Origin: Mycobacterium sp. HUMS_12744610
Lineage (GTDB): Bacteria > Actinomycetota > Actinomycetes > Mycobacteriales > Mycobacteriaceae
Reading direction: 5' to 3'
Assembly: GCF_041206865.1 (NCBI RefSeq)
Contig: NZ_JBGEDP010000001.1
Location: forward strand, 1,240,001-1,304,000
DNA: 64,000 nucleotides
Part shown: positions 1 to 64,000 of the stretch, one piece after another
Numbering within the stretch: position 1 is the first letter of the stretch
Layout of the letters: each line of letters begins with the position of its first letter
The notes under the pieces: model-generated
Told to the model about the DNA's origin: nothing
Database searches by the model: none
The model's input: the letters and a program-made list of their open reading frames with translations, nothing else
Translations under genes and position numbers: made by a program

Positions 1-459
1 GCCGTCGACGAGGTCGGCGATCTGCTCACCCGAGCGCGAGGTGTCCTCGAGGATGACCTGGCCCGGGTGCCACGGCAGGGCGGTCCCCGCGTCGGCGGCC
101 ACCCGGACCGCGGCCTCGCCCCAGGCCAGGGCCCGCTCTCTGAGGGCGTCCAGCGCGGCGAGGACGTCGGTCTCCGGGGCGCGGTCGCCGATCAGCGCCA
201 ACAGCTTCGCGCTCGGCACCGGCGCCGAATCGGCGTGCAGCACCAGCAGGGCGTCGAGCACCGCCAGTCGCAGGAAGTCGAGGTCGTCGGTGGCGGCCTT
301 GACCGACTGGCGGGCCTGCGCGCGCGCCGCCAGCGCCGCGATGCTGCCGGGTGGGGGCTGGGCCAGGTCGGGCCGCAGTTGCAGCAGCCGGATCAGCCGC
401 TCGTCGGGCAAGTCGGCCAGCCAGGACCCCAGCGGGATGTCCGGGGTGTTGTCGGTCAT
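1..459 (-). CDS. Helicase-associated C-terminal (XPB/Ssl2-like) domain protein, partial (Rv0862c-like)
   Basis: This is the N-terminal 153 codons of a minus-strand gene that runs off the left edge of the window. It starts at an ATG (457-459) and reads [20 protein letters not shown], followed by a Leu/Ala-rich helical region, and it stays open to base 1. The opening residues and the position just before an Rv0863-like gene and moaC2 match M. tuberculosis Rv0862c. That protein lies beside the XPB-type helicase gene ercc3 and carries a helicase-associated C-terminal domain. No catalytic motif falls in the visible part, so the function is inferred from synteny and family resemblance. The region upstream to 592 is divergent intergenic DNA. 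Confidence 0.75.
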
Positions 460-592
460 TGCCGACCAGCGTAAAGCAGCCCCCAGGCCCCGCGTCCGCA
501 GCGAGGAGACGGGCAGGCCGCCGCGCGCCCGGGACACCCGAGCGTGCGGACTGGCCGACCTTGCGCCGCGCGGGCGGGCGCGCAATGTCAGA

Positions 593-802
593 ATGGACTT
601 CGTGGCTGACATTGCTGAGGGTAAAGCCCGCAAAACCAAGTACGTCGACAACGGCTGGCCTGCGACGGGGCCGGACGACCACGCGGTGAGCGAACTCGTC
701 AGCGACCGCACGGGCGCGTTGTCGCCCTTCGGTGAGCTGTCGTTCCCGCTGCCCTCCGACGACCTCCCCTACGTGCACCCGGTTACCGAAATCAACCGCT
801 AG
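593..802 (+). CDS. Small conserved hypothetical protein (Rv0863-like)
   Basis: A 69-residue, mostly polar protein containing [20 protein letters not shown] and ending [10 protein letters not shown]. The sequence and its position directly before moaC2 match the mycobacterial Rv0863 family, whose function is unknown. The ATG at 593 is chosen because it opens the conserved part. A GTG at 602, in the same frame, is an equally possible start. The reading frame stays open far upstream of 593, but that stretch is antisense to the Rv0862c-like gene and does not look like protein. There are 8 bases between its stop and the moaC2 start, so it may be cotranscribed with the molybdenum-cofactor genes. Confidence 0.7.
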
Positions 803-810
803 GTCGCGAG

Positions 811-1311
811 GTGGCAGAGGCGTCCGAGGCCGCGACCCGCCCAGGCCCGCTGTCGCACCTGGACGAGCAGGGGGCGGTGCGCATGGTCGACGTCACCGCT
901 AAAGACGCCACCAAGCGCACCGCCGTGGCGGCGGGAATTTTGCGCACCTCGGCCCACGTGGTGGGGCTGATCTCGACCGGCGGGCTGCCCAAGGGCGACG
1001 CATTGGCCACCGCACGGATCGCGGGCATTCTCGCGGCAAAGCGCACCAGCGACCTGATCCCGTTGTGCCATCAGCTCGTGCTCACCGGGGTCGACGTCGA
1101 GTTCACCGTCGGCGAGTCGGTCATCGAAATCACCGCGACGGTGCGCAGTACCGACCGCACCGGCGTGGAAATGGAAGCGCTGACCGCTGTCAGCGTGGCC
1201 GGGCTTACGCTCTACGACATGATCAAGGCGGTTGACCCGGCCGCTCGCATCGACGACATCCGGGTGCTCTCCAAAGAGGGCGGCAAGAGCGGGAACTGGG
1301 CGCGGGCATGA
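811..1311 (+). CDS. moaC2: Cyclic pyranopterin monophosphate synthase MoaC2
   Basis: MoaC converts 3',8-cyclo-7,8-dihydro-GTP, the product of MoaA, to cyclic pyranopterin monophosphate in molybdenum-cofactor synthesis in the cytosol. The 166-residue protein spans the whole family: [15 protein letters not shown] near the start, the LIPLCHQL motif at about residues 87-94, [16 protein letters not shown] at about 119-134, and MIKAVD, which holds the conserved active-site Lys and Asp, at about 138-143. The start is GTG at 811. The stop overlaps the mog start by four bases (ATGA), so moaC2, mog and moaE2 form a translationally coupled trio. A second gene set, moaA2 and moaD2, lies on the other strand nearby, as in M. 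tuberculosis. Confidence 0.95.
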
Positions 1312-1790
1312 GCGACCGATCCGCACGAGTCATCATCGCCTCCACCCGCGCGTCGACCGGAGAGTACGCCGACCGGTGCGGGCCCGTCATCGCCGACTGG
1401 CTCGAGCAGCGCGGATTCGCACCCGTCACGCCCCAGGTGGTGCCCGACGGGTCAGCGGTCGGTGAGGCGCTGCGCAAAGCGGTCGCCGACGACGTCGACG
1501 TCATCCTCACCTCCGGCGGCACCGGCATCTCGCCCACCGACAGCACCCCGGACCAGACCGTGGCGGTGCTGGACTACATGATTCCCGGGCTGGCCGACGC
1601 CATCCGCCGCTCCGGGCTGCCCGGCGTGCCGACGTCGGTGCTGTCGCGGGGCGTGTGCGGGGTCGTCGGGCGGACCCTCGTCGTCAACCTGCCGGGCTCG
1701 CCGGGCGGAGTCCGGGACGGCCTCGCGGTGCTCGCCGACGTGCTCGATCACGGGCTGGATCAGATCGCCGGCGAAGACCACCGGCGATGA
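1308..1790 (+). CDS. mog: Molybdopterin adenylyltransferase-like protein Mog
   Basis: A 160-residue member of the MoaB/Mog family, which adenylates molybdopterin before molybdate insertion. The motif [10 protein letters not shown] (about residues 66-75) and [12 protein letters not shown] near the C-terminus are the substrate-binding signatures of the family. Length is normal for the family. It overlaps moaC2 upstream and moaE2 downstream by four bases each (ATGA), so translation of the three is probably coupled. It corresponds to M. tuberculosis Rv0865. Whether it acts as MoaB or Mog cannot be decided from the sequence. Confidence 0.93.
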
Positions 1791-2212
1791 CGCTGGTCGT
1801 CCGGGCCGGGCTGACCGACCGGCCGATCTTTCTGCCCGAACACGAAGATCTGGTGCGGCACCGGTCGGCCGGGGCCGTCGTCGGGTTCGTCGGCATGATC
1901 CGCGACCACGACGGCGGGCGCCGCGTGGTGCGGCTGGAGTATTCGTCCCATCCGTTGGCCGCGCAGATCATGACCGATGTCGTCACCGAGGTCGCGGAGC
2001 GGTCGACCGGCGTGCGCGCCGTCGCGGCCACGCACCGCATCGGTGCGCTGCACATCGGTGACGCGGCGCTGGTGGCCGCGGTGGCCGCCGACCACCGGCA
2101 AGAGGCATTTGCGACGTGCGCCCTGTTGGTCGACACCATCAAGGAGCGGCTGCCGGTGTGGAAACACCAGTTCTTCGACGACGGCACCGACGAATGGGTG
2201 GGTTCGGCCTGA
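1787..2212 (+). CDS. moaE2: Molybdopterin synthase large subunit MoaE2
   Basis: MoaE is the catalytic large subunit of molybdopterin synthase. It moves sulfur from the thiocarboxylated C-terminus of MoaD to cyclic pyranopterin monophosphate. The 141-residue protein has the family blocks [14 protein letters not shown] (about 26-39), LEYSSHP (about 48-54), [10 protein letters not shown], and the C-terminal [12 protein letters not shown] with the active-site lysines. The ATG at 1787 overlaps the mog stop; an open frame extends further 5' but is antisense-like noise inside mog. Its partner moaD2 lies on the minus strand at 3613-3903. It is the last gene of the + strand trio; the next gene, rpfA, is convergent. 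Confidence 0.95.
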
Positions 2213-2309
2213 CGGCGCGGACACCGGTCCGTCGCGGTCCGCGATGCCGCCGCTGCCCGCGAGCGCGCGGCCGGCGGGGCAGCGTCGAGCAGTCTTACTC
2301 CGTCGGGCC

Positions 2310-3527
<1,218 letters not shown>

Positions 3528-3612
3528 CTATGGGTTTCCGCAGGTCATTGCACCCGAGATCGTGCCGTGTCCGGCTCGTTATCGTTCCGTTACGTGAGAT
3601 ATGTCACAGACC

Positions 3613-3903
3613 TCAGCCGCCAGCAAAAGGCGGGAGGACGTCGACCGTGTCGCCCGGGCACAACGCCGCGGCATCGTCTCGCACGGCGATCCCGTCGCGC
3701 AGGTAGGAGCAGCGGCGCAACACCGTGGCCAGGCGAGTTCCGCGCACGGCCAGCCGGTCGACGAGCTCGGCGAGCGTGGTGCCCGCGGGCAGCACCACGG
3801 TCTCGGAATCGGCTCCGGCGGCTGCGCGCGCGGCGGCGAAGTAGCGGACCGTCACCTGCATCCCGCCCGGATCGGCGGGGGCTTCGCCCATGGCGCTAGC
3901 CAC
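3613..3903 (-). CDS. moaD2: Molybdopterin synthase sulfur carrier MoaD2
   Basis: A 96-residue ubiquitin-like sulfur carrier. It contains QVTVRYFAAARAAAGADSE and ends in the diagnostic Gly-Gly (DVLPPFAGG), which is adenylated and thiocarboxylated before sulfur transfer by MoaE. The annotated start gives MASAMGEAPADPGGMQVTVRY; the true start could be the later Met, which would give a typical ~81-residue MoaD. The gene overlaps the end of moaA2 by eight bases, so moaA2 and moaD2 are coupled. Its partner moaE2 is on the other strand at 1787-2212. Matches Rv0868c. Confidence 0.93.
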   Translation of the reverse strand: MASAMGEAPADPGGMQVTVRYFAAARAAAGADSETVVLPAGTTLAELVDRLAVRGTRLATVLRRCSYLRDGIAVRDDAAALCPGDTVDVLPPFAGG

Positions 3904-4978
3904 CGATCGCGCTCATCGGGCGGTCGGGCTGGATGAAGCCGGGGTCGTTGATGCCGTGCCCGGCGGGCTTGCCCCACATCGCGTCGCGCCAGGCCGCCTC
4001 GATCGCCTCGTCGGCCGCGCCGCCGCGCAGCAGGCCCCGAAGGTCAGTCTCCTCGGTGGAGAACAGGCAGCTGCGGACCTGTCCGTCGGCGGTGAGCCGG
4101 GTGCGATCGCAGGACGCGCAGAAAGCGTGCGAAACCGACGCGATCACCCCGACCTTGCCGGCCGGCGTGCCGGGCCCGGTGTCGACCAGCCACAGCTCGG
4201 CCGGGGCGGACCCGCGCGGCGTCGGGTCGGGCCGCAGCCGGAAGTGCGGCCGCAGCGCGTCCAGCACGTCGTCGGCGCTCAGGGCCGCCCCGCGCCGCCA
4301 TTGGTGCCCGGCGTCCAGCGGCATCTGTTCGATGACCCGCAACTGGTAGCCGTGCGCCAGGCAGAACCGCAACAGTTCGACGACGTCCTCCCGGCCCGAG
4401 GCGGGATCGAGCACGGCGTTCACCTTCACCGGCGCCAGCCCCGCCTCCTTGGCGGCGGTCAGGCCGTCCAGCACGTCGGCCAGCCGGTCCCGGCGAGTGA
4501 TGGTCGCAAAGCGGGTCCGGTCCACGGTGTCCAACGACACGTTGACCCGGTCCAGGCCGGCTCTGGCCAGCGCGGCGGCGCGCGGGGCCAGTCCCACCCC
4601 GTTGGTGGTCAGGGAGATCTCCGGGCGTGGCCGCAGGGCGGCGGCGGCTTCGACCATCTCCTCGAGGTGGCGGGACAGCAGCGGCTCGCCGCCGGTGAAG
4701 CGCACACTGGTGACGCCCAGCCGCGTCACGGCGATATGCATCAGCCGGCTCAGCTCGTCGGGTCGCAGGAGTTGCTCTCCGGGCAGCCAGTCCAGCCCGT
4801 CGGCCGGCATGCAGTAACGGCACCGCAGGTTGCACCGGTCGGTCAGCGACACCCGCAGATCGGTGGCGACCCGGCCGTAGGCGTCCGCCAGCGGGCCACC
4901 GGTGGGGGCCTGCCCCGCCGCGGACCGACGGTCCGTGTGGCCGGGCACCACAGGCAGGCCGAGGGCGGTCAGCGTCAT
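3896..4978 (-). CDS. moaA2: GTP 3',8-cyclase MoaA2 (radical SAM)
   Basis: First enzyme of molybdenum-cofactor synthesis: it rearranges GTP using S-adenosylmethionine and two 4Fe-4S clusters. The 360-residue protein has the radical-SAM motif CNLRCRYC (Cys 49, 53, 56), the TGGEPLLSR motif, NVSLDT, and the C-terminal cluster motif CASCDRTRLT..G..RSCLF. It ends in the conserved Gly-Gly that reaches into the active site. The start at 4978 overlaps the stop of the upstream YccF-like gene by four bases; the longer open frame upstream is only a shadow of that gene. The products of moaA2 and moaC2 act in sequence. Matches Rv0869c. Confidence 0.95.
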   Translation of the reverse strand: MTLTALGLPVVPGHTDRRSAAGQAPTGGPLADAYGRVATDLRVSLTDRCNLRCRYCMPADGLDWLPGEQLLRPDELSRLMHIAVTRLGVTSVRFTGGEPLLSRHLEEMVEAAAALRPRPEISLTTNGVGLAPRAAALARAGLDRVNVSLDTVDRTRFATITRRDRLADVLDGLTAAKEAGLAPVKVNAVLDPASGREDVVELLRFCLAHGYQLRVIEQMPLDAGHQWRRGAALSADDVLDALRPHFRLRPDPTPRGSAPAELWLVDTGPGTPAGKVGVIASVSHAFCASCDRTRLTADGQVRSCLFSTEETDLRGLLRGGAADEAIEAAWRDAMWGKPAGHGINDPGFIQPDRPMSAIGG

Positions 4979-5379
4979 GCGCGCACCCGTGCGAGTTCGT
5001 GCGGCGAGTCGGAGGAAATGATCTGCTTGCCCAGCGGCATCAGCGAGACGGGGATCAGCTTGAGGTTTGCCAGCGCCAGCGGCAGGCCGATGACCGTGAG
5101 CGCCATCGCCACGGCGCTCACCAGATGCCCGATGGCCAGCCACACCCCGAACAGCAGCACCCAGATGATGTTCCCCAGCAGCGCGCCGGTTCCGGCGGTC
5201 GGCTTGTCGACGAGGGTCCGGCCGAACGGCCACAACGTATAAGAGGCGATGCGCAGCGACGCGAACCCGAACGGGATCGTGACGATCAGCAGAAAGCAGA
5301 CGAGCGCCGCCACGAGGTAGCCGGCGGCCATCCACAGGCCGCCGAATACCAGCCAGACAACGTTCAGGATCGTGCGCAT
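4975..5379 (-). CDS. YccF-family inner-membrane protein (Rv0870c-like)
   Basis: A 134-residue membrane protein with about four hydrophobic segments (about residues 5-20, 23-45, 67-85, 87-110). It carries the YccF signature: PFGFASLRIASYTLWPFGR in the first half and LPLALANLKLIPVSLMPLG in the second, an internal duplication typical of the family. Function is unknown; a transport role has been suggested for the family. It is the first gene of the minus-strand operon with moaA2 and moaD2, to which it is coupled by a four-base overlap. That points to cotranscription but does not show a role in cofactor synthesis. Corresponds to Rv0870c. Confidence 0.88.
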   Translation of the reverse strand: MRTILNVVWLVFGGLWMAAGYLVAALVCFLLIVTIPFGFASLRIASYTLWPFGRTLVDKPTAGTGALLGNIIWVLLFGVWLAIGHLVSAVAMALTVIGLPLALANLKLIPVSLMPLGKQIISSDSPHELARVRA

Positions 5380-5542
5380 CTCACCTCCGCAGTAGTGCCA
5401 GCCTAGCGAGTAACGCTCGGCCCGGGGGGTGCTCGTCGGACAACGATCCGAGTAGGATCATCACTCGACATTGCGTCTCGCGCAGGCGGGACGCTTCTTG
5501 TGTCGTTCAACTAGTGGCCCGTCAGACAAGCAGGTGAGACCA

Positions 5543-5950
5543 GTGCCGACCGGCAAGGTTAAGTGGTACGACTCCGAAAAGGGGTTCGGCTTCCTGTCGC
5601 AGGAGGACGGCGAGGACGTCTACGTCCGCGCGTCGGCGCTGCCCGAGGGTGTCGAGGGGCTCAAATCCGGGCAGCGGGTGGAGTTCGGCATCGCTTCGGG
5701 TCGGCGCGGACCGCAGGCGTTGAGCCTCAAGCTGATTGAACCGCCGCCCAGCCTCACCAAGCCCCGCCGCGAGGTGCCCGCCGAGCACAAGCACAGCCCG
5801 GACGAGTTGCACGGCATGGTCGAGGACATGATCACGTTGCTGGAGAGCACCGTGCAGCCCGAGTTGCGCAAGGGGCGCTACCCGGACCGCAAGACGGCCC
5901 GACGAGTTTCCGAGGTGGTCAAGGCCGTGGCCCGCGAGCTCGACGCCTGA
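5543..5950 (+). CDS. cspB: Cold-shock domain protein CspB
   Basis: A 135-residue protein with an N-terminal cold-shock domain (residues 1-65) that binds single-stranded RNA or DNA. RNP1 is KGFGFL (13-18) and RNP2 is DVYVRA. A charged C-terminal region of about 70 residues follows, as in M. tuberculosis cspB (Rv0871, also 135 residues). The GTG at 5543 is preceded by AGGTGAGACC and gives the conserved start [10 protein letters not shown]. The open frame upstream of 5543 has no family similarity. The upstream gap from 5380 probably contains divergent promoters and a 5' leader; I do not see a certain core promoter. Confidence 0.93.
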
Positions 5951-6046
5951 CCGCGACGTCGGCGGGTCATCGCATTCGTCGGGCGCGGCGATGTGAGAAA
6001 CGGCCCGTGCTGGGTATGCTCCTCGCGATCAGCGAGTAGCCTGCAA

Positions 6047-7440
6047 ATCCCACAACAAGCACAAGTCACCGAGGAGCAGGCCAGAGCCGTTGCCGAGGAG
6101 TCGCGCGAAAGCGGTTGGGATAAGCCATCCTTCGCCAAAGAGTTGTTCCTTGGCCGGTTTCCGCTGGACCTGATCCACCCGTTCCCCAAACCCAGCGACG
6201 CCGAAGAGGCCCGGGCGCGTGCGTTCCTCGACAAGTTGCGGCAGTTCCTTCGCACCGTCGATGGCAGCGTCATCGAGCGTGAGGCGCGGATCCCGGACGA
6301 ATACGTCAAGGGGCTGGCCGAATGGGGCTGCTTCGGCATGACGATACCGGCCGAGTACGGCGGCCTGGAGATGTCGCAGGTGGCTTACAACCGGGCGCTG
6401 ATGATGGTTTCGACGGTCAACCCCAGCCTGGGCGCGCTGCTGTCGGCCCACCAATCGAGCGGTGTGCCCGAGCCGCTCAAGCTCGCCGGCACCCGGAGCA
6501 GAAGCGCAAGTTCCTGCCGCGCTGCGCCGCCGGCGCGATATCGGCGTTCCTGCTGACCGAACCCGACGTGGGCTCCGACCCGGCGCGGCTGGGTTCCACG
6601 GCCACACCGGTCGACGGCGGCGACGCCTACGAACTCGACGGCGTGAAGCTGTGGACCACCAACGGTCTGGTCGCCGAACTGCCGGTGATGGCCCGGGTGC
6701 CCACAGCCGCGGCGGGGTCAGCCCCTTTGTCGTCGAGGCCGATTCCCCCGGAATCACCGTGGAGCGGCGCAACAAGTTCATGGGACTGCGCGGCATCGAA
6801 AACGGCGTGACCCGGTTCCACCGCGTGCGGGTGCCGCGCGAAAACCTGATCGGCCGCGAAGGCGACGGCCTCAAGATCGCGTTGACCACGCTCAACGCCG
6901 GCCGGCTGTCGATCCCGGCGACCGCGGCGGGGGCGTCGAAGTGGTCGCTGAAGATCGCCCGCGAGTGGTCCGCCGAGCGCTATGAGACCGCCGAATCCCT
7001 GGCCACGCGGGGGAGCGCGCCGTTCCGGCCGAGCAGATGCTGGCGATCTGCGGATCAACCGCATCTTCGAGGGATTCAGCGAGATCACGCGGTTGCTGAT
7101 CGCCCGGGAGGCGGTCGACGCGCACCTGAGCGCGGCCGGAGACCTCGCGAAGCCCGACGCCGATCTGAAGAAGAAGGCGGCCGCGGCGGTCGGCGCCAGC
7201 GGGTTCTACGCAAAGTGGTTGCCGCAGCTGGTTTTCGGCGAAGGCCAACGGCCTTCGGCCTACAGCGAGTCCGGTGCGTTGGCGGGTCATCTCCGGTTCA
7301 TCGAACGCTCCGCCCGAAAGCTGGCCCGCAACACCTTCTACGGGATGGCGCGGTGGCAGGCCAAGCTCGAGCAGAAGCAGGGCTTTTTGGGCCGCATCGT
7401 CGACATCGGCGCCGAGCTGTTCGCGATGTCGGCGGCAGGC
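6047..7440 (+). pseudogene. fadE10: Decayed acyl-CoA dehydrogenase gene, fadE10-like
   Basis: Four reading frames together spell an Rv0873/FadE10-type acyl-CoA dehydrogenase, but no frame is whole. Frame 1 runs from about 6050 (VTEEQARAVAEESRESGWDK) to LKLAGT near 6490. Frame 2 (QKRKFLPRCAAGAISAFLLT) runs to about 6700. Frame 3 (VVEADSPGITVERRNKFMGL) runs to AREWSAERY near 6980, where it jumps to ETAESLA; roughly 80 residues present in the intact protein, by memory of the family, are missing here. Further shifts near 7012 and 7041 lead to the last frame (RINRIFEGFSEITRLLIARE). Similarity ends at ELFAMSAA near 7437, about 100 residues or more before the normal C-terminus. The expected start codon reads ATC at 6047. 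An in-frame GTG at 5993 exists. This is a true pseudogene, not a single sequencing error. Confidence 0.9.
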
Positions 7441-7499
7441 CCGGCGCTTTCTGAGTACCTAGCCGCGGACCGGCTCCTCGGCGGGGCAGAATTGCCGTC

Positions 7500-8507
7500 A
7501 TGGCCTCCTACGTCGCACCGGCGGGCGAATTCACCCGTGACACCGACTACATCACCACGCGGATCACCGCCGACGGACGCGACGGGTACCCGGTCGAGCC
7601 CGGCCGGTATCGGCTCGTCGTCGCCCGGGCCTGCCCGTGGGCCAACCGCGCCATCATCGTGCGCCGCCTGCTGGGTTTGGAAGACGTTCTCTCCATTGGC
7701 TTTTGCGGGCCGACCCACGACAAGCGCAGTTGGACGTTCGACCTCGACCCCGGCGGTGTCGACCCCGTGCTGATGATCCCGCGACTGCAGAACGCCTACT
7801 TCAAGCGATTCCCCGACTACCCCAAAGGCATCACCGTCCCCGCGATCGTCGACATTCCGACCGGGGCTGTGGTCACCAATGACTTCGCGCAGATGACGCT
7901 GGATTTCTCGACGCAGTGGACCGCCCACCATCGCGACGGGGCACCGGACCTGTACCCCGAGCCGCTGCGGGCCGAGATCGACGAGGTGAACAAGAGGGTT
8001 TACACCGAGATCAACAACGGCGTGTACCGCTGCGGCTTCGCCGGTTCACAGCAGGCCTACGACGCGGCCTACGACCGGCTGTTCACCGCCCTGGACTGGG
8101 TGAGCGACCGCCTGGCCGGGCAGCGCTACCTGGTGGGTGACACCATCACCGAGGCCGACGTGCGGCTGTTCACCACCCTGGTGCGCTTCGACCCGGTCTA
8201 CCACGGGCATTTCAAATGCAATCGCCGCAAGCTCAGCGAGATGCCCGTGCTGTGGGCCTACGCGCGTGATCTGTTCCAGACGCCGGGCTTCGGCGACACC
8301 GTGGACTTCGACCAGATCAAGAAGCACTACTACGTCGTGCATGCCGACATCAACCCGACCCGTATCGTGCCCAAGGGCCCCGACCTGGAAAACTGGCTGA
8401 CCCCGCATGGTCGGGAAGCATTGGGCGGCAACCCCTTCGGGAAGGGAACGCCGCCCGGCCCGCCCCTCGACGGCGAGCGCGTCGCCCAGCAGCCGGCGGC
8501 GCGGTAG
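7500..8507 (+). CDS. Xi-class GST / glutathionyl-hydroquinone reductase-like protein
   Basis: A 335-residue cytosolic protein of the YqjG/ECM4 family, which reduces glutathionyl-hydroquinones. The thioredoxin-like domain holds the catalytic CPWA motif (ARACPWANR, Cys45), and the block SIGFCGPTHDKRSWTF followed by LDPGGVDPV is family-typical. The all-helical C-terminal domain includes YTEINNGVYRCGFAGSQQAY and TLVRFDPVYHGHFKCN. Mycobacteria use mycothiol and not glutathione, so the natural thiol adduct may differ; that is inference. It starts at an ATG 60 bases after the fadE10 remnant and ends directly against the convergent usp gene (stop codons adjacent). It is not part of the M. tuberculosis gene order remembered for this locus. 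Confidence 0.87.
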   Translation: MASYVAPAGEFTRDTDYITTRITADGRDGYPVEPGRYRLVVARACPWANRAIIVRRLLGLEDVLSIGFCGPTHDKRSWTFDLDPGGVDPVLMIPRLQNAYFKRFPDYPKGITVPAIVDIPTGAVVTNDFAQMTLDFSTQWTAHHRDGAPDLYPEPLRAEIDEVNKRVYTEINNGVYRCGFAGSQQAYDAAYDRLFTALDWVSDRLAGQRYLVGDTITEADVRLFTTLVRFDPVYHGHFKCNRRKLSEMPVLWAYARDLFQTPGFGDTVDFDQIKKHYYVVHADINPTRIVPKGPDLENWLTPHGREALGGNPFGKGTPPGPPLDGERVAQQPAAR

Positions 8508-9422
8508 CTAGCCCTGCCGGGCGACGATCACCGGCGCGCGCACCGCCTGCACGACGGCGGTGCCCACCGATCCGAGCAGCATCCCCGCGAAGCCACCGCG
8601 CCCGTGGCTGCCGACGACCACCAGCTGCGCGGACGCCGAGCGCTCGATCAGATGCTGCGCGGGCCGGTTGGTGACGACCACCCGCTGGACGGTGACGTCG
8701 GGATAGCGCTCCCGCCAGCCGACCAGGCGCTCGGCCAACGTCTCCTCGGCCGCCGAGCGCAGTCTCGTCCAGGACGTCCTGGTCGTTCCGGCCCACTCCC
8801 GGCTCGGGAGGTCGGGGACCTCGGCGTCGGTCCAGGCGTGTAGCGCCACCAAATCCACACCCCGCCAAGAAGCTTCGTCGAAAGCGATCGCGGTGGCCAG
8901 CTCCGACGCCGTGGACCCGTCGATGCCGACCAGGACGCAGCCCTGCGGTGGCGGCGAAAAGTCGCTGTGGATCACCGCCACCGGGCAGTGGGCATGATGA
9001 ACCAGTCCCGTGCTGACGGACCCCAGCAGCGCTCGCTGCAGCGCGCCTTGGCCGCTTCTGCCCACCACGACCATGTCCGCTTTGTCGGACAACTCGACGA
9101 GGCTGGCGACCGGTCCCGCGGCGGACAGCTCGCTGTTGACCCGCAGGCGGCGCTCCCGGGTCATGTCGTCGACGAGCTTGGCCGCGTCGGCGAGCACCTG
9201 ACGAGCGTTCGCATCGAGCTGCTGGACGACTTCTGCCGGGAGGGACTCACCCGACCACTCGAGCACCGGCGAACCGGCAGGCAACCGCGCGGCGGCGTGG
9301 ACCAGGGTCAGCGCCACGTTGCGCATCGTCGCCTCGTGGACCGCCCACTGCATGGCCGCATTCCCGTCGGGCGATCCGTCGACCCCGACGACGATTCCCG
9401 GATCCGCTATGTCGCTGACCAT
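8508..9422 (-). CDS. Universal stress protein with two Usp domains
   Basis: A 304-residue tandem Usp protein. Domain 1 (about residues 8-150) begins IVVGVDGSPDGNAAMQWA and ends with the ATP-binding type motif VVGRSGQGALQRALLGSVS. Domain 2 (about 158-303) begins VLVGIDGSTASELA and ends VVGSHGRGGFAGMLLGSVGT followed by APVIVARQ. Both contain the G-2x-G-9x-G(S/T) signature, so ATP binding is expected. Mycobacterial Usp genes often belong to the hypoxia (DosR) regulon. A candidate DosR box lies 89 bases upstream. The gene is convergent with the CPWA reductase gene and ends next to its stop. Confidence 0.92.
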   Translation of the reverse strand: MVSDIADPGIVVGVDGSPDGNAAMQWAVHEATMRNVALTLVHAAARLPAGSPVLEWSGESLPAEVVQQLDANARQVLADAAKLVDDMTRERRLRVNSELSAAGPVASLVELSDKADMVVVGRSGQGALQRALLGSVSTGLVHHAHCPVAVIHSDFSPPPQGCVLVGIDGSTASELATAIAFDEASWRGVDLVALHAWTDAEVPDLPSREWAGTTRTSWTRLRSAAEETLAERLVGWRERYPDVTVQRVVVTNRPAQHLIERSASAQLVVVGSHGRGGFAGMLLGSVGTAVVQAVRAPVIVARQG

Positions 9423-9510
9423 ATCGCTGTCCCATCGCTGGAGAGTTCGCTTCGGCCTCTCGACCCTAGAAGCGCGCCACCGCGCAGTCAGGAGCCGTTC
9501 GTCCCAAGCA

Positions 9511-9530
9511 TTGGTGACTTGAGGCCCGAC
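9511..9530 (-). promoter_or_regulatory. Candidate DosR (dormancy) box upstream of the usp gene
   Basis: The 20-mer TTGGTGACTTGAGGCCCGAC agrees with the DosR consensus TTSGGGACTWWAGTCCCSAA at 16 of 20 positions by my count. It lies 89 bases upstream of the usp start, in the only gap available for its promoter. Promoters of this regulon commonly drive universal stress proteins. The match is by eye, and I see no second box nearby. Confidence 0.5.
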
Positions 9531-9552
9531 AATCCGACCCTGGGATGCTCGC

Positions 9553-10053
9553 TCAGAAGGTAAGCCGCACGGACCATTCCGCGTGCGGGACGTCGCGCAA
9601 CTCGCCGGAGCGGTCCAGCGCCAGCGTCAGCAACTGCACGACTATCCCGGTGAGCCGGCCGCGTTGGCGGTCGACCGAGGGGATGGTGACCGCCATCCGG
9701 GTGTGCGGACGGAACAGGGTGGCCGTCGTGTTGGCCGGGTCCTCGTAGACCTGCAGGAGCCGCCAGGGCGCCCGGGCGATGGCCTCGGGCACCGAGAGCT
9801 GCACCGGGTAGCGGGCGTCGACCGGCAGTTCGCCCTGGGTCTGCGGGTTCTGGCAGTCGTTGAGGTCGAGCACGTTGCAGTACATGTACGGCCCGACCCG
9901 GGCCAGGTGTCCGTGCGAGTACGCGCTGATCTGCGGCCGCTGCGGACCGGGGTGGCGCACCAACAGCCAGGTCGCGACCCCGCCGCCCACGGCCAGCAAC
10001 GTCACCAGGGTCAGGGCCAGCAACCTCACCCCGCGCTTGCGCCGCGGTCTCAC
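9553..10053 (-). CDS. Conserved membrane-anchored or exported protein (Rv0875c-like)
   Basis: A 166-residue protein with a basic N-terminus (RPRRKRGVR), one membrane or signal segment (LLALTLVTLLAVGGGVATWLL, about residues 10-30) and an extracytoplasmic domain holding two cysteines (MYCNVLDLNDCQ) and FRPHTRMAVTIPSVDRQRGR. It matches the mycobacterial Rv0875c family of unknown function. The GTG start at 10053 overlaps the stop of the upstream MFS gene (GTGA), so the two are probably coupled. The frame is open much further upstream but only as an antisense-free shadow of the MFS gene. Confidence 0.85.
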   Translation of the reverse strand: MRPRRKRGVRLLALTLVTLLAVGGGVATWLLVRHPGPQRPQISAYSHGHLARVGPYMYCNVLDLNDCQNPQTQGELPVDARYPVQLSVPEAIARAPWRLLQVYEDPANTTATLFRPHTRMAVTIPSVDRQRGRLTGIVVQLLTLALDRSGELRDVPHAEWSVRLTF

Positions 10054-11765
10054 TCCGGCACCGCCGCCGGCCTGCCCGTGCCGCGCCGCCTGCCTTCCTG
10101 CTCGACCATGACCGGGCGATTGCCCCCGAGCCCGGGAATCAGCGAGTCGCCGCGGAAGCTCACCAGGGTCTGCGCCAGCCCGAGGATGAGCAGGGCGGTG
10201 ACCGCGGTGAAGCCGATCCACCATTCCGTGTACACCAGGACGCCCAGCGCCCCGCCCAGCACCCAGGCCAGCTGCAGCGTCGACTCCGAGCGCCCGAACC
10301 CCGACGCCCGCGACTCCTCCGGCAGATCGTTCTGCAACGACGCATCCAGCGAGGCCTTGGCGATCGCGCTCGAGCCCGACGTGACCAGGGTGGCGATCAC
10401 CGCCACCATCAGGTTGCCCGCCACCGCCGCCGCCAGCGCGACGGTGCACACCGCCACCGCGCAGCGCACCACCAGCACCGCGGGCCTGCCCAGTTGCAGG
10501 CGGGCGCTGGCGAAGTTGCCGGCGAAGTTGCCGATGCCCGCCGCGGCCCCGATCATGCCCAGCATGCCCAGTTGCACCCAGCCGTTCGCCTGGTGCGCCT
10601 TGGCCACGAACGCCGGGTACAAGAACAAAAAGCCCACCATGACCTTCACGGTGCAATTGCCCCACAGCGAAGTGATGATGTTGCGGCCCAGTGGTTGTCG
10701 TAGTGTTCCGCTGACCTTTTTGACCTCTTCGGGCCAGCTGCGGCGCAGCGGGCCGCTGTCCCGGCGGTAGCTCAACGTCGCGGGGACTTCACCGGCGGTC
10801 ACCTCGACCCAGCGCGGAATCCGCATCGACAGCATGGCGCCGACGACCGTGACGGCGACGACGACGAACAACGCGCCCGGCAGCTTGAACAGGTGGGTGC
10901 AGACGAACTCGACACCCGCCGCGATCGCGCCGCCGGCGATGGTACCGCCCAGCAGGCCGAACACGGTCAGCCGGGAGTTGACCCGCACCAGGTCGATGGT
11001 CGGCGGCATCACCCTGGGCGTGACGGCGCTGCGCAGCACGCTGAACGACTTCGACAGCACCATCATGGCCAGCGCGCAGGGATAGAGCACCCACGAGGGA
11101 TAGCTGCCGGACGGGCCGTCGTAGTTCATGATCAACAGCGCCGCCAACCCCGTGCGCAGCGCGAACGAGGTCGCCAGCGCCACGCGGCGGCCGTGCTGCA
11201 ACCGGTCCAGCGCCGGACCGATCAGCGGCGCGATCACCGCGAACGGGGCGATGGTGATCAGCAGATACAGGGCGACACGGCCCTTGCTCTCCCCGGTGGC
11301 CGCGGCGAAGAATAGCGTGTTGGCCAGGGCCACGGCCATCGCGGCGTCCACCGCGAAATTCGCCACCACCGGCCAGGTCAGCGCCGTCAGCCCGGACTTG
11401 TCCGCGCCGTCGGCCGTGGCGGCGCGTTGCACCATCGAGTACATCCGGGAACCCATCTCCCGGCTGCGCTGCGCCGCGGCGCGGGTGACGGTGATGCGTT
11501 CGCCCGCGACGGGACCGCGCGGCGCGCTGCTACCGCGGTCCGGTTCGGGTCGTTCGCCCAGGGGCGGCAGGTAGCGGTTGGCGCTAGGCATCGGCGGTGG
11601 ACGGCGCGCGCGCCGCTGGTCGGAGCCGTCAGGCGGGTAGTTGGCCAGGCCGGGATGCGGGTTGGCCGCCCTCCGGAGGTCCGAATGGGTCCGGCGGCCC
11701 GGGTTGGGGGCCGCGCGGCCCGGATCGTCACGCCGCCGTCCAGACACCACGCAATTCTCTCTCAT
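10050..11765 (-). CDS. Major facilitator superfamily transporter (Rv0876c-like)
   Basis: A 571-residue protein with a polar, Arg/Pro-rich cytosolic N-terminus of about 130 residues followed by about 12 membrane segments (for example VALYLLITIAPFAVIAPLIG, and VFGLLGGTIAGGAIAAG). The motif APLIGPALDRLQHGRR resembles the MFS loop 2-3 signature. Substrate is unknown. It corresponds to Rv0876c. The start at 11765 (MRENCVVSG) is chosen over a further-upstream codon at 11858 because the extra residues overlap the divergent gene at 11845. The gene is coupled to the Rv0875c-like gene downstream. Confidence 0.85.
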   Translation of the reverse strand: MRENCVVSGRRRDDPGRAAPNPGRRTHSDLRRAANPHPGLANYPPDGSDQRRARRPPPMPSANRYLPPLGERPEPDRGSSAPRGPVAGERITVTRAAAQRSREMGSRMYSMVQRAATADGADKSGLTALTWPVVANFAVDAAMAVALANTLFFAAATGESKGRVALYLLITIAPFAVIAPLIGPALDRLQHGRRVALATSFALRTGLAALLIMNYDGPSGSYPSWVLYPCALAMMVLSKSFSVLRSAVTPRVMPPTIDLVRVNSRLTVFGLLGGTIAGGAIAAGVEFVCTHLFKLPGALFVVVAVTVVGAMLSMRIPRWVEVTAGEVPATLSYRRDSGPLRRSWPEEVKKVSGTLRQPLGRNIITSLWGNCTVKVMVGFLFLYPAFVAKAHQANGWVQLGMLGMIGAAAGIGNFAGNFASARLQLGRPAVLVVRCAVAVCTVALAAAVAGNLMVAVIATLVTSGSSAIAKASLDASLQNDLPEESRASGFGRSESTLQLAWVLGGALGVLVYTEWWIGFTAVTALLILGLAQTLVSFRGDSLIPGLGGNRPVMVEQEGRRRGTGRPAAVPE

Positions 11766-11844
11766 GGCCGCTTCCCGCGTCCGTAGGTCACCGGGTGTGG
11801 CTCGCACCCCTAGTATTGGAGGCGCGATGCAAAGAGAGGTAAGC

Positions 11845-12828
11845 GTGACCGGACCCATCGAGGAGACTGCCGCAGCGACCGTGGCCGACTGGCACGAGGG
11901 GCTGGCGGAGTTGCTCGCGGGTGCGGCCGACCAGGCCAGGGCGGCCGTGGAGGAGTTCAGTGGCCCGGACGCGGTCGGTGACTACCTCGGCGTGAGCTAC
12001 GAGGATTCCACGGCCGCAACCCACCGGTTCCTGGCGCACCTGCCCGGGTACCAGGGCTGGCAGTGGGCCGCCGTCGTCGCCGCTTATCCCGGTGCCGGGC
12101 ACGCCACCATCAGCGAGGTCGTGCTGATTCCCGGTCCGACCGCGTTGCTGGCGCCGGAATGGGTGCCCTGGGAGCGCCGTGTGCGGCCGGGGGACTTGAG
12201 CCCGGGAGATTTGCTGGCACCGGCTGCCGACGACCCGCGTCTGGTTCCGGGCTACACCGCCAGCGGTGACCCTCAGGTCGACGAGACCGCCGCGGAGGTC
12301 GGGCTGGGTCGACGCTGGGTGCTGGGCGTCGTGGGCCGGTCCGAGGCCGCCGAGAGGTGGCACACCGGAGACTACGGTCCCGAGTCCCCGATGGCGCGGT
12401 CCACCAAACGCGTCTGCCGCGACTGCGGTTTTTTCCTGCCGTTGGCGGGATCGCTGGGCGCGATGTTCGGGGTGTGCGGCAACGAGCTGTCCGCCGACGG
12501 CCATGTCGTGGACAAGCAATACGGGTGCGGCGCCCATTCGGACACACCGGCTCCGGCGGGTAGCGGCTCACCGCGGTACGAGGCATTCGACGACGGCGTG
12601 CTCGACGTCATGCAGGCGCCGGCGCCGGTCACGGAGCCCGAGGTCAAGGAGCCCGAGGTCACGGAGCCCGCGTCCCCGGAGCCCGAGGTCACGGAGTCCG
12701 AGGCCCCGGAGTCCGAAACTGCTCCCGCCGAACCCCGCCCCGAGCTCGAGCCGGAGCTGCCCGATACCCCGGAGTCCCCACCGGCGCCTCCGGAGCCCCA
12801 GCCCGAGCCGCTGGAGCCGCCGGACTAA
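11845..12828 (+). CDS. DUF3027 family protein (Rv0877-like) with acidic Pro/Glu tail
   Basis: A 327-residue protein. The first ~215 residues match the actinobacterial DUF3027 family (GYQGWQWAAVVAAYPG, LLAPEWVPWERRVRPGDLSP), with a zinc-ribbon-like pair of cysteines in RVCRDCGFF and FGVCGNELSADGHVVD. The last ~110 residues are a Pro/Glu/Ser repeat (EPEVTEP variants), longer than in M. tuberculosis Rv0877 (262 residues from memory). Function is unknown. GTG 11845 is preferred because AGAGAGG precedes it at suitable spacing; an in-frame ATG at 11827 is the alternative. The gene is divergent from the MFS gene. Confidence 0.85.
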   Translation: MTGPIEETAAATVADWHEGLAELLAGAADQARAAVEEFSGPDAVGDYLGVSYEDSTAATHRFLAHLPGYQGWQWAAVVAAYPGAGHATISEVVLIPGPTALLAPEWVPWERRVRPGDLSPGDLLAPAADDPRLVPGYTASGDPQVDETAAEVGLGRRWVLGVVGRSEAAERWHTGDYGPESPMARSTKRVCRDCGFFLPLAGSLGAMFGVCGNELSADGHVVDKQYGCGAHSDTPAPAGSGSPRYEAFDDGVLDVMQAPAPVTEPEVKEPEVTEPASPEPEVTESEAPESETAPAEPRPELEPELPDTPESPPAPPEPQPEPLEPPD

Positions 12829-13280
12829 CCGTTCTCGGCGGCGGCTTTGATCTTCGCCAGCGAGATATCGATGCCCGCGAGCAATTCGCGCTCGAATTTG
12901 GTGGTTCCGCCGAAAAACGCGTTCGCCGTGAGGTTCGAAAATGCCGTCACACCGTTTTCGGCGTGCCGACTCTCGATCAGCCGCGTGCCCCGGTCATGCG
13001 GCTCGAGCTCGTAGCTCCAGATGGTGCGGTTGACGTCGACCTTGAAGGCGAGCCGCTTTTCGGGGACGACCTCGATGACGGTGCATGTGGTGAACCAGAA
13101 CAACCAGCCGCGACGGTTGAGGTTGAGGGTGCGAACACCGGCGTGCAGCGGGCCGAACGCCTTCATCCACCGGCACTGTGGGCTCCACTGGCGCATGCGC
13201 CGCAAATCGGAGATCAGCTCCCAGACTTTCGACGCCGGTGCCGCGATCTCGATTTCGGCCTGCAGTAGCTCGGCGGCCAT
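12825..13280 (-). CDS. SRPBCC (START-like) family protein
   Basis: A 151-residue single-domain protein of the polyketide-cyclase/START-like fold, which binds hydrophobic ligands. It begins LLQAEIEIAAPASKVWELIS, the usual first strand and helix of the fold, continues RMRQWSPQC, and includes YELEPHDRGTRLIESRHAENG and a C-terminal long helix (ELLAGIDISLAKIKAAAE). The ligand is unknown. It is convergent with the DUF3027 gene and overlaps its stop by four bases. It lies at the position where M. tuberculosis has a PPE gene, so this is a local difference. Confidence 0.85.
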   Translation of the reverse strand: MAAELLQAEIEIAAPASKVWELISDLRRMRQWSPQCRWMKAFGPLHAGVRTLNLNRRGWLFWFTTCTVIEVVPEKRLAFKVDVNRTIWSYELEPHDRGTRLIESRHAENGVTAFSNLTANAFFGGTTKFERELLAGIDISLAKIKAAAENG

Positions 13281-13314
13281 AGATTCCCCCGAATCTCAAG
13301 TGTCCTGGGTGACT

Positions 13315-13590
13315 TTATCTCCGGTGGAGATACGTCTCGAGGCCGGCCTGCGCACCGCGGTCACCGCGACGGGCCGCGGCCAGCTGCCAGACGAAGATGC
13401 CCGTACCGAGCAACCCCACGGCCAGTCCGGCCACCGCCACCGGGCGCCAACTCTGCAGCGTCGGGACGAGGAAGGCGGCCACCGCGGCGGCCAGCCATCC
13501 CGCGGCGCCCACCGCGATGACCGGCCATACCTCGAGCAACGCTGGCGGCAGCGGTGGTGGTGTGCGGCTCCGGCCCGACTCGACGGACAT
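13315..13590 (-). CDS. Small two-helix membrane protein (Rv0879c-like)
   Basis: A 91-residue protein with a proline-rich start ([15 protein letters not shown]) and two hydrophobic segments ([19 protein letters not shown] and [20 protein letters not shown]), then a basic tail. Length and sequence match Rv0879c, of unknown function. The ATG at 13590 is the family start; the much longer open frame upstream is antisense to the MarR gene. It is divergent from that regulator, so the 181-base gap between them probably carries the promoters of both. Confidence 0.82.
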
Positions 13591-13771
13591 AGCCCTCAAC
13601 ATAGCTTTGCCGGGCCTCGGGACGCCCCAAGGGGTGAGCCGGGTCGCCGGGAAACGCGCCGGCAGCAGCCGGTTCGGAGCCGCATTTGCCGCCGCGCGCC
13701 GACAAGGGTCCGCGCCGGTCGTTAGCCAGGTAGTCACGCCGAATTCTCCTGGTTGCGTGTACCCTCGCGCC

Positions 13772-14203
13772 ATGCCTGACAGCGATGCACGACTGGCCAG
13801 CGACTTGTCGCTGGCCGTGATGCGGCTGTCCCGCCAGCTGAGGTTTCGCAGCCCTCCCTCGCCGGTGTCGTTGTCGCAGCTGTCGGCGCTGGCGACGCTG
13901 CTCGGCGAGGGCGCGATGACCCCGGGCACGCTGGCGATCCGCGAGGGGGTCCGGCCGCCGTCGATGACAAGGGTGATCGCATCGCTCGCCGAGATGGGCC
14001 TGGTGGACCGCGTCCCGCACCCCGTCGACGGCCGGCAGGTGCTGGTCTCGGTGTCCGCGTCCGGCGCCGAGTTGGTCAAGGCGACGCGGCGTGCCCGGCA
14101 GGAGTGGCTGGCCAAGCGGCTCTCGACGCTGGACAGCCGGCAACGCGAGACCCTGCGCGCCGCCGCTGACCTGATGCTGGCCCTCGTCGACGAAAGCCCG
14201 TGA
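13772..14203 (+). CDS. MarR-family transcriptional regulator (Rv0880-like)
   Basis: A 143-residue winged-helix regulator. [20 protein letters not shown], then [20 protein letters not shown], form the helix-turn-helix, followed by the wing [21 protein letters not shown], whose DGRQ/R signature is typical of MarR. Length equals M. tuberculosis Rv0880. MarR proteins repress their own operon and neighbours and respond to small ligands; a divergent membrane protein gene (13315-13590) is an obvious candidate target. The stop overlaps the start of the SpoU gene (GTGA). Confidence 0.92.
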
Positions 14204-15022
14204 GCGACGGCCCGGACGTTCACGACGTCGACGATCCCGACGATCCCCGTCTCGACGACTTCCGCGACCTTAACAGCGTCGATCGTCGTCCCGACCTGCC
14301 CAGCGGCAAGGGTGGTGATCGCCGAGGGCGTCTTGGTCGTCCAGCGCATGCTCGCCTCCCGGTTCACCCCGCACGCCCTGCTGGGCACCGATCGGCGGCT
14401 GGCCGAACTCGCGGACGACCTCACCGGCGTCGCGGCGCCGTTTTATCGAACCTCCGCCGAGGTCATGGCGCAGGTGGTTGGTTTTCATCTCAACCGGGGC
14501 GTGCTGGCGGCCGCCAGGAGGGTGCCCGAACACGGGGTGGACCAGATCGCCGCGGGGGCCCACACCCTTGCGGTGCTCGAGGGGGTCAACGATCACGAGA
14601 ACCTGGGCTCGATGTTCCGCAACGCCGCGGGGCTGGGCGTGGACGCGGTGGTGTTCGGCAGCGGCTGCGCCGACCCGCTGTACCGTCGCGCCGTCCGGGT
14701 GTCCATGGGGCATGCGTTGCTGGTGCCCTACGCGCGGGCCACCGACTGGCCCGCCGACCTGGTGACGTTGCGAGAACGCGGGTTCCGGCTGCTGGCGATG
14801 ACCCCGCGCGGCGACGCTTGTGCGCTGCCGGAGGCGATGGCGGAGTTGCGCGACGAACGGGTCGCGATCGTCGTGGGCGCCGAAGGCCCGGGACTGACGG
14901 CCACCACGCTGCGGTTGAGCGATATGCGGGTGCAAATCCCCATGTCGCGGGGCACCGACTCGCTCAACGTGGCGACTGCGGCCGCCGTGGCGTTCTACGA
15001 ACGCTCTAGGCTGCGTTCGTGA
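14200..15022 (+). pseudogene. TrmH/SpoU RNA 2'-O-ribose methyltransferase, N-terminal frameshift (Rv0881-like)
   Basis: The gene should make a SpoU-type RNA methyltransferase. The N-terminal ~38 residues (DVHDVDDPDDPRLDDF, SVDRRPDLPSGK) are in frame from GTG 14200, but the rest is in another frame from 14312 (VVIAEGVLVVQRMLASRF). One extra or two missing bases near 14309-14312 break it. The catalytic SPOUT domain downstream is intact: NDHENLGSMFRNAAGLGVDA, IVVGAEGPGLT and IPMSRGTDSLNVATAAAVAF are the three family motifs. A 236-residue protein could start at GTG 14312, but no ribosome-binding site is evident there. A sequencing error is possible. It overlaps both neighbours by four bases. Confidence 0.8.
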
Positions 15023-15294
15023 ACGAGTCGGTGCCGTGGGCCACGGGATTGGCGGTCGCGGGGTTCGTCGCCGCGGTGACCGGCGCCGCGATAGTGGTGC
15101 TGAGCCTCGGGTTGATCCGGGTGCATCCGTTGTTGGCGGTCGGCCTCAACGCGGTGGCGGCCGGCGGGCTGGCGCCCAGCTTGTGGGGGTGGCGGCGGAC
15201 GCCGGTGCTGCGCTGGCTGGTGCTGGGCGCAGGGGTCGGTGTGGTCGGCGGGTGGCTGGCGCTGCTGGCCCTGACGGTGTCCGGGAACAGCTAG
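15019..15294 (+). CDS. Small membrane protein, DUF2537-like (Rv0882-like)
   Basis: A 91-residue protein with three hydrophobic stretches (ATGLAVAGFVAAVTGAAIVV, LLAVGLNAVAAGGLA, LVLGAGVGVVGGWLALLAL). Its short length, composition and position after the SpoU gene match Rv0882. Function is unknown. The GTG start overlaps the methyltransferase stop by four bases, so it is coupled to the MarR-SpoU operon. Its stop overlaps the convergent sepH stop by four bases. Confidence 0.82.
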   Translation: MNESVPWATGLAVAGFVAAVTGAAIVVLSLGLIRVHPLLAVGLNAVAAGGLAPSLWGWRRTPVLRWLVLGAGVGVVGGWLALLALTVSGNS

Positions 15295-16091
15295 CGCTGC
15301 CCGCTCGAGCGCACCCCGAGCAGCACGTCTTCCCAGGCCGGAATGGCCGGCTTGGCCGTCTTGCTCGCCTTGCCGCGCCGGGTGGGCGCGGGTTGCTCGG
15401 GCGGCGCAGGAGCGGCGGGCGCAGCGGCCTCCGGCGCGGTCTCCGGTTCGGCGGTCTCCTCGAGGTCGAGGTGGGCCACCCGCGCGAGCGGCCGCAGCGG
15501 GCGTTCGAAGTTCGGGTCGATCAGCTCGCTGGCCGCGTCGTCGACCGCGGTGACCGTTCCGCCGTGGGCGCCGGGCATGAAGCAGAAGTGTGCGAGGTTG
15601 TCGGAGCGGCCCACCTTCCAGGCCAGCTGAACCGTCCACCGGTTGTCTTCGTTGCGCCAGGCGTCCCAGCCGATCTGGTGCGGGTCGAGGCCACGCGTCA
15701 CCAGGGCCGTGCTCACGGTTTCCAGCAGCGTCAGCACCGCGGGGCCGTCGGCGAGCACCGGATGTGCGGCCGTCGCCAGCTCGGCCGCGCGGGCGCGTTC
15801 CAGCAGCACCGGGTGTGCGAACCGGCGAACCCGCGAGATGTCGGAGCCCGACGCAGTGGCCACCTGCTCGACGGACGCGCCGGCGCGGATTTTCGACTGA
15901 ATTTCCCTGGGACTCAGCATGTTCGTGATCTCGATGTCGAGCTGCGGTTGCTCCGAGGCTGTGGGGCCGTCCCGCAGGGCGGCCCGCAACCGGTCATCGA
16001 CCGCCAGCTTGAACTGGTTCGCGGGGTCGCCGCCTTCGCAGATGAGGTATTTGCCGTCGGCATCGAGCCCAACCAACTTGAGTTCCCGCAT
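15291..16091 (-). CDS. sepH: Cell-division protein SepH
   Basis: A 266-residue protein of the actinobacterial SepH (DUF3071) family, which stimulates FtsZ assembly at the septum. The N-terminal domain reads MRELKLVGLDADGKYLICEG and includes a helix-turn-helix-like segment (MLSPREIQSKIRAGASVEQV, then SRVRRFAHPVLLERARAAEL). A tryptophan-rich segment (IGWDAWRNEDNRWTVQLAW) follows. The C-terminal ~70 residues are Ala/Pro-rich and end in IPAWEDVLLGVRSSGQR, a conserved tail. It matches Rv0883c. The ATG at 16091 is the family start. The gap to serC (16092-16211) probably carries its promoter. Confidence 0.9.
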   Translation of the reverse strand: MRELKLVGLDADGKYLICEGGDPANQFKLAVDDRLRAALRDGPTASEQPQLDIEITNMLSPREIQSKIRAGASVEQVATASGSDISRVRRFAHPVLLERARAAELATAAHPVLADGPAVLTLLETVSTALVTRGLDPHQIGWDAWRNEDNRWTVQLAWKVGRSDNLAHFCFMPGAHGGTVTAVDDAASELIDPNFERPLRPLARVAHLDLEETAEPETAPEAAAPAAPAPPEQPAPTRRGKASKTAKPAIPAWEDVLLGVRSSGQR

Positions 16092-16211
16092 GGCTTCTCC
16101 TCGCAGGGTCCAGGTGCATGGCAAAGGACCCGTCACGTGCGCACTCTAGTCCAGCTGACGCCCGTAACCGGGCCTGACACGCTGGCCGGTTGCGAGCTGA
16201 TGACGCCGAAG

Positions 16212-17432
<1,221 letters not shown>

Positions 17433-17529
17433 TCACAGTGGTCCAAGGGGGTCTGGAACATATCCAGTACCTGCGGTACCGTCTAGACATTGCACGTCCG
17501 AATGTAAACCTCGCTTGGGGAGGCTCGGG

Positions 17530-18555
17530 ATGGACAGGACGCGAATGGTCCGGCGTTGGCGCCGCAACATGGAGGTGCGCGACGACGCCGAGTACGTCGA
17601 CATGCTCGCCACACTGTCCGAGGGGTCGGTGCGGCGAAACTTCAACCCGTACACCGACATCGACTGGGACTCGCCGGAGTTCGCGGTCACCGACGACGAC
17701 CCGCGGTGGATCCTGCCGGCGACCGACCCGCTGGGGCGCCACCCCTGGTACCGGGCGCAGTCCGAAGAGCGCCAGATCAAGATCGGCATGTGGCGCCAGG
17801 CCAACGTGGCCAAGGTGGGACTGCACTTCGAATCCATCCTGATCCGCGGCCTGATGAACTACACGTTCTGGCTGCCCAACGGGTCTCCGGAATACCGCTA
17901 CTGCCTGCACGAATCCGTCGAAGAGTGCAACCACACGATGATGTTCCAGGAGATGGTCAACCGCGTCGGCGCCGACGTCCCCGGGATGCCGCGGATGCTG
18001 CGCTGGCTCTCGCCGCTGGTGCCGTTGGTGGCCGGCCCGCTGCCGGCGGCGTTCTTCATCGGGGTGCTCGCCGGTGAGGAGCCCATCGACCACACGCAGA
18101 AGAACGTGCTGCGCGAAGGCAAGTCGTTGCACCCGATCATGGAACGGGTGATGGCCATCCACGTGGCCGAGGAGGCGCGGCACATCTCCTTCGCCCACGA
18201 GTTCCTGCGCAAGCGGTTGCCGGAGCTGACCCGCAGGCAACGGTTCTGGATCTCGCTGTTCTACCCGCTGACGATGCGCGTGCTGTGCCAGGCCATCGTG
18301 GTGCCGCCGAAGGCGTTCTGGGACGAGTTCGACATCCCCCGCGAGGTCAAGAAGGAACTCTTCTTCGCCTCGCCCGAGTCGCGAAAGTGGCTGAGCGACA
18401 TGTTCGCCGACGTGCGGATGCTGGCGTGTGACACCGGCCTGATGGAGAGCCGTCTGGCGCGGCTGATGTGGCGGATCTGCAAGATCGACGGCAAGCCGTC
18501 GCGCTACCGCAGCGAGCCGCAACGCCGGCACCTTGCCGTGGCCCCGGCCGCCTAG
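17530..18555 (+). CDS. AurF-like diiron oxygenase (Rv0885-like)
   Basis: A 341-residue protein of the AurF (para-aminobenzoate N-oxygenase) family of diiron enzymes. Likely iron ligands occur in LHESVEECNHTMMFQEM (about residues 130-146) and HVAEEARHISFAHE (about 214-227), with further acidic residues in the flanking helices. The substrate in mycobacteria is unknown. The ATG at 17530 has GGGGAGG six bases before it and gives MDRTRMVRRWRRNMEV, like Rv0885; an earlier codon at 17515 lacks such a site. A short gap of 17 bases separates it from fprB, whose product could supply electrons; that is inference. Confidence 0.88.
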   Translation: MDRTRMVRRWRRNMEVRDDAEYVDMLATLSEGSVRRNFNPYTDIDWDSPEFAVTDDDPRWILPATDPLGRHPWYRAQSEERQIKIGMWRQANVAKVGLHFESILIRGLMNYTFWLPNGSPEYRYCLHESVEECNHTMMFQEMVNRVGADVPGMPRMLRWLSPLVPLVAGPLPAAFFIGVLAGEEPIDHTQKNVLREGKSLHPIMERVMAIHVAEEARHISFAHEFLRKRLPELTRRQRFWISLFYPLTMRVLCQAIVVPPKAFWDEFDIPREVKKELFFASPESRKWLSDMFADVRMLACDTGLMESRLARLMWRICKIDGKPSRYRSEPQRRHLAVAPAA

Positions 18556-18572
18556 CACGTCCCGGTTGCCAC

Positions 18573-20270
18573 ATGCCGCATGTGATCACCCAGTCGTGCT
18601 GCAACGACGGGTCCTGCGTTTACGCGTGTCCGGTGAACTGCATTCACCCGACACCGGATGAGCCGGGCTTTGCCGCCTCGGAGATGTTGTACATCGACCC
18701 GGTGGCTTGCGTGGACTGCGGTGCCTGCGTGAGCGCCTGCCCGGTGGGCGCGATCGTGCCCGACAACCGGCTGGAAGCCAGGCAGCTGCCGTTCGTCGAG
18801 ATCAACGCGTCGTTCTACCCGAAGCGGCCCGCGGGGGAGAAGTTGCCGCCCACCTCGAAGCTGGCGCCCGTGATTCCCGCGGCCGAGGTGCGCGCCCGTC
18901 GCCGGCCGCTGACCGTGGCGATCGTGGGGTCCGGCCCGGCGGCGATGTATGCCGCCGACGAACTGCTCACCCAGCCTGGCGTGCGGGTCAACGTGTTCGA
19001 GAAGCTGCCCACGCCGTACGGGCTGGTGCGTGCCGGGGTCGCCCCCGATCATCAGAGCACCAAACAGGTCACAAAGCTGTTCGACCGGGTCGCCGGCCAT
19101 CGCCACTTCCGGTTCTACCTCAACGTCGAGGTCGGCGAACACCTGAGCCATGCCGATCTGTCGGCGCACCATCACGCCGTGCTCTACGCCGTCGGTGCAC
19201 CCGAGGACCGTCGGCTCGATATCGACGGGATGGGCCTCGCGGGCACCGGCACTGCCACCCAGGTGGTCGCGTGGATCAACGGCCATCCCGACTTCGCCGG
19301 GCTTGCGGTCGATCTCAGTCACGAGCGCGTGGTGATCATCGGCAACGGCAACGTCGCCCTCGATGTGGCCCGGGTGCTCACCGCGGACCCGGACGACCTG
19401 GCCCGCACCGACGTCTCCGACCGCGCGCTGGACGCATTCCGACGCTCCGCGGTGCGCGAAGTGGTGATCGCCGCGCGGCGTGGACCCGCCCACTCGGCGT
19501 TCACGTTGCCCGAGTTGATCGGGCTCACGGGCTGCTCCGAGGTCGTGTTGGACGCCGGTAACCACGAATTGGTCGCGCGGGATCTCGTGACGGCGTCGGA
19601 CTCGTTGACCAGGACCAAGCTGGAGATCCTGAGCAAGCTCGGCGACGGGTCGGCGCCGCCCCCGGCTGCCGGGCGCCCGCGAATCCGGTTGGCGTACCAG
19701 CTCACACCCGAGCGCGTGCTCGGTGAGCACCGCGCCACCGGCGTGGAGTTCTCGGTCACCGGCACCCGGGAGTTGCGCCGGCTCGACGCGGGTCTCGTGC
19801 TGACGTCGATCGGCTATCGCGGCAAGATGATTCGCGACCTTCCGTTCGACGAGTCAGCCGGTGCGGTCCCCAACGAGGATGGACGGGTGGTGGACCCCGG
19901 CTCCGGCCGGCCGATGCCGGGCACCTATGTCGCAGGCTGGATCAAGCGGGGGCCCACCGGTTTCATCGGTACCAACAAGTCCTGCTCCTTCCAGACGGTG
20001 CAGGCCCTGGTCGCCGATTTCAACGCCGGCGAGTTGGCCGCCCCGGTGGCCCGGCCCGAGGCATTGGAGGAGCTGGTGCGGGCCCGCCGGCCCGACGTCG
20101 TCGGCTCCGCCGGGTGGCGTGCGATCGACTCCGCCGAGGTCGCCCGCGGCAGGCGCGACGGACGGCCGCGCAACAAGTTCACCGAAGTCGCCGACATGCT
20201 CGCGGCCGCGTCAACCGCCCCGCCCCCGCGGCGGCAGAAGCTGCTCGACCGCCTGCTGGACCGGGGTTAG
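18573..20270 (+). CDS. fprB: Ferredoxin/ferredoxin-NADP reductase FprB
   Basis: A 565-residue fusion. The N-terminal ~100 residues are a ferredoxin with two cluster motifs, CNDGSCVYACPVNCIHP and CVDCGACVSACPVGAI. The rest is an adrenodoxin-reductase-type flavoprotein: VAIVGSGPAAMYAADELL binds FAD, YGLVRAGVAPDHQSTKQV is family-typical, VVIIGNGNVALDVARVL binds NADPH, and GWIKRGPTGFIGTNKSC closes the FAD site. The protein passes electrons between NADPH and ferredoxin-dependent oxygenases. It corresponds to Rv0886. The ATG at 18573 follows the diiron oxygenase gene by 17 bases, so the two likely form an operon. Confidence 0.95.
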   Translation: MPHVITQSCCNDGSCVYACPVNCIHPTPDEPGFAASEMLYIDPVACVDCGACVSACPVGAIVPDNRLEARQLPFVEINASFYPKRPAGEKLPPTSKLAPVIPAAEVRARRRPLTVAIVGSGPAAMYAADELLTQPGVRVNVFEKLPTPYGLVRAGVAPDHQSTKQVTKLFDRVAGHRHFRFYLNVEVGEHLSHADLSAHHHAVLYAVGAPEDRRLDIDGMGLAGTGTATQVVAWINGHPDFAGLAVDLSHERVVIIGNGNVALDVARVLTADPDDLARTDVSDRALDAFRRSAVREVVIAARRGPAHSAFTLPELIGLTGCSEVVLDAGNHELVARDLVTASDSLTRTKLEILSKLGDGSAPPPAAGRPRIRLAYQLTPERVLGEHRATGVEFSVTGTRELRRLDAGLVLTSIGYRGKMIRDLPFDESAGAVPNEDGRVVDPGSGRPMPGTYVAGWIKRGPTGFIGTNKSCSFQTVQALVADFNAGELAAPVARPEALEELVRARRPDVVGSAGWRAIDSAEVARGRRDGRPRNKFTEVADMLAAASTAPPPRRQKLLDRLLDRG

Positions 20271-20306
20271 CGGCCGCGCGCTCGCGCTCCCGCTCCCCGC
20301 GAGCGT

Positions 20307-20328
20307 GCGTGTCGGTACGCCGACACGC
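20307..20328. terminator. Hairpin between convergent fprB and citA
   Basis: A perfect 9-base stem (GCGTGTCGG with CCGACACGC) closes a TACG loop, midway between the two convergent stops. It has no T-run, which is common for mycobacterial hairpin terminators. It could serve both genes. The gap holds nothing else obvious. Confidence 0.55.
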
Positions 20329-20376
20329 CGTGACAGCCGTCAGTTTGCGCGCGCTCGCGCGTCCGCCGTGGCGCGC

Positions 20377-21498
20377 TCAGGCGCTGGTGCGCACCCGGTC
20401 CCAGCCCTCGACCGCCTCCGGGCTGCGCGGGCCCGGACCGACGTAGATGGCCGACGGGCGGACCAGCTTGCCCAGGTGCTTCTGCTCCAGGATGTGGGCG
20501 CACCATCCAGCGGTGCGTCCACAGGTGAACATCGCCGGCATCATGTTGGCCGGCACCCGCGCGAAGTCCAGGATCACCGCGGCCCAGAACTCCACGTTGG
20601 TTTCGATGGCCCGGTCCGGGCGGCGTTCGCGCAGCTCGGCCAGCGCGGCCTGCTCGAGCGCGACGGCGACCTCGTGGCGCGGGGCGCCCAGCCGCTCGGC
20701 GGCCGCGCGCAGGACCCGCGCCCGCGGGTCCTCGGCCCGGTAGACGCGGTGCCCGAATCCCATCAGCTTCTCCCCGCGGTCCAGGATCCCCTTGACCAGG
20801 CCGCGGGCGTCGCCGGTGCGCTCGACCTCCTCGATCATCGGCAGCACCCGCGCCGGCGCGCCGCCGTGCAGCGGCCCGCTCATCGCGCCGATCGCGCCGG
20901 ACAACGCCGCGGCCACATCGGCTCCCGTCGAGGCGATCACCCGCGCGGTGAACGTCGAGGCGTTCATGCCGTGCTCCGCCGCCGACACCCAGTAGGCGTC
21001 GATGGCCTCGACGTGCCTGGGGTCGGGCTCGCCCTGCCAGCGCGTCATGAAACGCGCTGTGACGGTGGGGCATTCGTCGATGACCCGCTGGGGAACCGCC
21101 GGCTGGTAGATGCCGCGGGCGGACTGCGCGACGTAGGACAGCGCCATCACCGACGCCCGGGCCAGCTGCTCGCGGGCGGTGGCGTCGTCGGTGTCGAGCA
21201 GCGGCTTGTAGCCCCAGATGGGTGCCAGCATCGCCAGGCCCGCCTGCACGTCGACGCGCACGTCGCCGGTGTGGATCGGCAGCGGGAAGGGCTCGGCGGG
21301 CGGCAGCCCGTGTCCGAACCTGCCGTCGACCAGCAGGGCCCACACGTCGCCGAACGTGACCTTTTGGCTCACCAGGTCTTCGATGTCGACGCCGCGGTAG
21401 CGCAGCGCGCCGCCATCCTTGTCCGGCTCGGCGATTTCGGTGGTGAAGGCGACGACGCCTTCGAGGCCGGGCACGAAGTCTTCTGGGACCACAGTCAT
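20377..21498 (-). CDS. citA: Citrate synthase-like protein CitA
   Basis: A 373-residue member of the citrate synthase family, equal in length to M. tuberculosis CitA (Rv0889c). SGPLHGGAPARVLPMI and [20 protein letters not shown] contain the active-site histidines, and TNVEFWAAVILDFARVP holds the catalytic-domain end; FTCGRTAGWCAHILEQ is also typical. It condenses oxaloacetate with acetyl-CoA; a second paralogue, gltA2, lies 900 bases away and is the main enzyme in mycobacteria. The role of CitA is less certain. It is convergent with fprB and divergent from pdxH. Confidence 0.93.
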   Translation of the reverse strand: MTVVPEDFVPGLEGVVAFTTEIAEPDKDGGALRYRGVDIEDLVSQKVTFGDVWALLVDGRFGHGLPPAEPFPLPIHTGDVRVDVQAGLAMLAPIWGYKPLLDTDDATAREQLARASVMALSYVAQSARGIYQPAVPQRVIDECPTVTARFMTRWQGEPDPRHVEAIDAYWVSAAEHGMNASTFTARVIASTGADVAAALSGAIGAMSGPLHGGAPARVLPMIEEVERTGDARGLVKGILDRGEKLMGFGHRVYRAEDPRARVLRAAAERLGAPRHEVAVALEQAALAELRERRPDRAIETNVEFWAAVILDFARVPANMMPAMFTCGRTAGWCAHILEQKHLGKLVRPSAIYVGPGPRSPEAVEGWDRVRTSA

Positions 21499-21569
21499 GG
21501 GGAAAATTCTCGCACCCCGTGCCCGCGGCGCTGCTACCGGCCGGTAGCTAAAGCGTCACGCCCGGTAGC

Positions 21570-22238
21570 GTGGGGCCGATGGTAGGGCCGGACGACCGGC
21601 ATCTTTCGCAGATGCGGGTGGAATATGGGTCGGTGGAGAAGGACGGCAGCCCCGACCTGGACATCGACTGGCTGGCGGACGGCTGGCTTGCGTTGTTCCG
21701 CAGGTGGATTGACGACGCCGAGCGCGCGGGGCTGGCTGAGCCCAACGCCATGGTGTTGGCCACGGTCGCGGACGGCAGGCCCGTAAGCCGAACGGTGTTG
21801 TGCAAGAGCGTCGACGAGACCGGAATCACATTTTTCACCAACTACGACTCGGCCAAGGGTGCCGAGCTGGCGTCGACGCCCTTCGCGTCGGCCACCTTCC
21901 CCTGGTTCCGGCTGGGCCGGCAGGTCCATATCCGCGGGCCGGTCAGCCGGGTCGAGCCTCAGGCCACCGCGGACTACTGGGCCAGGCGCCCGCGCGGCTC
22001 GCAACTGGGAGCGTGGGCCTCGCAGCAGTCGCGGCCCATCGCGTCGCGGCGGGCGCTGCTCGACCAGCTGGCCGAGGTGACCGCGCGTTTCGCCGCCACC
22101 GAGAGCGTGCCGGTGCCCCCCAACTGGGGCGGGTATCTCATCGCGCCTGAGGTGGTGGAGTTCTGGCAGGGGCGGGAAAATCGGCTGCACAACCGGATTC
22201 GGGTCAGCGGCGGCCGTGTGGAGCGTCTGCAGCCCTGA
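21570..22238 (+). CDS. pdxH: Pyridoxamine 5'-phosphate oxidase PdxH
   Basis: FMN enzyme that oxidises pyridoxine or pyridoxamine phosphate to PLP. The 222-residue protein has the family signature [33 protein letters not shown], and [34 protein letters not shown] is the C-terminal hallmark, and [11 protein letters not shown] precedes it. All substrate-binding blocks are present. In M. tuberculosis the pdxH gene remembered as Rv2607 is elsewhere, whereas here it sits between citA and gltA2. The gap to gltA2 (22239-22376) probably contains the gltA2 promoter. Confidence 0.95.
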
Positions 22239-22376
22239 CGGCGCCGGACGAAAGGCCGCACGACCAGCGAACCGGACCCCGGGCAGGCGCGCCGTCGCGA
22301 TAACGACTACCTTCAGCAGTACGCACCCGCGTGCGGGGCAGCCATATCAGATCAGCCAGAGTGCAAAGGGGTTCTC

Positions 22377-23672
<1,296 letters not shown>

Positions 23673-23687
23673 ACCGGCGCGTTCGCG

Positions 23688-24002
23688 TCACAGGGACGAC
23701 AGGACCGCCGTCGCGGCGGTTGTGACCGCCGATGCCCGACATCGCACCACCGCGGCGGGCGCCCGACCCGCACACCATGGTCCGCCGAGTAACCCGTCGA
23801 GGACCGCGGGGGTGACGCCGGCCAGGAGGAACCGCCCACGGACCACGTGGTCTTGGCCCCCGACGCGGTAACGCGCCCGCCCGTCCGGGTCGACGGCGTA
23901 GGACGTCGGCGCGGTGACGATTTCGGCTCCCTGGCCGCGACCAGCCCGTTGTGGCCGCCGCTCACCACGCCGACGCCGACATCCGCCGTGCGTTGCGTCA
24001 GC
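23688..24002 (-). pseudogene. Remnant of an Rv0897c-like FAD-dependent (CrtI-type) oxidoreductase
   Basis: Minus-strand DNA after the Rv0898c-like gene reads LTQRTADVGVGVVSGGHNGL, then VAA: the start of a dinucleotide-binding fold (GGHNGLVAA) as in phytoene-dehydrogenase-like proteins. It then jumps frame near 23930 to GAEIVTAPTSYAVDPDG and GRFLLAGVTPAVLDGLLGG, a C-terminal part of the same family, and ends at TGA 23688-23690. Most of the ~530-residue protein expected from M. tuberculosis gene order is missing. The likely start codon reads CTG. It lies between gltA2 and the Rv0898c-like gene exactly as Rv0897c does, which supports the identification. Confidence 0.72.
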
Positions 24003-24261
24003 TCAGGTAGCCCTCGACCTCGTCGGGCGGACGTACCTCCGCCTCGCGGGGATCGCCACCGCTGTCGCGCAGCGCCCGGCGCTGCCGCAGCAGGTCCCAG
24101 CACTGGTCGAGCTCGACTTCCAGCCGGCGCAGGCGCTCGTGTTCCTCGGACGCGCTGACGTCGCCGTGCTGCACCTGCGACCGCAGCGCTTTCTCCTCGG
24201 CGACCAGTTCGCGGATGCGCCCCAGCGTTTCGGTGTCGGTCGGTTTACTGCCGTTGCCCAT
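23998..24261 (-). CDS. DUF2630 family protein (Rv0898c-like)
   Basis: An 87-residue, highly charged helical protein: ETLGRIRELVAEEKALRSQV, then SEEHERLRRLEVELDQCWDL and LLRQRRALRDSGGDPREAEV. It matches the small actinobacterial DUF2630 family of unknown function, same length as Rv0898c. A coiled coil is likely over residues 10-65. It is divergent from arfA, with a 107-base gap containing GGCTGCATATCG, a weak -10 candidate. Confidence 0.88.
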   Translation of the reverse strand: MGNGSKPTDTETLGRIRELVAEEKALRSQVQHGDVSASEEHERLRRLEVELDQCWDLLRQRRALRDSGGDPREAEVRPPDEVEGYLS

Positions 24262-24368
24262 CGCTCCAGTGTGCCCGACCTAAAGTCGCGCCGCTCCGGA
24301 CTAGGTAGGCTGCATATCGCCCGAAGAACCGACGGGCACGGGGATGGAAATTGAGCTAGGGGGCGGAA

Positions 24369-25421
24369 GTGAGTTTAGGGACGGGTTTGAGTCGACCGCC
24401 CGAGACAACAGACCCGGGGCGAAGTCCGGAAATGTTCCGGCGGTCGCTGGGTCGTCCCTGGCTGATCGCGTTGTTGGTCATTCCGTTGTCTTTCCGGCGG
24501 TCACTCGGCCTGCCCTGGCTAATTGCCCTCGTCGTTATTCCATTGCTGATAGCGGTCATCGGCTACGGCGCGTTGGACCGCCCGGCCGCCACCACGGGAC
24601 CGACCGGTGCGCTCCCGACCTTGACACCGCCGAACAAAGCCGAAGCCCCGAAGTTGTCCCTGGCGCCGCTTTCCATTGTCCGTAACGGCAACGACGTCGC
24701 GCTCAGCGGTAATTTCCCGGATGATTCCGACAAGTCGGCTTTGATCGCGGCGCTCAAGAAGGCCCTGGGCCCGGGTACCAACATCATCGACCAAATTATT
24801 ATCGACCCCAAAGTCGATTCACTCGACTTTTCAAATGCCGGAGTGCTTTTCAAAGACAGCGCGTCGATTCTCGATTTCAGTCTGACGGTCAATGGGAACA
24901 CGATCATCTTGGCGGGTACCACCGGATCGCAGGACGAGAAGATAGCGGTGGAGCGTGACGCCGCGACCACGTGGTCGGGTGTGAACGTGGTCGACAGTCT
25001 CGTGGTCACGGGGACGGCGTCCCCCGGAGAACCCGGCTCGCCTCCACCGCCCCCCGCGGCGTGTCCGGATCTACCCTCGGCCATCAACGCGGTGACGGGT
25101 GGGCAGATCGCCTTCGGTGCAGACGGGTTCAGCTTGACCCCGGCCGACGAGCAAAGCCTCAGCCAGGTGGCGGAGCAGCTGAAGGCATGTCCCTCGGCCC
25201 GAGCGACGATCAACGGTTACAGCGACGACAACGGCACCGAGGCCATTAACATTGCGCTGAGCAGCCAACGAGCGCAAAAGGTCGCTGACTTCCTGGCTGG
25301 CCGTGGCGTCCCCAGCGGCCAGTTGGTGGTCAAGGGTCTGGGATCGGTCAACCCGGTGGTTCCCAACGACACGGCCGGGGCCCGCGCCAAGAATCGCCGC
25401 GTCGAAATAGTGGTCAGCTGA
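24369..25421 (+). CDS. arfA: OmpA-family protein ArfA (OmpATb)
   Basis: Membrane-anchored protein with a periplasmic BON domain and a C-terminal OmpA-like peptidoglycan-binding domain; in M. tuberculosis arfABC supports growth at acid pH by promoting ammonia release. The 350-residue protein has a polar start, membrane segment(s) at about 22-64, a BON-type region (LSIVRNGNDVALSGNFPDD, about 100-215), and the OmpA domain (about 230-350) with INGYSDDNGTEAINIALSSQ and ending AKNRRVEIVVS. Unusual: the segment FRRSLGxPWLIALxVIPL occurs twice in tandem, whereas the tuberculosis protein remembered has one. GTG 24369 follows GGGGCGGAA. It leads arfB and arfC. Confidence 0.9.
   Translation: MSLGTGLSRPPETTDPGRSPEMFRRSLGRPWLIALLVIPLSFRRSLGLPWLIALVVIPLLIAVIGYGALDRPAATTGPTGALPTLTPPNKAEAPKLSLAPLSIVRNGNDVALSGNFPDDSDKSALIAALKKALGPGTNIIDQIIIDPKVDSLDFSNAGVLFKDSASILDFSLTVNGNTIILAGTTGSQDEKIAVERDAATTWSGVNVVDSLVVTGTASPGEPGSPPPPPAACPDLPSAINAVTGGQIAFGADGFSLTPADEQSLSQVAEQLKACPSARATINGYSDDNGTEAINIALSSQRAQKVADFLAGRGVPSGQLVVKGLGSVNPVVPNDTAGARAKNRRVEIVVS
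24435..24548 (+). repeat. 57-bp tandem duplication duplicating the ArfA membrane segment
   Basis: Two adjacent 57-base units (24435-24491 and 24492-24548) encode the same 19-residue segment. The start of each unit is TTCCGGCGGTC. The copies have diverged mainly at third codon positions, so the duplication is old enough to have been under protein-level selection. The frame is kept. Confidence 0.85.
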
Positions 25422-25447
25422 ATAATGGTCAGCTAAGGAGAAGCAGC

Positions 25448-25600
25448 ATGGATTTCATCATCCAGTGGTTGTGGTACCTGCTGGCTTTTGTGGCGGGCTC
25501 GGCCCTCGCCTGGGTGATCGCGACGAGACTGGTCAAGCGCAGCGCCGCCAGGAAAGTTTTTGCCGGTCTGACCGGCGAGGAGACCGGAGTGCGGCGATGA
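25448..25600 (+). CDS. arfB: Small membrane protein ArfB
   Basis: A 50-residue protein: [20 protein letters not shown], then [16 protein letters not shown] and a short tail ending in RR. One membrane segment covers residues 3-25. Length, position and sequence type match Rv0900 (ArfB). It starts at ATG 25448, 8 bases after AAGGAG, and 26 bases after the arfA stop; its stop overlaps the arfC start (ATGA). It is part of the acid-response arfABC operon; its exact role is unknown. Confidence 0.88.
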
Positions 25601-26886
25601 GTCACGTGCACTGGTGGCTGGTCGGCTTGTCCTTCGTCATGGGATTGGTGTTGACGTCCGCGCTGATACTGCGCCCGGCCAAGGGCTCTTCGCTGTTGGA
25701 GAAGTCACTGGAGGCCGCAATGGCGGGCATCGGGGAGCCACCCGGTCCGCCGCCCAGCACTCTTGAGTGGCCTAGCGCGCAGGGGGCTCACGCTGTCGAC
25801 TTGTTGACCACGACGGTTGCGGTTCCCGACGAATGGGTGGCGACGGAGGCCCCGGCCGAGGAAGAGGGGGAGGCCCCGGCCGTCGAGGAACCTGTGCCGG
25901 CCAGCCCCGCGGCTGTCGAGGATTTGTTGTCGAGGGAAAGCCCGGTTGCCGAGGAGCCGGCGTCGGCGGAAGAACTCGCGGTTGCCGAGGAGCCGATGCC
26001 GGCGGCTGAGCGGCCGGTGGCCCGGAGGGCCTCCGGTATCGAGGACCTGTTGGCAAGGAAGGCCCCCGTTGTCGTGGAGGCCCCGGTTGTCGCGGAGTCG
26101 GTGACCGTGGAGGCCCCTGAGGAGGCCCCGAGTGGTGAAGAGGCCCCGCGTGCTGAAGCGACTCCCGTGGCAGAGGAGGCCCCGGTGGCTGAGGAGGCCC
26201 CGGTGGCTGAGGAGGCCTCGGTTGTCGACGAGGCCCGGCTTACCGAAGAGGCCCCGCGTGCCGAAGAGACCCGGGTGGCTAAGGAGGTGCCGGTTGTCGC
26301 GGAGCCCCCCCGTGCTGAAGAGGCCCCGGTTACTGAAGCGGCCCCGGTGGCTGAGGAGGCACCGGTGCCCGGAGAGTCGCCGCCTGTGGGGCACTCGGTC
26401 GCCGAGGAGCCGGTGACCACGGAGTTCCCGGTGACCGATGAGTCACCCTGGACGACGCGGCCCGGCACGCCGGTCCAGCCGGTGAACGAGGCCCCAGGCG
26501 GCCCGCCGGTCCCGTCGGTGCGCAAGCCCCCGCCCGCCGCGACGGCGCCGGTGCGCAAGCCCCCGCCCGCGAAGAAGGCCCCACCCGCGAAGGCCCCGCC
26601 GGTGAAGAAGGCCCCACCCGGCAAAAGGCCGCGGCCTGCCAAAGCGGCGCCGCCAAAGCGGCCCACGCTGCCGTATGCGCCGTACGGTCCCGGCTCCGCC
26701 CGCGCCACCCCCGAGGGTGGCGGACCGTCGGGCTGGTTGGTGAAGGGGCGCTCGGATACCCGGCTCTTCTACACTCCCGACGACCCTGCCTATTACCTCA
26801 CGGTCGCCCAAGTCTGGTTCAAGGACGAGCAGGCGGCTGTGCGGGCCGCCTTCACGCCCTGGCGTAACAGCTCCCGGAGGAAGTGA
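25597..26886 (+). CDS. arfC: ArfC-like membrane protein with large Pro/Glu/Val repeat expansion
   Basis: The first gene product of this name in M. tuberculosis (Rv0901) has 175 residues from memory; here it has 429. The N-terminus ([20 protein letters not shown], one membrane segment) and C-terminus ([20 protein letters not shown], then [20 protein letters not shown]) are those of ArfC. Between them lie about 320 residues rich in Glu, Ala, Pro and Val, with repeated VAEEAP units, followed by a Lys/Pro-rich stretch ([16 protein letters not shown]), so charge switches from acidic to basic. Overlap with arfB indicates coupling. The extended part may span the periplasm; that is inference. Confidence 0.85.
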
Positions 26887-26928
26887 CCCGCGGAGTCGGC
26901 GGGCTTTCGCGTGATGGCGCGGGCCTGA

Positions 26929-28269
26929 TCAGCAGGGACCGGGCAGCCGCAGCACCAGCCGGGCGCCGCCCAGCGGGCTGTCCTCCAGCGATGCGATGCC
27001 GCGGTGCAGCTTGGCCTGCTGGGCCACCAACGCCAGCCCCAGGCCCGACCCCGAATGCGAGGCCGTGGACCCGCGGGAGAACCGCTCGAACACCACCCGG
27101 CGCTCCTCCTCGGGCACTCCGCTGCCGTTGTCGTCGACGGTGATCTCCACTCCGGCCCGAGAGCTGACCGCCGACAGCTGGACCCGGGTGGCGCCGCCGT
27201 GCTTGACGGCGTTGGCGATCGCGTTGTCCACGGCGAGACGCAACCCCGCCGGCAGCCCCACGATGATGCAGGTGGGCGACGGCACCAGTGAGACATCGAG
27301 GTCGGGGTAGACCCGGGTGGCGTCATGGGCGGCCCGGTCGAGCAACTCGGTGATGTCCACCGGCACGTGGTCATCAGACGTCGACAGTTCGCCCTGTGCC
27401 AAGCGCTCCAGCGCGCTCAGCGTGGCCTCGATGCGCGACTGGGTGCGCACGACGTCGTTGATCACCTCCGTGCGTTGGTCTTCGGCCAGGTCGAGGGTGG
27501 ACAACACCTCGAGATTGGTGCGCATCGCGGTCAGGGGAGTGCGCAGTTCGTGCGAAGAGACGGCCGCGAAATCGCGGGCCGAGGCGAGCGCCTCCTTGGT
27601 GCGGTTCTGCTCCCTCCAGATTCGCTGCAGCATGCCCCGCATCGCTTCGGCGATCTCCACCGCCTCACTGGCTCCGCGCACCTCCACCTGTGGCGCCTCG
27701 TCGCCCGCGTCGATCGAGCGGGTCTGCTGGGCGAGCTGTTTGAACGGGCGCACCGCGAAGGCCGCCAGCAGCCAGGCGAACACCGCCGCCGCCCCGATCG
27801 CGAAACCGCAGATCAGCAGCACCCTGCGGTGCAGGTTATTGGTCTCGGCGATGGTGGTGTCATACGTCGCGCCCACGGCCACCGAGGTCGGCTGCGGGCC
27901 CGGGATCTCCACCGTGCGCACCCGGTACCGCACGCCGTGCACATAGTCGTCGGCGTAGTCGACGTTGAGCTTCGGCAACGTGACGCCCGAATTCGACTTG
28001 ACCAGGTCACCGCGCCGAACCGTGATGATGGCGTCCTGGTCGTTGGGCGTACGCGGTATCTCGTCCAGGCCGCGCGGCAGGAACGGGATCGCAAAGCCCG
28101 CGGCCTCGTCGAGCCGGCGGTCCAGTCGTTCCTTGCGGTCGTTGGTGATCCCGACCCAGACGACCGTGCCGACGATGAGCACCGGAATCGCCGCGCCGAT
28201 GACCGTCGCGACGACGACCCGCGTTCGCAGCGACGGCGTACGGGCGAAGATCCGCGACAAAACACGCAT
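26929..28269 (-). CDS. prrB: Sensor histidine kinase PrrB
   Basis: Membrane histidine kinase of the PrrAB two-component system, which in mycobacteria is essential for growth and linked to early intracellular adaptation. The 446-residue protein has two membrane segments (about 16-36 and 148-170) around an extracytoplasmic loop, then a HAMP-like region. SSHELRTPLTAMRTN holds the phosphorylated His. The ATPase domain has AIANAVKHGGATRVQ (N box), VDDNGSGVP (G1), and FERFSRGSTASHSGSGLGLA (F and G2). The ATG at 28269 matches the tuberculosis length; a GTG at 28290 overlapping the prrA stop is the alternative start. Confidence 0.95.
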   Translation of the reverse strand: MRVLSRIFARTPSLRTRVVVATVIGAAIPVLIVGTVVWVGITNDRKERLDRRLDEAAGFAIPFLPRGLDEIPRTPNDQDAIITVRRGDLVKSNSGVTLPKLNVDYADDYVHGVRYRVRTVEIPGPQPTSVAVGATYDTTIAETNNLHRRVLLICGFAIGAAAVFAWLLAAFAVRPFKQLAQQTRSIDAGDEAPQVEVRGASEAVEIAEAMRGMLQRIWREQNRTKEALASARDFAAVSSHELRTPLTAMRTNLEVLSTLDLAEDQRTEVINDVVRTQSRIEATLSALERLAQGELSTSDDHVPVDITELLDRAAHDATRVYPDLDVSLVPSPTCIIVGLPAGLRLAVDNAIANAVKHGGATRVQLSAVSSRAGVEITVDDNGSGVPEEERRVVFERFSRGSTASHSGSGLGLALVAQQAKLHRGIASLEDSPLGGARLVLRLPGPC

Positions 28270-28286
28270 GACCCGCTTCGATTCGG

Positions 28287-28997
28287 TCACTGCATACGCA
28301 GCACGAACCCGACCCCGCGAACGGTGTGCAGCAGGCGGGGGCCGCCGTTGGCCTCCAGCTTGCGGCGCAGATACCCGATGAACACGTCGACGACGTTGGT
28401 GTCGGCGGCGAAGTCGTAACCCCACACCAGCTCCAGCAGCTGGGCGCGCGACAGCACCGCGGTCTTGTGCTCGGCCAGCACCGCCAACAGGTCGAACTCC
28501 CGCTTGGTCAGGTCGACGTCGACGCCGTTGACCCGGGCCCGCCGGCCGGGGATGTCGACTTCCAGCGGACCCACGGTGATGGTTTCCGACGACGACGTCG
28601 CGGTCGCGCCGCGACGTCGCAGCAGCGCCTTGACCCGCGCCACCAGCTCGGCCAGCACGAACGGTTTGACCAGGTAGTCGTCGGCGCCGGCTTCCAGGCC
28701 CGCCACCCGGTCGTCGACGGAGCTGCGGGCGGACAGCACGCAGACCGGCACGTCGTTGTCCATGGCGCGCAGCGCGGTCACCACGCTGACCCCGTCCAAG
28801 ACGGGCATGTTGATGTCGAGCACGATCGCGTCGGGGCGCGTCTCGGTGGCGCTGCGCAAGGCCTCGGCGCCGTCGACCGCCGTCGACACCTCGAAGCCGG
28901 ACAGGCGCAGACCGCGTTCCAACGAGGCAAGCACGTCGGAGTCGTCGTCGACGACCAAAACCCGAGGCGAGGTCGCACCAGTGTCCATGCCGACCAT
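28287..28997 (-). CDS. prrA: Response regulator PrrA
   Basis: A 236-residue OmpR-type response regulator, partner of PrrB. The receiver domain has [11 protein letters not shown], the phospho-acceptor Asp61 in [13 protein letters not shown], and the conserved Lys in [11 protein letters not shown]. The winged-helix domain includes [20 protein letters not shown] and [19 protein letters not shown]. Almost identical to M. tuberculosis Rv0903c. It precedes prrB with an 18-base gap (or a four-base overlap if prrB starts at GTG 28290). Confidence 0.97.
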
Positions 28998-29058
28998 TTT
29001 GCCGGATCGCTGGCCCTGGCGCGGGGAGGCCGACGGGCCGGGTCGCCGCTTCGCCCGA

Positions 29059-30303
29059 CTACACCGACTGTCCGGCGACCATGCGGCGGTCGATCGAGCG
29101 CAGGGTCGCGGCGAATCCCAGCCAGATGATCACTGATCCCACGGACAATCCGCCGAGCATGGCGAATGCGAACGGGAACCCGAGGTGTTGGGCCGCGACG
29201 CCGCCTAGCAGTGGACTGAGCGCGCCGCCGAGGCCCTGCGCTGCCATGATGACACCCTGACCGGCATTGATGTGGCCGGTGCCGTCGAGAATGCGGGCCA
29301 CCAGTCCGGGCACCGCCACCGACAGCATGCCTGCACCGATACCGTCCAGTATTTGCACCGGGACCACCCCCCAGGTCGTTATGACGTTCGCGGCGAGCAG
29401 GCCTCGAACTGGTAGGGCGGCGAATGCGATCAAGATGGCCGGCCAGTAGCCACGCGTCTGGGCGATCCGCGTCGAGATAAGCGCGGCCGGAACCATCACC
29501 GCCTGGGCGACGACGACCGTGCTCGCCACGGTGGTGAACGGGTTGGCCTGCTTGGCGACCACGGCAAGCCCGTATAGCGGCAGCATGGCGGCATTTGCCA
29601 GATGGAACAGCACCAACGCGGCGGCCAACACCAACAGAGGGCGCGACCCCGCGAGGACCCGCATAGCCTTTACCGGAGTTTCGTCGTCGCTGCGCGCCTC
29701 CCCGCGGGCAATGTGGTGTTCGATGTGGCCGGGAGGAATGGCCAGTACCGCCGCGATCGTCGCCACGGCGAACATCGCAGCCAGCCCGAAAACGCCAACG
29801 TATCCGAACGCCAAACCGAGTAGGCCGCCGATGCCCGCTCCCGCCATGTTGCCCGCATGGTTGTAGGCCTGGTTGCGACCGAATTGCTTCGCAAAACCGT
29901 CCTGGCCCACGACGCCCAGCGTGATGCCGATCAGTGCGGGGGCGATTGTGGCACCCGAGACGCACATGGTGGCCTGGGCGGCGGCGATAACCCAGAAATT
30001 GTGCGCCGTCAGGATCACCGCCGCAGCTGCAACGGCGGCTGAACCGGCCAGGATGACGCATGCTCGCTTGTGCCGCGTGGCGTCTACCAACGCCCCTGCG
30101 GGTGCGACGGCGGCCATTCCGACAATCGCACCGATGGTGATCACTGCACCGATGGCGCCAGTGGCCCACCCACGGCCGGCCAGCAGAACACCCAGGAAAG
30201 GGCCCATGCCGGCCTCCATGTCGGCCATGCTGAAATTCACCGCTTCCAGGGCGCGACGAGCCCGGGCACTGGTCTTCGGAGCCGGGACAAGGGTGTACGG
30301 CAT
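29059..30303 (-). CDS. Major facilitator superfamily transporter
   Basis: A 414-residue protein with about 12 hydrophobic segments, for example [20 protein letters not shown] and [31 protein letters not shown] is the loop 2-3 motif (D-x-x-x-R/K-R). Duplicated halves are evident. It belongs to a family of drug/efflux-type MFS, but substrate is unknown. The ATG at 30303 is preceded by CAAGGG; a longer frame to 30399 would run into the CIRCE site. The gene is not in the remembered M. tuberculosis order between prrA and accD3. It is divergent from the glycosyltransferase and may share the CIRCE-controlled region. Confidence 0.85.
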
Positions 30304-30392
30304 CCCTTGATTGTCGCGGACTGCCAGCCGTTGCGCCCACCTACCGGTGGTGTTGACGGGCCGATGGCACGTCGTGTGCGGAGGGGCCATAA

Positions 30393-30419
30393 TTAGCACT
30401 CATCGGATGAGATTGCTAA
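30393..30419 (+). promoter_or_regulatory. CIRCE element (HrcA heat-shock operator)
   Basis: TTAGCACTC, nine bases, then GATTGCTAA: the CIRCE consensus is TTAGCACTC-N9-GAGTGCTAA, so 17 of 18 conserved bases match with exact spacing. HrcA binds this site and represses groEL-type genes until heat shock. Here it stands 33 bases before the ATG of a glycosyltransferase (30453) and 90 before the divergent MFS start. CATAAT (30388-30393), a possible -10, directly abuts the site. No chaperone gene is nearby. Confidence 0.85.
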
Positions 30420-30452
30420 CGCGTGTGATCAAGTGACAAGGAGGAAACTTCA

Positions 30453-31634
30453 ATGCGCGGTGCCGATTTCGTCTTTCCGTCCGAAGTCTCGGACTCCGGC
30501 CGTCCCCTGCGGATCGTCCTCGTCGCTCCGCCCTATTTCGACGTTCCGCCGCACGGCTACGGCGGTGTCGAGGCCGTCGTAGCGGACCTGGCCGACACGC
30601 TCGTAGATCGCGGGCACCAGGTCACCTTGCTCGGCGCCGGAGAACCCGGCACGACAGCGCACTTCATCCCGTTGTGGGATCGCACCATGCACGACCGGCT
30701 GGGCGAGCCGTATCCGGAGGTGATGCACGCTCTGAAGGTGCGCAGTGCCATCACCCGGATCGTCGCTGCCCAGGGTGTCGACATCGTGCACGACCACACC
30801 TTCGCCGGCCCGATCAACGCACCGGTCTACCACGCGCTCGGGGTGCCGACGGTAGTGACGGTGCACGGTCCCATCGACGACGATCTGCATCCTTACTACC
30901 GGGAGCTCAGCGGCGATGTCGGGCTGGTGGCGATCAGCGACAGGCAGCGAGCCCTGGCCCCGGACCTGAACTGGATCGGCCGAGTGCACAACGCGCTGAG
31001 GTTGGACGATTGGCCGTTCGAGACCGAAAAAGCCGACTACGCTCTCTTCCTCGGCAGGTACGCTCCTTACAAGGGTGCGCACTTGGCTCTGGAGGCGGCG
31101 CACGCGGCAGGTCTTCCCTTGGTGTTGGCCGGCAAGTGCAACGAGCCGGCGGAAAAGCAGTACTTCGAGGACTGCGTACGGCCGCTGCTCACCGCGGACG
31201 ACCACGTGTTCGGTGAGGCTGACGGTGTGAGCAAGCGGAAGCTGTTGGCCGGGGCCCGTTGTCTGCTGTTCCCCATCCAATGGGAAGAGCCGTTCGGGAT
31301 CGTGATGATCGAAGCAATGGCGTGCGGCACGCCCGTCGTCGCGTTGCGTGGAGGGGCCGTCCCAGAGGTGGTCGTGGACGGTGTGACGGGCGTGGTGTGT
31401 GATGTGGTCGATGATCTGCCCGCTGCGATCGAACGGGCGCGGTCGATCGATTCGCTCGCTTGCCGGCATCACGTTGCTAAGAACTTCGAAGTCACGCAGT
31501 TCGGCGCTGCCTACGAGCGGATTTACCGAAAGGTGCTGCGACACCAGGCATCAGCTCGTCGTGTGCCGGGCTGGCGGTCGGTAGAAACCCTTGAGCTCCC
31601 GGTAGCCGATGCCAGACGGAAAGTGAGCGCATGA
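30453..31634 (+). CDS. Group 1 (GT4-type) glycosyltransferase, CIRCE-controlled
   Basis: A 393-residue cytosolic GT-B glycosyltransferase. LRIVLVAPPYFDVPPHGYGG (acceptor-domain P-loop-like start), VVTVHGPI, and the donor-domain EPFGIVMIEAMACGTPVVA with the E-x7-E motif are typical of GT4. No signal peptide. AAGGAGG lies eight bases before the ATG. Its stop overlaps the next gene, a glycogen-debranching-like enzyme, by four bases (ATGA), so both act together, probably on an alpha-glucan or trehalose-related sugar; that is inference. Acceptor and donor are unknown. The CIRCE operator suggests heat-shock induction. Confidence 0.88.
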   Translation: MRGADFVFPSEVSDSGRPLRIVLVAPPYFDVPPHGYGGVEAVVADLADTLVDRGHQVTLLGAGEPGTTAHFIPLWDRTMHDRLGEPYPEVMHALKVRSAITRIVAAQGVDIVHDHTFAGPINAPVYHALGVPTVVTVHGPIDDDLHPYYRELSGDVGLVAISDRQRALAPDLNWIGRVHNALRLDDWPFETEKADYALFLGRYAPYKGAHLALEAAHAAGLPLVLAGKCNEPAEKQYFEDCVRPLLTADDHVFGEADGVSKRKLLAGARCLLFPIQWEEPFGIVMIEAMACGTPVVALRGGAVPEVVVDGVTGVVCDVVDDLPAAIERARSIDSLACRHHVAKNFEVTQFGAAYERIYRKVLRHQASARRVPGWRSVETLELPVADARRKVSA

Positions 31635-33769
31635 CGGGGCCGGCGGCGTTCAACACCGGAGCTCCAGCCGCGATCGGTCTCGGCAGCGACACGGTGACAC
31701 TGCTCGAAGGCGGAACGTTCTGCCTATCCGACCGCCACGGCGACGTCCTGGTAGGCGGTTCGCACGGGTTGTTTTTCCGGGATGCGCGGGTGTTATCACG
31801 GTGGGAGTTGCGCGTGGACGGTCAGGTCGCCGAGTCTTTATCCGTCGAATCGACGGAAGCATTCGCTGCGCAGTTTATTTCGCGTCGGGCTCCACGTTCG
31901 GGATTGGTGGACAGCACGTTGCTCGTGGTGCGCGAGCGGTTGGTCGGCGATGGGCTGCGGGAGACCATTTCGCTGCACAACCTCGACAAGGAGACGACGG
32001 TTGTGTCACTCGAACTGCACGTCGATGCCGACTTCGCCGACCTGTTCGCCGTCAAGGAGGGGCGGGCGCTGGTGGGTGCAGCGGAAATGACGGTCACTGA
32101 CGGGGAACTCTTGTTGCGCGAGCGGGGCGATCGGGTGCGTGGCGTGGCGGTGACCGCAACCGGTGGCGCGGTGGTGTTGCCCGCGTCGCTGAATTGGCGT
32201 GCCGTCGTGCCCCCAGGAAAATGCTGGCGGACGGAAATCGTGGTTCAGCCGACATGGGCGGAACACAAGATCAGCACTCGTTTTCGCCGCGGCGAAGATG
32301 TCGAGTCGACCGCCCCGGCGCGCAAGATCGAGGCGTGGCGCGACACCGCGACTACGGTCGAGACGAACAATCCGGCGTTAGCGCAGGTGTTGCGTCAAAC
32401 CGAAAGCGACCTCGGCGCCTTGCTCATTCACGACGAGCACAACCGCGGCGACGACGGCCGCGACCGGGTGTTCGTCGCGGCCGGGGCGCCGTGGTTCATG
32501 ACGTTGTTCGGTCGGGACAGCTTGCTGACCGCCTGGATGGCGTTGCCGCTGGACGTGGGACTTTCGATCGGCACACTACAGCGACTGGCAGCATTGCAAG
32601 GACGGCACGTCGACCTGGTCACGGAGGAACAACCAGGCCGGATCATGCATGAAATCCGGCGCGGTCCGGCCAGCTCCGACGTTTTGGGTGGCAACGTCTA
32701 TTACGGCGCGGTCGATGCCACCCCGCTGTTCGTGATGCTACTTGCCGAATCATGGCGTTGGGGTGCCGACGAAGCGTCGGTACGGTCGCTGCTACCCGCC
32801 GCCGACGCGGCATTGTGGGCGGAACGCTATGGCGACCGTGATGGCGACTGTTTTATCGAGTACCAGCGCGCCACCGACCGGGGGTTGATCAACCAGGGTT
32901 GGAAGGACAGCTTCAATGGCGTCAACGACGCCGTCGGCCGCCTGGCCGAACCTCCCGTTGCGTTGTGCGAAGTTCAGGCCTACTTGTATGCGGCCCTCAT
33001 GTCGGGAGCGGAGCTCGTCGATGCGTTCGGCGACGCCGCCAAAGCGGCACAGCTACGGAAGCGTGCCCAGAAACTGAGGGCCGACTTCGCCGAGGCCTTC
33101 TGGCTGCCGGATAAAGGCTGGTATGCGGTTGCGCTCGACGGTGCTAAGCGTCCGGTCGATGCATTGACCAGCAATGTCGGTCATTGTCTGTGGACTGGGA
33201 TTGCCACGGATGAGCACGCTGCGGCCGTCATCGAGCGGCTGTCCGGTCCCGAGATGGACTCCGGGTTCGGATTACGCACGCTGGCGACCACTATGGGCGC
33301 GTACAACCCGATGAGCTACCACAACGGCTCCGTGTGGCCGCATGACACGGCCATCGTCGTAGCCGGTTTGCTGCGCTACCGGCATGTGCCAGGCGCAGTA
33401 GCGCTGGCCGAACGCCTCGCCACCGGCCTCCTTGATGCGGCAACAGCATTCGGGGGGCGCCTCCCCGAGCTGTTCTGCGGGTTTGACCGTTCACAGTTCG
33501 CTGCGCCGGTGCCCTATCCCACCTCCTGCTCACCCCAAGCGTGGGCCAGCGCGGCGCCGTTGCTCCTCCTCCGGTCGTTTCTGGGGCTTGAACCGCATGT
33601 GCCACATCGCGTCCTCACCGTGTCCCCTCAGCTGCCGTCCACGTGGGGCACGATCGCGCTGACCAATTTGCGACTCGGCAACGCGACGGTTCACATCGAG
33701 GCCGAGGGCGAGACCGTCACGGCGGACGGCCTGGGCGAGGACTGGCGGCTTGTGACCTCTGCGACATGA
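31631..33769 (+). CDS. Amylo-alpha-1,6-glucosidase / glycogen-debranching-like enzyme
   Basis: A 712-residue protein. The N-terminal beta-rich domain (about 1-230; [20 protein letters not shown], then [16 protein letters not shown]) is of the GDE_N_bis type. The rest is an (alpha/alpha)6 barrel: [46 protein letters not shown] and [19 protein letters not shown] carry conserved acidic and aromatic residues of the family. It should hydrolyse alpha-linked glucans, but exact substrate is unknown. No export signal. It is coupled to the glycosyltransferase and followed, 17 bases on, by convergent accD3. Not part of the remembered M. tuberculosis order here. Confidence 0.88.
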
Positions 33770-33785
33770 CACGGCGCCGCAAAGT

Positions 33786-35258
33786 TCAGGGCAAGCCGAT
33801 GCGCCGGTAGCGTCGCAGCCGCGCGGCCAGCCTCTCGCCGTCCGGCACGTTCCGCAACGCGTGCAGCTCGGCGGCGATGGCCTGCGACATTCGCTGGCTG
33901 AACTCGGCCGGTTCGTCGGCGGCGTCGGGCTCCTCGGGCACCACGACGTCGACGATCCCGGCGGCCAGCAACTCGGCCGAGCGGATGCCCTGGATCGCGG
34001 CGAGCTCGGCCGCGTGTGCGGTGTCCCGGAAGACGATCGCGCTGGCCCCCTCGGGTGGCAACGGCGCGAGCCAGCCGTGCAGCGCGGCCAGCACGCGGTC
34101 GGCGGGGACCATCGCCAGCGCCGGCCCGCCGCTGCCCTGCCCGAGCAGCACCGACACCGTCGGGGTGTCCAGCGTCACCAGCTCGGCCAGGCACTGGGCG
34201 ATCTGGGCGGCCAGCCCGTCCTGCTCGGCCTCGGCCGACAACGCGGGCCCGGCCGTGTCGATCACCAGCACCAGGGGCAGGCGCAATTCGGCGGCCAGCG
34301 CCATGCCGCGCCGGGCCTCGCGCAACGCGGCCGGCCCGACCAGACCGCCAGTCACCCGTTGTTGGCCCAGCACCACCGCGGGCTGGCCGGCGAATCGCGC
34401 CAGCGCCAGCAGGGTGGTCGCCGCCTCGCCGTAACCGGTGCCCGACAACAGCACCACGTCACTCGCGCCGTGCCGCAACAGGAACCTGACGCCCGGCCGG
34501 TCCGGTCGCCGGGAAGCCATCACCGAATCCCACGCCGGCACGTCGGCGATCGGTCGCGCCGGTGGCGGATCCGGCAGCGGTTCCGCGGGGTCGGCGATGA
34601 CCGTCAGCGCGCGGTCCAGCGTCCGGCGCAGCTCGTCGAGGGCGACGACACCGTCGAGGACTCCGTAGCGTTGCAGGTTCTCCGCGGTTTGCACGCCTTC
34701 CGGGAAGGGTTCGTCGTACAGCAACTCGTAGACGCGCGGACCCAGAAAGCCGATCAGGGCGCCCGGCTCGGCGATCGTGACATGGCCCAGCGATCCCCAC
34801 GAAGCGAACACCCCGCCCGTGGTCGGGTGGCGCAGGTAGACCAGGTAGGGCAGGTGCGCCCGCTTGTGCAGCGTCACCGCGGCCGCGATTTTCACCATCT
34901 GCAGGAACGCGACGGTGCCCTCCTGCATACGGGTGCCGCCGGAACTCGGCGAGGCCAGCAGCGGCAGCCGCTCGGCGGTGGCCCGCTCGACCGCGGCGGT
35001 GATCCGTTCGGCCGCGGCCACCCCGATCGAGCCGCCCAGGAAGCCGAACTCGCAGACGATCACCGCCACCCGGCGCCCGTAGATCCGGCCCTCGCCGGTG
35101 AGCACCGATTCGTCCAGACCGGTGGCGGCCCGCGCCTCGGCCAGTTCCCGCTCGTAGGACTCGCTGAGCGGCAACGGTGGCGGCGCACCGTCCCAGCTGA
35201 GAAAGGATCCCTCGTCCAGCACCGCGTCCCGGAGTTGACCGGCCGTGATACGACTCAC
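33786..35258 (-). CDS. accD3: Acyl-CoA carboxylase carboxyltransferase-type protein AccD3
   Basis: A 490-residue protein with both halves of a carboxyltransferase (beta-like then alpha-like). [40 protein letters not shown] and [20 protein letters not shown] mark the N-terminal crotonase fold, and [39 protein letters not shown] the C-terminal one. It corresponds to Rv0904c (495 residues from memory). Substrate is not established. The start (GTG 35258) lies 27 bases from the divergent echA6 start, so both promoters overlap; TATATAGG there is a -10 candidate. Confidence 0.93.
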
Positions 35259-35285
35259 GACACGAGGCTATATAGGGTGGCCTCC

Positions 35286-36017
35286 ATGATCGGTGTCACC
35301 CAGGCCGGGGCCGTTTTGACCATTGAGCTGCAACGACCCGAGCGTCGCAACGCCCTGAACTCCCAGCTCGTCGAGGAGTTGCGGGAGACTTTCCAGAAGG
35401 CCGGCGACGGGACGGTCCGGGCGATCGTGCTGACCGGCCAGGGCACCGCGTTCTGCGCCGGCGCCGACCTGAGCGGTGACGCCTTCGCGGCCGACTACCC
35501 TGACCGGCTCATCGAACTGCACCGGTTGATGGACGCCACCCTGATCCCGGTGATCGGCGCCGTCAACGGCCCCGCCATCGGCGCGGGACTGCAGCTGGCC
35601 ATGCGCTGTGACCTGCGGGTGGTCGCACCTGAGGCGTTCTTCCAGTTCCCGACGTCGAAGTACGGTCTGGCCCTGGACAATTGGAGCATCCGCCGACTGG
35701 CCTCGCTGGTCGGCCACGGCCGGGCCAGCGCGATGCTGCTGACCGCGGAGAAGCTGACCGCCGAGACGGCGCTGCAGACCGGGATGGCCAACCGCATCGG
35801 TACTCTCTCCGACGCCCAGGCGTGGGCCGACGAGATCGCCGGCCTGGCCCCGCTGGCCATCCAGCACGCCAAGCGGGTGCTCAACGACGACGGAGCCATG
35901 GACGATCAGCTGCCGATCCACAAGGAGCTTTTCGACAAGGCGTGGGCGAGCAAGGACGTCGTCGAGGCCCAGGTCGCCCGCATCGAGAAGCGGCCGCCCA
36001 ACTTCACGGGCGCCTGA
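35286..36017 (+). CDS. echA6: Enoyl-CoA hydratase-family protein EchA6
   Basis: A 243-residue crotonase-fold protein, same length as M. tuberculosis EchA6, which is not an active hydratase but binds acyl-CoA and feeds mycolic-acid synthesis. [33 protein letters not shown] (oxyanion hole) and [20 protein letters not shown] are the family motifs; the usual catalytic glutamates are not evident in the second block, which fits the non-catalytic assignment. The ATG at 35286 is only 27 bases from accD3. A short gap of five bases leads to the metallo-hydrolase gene downstream. Confidence 0.93.
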
Positions 36018-36022
36018 CGGCC

Positions 36023-37141
36023 ATGGTGCGGGGGGCGCTGCGGCTGGCCGCCGGCACGGCCTCGGTGGCCGCCGGGGGCTGGGTGGTTCGCGCGCTGCAC
36101 GGCGCGCCGATGGCGCTGGGCGCGGACCCCGCGTCGATCCGGGCGGTGGCAGAGCGCTCGCCACACTACCGTGACGGCGTCTTCGTCAACCTGGACCCGG
36201 TGTCGATGTTCACCGTGGACCGCGAGGAGCTGAGGCTCATCGCCTGGGAGCTAGTGGCCGGGCGCGCCAGAAGCCGCCCGCCGGCCTCGATCCCGCTGAG
36301 TGCGCCCGGGATCTTCGACAGCGACCCCGGCCGGCTGGCCGCGAGCTGGTTCGGTCACTCCACCGCGCTGCTGGAGATCGACGGCTACCGGGTGCTGACG
36401 GATCCGGTGTGGAGCCGGCGGTGCTCACCGTCGGACGTGGTCGGCCCGGAGCGGCTGCATCCGCCGCCCGTGCAGCTGGAGGCGCTGCCCGCCCTCGACG
36501 CCGTGGTGATCAGTCACGACCACTACGACCACCTCGACATCGACACGGTCATGACGCTGGCCCGCACGCAACGGGCCCCGTTCTTCGTGCCGCTGGGGGT
36601 GGGCGCTCACCTGCGCGCGTGGGGCGTACCCGAGCACCGTGTCGTCGAACTCGACTGGCACCAGAGCGCCCGGGTCGACGAACTCACCCTGGTCTGCGCC
36701 CCGGCGCGGCACTTCTCGGGACGCTTCCTGGACCGCAACACCACGCTGTGGGCGTCGTGGGCGATGGTCGGGCCGCGTCATCGCGCCTATTTCGGCGGCG
36801 ACACCGGCTACACCGCAAGCTTCGCCCGGATCGGCGCCGACCACGGGCCGTTCGACCTGACGCTGCTGCCCATCGGCGCCTACAACCGGGCCTGGCCGGA
36901 CATCCACATGAACCCCGAGGAAGCGGTGCGGGCCCACCTCGACATGACGGCCGCCGGGTCGGGCCTGTTGGTGCCCGTTCATTGGGGCACCTTCCGCCTC
37001 GCCCCGCATCCGTGGGCGGAGCCGGTCGAGCGTCTGCTCGAGGCCGCCGAAGCCGCCGGCGTCGAGGTGGCGGTCCCGGTGCCCGGCGAACGCGTCGGCC
37101 CGGCCGGTCGCACGAGCGCCGACGCCTGGTGGCGGCTCTGA
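36023..37141 (+). CDS. Metallo-beta-lactamase-fold hydrolase, NAPE-PLD-like (Rv0906-like)
   Basis: A 372-residue protein of the YycJ/NAPE-PLD branch of the metallo-beta-lactamase fold. Metal ligands are in ISHDHYDHLD (HxHxDH, about residues 167-176), ARHFSGR, YFGGDTGYT and VPVHWGTF. AASWFGHSTALLEIDGYRVL precedes them. Family members cleave phosphodiester-type bonds of N-acyl phosphatidylethanolamine; the mycobacterial substrate is not certain. A hydrophobic N-terminus (LRLAAGTASVAAGGWVVRAL) may be a signal or anchor. It is coupled closely to echA6. Same length as Rv0906. Confidence 0.9.
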   Translation: MVRGALRLAAGTASVAAGGWVVRALHGAPMALGADPASIRAVAERSPHYRDGVFVNLDPVSMFTVDREELRLIAWELVAGRARSRPPASIPLSAPGIFDSDPGRLAASWFGHSTALLEIDGYRVLTDPVWSRRCSPSDVVGPERLHPPPVQLEALPALDAVVISHDHYDHLDIDTVMTLARTQRAPFFVPLGVGAHLRAWGVPEHRVVELDWHQSARVDELTLVCAPARHFSGRFLDRNTTLWASWAMVGPRHRAYFGGDTGYTASFARIGADHGPFDLTLLPIGAYNRAWPDIHMNPEEAVRAHLDMTAAGSGLLVPVHWGTFRLAPHPWAEPVERLLEAAEAAGVEVAVPVPGERVGPAGRTSADAWWRL

Positions 37142-37143
37142 CC

Positions 37144-38244
37144 TCAGCCCAGCATGGACAGCCAGGTATCCCACTGCTCGGCGCGCCGGGTCCAGTTGTT
37201 CTCGGCGACCGTGTAGGTGACCTGAGCCCGCAGGCGGGCCTCGGTGCCGTCGGGATCGGCCTCGCGCGCGGCCAGTGAGCTGATGACGCGCTCGGCGAAG
37301 GCCTCGGCGTGGGCGTGGGGATCGGCCAGCGGCTCCATCAGTTCGACGAAACCGGCGCCCGTCTCGGGCAAAGCGCCGAGATCGCTGGTGACGACGGTGC
37401 ACCCGGCCGCCATCGCTTCCATCACGGCGATGCAGGACGTTTCGGCGAAGGTGTTGGGGTAGGCCAGCATCGCGGCGCCGCGCAGCGCGTTTGCCAGTGC
37501 CGGCTGGGCGACCGAGCCGTGATAGGCGACGCCGGGTGCCTCGCGGGCCGCGTCGTAGAGCGGGCGGAACGGGTCCATCAGGGCGTTGTAGACGGCCATG
37601 CTGCTGTAGACCTCGAGGCGGGCGTCCGGCACCGCGGTCCGGACGAGGGCGAACGCGTCCAGCAGCCGGTCCAGCCCCCGGTAGGGCGTGCTGGTGTAGC
37701 ACAGGGTCGGCGGGCCCGATTTGGCCGGCAGGATCGGGCCGTCGGCGAACAACTCGGCGAAGGCCGGGCCGACGGCGTTGCGCAGGATGCCGATGCGTGC
37801 GGGATCGAGCCCGAACGCCTGGTGGAAACGGTCGGCCTGCCACTCGCTGACCATGGCGAAACCATGGAACAGCGCCCGGATCTCGGGCTGCGCCAAGGGG
37901 GCGACGAACGGCTGGTCGTGCGCCAGGCCGGTCCACAGGACGTGGCGGGCCTGCGGCCGGCACAGCGCCATGAGTTCGGCGAGCCTGGCATGCACCCCGC
38001 CCAGGTGCACGACGCAGTCTGCGTTTCGGAGCGCGCCGTCCTCGACGACGGGGATCGGTTGGCAGTGGACCCCGCGCACCAGCTTGACCTCGGCGTCACG
38101 ACTGGCCAGCGTGACCCGGTGACCCAGCTTCACCAGTTCGGTGCTCAGGTAGCAGGCCGCTGACTGCGAGCCGCCCAGGGGCCGGTGGAACGGGGTGTCC
38201 GGATCGTAAGCCGAGGCGGCGGCGTCGACGAACACGATGTCCAT
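37144..38244 (-). CDS. Group 1 (GT4-type) glycosyltransferase
   Basis: A 366-residue GT-B glycosyltransferase: IVFVDAAASAYDPDTPFHRP, then GGSQSAACYLSTELVKLGHR, FHGFAMVSEWQADRFHQAFG, and the donor domain with AETSCIAVMEAMAAGCTVVT (E-x7-E). CYTSTPYRGLDRLLDAFALV is also typical. It lacks any signal. Inserted between Rv0906- and Rv0907-like genes, where M. tuberculosis has nothing as far as I recall. Its stop is two bases from the Rv0906-like stop (convergent). Sugar and acceptor unknown. Confidence 0.87.
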   Translation of the reverse strand: MDIVFVDAAASAYDPDTPFHRPLGGSQSAACYLSTELVKLGHRVTLASRDAEVKLVRGVHCQPIPVVEDGALRNADCVVHLGGVHARLAELMALCRPQARHVLWTGLAHDQPFVAPLAQPEIRALFHGFAMVSEWQADRFHQAFGLDPARIGILRNAVGPAFAELFADGPILPAKSGPPTLCYTSTPYRGLDRLLDAFALVRTAVPDARLEVYSSMAVYNALMDPFRPLYDAAREAPGVAYHGSVAQPALANALRGAAMLAYPNTFAETSCIAVMEAMAAGCTVVTSDLGALPETGAGFVELMEPLADPHAHAEAFAERVISSLAAREADPDGTEARLRAQVTYTVAENNWTRRAEQWDTWLSMLG

Positions 38245-38309
38245 GCGCCCGCACTTTAGGTGCCCGAGCGATCAGGCCGCCAACCGGCGTACCACGCTAG
38301 AGTTCCGCC

Positions 38310-39902
38310 ATGACGAAACGCGCGGCAACGGCCGCTGTCGTGATGTTGTCGATGGCGTTCACCGGATGCGAAACCGCACAACACCTGTCGAACCCGCCGT
38401 CGGCGGTGTCGCAGACCCCACCCAACGAGTTCTCGGGAGTTGACATCCCGCCCGGCCGCATCGGCGACGCCGTATCCAGAGTCGACGGCCTAGTCGCCGA
38501 CCTGATGAAGACCAGCGGCATCCCGGGCATGGCGGTCGCCATCGTGCACGGAGGGAAAACGCTGTACGCCAAGGGTTTCGGGGTCAGGGACGCGAGCAGG
38601 GGTGACCGTCAGGATAACTGGGTCGACGCCGACACCGTCTTCCAGCTGGCATCGTTGTCCAAGTCGGTGGGTGCGACGGTGGTGGCGCACGAGGTGACCG
38701 ACAAGGTGATCGCCTGGGACACGCCGGTGACGTCGGTGCTGCCGTGGTTCTCGCTGTCCGACCCCTACGTCACCAGCCACGTGACCGTCGCCGACTTCTA
38801 TTCGCACCGTTCCGGGCTGCCCGACCACGCCGGCGACAAGCTCGAGGACCTGGGCTACGACCGCCGCCAGACGCTGGAGAGGCTGAAGTACCTGCCGCTG
38901 GCCCCATTTCGAAACACGTACGCCTACACCAACTTCGGCGTGACAACCGCGGCCGAGGCGGTGGCCGCGGCGGCGGGCAAACCGTGGGAGGACCTTTCCG
39001 GCGAGGTGCTCTACCGGCCGCTGGGCATGGCGTCGACGAGCTCGCGCTACGCCGACTTCCTGGCCCGGTCCGACCACGCGGTCGGCCACGTCAAGGTAGG
39101 GGACAAGTGGGAGCCGCGCTACCAGCGGGATCCCGACCCCCAGTCGGCCGCCGGTGGCGCGAGCTCCTCGGTCAACGACATGGCGCGCTGGCTGGCGATG
39201 CTGTTGGCCAACGGTGCCTACGACGGCGGGCGGATCACCTCGGCCGAAGCGCTGCTGCCCGCCATCACCCCGCAGGTCGTCTCGATCCCGGCCCCAAACT
39301 CGAAGGCGCGCCCCGGTTTCTATGGCCACGGGTTCAACATCACGGTGAGCTCGTCGGGACGCACCGAGCTGAGCCATTCCGGCGCCTTCACGATGGGCGC
39401 CGCCACCAACTTCGTGGTCTTGCCGTCCGAGGACCTGGCCATCGTCGCGCTGACCAACGCCGCGCCCATCGGAGTGCCGGAGACGCTGACCGCCGAATTC
39501 CTGGATCTGGTGCAGTACGGCCAGATCCGCGAGGACTGGGCCGGGCTCTACCAGAAGGCGATGGGCTGGATGAACAACCCCGAGGGCTCGCTGGTCGGCA
39601 AGCAGCCCCCCGCCCATCCCGCGCCGGCCAGGCCGCTCGGCGAGTACCTGGGCGTGTACACCAGCGACTACTGGGGCCCGGCGATCGTGACCGAACACGA
39701 CGGTGCGCTGCAGCTGGAGATGGGTCCCAAAAACCGGACGTTCCCCTTGACGCACTGGGACGGCGATACCTTCACCTTCCCGGTGACCGACGAAAACGCG
39801 CCGCCCGGAACGATTTCCAAGGCGGTATTCTCCGGGGCCCCGGCCACCACGCTGAACTTGGAGTACTTCGACTCCGAGAAGCTGGGAACCTTCACCCGAT
39901 GA
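38310..39902 (+). CDS. Beta-lactamase/penicillin-binding-like lipoprotein (Rv0907-like)
   Basis: A 530-residue protein of the class C beta-lactamase-like serine hydrolase family. The N-terminus has a lipobox (MAFTGC, Cys 20), so it is probably a surface lipoprotein. [10 protein letters not shown] contains the S-x-x-K nucleophile, [10 protein letters not shown] the Tyr motif, and LSHSGAF replaces the KTG box. A C-terminal ~130-residue extension includes [20 protein letters not shown] (DUF3471-like). Substrate is unknown; peptidase or esterase activity is as likely as beta-lactam cleavage. Length close to Rv0907. Its stop overlaps ctpE by four bases, so they are coupled. Confidence 0.9.
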
Positions 39903-42301
39903 CACCGGGCGGCGCCGTCGGCCTGACCGACGCCGAGGTGGCCCGGCGGGTCGCCGACGGCCAGGGCAACACCACCCCGCGACGCGCCACCCGCAGCGTC
40001 GCCGCGATCGTCCGCGCCAACGTCTTCACCCGGATCAACGCGATCCTGGGGGTGTTGCTGCTGATCGTGCTCGCGACCGGCTCGTTGATCAACGGGCTGT
40101 TCGGCCTGCTGATCGTCGCCAACAGCGTCATCGGCATGGTCCAGGAGATCCGCGCCAAGCAGACGCTGGACAAGCTGGCGATCATCGGGCAGGCGAAACC
40201 GTTGGTGCGCAGGGCCTGCGGGACGCGCGCGTTGCCGCCCGAGCAGGTCGTGCGCGACGACGTCATCGAGCTGGGACCCGGTGACCAGGTTGTCGTCGAC
40301 GGCGAGATCGTCGAGGAGAACAACCTGGAGATCGACGAATCGCTGCTGACCGGGGAGGCCGATCCGATCGCCAAGGACACCGGCGACGCGGTGATGTCGG
40401 GCAGCTTCGTCGTCGCCGGCACCGGGGCCTACCGGGCGACGAACGTCGGGCCGGAATCCTACGTCGCCAGGCTCGCCGAGGAGGCCAGCAAGTTCAGCCT
40501 GGTGAATTCCGAACTGCGCAAGGGCATCAACCGGATCCTGCAGTTCATCACCTACCTGCTGGTGCCGGCGGGCCTGTTGACCATCTACACCCAGTTGTTC
40601 ACCACCCACGTCGGGTGGCGGCAGTCGGTGTTGCGCACGGTCGGTGCGCTGGTGCCGATGGTGCCCGAGGGGCTGGTGCTGCTGACGTCGATCGCGTTCG
40701 CCGTCGGCGTCGTCAGGCTGGGCCAACGTCGTTGCCTGGTACAGGAACTGCCGGCCATCGAGGGCCTGGCCCGCGTCGACGTCGTCTGCGCCGACAAGAC
40801 GGGCACGCTGACCGAGAGCGGCATGCGGGTCCGCGAGGTCCAGGAACTGGCCGCGACCTCCGAAGCCGTCGCCGACGTCCTGGCCGCGCTGGCGGCCGCC
40901 GACTCGCGACCGAATGCCAGCATGCAGGCGATCGCAGAATCCTACGACCGCCCACCCGGCTGGATCGCCACGGCGAGTGCGCCGTTCAAGTCGGCGACCA
41001 AGTGGAGCGGCGTGTCCTTCCGTGACCACGGCCACTGGGTGATCGGGGCGCCCGACGTGCTGCTCGACCCCGCGTCGGCGGCCGCGCAGCAGGCCGAGCG
41101 TCTCGGGGCGCGGGGGCTGCGGGTGTTGCTGTTGGGTGCCGCCGAGGATGCCGTCGACCGCCCGGGCGCACCGGGCCGCGTGCGAGCGGTCGCCCTGGTG
41201 GTGCTCGAGCAGAAGGTGCGCCCCGACGCTCGCGATACCTTGGAATACTTTGCTGAGCAAGGGGTTTCCGTCAAGGTGCTGTCCGGCGACAACGCGGTGT
41301 CGGTGGCCGCGGTGGCCGGTCAGCTCGGGCTGTACGGGGAGACGATGGACACGCGGCGGCTGCCGGGCGGGGACGCGGCCCTGGCCGACGCGCTGGAGTC
41401 CCACACCACCTTCGGTCGGGTGCGCCCCGACCAGAAGCGCGCCATCGTGCATGCGCTGCAATCGCGCGGCCACACCGTGGCGATGACCGGTGACGGCGTC
41501 AACGACGTGCTGGCCCTCAAGGACGCGGATATCGGTGTCGCGATGGGTGCGGGCAGCCCGGCGTCGCGGGCGGTCGCGCAAATCGTGTTGCTGGACAACA
41601 GGTTCGCCACGCTTCCCTATGTCGTCGGCGAGGGCAGGCGGGTGATCGGCAACATCGAGCGGGTCGCCAACCTGTTCCTGACCAAGACGGTGTATTCGGT
41701 GCTGCTGGCGTTGCTGGTCGGTACCGAATGCCTGTTCGCCAAACCCCTGAACGCCGATCCGCTGCTCTACCCGTTCCAGCCGATCCACGTCACCATCGCG
41801 GCGTGGTTCACGATCGGGATCCCCTCGTTCATCCTGTCGCTGGCGCCCAACAACGAGCGCGCCCAACCCGGTTTCGTGCGGCGGGTGCTGACGTCGGCGC
41901 TGCCGTCCGGACTGATCGTGGGCGTCGCGACATTCGTCTCCTACCTGGCCGCCTACCAGGGCCGCCACGCCACGTTCCGGCAGCAGGATCAGGCGTCGAC
42001 CGCCGCGCTGATCACGCTGCTGGTCACCGCGCTGTGGGTGCTGGCCGTGGTGGCACGGCCGTACCAGTGGTGGCGGGTGGCGCTCGTGGCCGGCTCCGGG
42101 CTGGCCTATGTGGTGATCTTCAGCATCCCGCTGGCCCGGCAGAAGTTCCTGCTGGATCCTTCCAATGTGACGGTCACCGCGGTTGCGCTGGCGATCGGTG
42201 TGCTGGGTGCCGCGGCCATCGAGGCGCTGTGGTGGATGCGGGCCAGGATGCTCGGCGAGTCCCCGCGGCTGTGGCGGCAGGCCGGGCAACAGGCAAAGTA
42301 G
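39899..42301 (+). CDS. ctpE: P-type ATPase CtpE
   Basis: An 800-residue P-type ATPase; the M. smegmatis orthologue has been linked to calcium uptake. LLTGEADPI is the actuator motif (TGE), [10 protein letters not shown] has the phosphorylated Asp at residue 299, and [20 protein letters not shown] is the hinge motif. Ten or so membrane segments are visible, including [19 protein letters not shown] (P-E in the ion path) in M4. ATG 39899 overlaps the stop of the beta-lactamase-like gene (ATGA). Length is near that of Rv0908. Ion specificity should be checked experimentally. Confidence 0.95.
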
Positions 42302-42345
42302 GGTTTGCAGCGGTTGAGTAGGGTTTCCCGGGGAAGGAAGGGCGC

Positions 42346-42528
42346 ATGGGATTCCTGGACAAGGCGAAGGCCCTGCTGTCGCAGAACGCGGAGACTGTCG
42401 AGAAGGCCATCGACACCGCCGGCGCGTTCGTCGACGACAAGACGCAGGGCAACTACTCCGACACCATCCACAAGGTGGCCGAAGAGGCCAAGAAGGCGGC
42501 CGGTTCCACGGCCGATCAGCAGGGCTGA
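42346..42528 (+). CDS. Antitoxin of the MT0933 type (Rv0909-like)
   Basis: A 60-residue, helical, lysine- and alanine-rich protein: [20 protein letters not shown], then [20 protein letters not shown]. This matches Rv0909, proposed as the antitoxin of a mycobacterial pair with Rv0910. No DNA-binding motif is evident. GGAAGGAAGG lies just upstream of the ATG. The next gene begins four bases after its stop. Confidence 0.85.
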
Positions 42529-42531
42529 GCG

Positions 42532-43017
42532 ATGGCGAAACTCTCGGGATCCATCGACGTGCCCCTGCCCCCGGAGACGGCCTGGCAGCACGCCTCGGAC
42601 CTGTCCCGGTTCAGGGAATGGCTGACCATCCATCGGGTGTGGCGCAGCACCCTGCCCGACGAGATCGACAAGGGCACCGTCATCGAGTCGATCGTCGAGG
42701 TCAAGGGGATGTACAACCGGATCAAATGGACGGTCGTGCGCTACAAGCCGCCGGAGGGCATGACCCTCAACGGTGACGGTGTCGGCGGCGTCAAGGTCAA
42801 GCTGATGGCCAAGGTCGCGCCCAAGGACGACGGCTCCGTCGTCAGCTTCGACGTCCACCTCGGCGGCCCGGCCCTGTTCGGACCGATCGGCATGATCGTC
42901 GCGGCGGCATTGCGCAGCGACATCAACGAATCGCTGCAGAACTTCCTCACCGTGTTCACGGGAACCGGCACCTCGTCCCGCCCAGGCCTGAACGGAGACG
43001 GCCGCCCCCGCCACTGA
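42532..43017 (+). CDS. SRPBCC-fold protein, proposed toxin (Rv0910-like)
   Basis: A 161-residue protein of the polyketide-cyclase/START fold: AKLSGSIDVPLPPETAWQHA, then SDLSRFREWLTIHRVW and GPIGMIVAAALRSDINESLQ as the final helix. It corresponds to Rv0910, listed as toxin of the Rv0909/Rv0910 pair, although a ligand-binding role would fit the fold as well. It follows the antitoxin gene by three bases. The C-terminus is a short polar tail (GTGTSSRPGLNGDG), longer than in M. tuberculosis. Confidence 0.87.
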   Translation: MAKLSGSIDVPLPPETAWQHASDLSRFREWLTIHRVWRSTLPDEIDKGTVIESIVEVKGMYNRIKWTVVRYKPPEGMTLNGDGVGGVKVKLMAKVAPKDDGSVVSFDVHLGGPALFGPIGMIVAAALRSDINESLQNFLTVFTGTGTSSRPGLNGDGRPRH

Positions 43018-43089
43018 CGGCTGCGCCGGCCCCGGGTGCCGCGTGGCGAGGCGGAACGCTGTCCGAGCCCCCTACTAATGTGGGAACCC

Positions 43090-43515
43090 ATGACTCGGCG
43101 GCTGGGCCCTGGTTGGCTGGTGGCACTGTGCGCGCTGGTCATCTCGGCCAGCGCCTGGATGCCGTGGCTGACGACGGCGGTCAACGGCGGGGGCTGGGCC
43201 AACGCCATCGGGGGTGCGCACGGCAGTCTGCACCTTCCCCCCGGCTTCGGTGCCGGGCAGCTCATCGTGTTGCTCTCCTCGGCTCTGCTGGTCGCCGGGG
43301 CGATGGTGGGCCGCGGTTTATCGGTGAAGGTCTCTTCGGTTGCCGCCCTAATCATTTCGCTGCTGCTGGTGGGGCTGACGGCGTGGTACTACCAGCTCAA
43401 CGTCAATCCGCCGGTGTCGGCCGAGTACGGGCTCTACGTCGGGGCGATCGCCGCGCTGTGCGCGGCTGCGTGCTCGCTCGTGGCCGTCGTCGCTGCGGCG
43501 TCGGGCGGGCGGTGA
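43090..43515 (+). CDS. Four-helix membrane protein of unknown function
   Basis: A 141-residue protein with four hydrophobic segments: WLVALCALVISASAWMPWLT, GQLIVLLSSALLVAGAMVG, VAALIISLLLVGLTAWYY and LYVGAIAALCAAACSLVAVV. This pattern is shared with small mycobacterial membrane proteins of unknown role; I cannot assign a function. ATG 43090 (MTRRLGPGW) is chosen; an in-frame ATG at 43078 would add four residues. It follows the Rv0910-like gene by 72 bases and is convergent with the frameshifted VOC gene. Confidence 0.72.
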   Translation: MTRRLGPGWLVALCALVISASAWMPWLTTAVNGGGWANAIGGAHGSLHLPPGFGAGQLIVLLSSALLVAGAMVGRGLSVKVSSVAALIISLLLVGLTAWYYQLNVNPPVSAEYGLYVGAIAALCAAACSLVAVVAAASGGR

Positions 43516-43518
43516 GGC

Positions 43519-44000
43519 TCAGCGTGGGGGGAACTCGTGCCGCCCCGAGTCGGCGCTGCCCGCGAGCTCGTTGACGCCGAACACGAACGGCGCGAACACG
43601 ACTTCGCGACCGTCCGGGTCCCGATAGGTGATCGCCCGGTCGCTTCCCAGTACGGGTGCTGTGGCACCGGTTCGGCTGTCGCGGCCCGCAGCCACGCGGT
43701 CGCCGCCTGCACTGCGTGCTGGTCGGGGAAGTACAGGCACAGCTGGTCGTGGGGATCCACCGTGACGGGCTCGACCGATTCGACGATTTCGAGCGTCAGA
43801 TTCCAGCTGGGCAGGCCGAAGATCGCACCGGTGCTGCCGTAGCTGGCTTCGAACGTCTCGAAGATCGGCAGGCCCACGAGATCGCGGTAGAACCGCACCA
43901 TGGCGCGGAAGTTCGGCGAGCGCCGGGCGAAGCGGATCGCGCCGATCGGCGCCAACTGCGCGGGCCAGTGCGTTGCGCGGCGATGCGTCTGCTCGTCCAC
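43519..44000 (-). pseudogene. VOC (glyoxalase-like) protein with frameshift
   Basis: From GTG 44000 the frame reads IRFARRSPNFRAMVRFYRDL, then FGLPSWNLTLEIVESV, LCLYFPDQHAVQAATAWLRA and QHPYWEA, a full VOC domain start. Near 43639 one base is missing, and the other frame gives DRAITYRDPDGREVVFAPFV and FGVNELAGSADSGRHEFPPR to the stop at 43519. Rejoined, it is a ~159-residue protein like mycobacterial Rv0887c. As it stands the original frame runs on into unrelated sequence (SPIGTRTVAKS). A sequencing error could explain it. Function of the family member is unknown. Confidence 0.8.
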
Positions 44001-44187
44001 GGCTCCTCCGATTCGGCGCGCCACGCAGCCGCGCGTCGCGGCCGCGGACCCGCCGCAACCAGTGTGCACGCCGGCTGGGTGAGATCAGACCGCGGCAAAC
44101 ACCCCTTCACTCGGACAAAGAGCGGCCCCGCCGGCTCTCGGGCTGAACCGACGGGACCTGGGTGAGGGCGTAGGCCGGCCGACGCGC

Positions 44188-44583
44188 TCACCTCTTCTGA
44201 CGCATTTCCCCCGGCGCCAGGAGACAAACATCGGAATTCGACACGCAAGCCCAAGGGGCATCGGACCGCTTGTGTGGCAGCGCATTTCGGCGATCATCCG
44301 TGGTGCCGCGGTAGTCGCGCACCATAGTACAACGGTGCGAGCGGTGTTTCGAGCGCCGCCGAGCCAAACGCAGCGGCGGAGTGGGAGGCGCTGACGGCGC
44401 CAGGGGAGCGGAAAGCGTCGGCGTCGGCGGCAACGTCGTGAGCGGGGTGGGCGTGGTCGTCTCGGTGCCGGTGGCGGAGACGAGGGTGTTCGAATGCCAA
44501 TTCGCGTCCCAGGCCATTCCGGCGAGGGCGATCCCCACGCTGATCGCCTGCCGAGTGTAGTGCCGCGAGTGTCGGGCTTTCAT
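44188..44583 (-). CDS. Possible small exported hypothetical protein
   Basis: The 960-base stretch between the VOC gene and the DUF4185-like gene (44001-44960) has no recognised gene. The best candidate is this 131-codon frame from ATG 44583, preceded by AAAAGGGGC. It starts MKARHSRHYTRQAISVGIAL, which looks like a signal peptide with RQ before a hydrophobic run. It continues with a Thr/Pro-rich part (TTTPTPLTTLPPTPTLSAPL) and a basic tail with three Cys. No family is recognised and codon-level evidence is weak, so it may be chance. Confidence 0.3.
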   Translation of the reverse strand: MKARHSRHYTRQAISVGIALAGMAWDANWHSNTLVSATGTETTTPTPLTTLPPTPTLSAPLAPSAPPTPPLRLARRRSKHRSHRCTMVRDYRGTTDDRRNALPHKRSDAPWACVSNSDVCLLAPGEMRQKR

Positions 44584-44960
44584 GGGCCGTGCCCCTTTTG
44601 CGAGAAGGGGAGCCGGCCGGCTCATCAGGCGGCAGTTCCGCGTCTCCGGAGACTGTCGATCCGTGATACGAAGCTGCCGTGCCGCAAGAGGACCACCGCT
44701 GGCGTGCCGCGCAAGGCCCGATCGGCGGGGAAACGATGAGGCCCCCCACGTTTGCCGCTGGTCTTCCGGGATGGGAAGGCGGGCGGGCTCGTTGACTACG
44801 GCGGTTCCGCGGCCGTCGACCGCGGAGCGGCTGGGTTTCGACACGGTCACGGATGCATACCCATCGGCAACTCGCTGGTCACAAACGTCCCATGAATCAC
44901 TATCGTCACATTTGCCCACTGCGGCGTCAATGCGAGGTTCTGCCCGCGGAAAGGTGTTAG

Positions 44961-46430
44961 ATGTCGGCGATTCTTCGAAGCCTGGCGCTTTCGATGGCGT
45001 CGGCGGCTGCTATTGGACTCACCGTCGCGATAGGTACCGCCCCGTCGGCGACCGCCACGCCTTGCAGTGCGCCGGAAGCGAACATTCCGCCGCCCAACAC
45101 CCAGCCGACCATGCCGGCGCCCGGGCCCGTGGTGCAACCGCCGACGGGTCGTCGCCCCGCGCACACCAACGACAGCGCGCCGCTGCCGAAGCTAGGTCCG
45201 CTGATCTCGTCCCTGCTCAAGCCCGTCGCTCCGAACACGCGGTACGCCGCACCACTGCAGCCGCAGGCGGGCGTCGTCCCGCCCGCGCCCAACCCCCCGG
45301 CCCCGCCGCCGCCGAATGCGACCCAGCTGGCACCCAACGCCGCACCCGTGCAACCGCCGCCGGCGCCGGAGGCGGAGGTGCCCTCTATCGCGGGGGCCCC
45401 GACGTCCCTCGTCGACTTCGTGACCGGGACCAACAGCCCCAACCAAACCCTCAAGCGGTTCGGCATCTCCGGGACCGACCTCGGGATCGCCTGGGACAAC
45501 GGGGATCCCGTTAACCACCAGGTGCTCATGGCCTTCGGCGACACGTTCGGCTACTGCAGCGTGCACGGCCAGCAGTGGCGCTACAACACGCTCTTCCGCA
45601 GCTCGGACCGCGATTTGTCCCAGGGCATCCACATCGCCGACGGCGTACCCAACAACAGGTACTCCGGGTCGCCGGTCTGGACGAGCGGCCTTTCCAAACA
45701 GGTCGTCAACAGCATCCACAAGGCCCCCCACGAGACGGGGATCATTCCCACCGCGGCCATCTCCGTCGGGCGAACCCAGTTCATGAACTACATGTCCATC
45801 CGGCAATGGGGCCGCGACGGCGAGTGGTCGACGAACTATTCGGCGATCGCGAGATCGCTTGACAATGGCCAGACTTGGGGCGTGTACCCCGGGACCATCC
45901 GAACCGCCTCACCGGACGCCATCCCCGGCGCCCGGTTCGTCCCGGGGAACGAGAACTTCCAGATGGGCGCGTTCATGAAGGGTAACGACGGCTACCTCTA
46001 TTCGTTCGGCACCCCGTCCGGCCGCGGCGGGAACGCATACCTGGCGCGGGTGCAGCCGGGCGTCCTGCCCGACCTGAGCAAATACCAGTACTGGAACGGA
46101 GACTCCAATACCTGGGTCCCGGCCGATCCGGGGGCTGCGACGCCGGTGATCCCGGGCCCGGTCGGGGAGATGTCGGCCCAGTACAACAACTACCTCAAGC
46201 AGTACCTGGTGCTCTACACCAACGGCGGCAGCAACGACATCGTGGCGAGGACGGCGCCCGCCCCACAGGGGCCGTGGAGTCCCGAGCAGCCGCTCGTGTC
46301 GTCGTTCCAGATGCCCGGTGGCATCTACGCGCCGATGATCCATCCCTGGTCGTCGGGCAGGGACTTGTACTTCAACCTGTCGCTGTGGTCGGCCTACGAC
46401 GTGATGTTGATGCACACGGTGCTGCCGTAG
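44961..46430 (+). CDS. Secreted DUF4185-like protein with Pro-rich linker
   Basis: A 489-residue protein. MSAILRSLALSMASAAAIGL is the start of a signal peptide that ends about ATATP (residue 33). A Pro/Ala-rich linker covers about 38-150. The rest is a domain rich in beta strands (DLGIAWDNGDPVNHQVLMAF, FGDTFGYC, RWGRDGEWSTNYSAIARS-like blocks, YLYSFGTPSGRGGNAYLARV, IYAPMIHPWSSGRDLYFNLS), which matches the mycobacterial DUF4185 family of secreted proteins with glycoside-hydrolase or propeller-like folds. GQQWRYNTLFRSSD is also present. Activity is unknown. Such proteins have recently been studied as cell-wall glycan hydrolases, but I cannot assign that here. Confidence 0.8.
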   Translation: MSAILRSLALSMASAAAIGLTVAIGTAPSATATPCSAPEANIPPPNTQPTMPAPGPVVQPPTGRRPAHTNDSAPLPKLGPLISSLLKPVAPNTRYAAPLQPQAGVVPPAPNPPAPPPPNATQLAPNAAPVQPPPAPEAEVPSIAGAPTSLVDFVTGTNSPNQTLKRFGISGTDLGIAWDNGDPVNHQVLMAFGDTFGYCSVHGQQWRYNTLFRSSDRDLSQGIHIADGVPNNRYSGSPVWTSGLSKQVVNSIHKAPHETGIIPTAAISVGRTQFMNYMSIRQWGRDGEWSTNYSAIARSLDNGQTWGVYPGTIRTASPDAIPGARFVPGNENFQMGAFMKGNDGYLYSFGTPSGRGGNAYLARVQPGVLPDLSKYQYWNGDSNTWVPADPGAATPVIPGPVGEMSAQYNNYLKQYLVLYTNGGSNDIVARTAPAPQGPWSPEQPLVSSFQMPGGIYAPMIHPWSSGRDLYFNLSLWSAYDVMLMHTVLP

Positions 46431-46445
46431 CCGCGGCGTTCCGTG

Positions 46446-47109
46446 CTACAGCCACCACCAACCCGGATCGGCGCCAACGGCGCCACCGCCACCACCGCCC
46501 CCGTTGAAGGCGCCGCCGCCACCCCCGCCGCCGGAGCCGATGACGCCGAACAGCCGCCCGCTGTCACCCTCCCTGCCGCCGGCGCCACCGCTGCGCGCAG
46601 CGCCGGTGCCGAGCCCGCCGGTGCCCCCGACGCCGATCAGCGCTGCCGGCCAGCCCGGCGGCCGTGCTGGCGCCGCCGTTGGCGCCGTTGCTGTACAGGA
46701 TCCCGCCGGGACCACCCGGCTGCCCGACGCCGTTGACGGTCGTCCCATTGGCGCCGTTGCCGATCAGCGGCCGGCCGAACAGCGCCTCGGTGGGCGCGTT
46801 GATCGCACCGAGCAGGCTGTGCTCGACGTTGGCGGCTTCGGTGGTCGCATACGAGCCGGCGCCGGCGGTCAGGGTCTGCACGAACTGGTCGTGGAACGCC
46901 GCCGCCCGCACACTCAGCGCGTGATAGGCCAGCGCGTGGGTGCTGAACCGCGCCGCGATGGCCGCCGAGACCTCGTCGGCGGCCGCGGGCAGCACCGCGG
47001 TGGTCCGGGTCGCCGCGGCCGCCTGGGCGCCGCTGATCGCCGAGCCGATCCCGGCCAGGTCACGGGCCGCCGACACCAACGTTTCCGGGACTGCGATCAC
47101 AAAAGACAT
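46446..47109 (-). pseudogene. PE/PE_PGRS family protein with frameshift in the Gly-rich part
   Basis: From ATG 47109 the frame gives a complete PE domain: [20 protein letters not shown], then [20 protein letters not shown] and [20 protein letters not shown] (about residues 1-95), followed by [10 protein letters not shown] and a short Gly-rich part. Near 46643 the frame is lost; in the other frame the Gly-rich tail continues ([20 protein letters not shown]) to the stop at 46446, ending ADPGWWWL. The PGRS part is short for the family. Such GC-rich repeats are often misassembled, so this may be a sequencing error. PE proteins are exported by type VII secretion and are restricted to mycobacteria. 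Confidence 0.82.
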
Positions 47110-47270
47110 CCGGCTCCTTCGATGCCACGTTGTCGGCCTGACGCGACATTCTGCGTCAATTTCGTGGCAGCGACGGCCGCCCGACGGGTACGGGCGGTGA
47201 ACGCGAAATTAATTCACCGGTGCGCCACGTGTTCGCCGTCAGGCGCAACGGTGTTGCGGCACGGCGCCTT

Positions 47271-47624
47271 TCACCGGGCCAGCGGCTTGTAGAAGACCAG
47301 GCCGTTGCCCTTGTTGTCGTAGACCACGGCACGGCGTTCGTGTGCGTCGTCGTAGGGGGCCCGCACGATGCCGCCACCACTGTCCTCCACCGCCTTGGCC
47401 GCGGCGTCGACGTCGGCGGTTTTGATGCCCACGACGACCTGTCCGTGAATGGGGTGGTCCACCGCGGTCGCCAGCGCGAGGGTCACCGGCCCGCCGTCGA
47501 GGGCCGCGAAATGGGTTCCGTCGCGAAACTTCAGCGGCATTCCCAGCGTCTCGCTGTAGAACCGGATCGACTCGTCCAAGTCGTCGGTCGACAAGATGAT
47601 CATCTTCACTTCGTGTTCGCTCAA
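47271..47624 (-). CDS. VOC family protein (glyoxalase/bleomycin-resistance-like)
   Basis: A 117-residue single VOC domain with both beta-alpha-beta-beta-beta halves: MIILSTDDLDESIRFYSETL, GMPLKFRDGTHFAALDGG, then VVVGIKTADVDAAAKAVEDS, GGGIVRAPYDDAHERRAVVY and DNKGNGLVFYKPLAR. Metal-binding positions are only partly conserved, so function cannot be assigned. It is on the minus strand between the PE gene and the FkbM gene, each separated by gaps of 80-160 bases. Confidence 0.88.
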   Translation of the reverse strand: MSEHEVKMIILSTDDLDESIRFYSETLGMPLKFRDGTHFAALDGGPVTLALATAVDHPIHGQVVVGIKTADVDAAAKAVEDSGGGIVRAPYDDAHERRAVVYDNKGNGLVFYKPLAR

Positions 47625-47705
47625 CGGTGCCTCCTTTGGCTGAAACCGCCTTACAGACTAAGCGCGACGTCAAGGCGCGCAACTCTTGTCGGGGGTCGCC
47701 GCGCG

Positions 47706-48587
47706 TCAGGCCAACGGGAGTGACAGGTCTTCGGAGATCACACTCGACAGAGTTTCCGCCAGCGGCGAGTCGCTGTCGTGAACGACGCAGATGTCGAAGC
47801 CCCACACCGGGCGGTGCCGGATGTGGGTGAGGTAGTTGAGCAGGTTGGTGACGGGCGGTTCGGCCGAGAGATCGAGGCGGCCGTAGAACCGTCCCGGGTC
47901 GTCCCAGACGAAAGCCCGGCGGTACCCGGCCTGGACCAGGCGCGCGAAAAGTTGCCGGGCCCGCGTGCACGCCGCCGTCGCTTCCGCCCGGTCGGGGGTG
48001 GTGATCTCGAGCTCGAAGTAGATGGGGAACGCCGGCGCCGGCAGGTCCAGGCAGCCGACGACGAGTGCCAAGTCGGTGCCGTCGGTGTCGATCTTCACCA
48101 GCGCCACGTTCCCGGCCTCGTTGACCAGTCGACCGATGGGGACGATGCTGCCCTGTTCGGAGTACGGCCCGTCGATCGGCTTGGCCGTGCCGCCCCAGTG
48201 GAACAACGCCCGGGCGGGTTCGTCCTCGTGCGCCGTGACATAGCAGTCCGCGACCGTGGCCCGATCCGCGAAATGCCGAGCGACGTTGTCGCGCAGGTAC
48301 TTCAGGAAGTAGTCCGACGGCTCGACGCACAGGACGTCCAGCGTGCTGTAGCGGGCGATGAGGGCCAGGGTGTCGCCGACGTTGGCGCCGATGTCCACCG
48401 CGACGCCGCGGCGACCGAGCCGCTCCAGCGCGGTCACCACCTCGGCCAGGCCTTGCTCGCGGTAGGGCTGGAACAGGCCTCCGCCGGGGGAGTGGAACTG
48501 CAGCAGGACGTGCCCGGACGGCACGGTCAGCTCGTAGCCGTGCAGGTTGAAGTCGACCGGAACCTGCATCGCGAAGCCTGCCTGCAT
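47706..48587 (-). CDS. FkbM-family methyltransferase
   Basis: A 293-residue protein with the SAM-binding motif of FkbM methyltransferases: GVAVDIGANVGDTLALIARY (motif I), VLCVEPSDYFLKYLRDNV (motif II region), and NVALVKIDTDGTDLALVVGC with VKIDTDG (motif for FkbM). Family members O-methylate sugars or secondary metabolites, often in glycolipid loci; here no glycosyltransferase is adjacent. The ATG at 48587 (MQAGFAMQV) is chosen. Earlier in-frame starts are GTG 48596, with AGGATGAG upstream, and TTG 48620. No signal peptide. Confidence 0.82.
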   Translation of the reverse strand: MQAGFAMQVPVDFNLHGYELTVPSGHVLLQFHSPGGGLFQPYREQGLAEVVTALERLGRRGVAVDIGANVGDTLALIARYSTLDVLCVEPSDYFLKYLRDNVARHFADRATVADCYVTAHEDEPARALFHWGGTAKPIDGPYSEQGSIVPIGRLVNEAGNVALVKIDTDGTDLALVVGCLDLPAPAFPIYFELEITTPDRAEATAACTRARQLFARLVQAGYRRAFVWDDPGRFYGRLDLSAEPPVTNLLNYLTHIRHRPVWGFDICVVHDSDSPLAETLSSVISEDLSLPLA

Positions 48588-48688
48588 GTGCGTCACGTGC
48601 TCATCCTGCACGGGAGCCAAATTGTCTTGCCACCGGCACGAGGTCTTCTCGCGGAGTTGCGGTTACGCTATGGGCATTTAGCGCGCTG

Positions 48689-48865
48689 TCGACCCGCCCC
48701 GGCGCTCGCGCGTTCTACGACCAACACCGCGCAGCCGGCGACACTCACCATCAAGCCCTCCGCGCCCTAGGCAACCGCCTCGTCGGCATCCTGCACGGCT
48801 GCCTACGCCACAAACAGCCCTACAACGAACACACCGCCTGGGCACACCGCATGGCCGCCGCTTGA
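48689..48865 (+). pseudogene. C-terminal remnant of an IS110-family transposase
   Basis: Fifty-eight codons, TRPGARAFYDQHRAAGDTHH, then QALRALGNRLVGILHGCLRH and AWAHRMAAA to TGA. This is the conserved C-terminus of IS110/Transposase_20 proteins. Nothing of the N-terminal DEDD domain is present, and no inverted repeats are seen (IS110 elements lack them). In the same frame after the stop, DNA to 49027 has a codon-like look (SADGRDVAVPEGRLTFNETT) without a start, perhaps another gene fragment. The stretch 48866-49137 has nothing else recognisable. Confidence 0.78.
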
Positions 48866-49137
48866 CGAATTAGGGCCCTGGGATGTCTAGTCCGAGAGGA
48901 CGAAGAACCCAGCTCGGCGCGCTACTTCAGCGCTGACGGCCGCGACGTCGCGGTTCCGGAGGGGCGCCTGACCTTCAATGAGACCACCTGGCACCTAACC
49001 TACGTTGACGGCTCGAGTCGTTGCTGAGAGTGAAGTGGAGCCAGATCATTCGCGATCGCACATGAGCAGGGCGATCATGTTTTAACGTCCGGGCAATAGT
49101 GTTGGATCGCAACGCCAATGAACTTTTCACACGGCGG

Positions 49138-50310
49138 TCAGCCCCGCCGTCCGGCCCGTTCGGCGAACGCGTCGAGTGCAGCGAGCACTGCAGGAGAACG
49201 CCACACGCGGTTGCGGGGCCCGCTGGTCGTCTCGACGAGGATTCCCGCCTCGGTGAGCGGGTTGAGGTAGCGGTGAGCGTTGGTGGACCCGATGCCCAGC
49301 TCGTGCGCGAGTAGGGCAGCGTTGACGACCGGGCGGCGGGTCAACAAATCAGCGACCTTCCACACCGCCGAGTCGGACCGCGCCGTGATCACGTCGTTCC
49401 AGGTTTCGCGGATATCGCGAATGTCGGCGACCAGCTGACGCCCGTTCGCGATAGCCAGGACGCTGGCCTGTGAGAAGCGCTCGACAATCGGCGCGGCGTC
49501 ACCGTCGCGGTAGGTGGTCAGCGCGGCGAAGTATGCGCCCGTGTCGGCCAGCAGCCCGGCCGAGACCGGCACCGTCACCTGGCGGGTCAAGCCTTTGTTG
49601 CGCAGCATGGCTTGTACCAGTGCGCGGCCCGTGCGTCCGTTCCCGTCGGTGAAGGGGTGAATGGTCTCGAACTGTGCATGGGCCACCGCGATCTGCGGCA
49701 GTGCGGGAACGTCGGCGCGCTGCGCGAAGGCGATCAAGTCGTCAATCGCGCCGGGGACCAGCTCGTGGCGCGGGCCGACGAATGTCGCGCCGATGGGGGT
49801 GGAGCCGCCGCCGATCCACACTGGCTCGGTACGGAATTCGCCTTGTGTATGGCGTGGCTCGTTGGCCATCAACGCGTGGTGCATCGCCAGGATGGCGTCG
49901 GCGTCAACAGTGTCGGACAGGGCGACCGCTGCTTGCATCGCAGCGGTGTTGGCGACGATCATCTGAGCGTTGCGCTTGGCCCTGCCGCCGGGCAGCTCGG
50001 CCTCGGCGATAGCGCGGGCTGATGCGGTCAGGTTCTCGATCTGCGAGCTGGCGGCGGACTCTGACCGCAGCAACACGGCGGCAAGCGGCGCGATATCGCC
50101 TCCGAGTTCGGCGTCGAAGCGCGTGATCTCGCGGCTGGCGGATTCGGCTTCTGCGAGCATGGACGGCGGCAGGTCCAGGATCAGCTCGGCAATGTTGGCC
50201 GGCACGGCAGGGTGGTAGGTGCCGTACTTCGGCAGCGCCGCGCTCGCGTACCGCGTCCCCTGTGGTTCCCAACGAACGTCCTCGTAGGTGATGGGGCGAA
50301 GTGAAGTCAC
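49138..50310 (-). CDS. Fic (AMP-transferase-like) protein with N-terminal inhibitory motif and C-terminal winged helix
   Basis: A 390-residue Fic-domain protein. SSQIEN (S88-xxx-E92-N93) before the domain is the auto-inhibitory motif ([ST]xxxE[GN]) of class II Fic proteins. HPFTDGNGRTGR at 218-229 is the catalytic loop with all key residues, so it is probably active in transferring AMP (or another nucleotide monophosphate) from a nucleotide onto target proteins. The C-terminal ~80 residues (WKVADLLTRRPVVNAALLAH, then STNAHRYLNPLTEAGILVET) form a winged helix that could bind its own operator. The start is GTG 50310. It stands alone with no separate antitoxin, as is usual for this class. Confidence 0.93.
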   Translation of the reverse strand: MTSLRPITYEDVRWEPQGTRYASAALPKYGTYHPAVPANIAELILDLPPSMLAEAESASREITRFDAELGGDIAPLAAVLLRSESAASSQIENLTASARAIAEAELPGGRAKRNAQMIVANTAAMQAAVALSDTVDADAILAMHHALMANEPRHTQGEFRTEPVWIGGGSTPIGATFVGPRHELVPGAIDDLIAFAQRADVPALPQIAVAHAQFETIHPFTDGNGRTGRALVQAMLRNKGLTRQVTVPVSAGLLADTGAYFAALTTYRDGDAAPIVERFSQASVLAIANGRQLVADIRDIRETWNDVITARSDSAVWKVADLLTRRPVVNAALLAHELGIGSTNAHRYLNPLTEAGILVETTSGPRNRVWRSPAVLAALDAFAERAGRRG

Positions 50311-50320
50311 TGCTGCAGTC

Positions 50321-50350
50321 TAACCTCACTTATACGACTAAGTGAAGTTA
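50321..50350. promoter_or_regulatory. Inverted-repeat operator upstream of the Fic gene, with extra half-sites
   Basis: Left arm TAACCTCACTTA (50321-50332) and right arm TAAGTGAAGTTA (50339-50350) are inverted with one mismatch, spacer TACGAC. The same half-site recurs at 50363-50373 (GACTTCACTTA) and, in the other orientation, at 50298-50308 (GAAGTGAAGTC), which covers the GTG start codon. Four half-sites around one start point to autoregulation, probably by the winged helix of the Fic protein. An IS end lies directly next to the third half-site. Confidence 0.75.
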
Positions 50351-50392
50351 ATAGCGGCGGGTGACTTCACTTAGGGCCTGCGACAAAATAAT

Positions 50393-51167
50393 CTAGGTGG
50401 TGTTCGGGCGTGTCGGGTGCACGGTGTAGTTCCACTCGCCGTGGAAGTCGTGGCGTGTGATCGGTAGGGCGTCAACGTTTTTGGCGGTGTAGTTGATGCC
50501 GGTGGGGTACTGTTCGGTGTCGAGGACGCAGTGCACGGTCAGTCCGGTGGTTGTGGTGGTGTTGCTGATCAGGTCGACGATCATGCGGTGGCTGCGCAGC
50601 GGGCGTCCGCGCCAGTTCATGGTGATCTGGGAGAACAGCCGGTGTTCGATCTTGTTCCACTTGCTGGTGCCCGGGGGGAGGTGGCAGACGGTGATGGCCA
50701 GCCCGGTCTCGGCGGCCAGCTTGGCCAGTTCGATTTTCCAGGCGCGCAGCCGGTAGCCGTTGGAGCCGCCGCCGTCGGCGCAGATCAACAGCTTCTGCGC
50801 GTGTGGGTAGCGGCGTCGGCCGATGCTGTCCCACCACGAGCGCAGGGTCGCCACGGCGAACGCGGCGGTGTCGTGGTCGGTGCCCACCGTCACCCAGCCG
50901 GTGTTGGTGGCCACGTCGTAGACGCCGTACGGGATCGCCTTGCCGAGCTCTTTGTCCATGAAGTCGTGCACGTTGGTCGGCACCGGCGAGCCCTTGGGCT
51001 GGTACTCACGGCCACCGTTGCTGAACTCACCGACCAGCTCTTTCTTTTTCGTGTCCACCGAGATCACCGGCTGACCAGCGGCGATATGCTCACCGACGCA
51101 CCGGTTGAGGTAGCCGAATTGGGCGTCGCGATCCTCGTGCTGACGGCCCTCGGAGCCTGTCACGATT
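50393..51167 (-). pseudogene. ISAzo13-family transposase, N-terminally truncated by an IS256 element
   Basis: About 258 codons of the C-terminal part: EGRQHEDRDAQFGYLNRCVG, ISVDTKKKELVGEF (first Asp), ICADGGGSNGYRLRAWK (second Asp), HLPPGTSKWNKIEHRLFSQI (Glu), ending RHDFHGEWNYTVHP. This is the Rhodopirellula-type DDE transposase of ISAzo13. The N-terminal part is missing where the IS256 end begins at 51168, so the element is inactive. The other end of the old IS is near 50374, next to the Fic operator. No remaining N-terminal portion is found on the far side of the IS256. Confidence 0.87.
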
Positions 51168-52555
51168 TCTGTGTAAGTCAGAGGTGATTTGACTACGAGT
51201 TGTATTCTAGCACAATGGGATTCGCCCAGGGAATAGTCTGGCGAGTGTGTTGAGCGCCACAGTCCAGTTGTGCGTTCCAGTACCCGAATAGCCTCCTCTC
51301 TCGCTGGAGATGTTGCGCAGCCCGAGGTACAGCAACTTCATCGCGGCGTCCTTGTCCGTGAAATGACCACGGTTCTTGGTGATCTTGCGCAACTGGAAGT
51401 TGATCGACTCGATCGCATTGGTGGTGTAGACGATCTTGCGCAACTCCACCGGATAGTCCAGGAACGGAACGAATTCCCCCCAGGCGTTGTGCCACACGTC
51501 AATTGCACCCGGATATTGGGCGCCGAATTGCTGGTCGAACTCCTTGAGTGCGAGTTCGGCTCCATCGACGGTCGGCGCACTGTAGATCGCCCGCATCGCG
51601 GTGGCGACCTTCTTGCGGTCCTTATAAGACACGAAGCGCATCGCATTCCTAATGACGTGCACGACGCAGGTCTGCACCACGGTATCGGGATAGATCGAGC
51701 GGATCGCATCAGGCAGACCGGTCAGCCCGTCGCAGCAGGCGATGAGGATGTCGCGCACCCCGCGGTTGCGCAGGTCGATGACGACCTTCTGCCAGAACTT
51801 CGCCCCCTCGGAGTCCTGGATCCAGCAGCCCAAGGCGTGTTTGCGGCCCTCCAGATCCACGCCAATGGCCAAATAGGCGACCTTGGTGGTGATGACCCCG
51901 TTGTCGCCGATCCGCAGCCGCAGCCCATCGATGTAGAGGATCGGGTAGACCTCATCGAGCGGGCGGGCCTGCCAGGCCTTGATCTCATCGACCACCACCT
52001 CGGTGATATTGGAGATCAACTCCCGCGACACCGACGCCCCATAGACCTCCTGCAGGTGGGCTTCGATATCGCGGGTGGTCATTCCCCGTGAATACAGCGA
52101 CAACACCACCGAATTGATGTTGTTGAGCCGGCGGGTCTTCTTCGGCACAATCGCCGGCTCAAACGAGCCGTTGCGATCACGCGGCGCATCGATCTGCACC
52201 GGGCCGTTGACGGTGGTCACCGTTTTCGGCGTGGTGCCGTTGCGCGAATTTCCCGATCCGCGTCCGGCCGGATCGCCGGCCTCATAGCCCAGATGGTGGG
52301 TTAGCTCCGCATTCAGCGCCCGCTCCAGCACGGCCTTAGTCAGCTGGTTCAGCAAACCGTCCGCGCCGTCGATCGGGGTCCCGGTCTTCACCGCATCCTT
52401 AATCAACGAGTCCAGCGTCTCTTCGGTGAACATCTCGGCCAGCCGCCGCGCCGCGGTCGTCTCCTCAGCCGGCATCTGCATGGTCTTGGTCACAAAACAC
52501 TCCTTCTGTCCGCCCAACGGCGGTCCGATGATGGACCACCCCGGACTTACACAGA
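51168..52555. mobile_element. IS256-family element (first copy), without target duplication
   Basis: Terminal inverted repeats are TCTGTGTAAGTC at 51168-51179 and GACTTACACAGA at 52544-52555; imperfect pairing continues inward (AGAGGTG versus CGGGGTG). One transposase gene lies inside. The flanks (GTCACGATT on the left and TGGAATGAC on the right) do not match, so no 8-9 base target duplication is seen. The left flank belongs to an ISAzo13 gene and the right to an ISL3 gene, so the element sits at a junction of two different elements, probably after recombination or deletion. Confidence 0.88.
51207..52493 (-). CDS. IS256-family transposase (first copy)
   Basis: A 428-residue mutator-type DDE transposase. 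YILYIDGLRLRIGDNG (first Asp), LIACCDGLTGLPDAI (second Asp) and TTNAIESINFQLRKITKNR (Glu with the N-x-x-E-S pattern) form the active site. NSRNGTTPKTVTTVNGPVQI and RDRNGSFEPAIVPKKTRR are N-terminal DNA-binding features of the family. GTG 52493 is the start, with AAGGAG upstream; the open frame to 52712 crosses the IS end and is not real. It appears intact. Confidence 0.92.
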   Translation of the reverse strand: MTKTMQMPAEETTAARRLAEMFTEETLDSLIKDAVKTGTPIDGADGLLNQLTKAVLERALNAELTHHLGYEAGDPAGRGSGNSRNGTTPKTVTTVNGPVQIDAPRDRNGSFEPAIVPKKTRRLNNINSVVLSLYSRGMTTRDIEAHLQEVYGASVSRELISNITEVVVDEIKAWQARPLDEVYPILYIDGLRLRIGDNGVITTKVAYLAIGVDLEGRKHALGCWIQDSEGAKFWQKVVIDLRNRGVRDILIACCDGLTGLPDAIRSIYPDTVVQTCVVHVIRNAMRFVSYKDRKKVATAMRAIYSAPTVDGAELALKEFDQQFGAQYPGAIDVWHNAWGEFVPFLDYPVELRKIVYTTNAIESINFQLRKITKNRGHFTDKDAAMKLLYLGLRNISSERGGYSGTGTHNWTVALNTLARLFPGRIPLC

Positions 52556-53015
52556 TGGAATGACACGCCCCCGCGCCGGGATCACCGATCGGCACGCCAT
52601 GTGGGCGACCCGCAAGAACCCGGCTGACCTGTCCTGCGAGCAGCGCACCAGCCTCGCTAAGATCGCCGACACCAACCGCACCCTCTACCGGGCGTATCTG
52701 CTCAAAGAGCAACTACGCGAGGTGTTTCGGGTCAAGGGCACCCACGGGCGGCAGCTGCTGGCCGGCTGGCTGTCGTGGGCGTCGCACTCACGCATCCCCG
52801 AGTTCGCCGCGCTGGCCCGCAGCATCCGCCGCTACCGCGACCTCATCTGGAACACGCTCGATCACGGCCTGTCCAACGCCCGATCCGAAGCCACCAACAC
52901 CCACCTGCGGGCATTAACCAAACGCGCCTACGGATTCCACAGCCCAGACGCACTCATCGCCATGGCCATGCTCACCCGAGGCGGCCTTTGCCCAGCACTA
53001 CCCGGACGGAAATGA
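52556..53015 (+). pseudogene. ISL3-family transposase, C-terminal fragment
   Basis: About 150 residues of an ISL3 (IS1096-like) transposase: MWATRKNPADLSCEQRTSLA, YRAYLLKEQLREVFRVKGTH, HGLSNARSEATNTHLRALTK (with the last catalytic Glu) and RAYGFHSPDALIAMAMLTRG. It starts exactly at the right end of the IS256 copy; the N-terminal part with the two Asp residues is absent. ISL3 stop at 53013-53015. The following 53016-53133 has nothing recognisable apart from CTTAGCTGAAAGCTCGGGCG. Confidence 0.87.
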
Positions 53016-53133
53016 CCCACTACAACGTCAGTAGATCCTTAGCTGAAAGCTCGGGCGGTTTTCTTTAAGGTCACGCCGGGGGCACGGCGCGTCGTCCATT
53101 ATCGGGAAAACCACTATCTAACTGCAGAAATAG

Positions 53134-53209
53134 TGGTGCCCCCGGCAGGATTCGAACCTGCGACACCGGCTTTAGGAGAGCCGTGCTCTATCCCCTGAGC
53201 TACGAGGGC
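53134..53209 (-). tRNA. tRNA-Arg (anticodon CCU)
   Basis: Read on the minus strand, GCCCTCG (acceptor 5') pairs with CGGGGGC at the 3' end, followed by discriminator A and encoded CCA. The D arm contains TAGCTCAGGGGATAGAGCA, the anticodon stem is CGGCT/AGCCG with loop CTCCTAA, so the anticodon is CCU (reads AGG), and the T arm has GGTTCGAATCC. All stems form. It sits beside an integrase-type island, and tRNA genes are common attachment sites, although no second copy of its 3' end is seen in the window. Confidence 0.97.
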
Positions 53210-53415
53210 GCGGGACGTCCTTGAATACCTGACTAAAACCCTGGCGGGGCGCGATTTCAGCGGCTTCTTGGACATCCTGGTGCCGTGGTCGGCGTCGTGA
53301 CGGTGGGCGTCGTGTTGTCGAGTCCGGCGGGTGTGAGTGTATCGGGCATGACAAAGGCCACGCGACGCGTGGGCGTCCGTGGGCAGCTTGGGGTCGCTCG
53401 TCGTGGTGGCCGGCG

Positions 53416-54837
53416 TTAGGCTGCTCGCTCGTCTGGGTGTCGTCGTCGGTGCAGGTAGGCCGCTATTGCGTTGCGGCCCAGGCCGAATCCGAGCATGACG
53501 GTCAGTTGGCGAACAGCCGAGTAGGCGATCATGCGCCCGCCGTAGAGGGTGCGGTCGAGAGTGTTATTGAGACTTTCGGAGTCTTCGCGCCACCCGTAGC
53601 AGCGGTCGTAGACGCTGTCGCCGTCCTCGGTTTTGACGTGCTGGCGCAGGTGCTCTGCCCGATTGTAGCCACGCTTGCGGTCGTCGTCGGTGGTGTCAAT
53701 GCGCTCTCGCTGCACGGTGCCGCACGTGGGAGTCGCGAACTCGATGTACCACCGGTGATTTCCGTCGGCGTTGCGGCGCGAGTAGATCTTGGCGGTTGGG
53801 CAGGGTTGCAGGTGCGTGTCGCCGGTGTCGAGGATCTGGCGTTGGCAGATGCGCCCGTCTTGAGTCCATAGGTTGTGAACCTCGCCGCAGGCACAGTCGA
53901 GGCGGGCCAGTGCGGTGGGTTTTCGGGTGCCGTCGTGGATGGGTGAGAGCACGGTCAGGCCGTGTTTCATGGCGTGGTCGATGTGTTTGCCGCGGAAGGC
54001 GCCGTCGTAGCAGACGCCGTCGCAGCGGACGTCGGAGTCGGCGATGACGCGGTCGATCATGTCGACGGCGATGCGGGCTTCGCCGCCGTAGCCTTTGCCC
54101 GCCGGCACGGCGTCGACATCGAGGATGACGCGGTTGTTGCGGATGGCGTTGGGGCGGGTGGCGAGCATGGTGAACTTGGTGCCGTAGCGGAACTCCCTGT
54201 CGTTTTCGCCGTTTTGCACTTCGATGCCGGCGTGGACGCGGCGTCCACCCTCTTCGGCCCACCGGTCGGCGGTGGCCTTACGGACGGGCGCGGCCACCAC
54301 GGTGCCATCGCCGACGACGTATTGTCCCCGGGCGGGATTGGTGTGCGAGACAGGGGCGGTGTGGGCCAGGCAGCCGAGTTCGGTGGCCAGCCGGCGGGCG
54401 AGCGGCCGAAACGCGGTGAGCAGCTCGTTGGCGTGGTCGTCGAGCAACCGTTGGGCGTAGTTGTGGTGCCATCGCTGCGGTGGGCGGCGCTGCGCGGTGG
54501 GGGCTCCGTGTTTGGCGGCGTGCTGGCGGATCGAGCGCCAGTAGGCGGGGTGGGCCATGGCGCGGGCGGCCTTGCTGTGTGAGCCGAGCACCCCGGTCAA
54601 TGCTTTGTGCAGCACGTGCACCCACGGTGGGTAGTGCGGGCGCCGGCCGGGAGTTCCGGGCTCGTGGACGGGCAGGATCGCAGCCAGGTGGTAAATGACC
54701 TCGTGTGAGGCGACGGCTTCGATGGTGTCGATTTCGAGCAGCGTGAGATCGGTCGGGGTTTCGAGCTTGCCCAGCCGGCGCTGCTCGATGCGCTGGGCCC
54801 CATAGGCCGGCGTCGGCGTGGCGGTGTCGCGCTTCAT
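53416..54837 (-). CDS. DDE transposase-like protein in a coupled pair with a recombinase-like protein
   Basis: A 473-residue protein. The middle and C-terminal parts look like an RNase H-fold transposase: QYVVGDGTVVAAPVRK (first Asp), GVCYDGAFRGKHIDHAM (second Asp) and REDSESLNNTLDRTLYGGRM (Glu) could form a DDE triad. DCACGEVHNLWTQDGRICQR has two cysteines of a likely zinc-binding insertion. The N-terminal part (HEVIYHLAAILPVHEPGTPG) is unknown. ATG 54837 overlaps the stop of the recombinase-like gene (ATGA), so the pair is coupled. No inverted repeats are seen around it, so it is not an ordinary IS. I do not recognise a named family. Confidence 0.7.
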   Translation of the reverse strand: MKRDTATPTPAYGAQRIEQRRLGKLETPTDLTLLEIDTIEAVASHEVIYHLAAILPVHEPGTPGRRPHYPPWVHVLHKALTGVLGSHSKAARAMAHPAYWRSIRQHAAKHGAPTAQRRPPQRWHHNYAQRLLDDHANELLTAFRPLARRLATELGCLAHTAPVSHTNPARGQYVVGDGTVVAAPVRKATADRWAEEGGRRVHAGIEVQNGENDREFRYGTKFTMLATRPNAIRNNRVILDVDAVPAGKGYGGEARIAVDMIDRVIADSDVRCDGVCYDGAFRGKHIDHAMKHGLTVLSPIHDGTRKPTALARLDCACGEVHNLWTQDGRICQRQILDTGDTHLQPCPTAKIYSRRNADGNHRWYIEFATPTCGTVQRERIDTTDDDRKRGYNRAEHLRQHVKTEDGDSVYDRCYGWREDSESLNNTLDRTLYGGRMIAYSAVRQLTVMLGFGLGRNAIAAYLHRRRHPDERAA

Positions 54838-55829
54838 GGTGCGCCGCCGGGGTCGTGCCAGGCGTAGCCGATGAGGGCGGCGGTGGTGTCCAGCGAGGGC
54901 GAGCCGATAAGGCGGGCGGCGTCCTCGATGCGGCCGGTGCGCTCGAACTCGCGGCGCGCGGCGTAGGCGGTCAGCGATGCGGGTCGTACCCCGCTGTCGT
55001 CGGATAGTCCCGCGCGGGTGAGGATGTCGCGCACGGTCACGCACACTCGGGCCTGTTTGTGGGCGTCGCTGCCGTGGGCGCCGGTGCACAGCACCGGTGG
55101 GTGGCCGCCGCGAGGAAGCGGTTCGGTGAGGTGGGCGGCGCGTTCGACGAGCACCCGCACCGACCAGGTGTCCAGGGGCAGCAGCCGGGCCCGGTGCTTG
55201 GCTGATCCGTGCGCCCACACGGTGGCGGCGCGGTGGTCGAGGTCGGCGGCGCTGATGTGACCGAGTTCGCCGGTGTGCGCCCCCGCAAGCAGCAGTGCGG
55301 CGGTGGCGGCGTGGCGGGTTGGGGTGGCGTGTTCGGAGAACAGCCGCACCAGCGCGGCTTCGTCATCGGTGAGTGGGCGCCGGGCCGAGGACCGACGTGC
55401 TGGGACGTCGATGTCGGTGGTGGGGTCGTCGAGGGTTAGCCGCAGCCGGCGGGCGGTGCGGTAGAACGCGCGCAGCGCGGCGCGGCGGTTGTGCATGGTC
55501 GCGACCGCCGCAGCCGACACGGTCCCGTGTCGGGTGCGGCCTTTGGCGGCAACAAATGTCGCGACCAACACTCGATCGACGCCGGCCAGGGTAGTGACGT
55601 CATGCGCGGCGGCGAACCGGGCGAAACGGCGGGCGAGCAAGCCGAACTTGTCGAGCGTCTGCACCGACAGCGCGCCGTCGGCGATCCACGCCCCGGTCAC
55701 TGCCGCCACCGCCGCGCTCAAGCTGCCCTCAGCCATGGCCGGCCCCCACCCCAGCGGCAACAGCAACTGCTGCCCGGCGCTCACCACGGGTCCGCGCCGT
55801 TGGTGAAACGTTGGCCATGCCGCCTCCAT
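54834..55829 (-). CDS. Tyrosine-recombinase-like protein, catalytic residues apparently lost
   Basis: A 331-residue protein with the layout of a phage integrase: SAM-like N-terminal domain (QTLDKFGLLARRFARFAAAH, about 56-150) and a C-terminal domain with RRPLTDDEAALVRLFSEH, then AGAHTGELGHISAADL and SAKHRARLLPLDTWSV. Compared by eye with integrases, the first Arg of the TGLR box is replaced (TGEL), the HxxR box reads LTAYAA, and the LGH His is IGS; only the Lys-containing turn and the final Tyr (TTAALIGYAW) remain. It is probably inactive in cleavage. ATG 55829 is five bases from the palindrome; ATG 55736 is an alternative. It heads the operon with the DDE-like gene. Confidence 0.72.
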   Translation of the reverse strand: MEAAWPTFHQRRGPVVSAGQQLLLPLGWGPAMAEGSLSAAVAAVTGAWIADGALSVQTLDKFGLLARRFARFAAAHDVTTLAGVDRVLVATFVAAKGRTRHGTVSAAAVATMHNRRAALRAFYRTARRLRLTLDDPTTDIDVPARRSSARRPLTDDEAALVRLFSEHATPTRHAATAALLLAGAHTGELGHISAADLDHRAATVWAHGSAKHRARLLPLDTWSVRVLVERAAHLTEPLPRGGHPPVLCTGAHGSDAHKQARVCVTVRDILTRAGLSDDSGVRPASLTAYAARREFERTGRIEDAARLIGSPSLDTTAALIGYAWHDPGGAP

Positions 55830-55833
55830 CCAT

Positions 55834-55855
55834 AATGGTGCATGTATGCACCATT
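55834..55855. promoter_or_regulatory. Perfect 22-bp palindromic operator in the divergent promoter
   Basis: Arms AATGGTGCAT and ATGCACCATT are perfect inverses around GT. It lies five bases before the recombinase-like ATG and 61 bases before the HTH gene at 55916, in the only intergenic region between the divergent genes. It is most likely the binding site of one of the two HTH proteins encoded next to it. I saw no second copy in the window. Confidence 0.8.
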
Positions 55856-55915
55856 CGAGCAGGGGGGTCCGACAGCCTGCCTGAATGCGGCGGGGCTGCG
55901 GGATAGGGTGGGCTG

Positions 55916-56272
55916 GTGGCGCGCAGCAACGGCGATAAGCCGCCGGTGGCTTACGTGGCCAGAGGCCTCTGGCCTAACGCCGCCATGACACCTGATGCCC
56001 CGCCGTCGGCGTCGGCCGCGCAGCATCTGGCCCGCGCGCTGGGGGCGGCGATGGCCGAGACCGCTACCGGTCAGCGGGCACTGGCTGTGGTCAGCGGGGT
56101 GGCACACACCACCATCGGGCGGATCCTGGCCGGCACCGTGCTGTGCGACATCGGCTCGCTGGCTCGCCTGGAACACGCCCTGGGCCGGCGGCTGTGGCCC
56201 GAACACCCAGACGCCGCCACCCACCGCCGCCTCGGCGGGAAACCGCACGCTCACCATCGCGATGCCGTCTGA
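55916..56272 (+). CDS. HTH (XRE-like) regulator
   Basis: A 118-residue protein with one helix-turn-helix of the Cro/C1 type at about 35-85: AAQHLARALGAAMAETATGQ, ALAVVSGVAHTTIGRILAGT, then IGSLARLEHALGRRLWPE. The pattern of recognition helix HTTIGRILAG is typical. The GTG at 55916 is the upstream start; ATG 55985 (MTPDAPPSA) is as likely. It is divergent from the recombinase-like gene and so a prime candidate to bind the palindrome. Confidence 0.75.
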   Translation: MARSNGDKPPVAYVARGLWPNAAMTPDAPPSASAAQHLARALGAAMAETATGQRALAVVSGVAHTTIGRILAGTVLCDIGSLARLEHALGRRLWPEHPDAATHRRLGGKPHAHHRDAV

Positions 56273-56415
56273 CACATGAGGCAGATTACAGAATCGTTAT
56301 TCGGTTGGGGTGTTACCGCGACCGCGTGTTGCGCTTGACTCGTGTTCCACGCGCCGCAACAATGGGTTTCGGGCGCACGCGCGCGTCAGGGTAGCGAGGG
56401 AGTGGGTGTAACGCT

Positions 56416-57021
56416 ATGGCAAAGACCAGCAAGTCGCTGATCGACCTGATCGAGATCGCCGCCACACGGCACGGCGGGGCATCCGGACGCCGCCTGGCCG
56501 AGCTGGCGCAGCGCGCCGGCCACGATATCTCGCACGCCACGCTGAATCGCCTGCGGCAGGGCACCTACGCCACCCGCCCGTCAGACGCATCGATCCGGGC
56601 GATCGCCTTCCTGGCCGACGTGTCGGAGAACGTCGCGTTCGCGGCGGCGGGGGTGAGCGCCCCGGCTGCTGCGGTGTATCAGGCTCCGGCCGAAGCGCAG
56701 CGGATGACGACCCGGCAGCGTAAGGCGGTCGACGAGCTGATCCGCGCGTTCGCCGCCGACGACAAACCGGCACCCGCCGCGGGGCTCGACTTTGGCCGGC
56801 TGCTGGCCGCGCGAGAGCGCCTCACTACCGCGTTGACCGCCGGGGGTGAGCACGTCGCGGCCGCCGGGCTGGTCGAGGCGGCGCAAGAGGCGGTGGCCGG
56901 CATCGACGAGGTGATCGACGCGTTGTTCGCCGCGGCCAGCGACCAGGACCCAGCCGATGATGAATCGCTTTCGGGTTTCACGGGATTGAGCACAGATCAC
57001 CCCGCCCGCGCGGTCGGGTAG
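56416..57021 (+). CDS. HTH (XRE-like) protein heading a three-gene cassette
   Basis: A 201-residue protein. Residues 1-75 form an HTH (SGRRLAELAQRAGHDISHAT, LNRLRQGTYATRPSDASIRA) followed by FLADVSENVAFAAAG, typical of XRE repressors. The rest is helical and acidic, with QRKAVDELIRAFAADDKPAP and DEVIDALFAAASDQDPADDE. The helical C-terminal half could contact a partner, as in antitoxins; that is inference. It is 144 bases after the first HTH gene and 34 bases before the next. Confidence 0.78.
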   Translation: MAKTSKSLIDLIEIAATRHGGASGRRLAELAQRAGHDISHATLNRLRQGTYATRPSDASIRAIAFLADVSENVAFAAAGVSAPAAAVYQAPAEAQRMTTRQRKAVDELIRAFAADDKPAPAAGLDFGRLLAARERLTTALTAGGEHVAAAGLVEAAQEAVAGIDEVIDALFAAASDQDPADDESLSGFTGLSTDHPARAVG

Positions 57022-57055
57022 AGCCAACAGGCCGTCCGGCAGGAGGGGCAATGGT

Positions 57056-57604
57056 GTGATTCCGGAGTTGGATCCATCCGGTGGGCTACTGCCACCCGGT
57101 CGCTACCGGGCAAGCCGGGCCGAGGTCTACCAGCGATTCGTCAACGGGCGCGGCGAGCACCGGCAGCACCTATGGCGGGACTGGGAGTCGGCGACAAGCC
57201 TGCTTTGTCGCCACGTGCACGTCAACGCCTGCTGGCTCTACGGACGGTTCCTGTCCGAGGAGCCCGAACCCGAGGTCGTGTCGTGTGTGTATTGGGCCGA
57301 GGACCTGGAGTTGTCCAAAGCCCACCTGGACCCGGCCAGCGCCAACATCCTGCGGGCGTTCGCGCAGCGCGCTACGCTGCGTCGCGTTGTCGGAGTGCGG
57401 GTGGATACTTCGGTCGTCGCCTGGCACTGCCAACCCGACACCGAGATTGAGGACCGCTACCTGCCCCAATACTTGGAGCGACGAGGCCGGGTCGATGATT
57501 ACCTGCAGCGAATGCGTTCTGGCCCAACGGGTTCGCCGCCCGTACGCGAGGACGCGCTGCCGCGCTGCGGATATGTGGAGGTGATCGTCGATGACTACCA
57601 GTGA
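57056..57604 (+). CDS. DUF6932-like protein with degenerate nucleotidyltransferase motif
   Basis: A 182-residue protein. IPELDPSGGLLPPGRYRASR at the start, WLYGRFLSEEPEPEVVSCVY in the middle (about 63-82) and CGYVEVIVDDYQ at the end resemble the DUF6932 family, which has a nucleotidyltransferase-like fold with GSFV..KPEP.D.D. Here the Gly-Ser becomes Gly-Arg and the Asp-x-Asp is missing (VVSCV), so catalysis by the usual mechanism is unlikely. GTG 57056 has AGGAGGGG seven bases before it. Its 3' end overlaps the next gene by 14 bases, so the two are coupled. Role unknown. Confidence 0.65.
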   Translation: MIPELDPSGGLLPPGRYRASRAEVYQRFVNGRGEHRQHLWRDWESATSLLCRHVHVNACWLYGRFLSEEPEPEVVSCVYWAEDLELSKAHLDPASANILRAFAQRATLRRVVGVRVDTSVVAWHCQPDTEIEDRYLPQYLERRGRVDDYLQRMRSGPTGSPPVREDALPRCGYVEVIVDDYQ

Positions 57605-58571
57605 GGATGACCTCGACCGGATGCAGGCGGCGATCCTGGCGGCGATGACCGACGACGACACACCAGCCTGGAGTACTCCTGATGACTTATCCCGCATCAG
57701 CGTCGAGGCCCTGATCGCCGACGATAGCCTCGGGCGAACCCTGCCCTCGCGTGGCAACATCCGCCTCAGCGGCGACGGCGTGACCGGGGCCTCGGCGCGG
57801 GTCTCCGAAGTCGCCCGCGTGATGGCCGGATTTCAACGCCTGGCCACCGCGGTCGGGGCAGCCCAACAAGGCGATAAAGCGCTGGGACGCCAACCCAACG
57901 CCGACGTGCGCCGGCGCACCGACCTGCTGCTCAGAGCCTCACCCGGGCCTGGATCGATCATCTTGACCCTCACCCCGGCGACCTCACCGATCACCGAAAC
58001 CGGCCACGCCGGCGGCAAAGTCGGCATGTTCGCCGAACTGGAAACCGACGATCAGTTGCTCGACACCGCAATCGGTGCGGCCATCGATGTGTTCAGCGCC
58101 GGCAACGACATCGGGCCCAGCCCAGCGCAATCCCGGTTCGTCCAACAGCTCGCCGAGATGGGACCACGTACCGCCTCGGCCCTACGCGACCTGTCCAAAA
58201 CACTGGACCGCGCCGGATTCGACGTCGAAATCGACTGGCAGCAACCATCCCGCGCCACCCGCCGCGTCACCGTGTCGGCAACGGCCGCCGCCTACATCGC
58301 CGCCACCGTCGAAAACGCCAACCTCGACGAACAACCCGTGCAAATCATCGGCGAATACCTCACCGTCAGCGCGGTCTCGTCCTGGCTCATTCAGCAAGAC
58401 GACGGAGAGACCGTGACGGTCAAACTCGGCCGCATCGGCAAGGACCAAGCGCGCGGCCTGGCAGTCGGTGATCGCGTCCGCATCCACGCACTCATGAAAA
58501 TCGAAACAACCCCCGGCGGCGCCGTCAAAACCACCTACACCGCCCACGCCGTCTACCGGCTCAACGACTAA
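57591..58571 (+). CDS. Unknown protein, last gene of the HTH / DUF6932-like cassette
   Basis: A 326-residue soluble protein with no family I recognise. The N-terminal ~75 residues are acidic and disordered-looking (SEDDLDRMQAAILAAMTDDD). The middle contains SPAQSRFVQQLAEMGPRTAS and ALRDLSKTLDRAGFDVEIDW (helical). The C-terminal ~110 residues look like alternating strands: RRVTVSATAAAYIAATVENA, PVQIIGEYLTVSAVSSWLIQ, GRIGKDQARGLAVGDRVRIH, which suggests a small beta-barrel. It starts inside the end of the DUF6932-like gene (ATG 57591), so it is coupled. The IS256 element lies 36 bases after its stop. Confidence 0.75.
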   Translation: MTTSEDDLDRMQAAILAAMTDDDTPAWSTPDDLSRISVEALIADDSLGRTLPSRGNIRLSGDGVTGASARVSEVARVMAGFQRLATAVGAAQQGDKALGRQPNADVRRRTDLLLRASPGPGSIILTLTPATSPITETGHAGGKVGMFAELETDDQLLDTAIGAAIDVFSAGNDIGPSPAQSRFVQQLAEMGPRTASALRDLSKTLDRAGFDVEIDWQQPSRATRRVTVSATAAAYIAATVENANLDEQPVQIIGEYLTVSAVSSWLIQQDDGETVTVKLGRIGKDQARGLAVGDRVRIHALMKIETTPGGAVKTTYTAHAVYRLND

Positions 58572-58607
58572 AACTAAAACTGAGCTTCACAGGCGGCTTT
58601 CGACTCG

Positions 58608-59999
58608 GGGTCTGTAAGTTAAACGGTGTAACTCCTGAGGAAGAAGGAGAGCACTGTGACTGATGTGATTATCGGTGACACCGTCGTTGAGTCGGCCGAC
58701 GAGGAGGCCGTGGTGCGGCTGGACGACCTGGACCAGCAACTGGTCGGGCAGTTGGTGGATCGGGCCCGCTCGCAGGGGCTGCAGCTGACCGGCGAGGGCG
58801 GGCTGCTGGCCCAGCTGACCAAGACGATCATCGAGTCCGCAGCCGAGGGCGAGCTCGATGAGCATCTCGGCTACGCCAAACATGACCCGGCCGGCCGTGA
58901 CGGCGGCAACTCCCGCAACGGCAGCCGCCCCAAGACCGTGCTCACCGACATCGGGCCGGTCGAGGTCGAGATGCCGCGGGACCGCGAGGGCACGTTCGAG
59001 CCGCAGATCGTGCGCAAGCGCCAGCGCCGGCTGTCCGGGATTGAGTCGCTGGTGATCTCGTTGTCGGCCAAGGGATTGACCCATGGCGAGATCTGCGCGC
59101 ACCTGGCCGAGGTGTACGGCGCGCAGGTGTCCAAGCAGACCATCTCCACGATCACCGACCGGGTGATCGAGGGCATGAGCGAGTGGCAGAACCGGCCGCT
59201 GGATGCGGTGTATCCGGTGGTGTTCATCGACGCGATCAACGTCAAGATCCGTGAGGGCAACGTGGCCAACCGGCCGATCTACACCGCGCTGGGTGTCACC
59301 GTGGATGGCACCCGCGACGTGCTGGGGCTGTGGGCCGGTGAGCACGGCGACGGGGAGGGGTCCAAGTATTGGCTGCGGGTCTTGTCGGAGATCAAGAACA
59401 GAGGGGTCCAAGACGTCTGCATCGTGGTGTGCGACGGTCTGAAGGGGCTGCCCGACGCCATCGCCAACGTGTGGCCGGCCGCGATCACCCAGACCTGCGT
59501 TATTCACTTGCTGCGCAACAGTTTCCGCTACACCTCGAAGAGGGACTGGGCCGCGATCGCCAAAGACCTCAAGCTGGTCTACACCGCGGCCAGTGAGTCC
59601 GCGGCGCTGGACGCGTTCGCCGCGTTCGCCGAGAAATGGGAACAGCGCTACCCGGCGATCATCAAACTGTGGGAGAACGCGTGGGCCGAGTTCGTGCCGT
59701 TCCTGGCCTTCGACAAGGAAATCCGCGGCGTGATCTGCACGACCAACAGCGTCGAAAGCCTCAATTCGCGCATCCGCAGGGCGGTCAACGCGCGTGGACA
59801 CTTCCCGACCGAGCAGGCCGCGCTCAAATGCGTCTACCTGGCGATCATGAGCCTCGACCCCACCGGCAAAGGCCGACAACGCTGGATGAACCGATGGAAG
59901 GCACCCCTCAACGCCTTCGAGATCGCCTTCCCCGGACGACTGACCCAAGGCCGAAAGTAACACTACGACAACCAGTTACACCGTTAACTTGACAGTCTC
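58608..59999. mobile_element. Intact IS256-family element with 8-bp target duplication
   Basis: The ends are GGGTCTGTAAGTTAAACGGT on the left and, reading inward from the right, GAGACTGTCAAGTTAACGGT, imperfect inverted repeats. The 8-base target duplication TCGACTCG is at 58600-58607 and 60000-60007. It carries one complete transposase gene. The sequence differs from the first IS256 copy, so it is a different element. The duplication and intact gene suggest recent transposition, into the gap between the cassette and the mmpL gene. Confidence 0.93.
58656..59960 (+). CDS. IS256-family transposase (second, different element)
   Basis: A 434-residue mutator-type DDE transposase. PVVFIDAINVKIREGNV holds the first Asp, IVVCDGLKGLPDAIANV the second Asp and CTTNSVESLNSRIRRAVNAR the Glu. 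NSRNGSRPKTVLTDIGPVEV and RDREGTFEPQIVRKRQRR resemble the N-terminal part of the first copy in pattern but differ in sequence. GTG 58656 is preceded by AAGAAGGAG. Intact. Confidence 0.93.
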   Translation: MTDVIIGDTVVESADEEAVVRLDDLDQQLVGQLVDRARSQGLQLTGEGGLLAQLTKTIIESAAEGELDEHLGYAKHDPAGRDGGNSRNGSRPKTVLTDIGPVEVEMPRDREGTFEPQIVRKRQRRLSGIESLVISLSAKGLTHGEICAHLAEVYGAQVSKQTISTITDRVIEGMSEWQNRPLDAVYPVVFIDAINVKIREGNVANRPIYTALGVTVDGTRDVLGLWAGEHGDGEGSKYWLRVLSEIKNRGVQDVCIVVCDGLKGLPDAIANVWPAAITQTCVIHLLRNSFRYTSKRDWAAIAKDLKLVYTAASESAALDAFAAFAEKWEQRYPAIIKLWENAWAEFVPFLAFDKEIRGVICTTNSVESLNSRIRRAVNARGHFPTEQAALKCVYLAIMSLDPTGKGRQRWMNRWKAPLNAFEIAFPGRLTQGRK

Positions 60000-60106
60000 T
60001 CGACTCGTCCCTCGTGGCCGCAGGCACCCCTTCGACCGTTTGCGGCTGCGGCAGATGCCGACGTTGTTGGGGGGCGTTATCCGACGGGCCGGCGCTGCGA
60101 TGCAGT

Positions 60107-63100
60107 TCACCGCGGGCGGTGGCCGGGCGGGTGCGGGTGCGGGGGTGTGGTCGAGGTCGGTGTGTTGGGCCACCAGCTGGCTTGGCGTAGGAGTGTGGCG
60201 ATGGCGGGGACGGTGAGGGTGCGCACGAGGAAGGTGTCGAGCAGCAGTCCGCAGCCGATGATGAATCCGGCTTGGACCATGATGGCCACCGAGCCGACCA
60301 TCAGGCCAAACATGCTGGCGGCGAAGATGAGTCCCGCTGAGGTGATGACCGAGCCGGTGTTGGCAACGGTACGTAGTACGCCGACGCGGATATTGCGTCC
60401 TGATTCTTCACGCAGCCGCGACACGAGAAGCATGTTGTAGTCGGCGCCGACCGCGACCAGGATGATGAATGCCACCAGGGGCACCGGCCAGGCGATGGGA
60501 TAGCCCAGCCCCCATTGGAATAGAAGCACGCCGATGCCCAGTGCGGCGAGGTAGTTGAGCACCACGGTGCCCAGCAGGTAGAGCGGGGCCAGCACAGCGC
60601 GCAGCAGCAGTACCAGGATGAGCCCGACGATGAGCAGGGTAGCGATGGCCAGTTGGGCGAAGTCGGCGCGCAGCAGGCGTTGGATGTCGGAGTTGACGGC
60701 GGGAAAGCCGGCGACTGACACGGTGGCGTGGGCTAACGCGGTGTTGGGCCGGCCGGCGTTGGCGATGTCGGTGATCTGGTGGGCAAGGTGGATTGCTTCG
60801 GCGCTGTAGGGGTCGAAATTGGATTCGATGGCAAAGCGCGCGGCTTTACCGTCGGGGGAGACAAATTGCTTTGCCACGTCGGCGAATTGGCGGTTTTCGA
60901 AGACATCGGCGGGTAGGTAGAAGCCGCTGGAGGAATCTGAGCGGGCGCTGGCCCGGGCTGAGTTTTGCAGTTGGATGGCGATCTGGCTCATCCCGGAAAG
61001 CATGTCGATGTTGCTGTCGGCCAGGGTGTGCACGCCGGTCGCCAGCGCTTGGGCGCCCGAGGCAAGCTGGCCGACGCCGTCCTGGAGGCGCCGTATGTTG
61101 CCGGCAAGGTCGGCGGGGTCCCCGAGGGTTCCGAAGGCTTTGTCCAGTGCGCCGACGGCTGACTGGACGTTGATGAGGGTGCCGGTGACGGTGGCATTGG
61201 TGGCGGGGTTGTAGCGGTCGCCGAGATCGGCGACCTCGGTGAAGAACCCATTGTCACGCAGGCTCACCAGAATCTGGACTTGGTCACGGATCTGGGTGCA
61301 CTGCGTTGTGGTGGCACACCACGGGGAGCTGTTGAGGGCACCGGCGAGGGGGTCGAGGACGGCGATGGCGTTTTGAGCTTGGTCGGCCATAGGCCGCAGC
61401 CCGGGGCCGGATTGGATGGCTTGATCGACGGCGGGGGCGGTGGCCGAAAGCTGTTGCAGCAAAGGCCGCAACTGCTGGGCCGGGGTGCCGGCAGACTGGG
61501 CCTGGGTGAGTATTCCGGTTAGCGGAGTCAGGGCGGTGCGCAGGGTGGTGTCGAGTTGGGCCAGGCCCTCCGCGAGTTGGCCGGCGCCGTTGGTGAGTTT
61601 GGTGAGGTCGTCTTTTCGGGTGTTGCCGTCGGCGACGGCGCGGGCCATCTTGTCGCCGATCTGAGCGTTTTGCCATGAAAGTTGGGCTTGCTCGAGGCGG
61701 GTTCCGGTGGGGCGGGTGACTCCGGATACTTTGGTGACGCCGGGGATTTGCGCGATGCGGGAGGCCATTTCGTCGAGGTCGGCCAGCCCCTTTCCAGTGC
61801 GCATGTCGGTCGGGTTTTCCACGAGCAGGAATTCGGTGACGATGCTGTCTTTGCGGAAGTGGCGGTCCAGCAGGCGGTAGCCCTGGTTGCTGGCGGTGCC
61901 GGCCGGCTGGCCTTTGCGGTCGTCGTAGCTGATCTTCATGGTCGCCGCGACCGCGGTCAGGGCCAGCAGGATGACCAGGCTGGTGATCAACAGCGGTACC
62001 GGCCGGCGGACCACCGCGACTGCAACGCTGTTCCAGTAGCGCCGGGTGCGGTCAGATTTGGGTTCGCCGATGCCTCTTTTGGCGGCCAGCGCCAGCACCG
62101 GCGGCAGCAGCGTGATGGTGGCTGCGAACCCGACCAGTACGGCGACCGCGCAGGCCGGACCGAGGGCGGCGAACACGCTCAGGTGGGCGAACACCATGGT
62201 CAAGAAGGCGAACGCCACGGTGGCCGCCGAGGCCATGATCACCCGGCCGATGCTGGCGGTGGCGGCGATGACGGCTTGATCGGCGGGAACCTGGGCGCGG
62301 CGCTGCTCGTGGTATCGGCTGATCAGAAACACCGTGTAGTCGGTGCCCGCGCCGAGCAGGATTGCGGTCATAAACGCCACAGTGAACTGGGAGACAGGCA
62401 TGCCGATTTCGCCGAGCGCGGACAGTACACCGCGCCCAACGGCCAGGCTTATCCCGATCACCAGCAGCGGCAGCAGGGCGGTGAACACCGACCGGTAGAC
62501 GATCAGCAAGATCAACGCGATCAGCCCGGCCGTTGCGATCGAGATCAGCAGTAGATCGTGCTCGGCAGAGGAGATCATGTCACTGAACGTCGTCGGCGGA
62601 CCCGTCACATACGCGGTGGTCGACGAGCCCGCGAACACCTCTGCGACGAGGGCGCGCACCGCCTGCACCGATGCGGCCGCGGTGGGATCGCCCCACGTGC
62701 CGGCCACACCCACCGGCAGGTACCACGCCTTGCCGTCGCGGCTGACCGCCTGAGACGCGGTGACCGGATCGGCCAGCAAGTCTTTCACCAGCAAGATATG
62801 GCCGGTGTCGGCGCGCAGCCGCGCCAGCAGCTGGTCGTAGCGCTGCCGCGCCGAAGGCGTCAACCCCGCGGGGTCTTCCATCGCAACGAACACCACCGTC
62901 TTGGAACCCTGTTCACCGAAGGCCGCGCTCATCCGGTCCACTGTTTGCAACGACGGAACGTCTCGCGGGAGAAGGTTCACCGATTGCTCACGCACCACCG
63001 TCTCCAGCTGGGGAAACAGCATCGCCAGCAGCACGGCCGTACCCAGCCACGCCCCGATCGCCAGCGCTTTGTGCCGAACGGTGAACCCGGCCAGGGCCGC

Positions 63101-63205
63101 TAACCGCCTGCTGTATTCGCGTGGCCTCGCCACATCGGCAGGCGGTGCGGGACGCGACAAAAGCGCAGGCCCCGCACCCGAGCCCGTTGAAGGAGCGTCG
63201 GTCAT
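60107..63205 (-). CDS. MmpL-family RND transporter
   Basis: A 1032-residue membrane transporter of the mycobacterial MmpL type, which exports lipids or drugs through the inner membrane using the proton gradient. There are about 12 membrane segments, with two large extracytoplasmic loops (about 60-210 and 430-780). GAGTDYTVFLISRYHEQ and VGADYNMLLVSRLREESG are the two conserved repeats in the membrane core with proton-relay Asp-Tyr pairs. No MmpS partner is next to it, so the substrate cannot be predicted. ATG 63205 is preceded by GGGGGAA; two operators lie just upstream. The tail after 1010 is His/Pro-rich. Confidence 0.92.
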   Translation of the reverse strand: MTDAPSTGSGAGPALLSRPAPPADVARPREYSRRLAALAGFTVRHKALAIGAWLGTAVLLAMLFPQLETVVREQSVNLLPRDVPSLQTVDRMSAAFGEQGSKTVVFVAMEDPAGLTPSARQRYDQLLARLRADTGHILLVKDLLADPVTASQAVSRDGKAWYLPVGVAGTWGDPTAAASVQAVRALVAEVFAGSSTTAYVTGPPTTFSDMISSAEHDLLLISIATAGLIALILLIVYRSVFTALLPLLVIGISLAVGRGVLSALGEIGMPVSQFTVAFMTAILLGAGTDYTVFLISRYHEQRRAQVPADQAVIAATASIGRVIMASAATVAFAFLTMVFAHLSVFAALGPACAVAVLVGFAATITLLPPVLALAAKRGIGEPKSDRTRRYWNSVAVAVVRRPVPLLITSLVILLALTAVAATMKISYDDRKGQPAGTASNQGYRLLDRHFRKDSIVTEFLLVENPTDMRTGKGLADLDEMASRIAQIPGVTKVSGVTRPTGTRLEQAQLSWQNAQIGDKMARAVADGNTRKDDLTKLTNGAGQLAEGLAQLDTTLRTALTPLTGILTQAQSAGTPAQQLRPLLQQLSATAPAVDQAIQSGPGLRPMADQAQNAIAVLDPLAGALNSSPWCATTTQCTQIRDQVQILVSLRDNGFFTEVADLGDRYNPATNATVTGTLINVQSAVGALDKAFGTLGDPADLAGNIRRLQDGVGQLASGAQALATGVHTLADSNIDMLSGMSQIAIQLQNSARASARSDSSSGFYLPADVFENRQFADVAKQFVSPDGKAARFAIESNFDPYSAEAIHLAHQITDIANAGRPNTALAHATVSVAGFPAVNSDIQRLLRADFAQLAIATLLIVGLILVLLLRAVLAPLYLLGTVVLNYLAALGIGVLLFQWGLGYPIAWPVPLVAFIILVAVGADYNMLLVSRLREESGRNIRVGVLRTVANTGSVITSAGLIFAASMFGLMVGSVAIMVQAGFIIGCGLLLDTFLVRTLTVPAIATLLRQASWWPNTPTSTTPPHPHPPGHRPR

Positions 63206-63215
63206 GTATTCCCCC

Positions 63216-63256
63216 GTAGCGAGACTATCGGTATCGCTACGCTACTAGAAGTAGCG
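63216..63256. promoter_or_regulatory. Two TetR-type operators between mmpL and tetR
   Basis: Site A: GTAGCGA (63216-63222) and TCGCTAC (63234-63240), 11-base spacer. Site B: CGCTACT (63240-63246), AGA, AGTAGCG (63250-63256), perfect 7-base arms. The two share base 63240 and the core GTAGCG. They start 11 bases before the mmpL ATG and probably cover its promoter. The divergent regulator at 63407 is the likely binder. Confidence 0.75.
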
Positions 63257-63406
63257 CAGCATGCAAGGTGGAGACGCCGTGAGCGGTCGCGAGGCCACGA
63301 TCCACCCATCCGGGAGGGCTGATGTGCAGTCCAGAAATGCTGCCGGCCGGTTGATCCATAGAGCGAAGTGCCTGGCTAGACGGCCTCGCGGTTTATCCTA
63401 CCGACC

Positions 63407-64000
63407 ATGCCCAGCGAATCTATGCGAATGTCGTTTCGCCGGCACATGCGCGAACAAGTGTTGGACGCTGCGCGGGCCCTGACGATCGAGAAGGGCTGGG
63501 AGCGAGTACGGGTGAGTGAAGTCGCCGAGCTGGTGGGTGTCTCTCGTCCGACGCTGTACAAGGAGTTCACCGACAAGAAAGGACTCGGCGACGCGCTGAT
63601 CGTCCGCGAAGGCGAGCAATTCTTGGATGGCGTTCGCGCGGTGCTCGAAGAGCATGCCCGCGACGCCGGTGCAGGCATCATGGCCGCCGTCCGCTACACC
63701 CTGGACGAGGCGGAGTCCAGCCCGTTGCTGAAAGCGGTACTGACCTCCAACCGGGGGACCGACGCCGGGCCCGGGTCGCCCGACACCGGGGTATTGCCGC
63801 TGCTGCCGACATCGGCGTCGCTGCTCGAGTTGTCCTCGGCAACGATGATCAAGTGGTTCATCGGCCATTTCCCGGGGCTCGACGCCCAGGATGTACGGGA
63901 TGTCGTCGACGCCTTGGTCCGGCTGACCGTCAGCCACCTGGTATTGCCCACTGACGACGCCGCAGCCACAGCGGGGCGTATTTCGCAGGTCGCGTTGCGG
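63407..64000 (+). CDS. TetR-family regulator, partial at the window end
   Basis: The first 198 codons of a TetR regulator; the frame is open at the window end. The HTH is at about 12-60: EQVLDAARALTIEKGWERVR, VSEVAELVGVSRPTLYKEFT, then DKKGLGDALIVREGEQFL. SRPTLYKEF is the typical recognition helix. The rest is a helical ligand domain. The ATG at 63407 is the start. It is divergent from mmpL with paired operators in between, so it probably represses mmpL. Confidence 0.9.
   Translation, partial: MPSESMRMSFRRHMREQVLDAARALTIEKGWERVRVSEVAELVGVSRPTLYKEFTDKKGLGDALIVREGEQFLDGVRAVLEEHARDAGAGIMAAVRYTLDEAESSPLLKAVLTSNRGTDAGPGSPDTGVLPLLPTSASLLELSSATMIKWFIGHFPGLDAQDVRDVVDALVRLTVSHLVLPTDDAAATAGRISQVALR

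Follow-up and report, generated by a model that had tools for sequence, protein, structure and literature searches.

Results

The P1-P2 locus and its element

The window, that is, the whole stretch of 64,000 nucleotides of Mycobacterium sp. HUMS_12744610 DNA that was analysed, contains two minus-strand open reading frames, P1 and P2, whose positions bear out the four-base overlap (54834-54837) noticed in the first-pass annotation of this DNA. The features of the locus are collected in Table 1.

Table 1. Features at the P1-P2 locus (window coordinates)
Feature	Position	Strand	Basis or remark
tRNA-Arg(CCT), target gene, intact after insertion	53134..53209	-	ARAGORN
9-bp target-site duplication, first copy, GCGCCCTCG on the minus strand	53203..53211		
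Part of the transposon inside the window	53212..64000		right and left ends plus duplication
Right (P2-proximal) terminus, GGTTTTAGTCAGGTATTCAAGGACGTCCC	53212..53240	-	sequence comparison of ends
TACACT resembling a -10 box, directed outward to the tRNA; proposed as its substitute promoter	53336..53341	-	motif count
P2, putative Tn5-fold DDE transposase, 473 aa; D177, D278, E421	53416..54837	-	fold and alignment
P1, proposed target selector, up to 331 aa	54834..55829	-	fold and alignment
Interrupted palindrome, 10-bp arms and 2-nt centre, likely operator	55834..55855		between the HTH gene and P1-P2
118-aa HTH (Cro/C1-like) regulator, divergent from P1	55916..56272	+	
201-aa protein, weak HTH_26 match (E 0.18)	56416..57021	+	whole or part common to the five mycobacterial elements compared
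182-aa (DUF6932) and 326-aa pair, accessory	57056..58571	+	weakly like PADLOC PDC-M63A/B

P1 and P2 are the terminal genes of a transposon that extends from window position 53212 to 86882 (G000:C1:1293212-1326882) and leaves the window at 64000. DNA homology with several other mycobacteria ends at 53211-53212, beside tRNA-Arg(CCT), and in other genomes the same right terminus adjoins unrelated DNA. The right terminus of the present element occurs once in its own genome at up to three mismatches. The left end at 86882 and the presence of GCGCCCTCG on both sides, with the second copy at 86883-86891 beyond the window, give the element a length of 33,671 bp. Its ends are short inverted sequences, GGGA.../...TCCC, and the 9-bp duplication includes the first seven bases of tRNA-Arg(CCT). 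A query made of the joined flanks matched 95 of 98 genomes of the genus over tRNA-Arg(CCT); none of the 98 provided an empty tRNA-Arg site for this insertion, since matches of the other genomes to the left flank did not exceed about 10 bases. It had been stated earlier that no inverted repeats frame the pair. This holds for P1-P2 itself but not for the element, since the pair lies at one end of a 33.7-kb unit with short inverted ends and a 9-bp duplication. An insertion sequence framed by inverted repeats around P1-P2 was rejected because no long framing pair was found and the true ends are far apart.

The surroundings of the tRNA gene are variable on both sides. The left flank beyond the window (G000:C1:1326892-1327041) resembles, by eye, the decayed right end of an older element, and a decayed end at the same tRNA suggests repeated insertion. 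On the side away from the element, DNA matching window positions 35317-42957 is found about 5-10 kb past tRNA-Arg(CCT) in loci L026 and L028; as the corresponding gap from the tRNA to 42957 is about 10 kb in the window, the 3' side of the tRNA (window 42957-53134) varies as well.

The palindrome upstream of P1, at first described as a perfect 22-bp repeat, consists of its two arms around a non-complementary GT. In a survey of mycobacterial loci, the core GGTGC-N6-GCACC was present at the same offset in 14 of 15 and missing from L097, the copy on plasmid pMyong1. Since shuffled windows often hold arms of 6-7 bp, only this constant position counts. Given its constant offset between the divergent HTH gene and P1, the palindrome most probably serves the HTH protein as operator. 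Near 55957-55974, by the start of the HTH gene, a second palindrome, GGCCAGAGGCCTCTGGCC, perfect over 18 bp, was seen in the window and in the near-identical element L002.

The remainder of the element carries cargo. The DUF6932 protein and its 326-aa partner matched PDC-M63A/B with E values of 3e-4 and 3e-7, respectively; no homologue of this pair was seen in a related 44-kb element, and it is possibly defence cargo. A mutator-type (IS256-like) transposase gene at 58656-59960 (+) has an inverted copy of the same length at 67273-68577 (-) beyond the window, and the two copies flank MMPL, P450 and acyl-CoA dehydrogenase genes in a part whose arrangement differs from that in L002, an element otherwise near-identical. 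Also beyond the window are convergent genes for a 790-aa Phage_integrase protein and an rve-domain protein (L052:6187-8559 and 8527-9465). The element of genome G669 carries the R and S subunits of a type I restriction system (L122:15438-19855).

P2 has a Tn5 fold and a conserved D-D-E triad

The structure of P2 matched the Tn5 transposase fold over nearly the whole chain, with Tn5, not TnsB, as the nearest match. Among 57 aligned P2 sequences (7998 database candidates were scored and homologues shorter than 390 aa were left out), the D, D and E candidates picked out by the first-pass annotation were conserved, D177 and D278 in 57 of 57 and E421 in 56, and a strand-rich insertion precedes the Glu. 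Transposases of the IS4/Tn5 type carry the signature Y-x2-R-x3-E-x6-K. In P2 alignment A3, Y414 was nearly invariant and R417 and E421 were invariant; position 428 is Asp in the window protein. Searches of curated families gave no match to P2 in Pfam or NCBIfam at E<=10 or in PHROG at E<=1, and no PDB sequence connected it to solved transposases at E<=10. Because of the missing family match and the incomplete signature, P2 was not filed as an IS4 member. Taking the Tn5-type fold, the triad and the 9-bp stagger together, we infer that P2 is the transposase of the element. C317, H321 and C372, which lie between the second Asp and the Glu, were conserved in 55, 56 and 56 of the 57 sequences, respectively, and this suggests a metal site in the insertion domain (residues 317-372).

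P1 has a tyrosine-recombinase fold that has lost its catalytic residues

P1 was matched by NCBIfam PRK00283 (E 6.5e-9, below the family cut-off) and by phrog_1 (E 1.6e-11). XerA was the top Foldseek match, and residues 35-329 of the model aligned to lambda Int across the core-binding and catalytic domains. As modelled, P1 is a complete tyrosine-recombinase fold; a zinc finger was not detected by Pfam. Relatives of P1 start about 15-20 residues later than the window protein. We aligned 128 sequences, made up of the window protein, 120 listed of 145 database hits (7993 candidates scored) and seven from fetched loci, and inspected the positions of the R-K-H-R-H/W-Y set of active tyrosine recombinases. 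The ArgI position is occupied by R in three sequences and by H in 107, the HisII position by H in one and by A or S in 113, the ArgII position by R in four and by T in 115, and the HisIII position by H in none. The Lys and the final Tyr, which the first reading by eye had singled out as kept, are retained in most of the sequences (108 and 89 of 128, respectively). The full R-H-R-Y set was not recovered. Judged from the alignment, P1 is without an active tyrosine-recombinase set, R, H, R and H being gone in nearly all 128 sequences, and the earlier description of P1 as recombinase-like without catalytic residues is borne out for both fold and residues. The copy on pMyong1 has P1 annotated as two short open reading frames beside a full-length P2.

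P1 and P2 occur together

P1 adjoined P2 in nearly all intact cases of the family, class and phylum samples, so that the two genes are far from rarely together. In the family sample (401 genomes), P2 was found at full length in five and as fragments in three, and P1 in exactly those five. In the class sample (374 genomes), P1 was present in 11, eight of them outside the family, and P2 follows it in all eight, with P1 broken in one. P2 was found in 17 of the 296 genomes of the phylum sample. Ten neighbourhoods were fetched, of which five had P1 directly upstream, one was a contig starting at P2 and four held fragments or broken copies; the P2 matches in the remaining six of the 16 other genomes are fragments. 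One of the five with P1 upstream, G857, also has a second P2 relative with no P1 match beside it. P1 stands beside P2 in G669, where no homologue of the 118-aa HTH protein was found, and in G658, where the homologue is close to the opposite end. P1 and P2 are the only two of the six core genes common to mycobacterial elements that were detected in G669, and so the only two that G669 has in common with G658. A phage integration module was also considered and rejected, as 50,697 phage records contained no P2 match, and the seven viral-contig stretches that matched a pattern included no relative.

Related elements have discrete ends and short duplications

Junction mapping in this and related genomes gave discrete ends for eleven elements of 9.7-44.1 kb, ten with 9-bp duplications and one with 8 bp. 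The 9-bp duplications are GCGCCCTCG in the present element, CGACACTGG in icosiumassiliensis, CCGCCCTCG in hubeiense, CCGCCCCCG in MYC123 and again in a stacked 9.7-kb element without P1-P2, ACTGGAGAC in chlorophenolicum, CGTCCCACC in kansasii, CGCGGTGCC in neglectum, CGCCTCCGT in G658 and ACTGCGGCT in G669; the 8-bp duplication is that of HKST, GGTCAGAG. The ends of P1-P2 elements are 13-44 kb apart, the smallest element with both ends and P1-P2 being that of G669 (13.5 kb), and tandem stacking at one site was seen. The left ends of AH16 (81 kb searched), G472, G635 and G548 were not found in the sequence fetched.

Copies of a 44.1-kb relative in M. chlorophenolicum and the M. kansasii plasmid pMK12478 share 99.99% identity from end to end, and those of M. 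canariasense, M. tusciae, M. arupensis and M. neglectum are about 99.99% identical over the parts present on contigs, with 2.5 kb missing from the M. neglectum copy. A plasmid of M. dioxanotrophicus provides an empty site: a 3-kb stretch of it shares 99.9% identity with the right flank of the shizuoka-1 element; the site is one-sided because the shizuoka-1 contig ends before the left junction. With defined ends, 9-bp duplications, a one-sided empty site and recent spread, the earlier suggestion of a transposition module is well supported. We consider it quite probable that a family of large DNA transposons of Actinomycetota, each a single unit, uses P1-P2 as its transposition module by the mechanism proposed in the Discussion. 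The alternative offered earlier, a defence pair, found no support, as neither P1 nor P2 had a PADLOC match at E<=0.01.

Insertion at the 5' ends of tRNA genes

A scan of genome contigs yielded 28 loci, 24 with a visible right flank. tRNA-Arg(CCT) came directly next in 11 of them, 12 had neither a tRNA nor tRNA-derived bases, and L027 had nine tRNA-derived bases followed by the apparent left end of another element. All five full-length P2 copies of the family sample lie 5' of tRNA-Arg(CCT) and on its strand. Outside the family, P2 is followed at a distance of 139-220 nt by a tRNA gene of the same strand in nine of 11 intact pairs with enough flank (Arg-CCT in five, Lys-TTT in two, Gly-CCC and Phe-GAA in one each); no tRNA gene follows P2 in L113 and L166. 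At tRNA genes, elements with known ends join the target DNA 1-3 bp from the 5' end of the tRNA, and the P2 end is the one next to it. The junction pattern itself was present in 25 of 401 family genomes (at most one mismatch); among 13 such sites fetched, eight resemble element ends by eye (L076-L080, L082, L092, L093) and five do not, and a P2 fragment was found near only one of the eight. A classical island at a tRNA 3' end was rejected, as insertion is here at the 5' end. The sites compared show a preference for tRNA 5' ends and a fixed orientation at tRNA genes.

As 12 of the 24 loci, and two of the 11 intact pairs outside the family, are not at a tRNA gene, targeting is not obligatory. Plasmid copies are found on pMK12478, pMAC109a, pMyong1 and an M. 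intracellulare plasmid; the flanks of HKST and L025 share many genes with the pMK12478 backbone, and the shizuoka-1 flank has plasmid identity. The M. icosiumassiliensis copy looks chromosomal, with acyl-CoA carboxylase genes in its flank, and the M. chlorophenolicum, M. canariasense and M. tusciae copies have non-tRNA flanks.

Insertion at this position cuts the tRNA off from its upstream DNA. An outward TANNCT, a motif chosen after inspection of related rows, was present in 17 of 23 right ends as compared with 4.3 expected, and in one of 23 on the reverse strand, which suggests that the element brings a promoter. The -10-like sequence in the P2-proximal end probably replaces the lost tRNA promoter, and this would also explain the fixed orientation.

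Discussion

How would such a pair find tRNA genes? The first-pass annotation proposed that a dead recombinase targets DNA for the DDE protein. The transposition part of this proposal is upheld by the results above, and for the targeting part we infer, from sequence comparison and by analogy, that the choice of tRNA genes falls to P1 as a dead recombinase. The indirect evidence comprises the dead recombinase fold, the position of P1 beside P2, the precise insertion at tRNA 5' ends, the precedent of TnsF and a test of association with the target. In that test, based on 12 elements with known tRNA with most mycobacterial rows left out and on p values that ignore phylogeny, P1 identity given P2 identity was 3.4 points higher for pairs with the same target (one-sided label permutation, p=0.036), and P2 identity given P1 identity showed no such difference (p=0.86). 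For example, L163 (Arg-CCT) and L165 (Phe-GAA) are 61.7% identical in P2 and 42.8% in P1, whereas L162 and L163, with the same target, are 61.2% identical in P2 and 51.8% in P1. The P1 tree groups L162 with L163, whereas the P2 tree, built without L001 and L002, groups L163 with L165.

In the proposed mechanism, P2 would cut at the GGGA.../...TCCC ends and join them to the target with a 9-bp stagger, a chemistry suggested by its fold and triad. P1 would bind the tRNA gene and direct P2 to the 5' end, with the P2 end facing the tRNA, so placed that the outward -10-like sequence could take over the promoter role. Insertions elsewhere, several of them on plasmids, may be untargeted or follow a second pathway. 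The palindrome is probably the site through which the divergent HTH protein of mycobacterial elements regulates P1-P2. Somewhat less firmly than this mechanism, we favour a two-protein site-specific system in which a dead tyrosine recombinase guides a Tn5-fold transposase to tRNA 5' ends and no AAA+ or TniQ adaptor takes part, the integrase fold having been recruited independently, retargeting occurring through change in P1, and the transposon end supplying the tRNA promoter.

Other roles for P1 have to be weighed against target selection. Recombinase folds occur in the DNA-binding phage regulators MrpR, YopR and SroF (roles known partly from PDB titles), and structure comparison places P1 among such folds, so that P1 might be a regulator of this kind and P2 alone might pick the target. 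This we regard as unlikely: the divergent HTH gene accounts better for the palindrome, P1 keeps its place beside P2 in both G669 and G658, and P1, not P2, tracks the tRNA used in the small test described above. P1 also differs from these regulators in being operonic with a transposase at a transposon end. A slightly less likely role is that of a structural partner in the transpososome, acting in end synapsis or DNA bending, with the tRNA preference set by P2, by host factors or by features of tRNA-gene DNA. Ends 13-44 kb apart might call for such a partner, and the tandem sub-repeats seen by eye in the right ends could be P1 sites; however, all 11 tRNA-adjacent loci of the contig scan use Arg-CCT, for which a generic tRNA feature is insufficient, and the association of P1 with the target again argues for selection by P1. 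It is very improbable that a cargo recombinase moves what would then be an ordinary integrative element, with P1-P2 as passengers. The element does carry the Phage_integrase and rve genes beyond the window, but these are absent from those of its open reading frames that are matched in at least two other elements, and P1 and P2 alone of the six core genes recur in both G658 and G669. Furthermore, 9-bp duplications at unrelated sites are a signature of DDE transposases and not of tyrosine recombinases.

Tn5 makes a 9-bp target duplication, and P2 elements share with Tn5/IS4 the fold, the D-D-E with a strand-rich insertion before the E, the Y-x2-R-x3-E and the 9-bp duplication (10 of 11 elements). 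Unlike Tn5/IS4, P2 has no curated family match, the K of YREK was not seen in the window protein, and the mycobacterial P1-P2 elements have short terminal repeats, large cargo without flanking insertion sequences and the partner gene P1. The tyrosine integrases of tRNA islands, of the lambda Int fold, recombine in the 3' part of the tRNA; P1 shares with them the fold and the tRNA genes as sites, but its catalytic residues are lost and insertion is at the 5' end with 9-bp duplications.

Conceptually nearest is TnsF of the Tn6022-like Tn7 elements. In the account of Faure et al. 2023 (PMC10293859), this inactivated tyrosine recombinase guides insertion to comM and requires TnsA, B, C and TniQ; it combines zinc fingers at the N-terminus and two core-binding-like domains with a catalytic domain that is only partial, and a plasmid route via tnsE is suggested there. 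As far as that account goes, both systems pair a DDE transposon with an inactivated tyrosine recombinase and use conserved chromosomal genes as targets, with P1 as the presumed picker here; the logic appears to be shared, the machinery not. In contrast to TnsF as described there, P1 has the whole core-binding and catalytic fold and no zinc-finger Pfam match, and the P1-P2 elements target tRNA 5' ends instead of comM, with 9-bp duplications and a Tn5-type transposase. No Pfam match to TnsB, TnsC or TniQ relatives was found among the six core proteins of mycobacterial elements, and nothing on the P1-P2 pair was found in the open-access literature searched.

If this reading is true, DDE transposons of unrelated transposase lineages have adopted an integrase as target finder on at least two occasions, in the second of them apparently without the multi-protein apparatus of Tn7. 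A two-protein, site-directed system with large cargo would be directly testable, and from its natural variants at different tRNAs the encoding of target choice could be mapped. It would also explain the recurrent island site at tRNA-Arg(CCT) in mycobacteria and the movement of 30-44 kb islands between mycobacterial chromosomes and plasmids.
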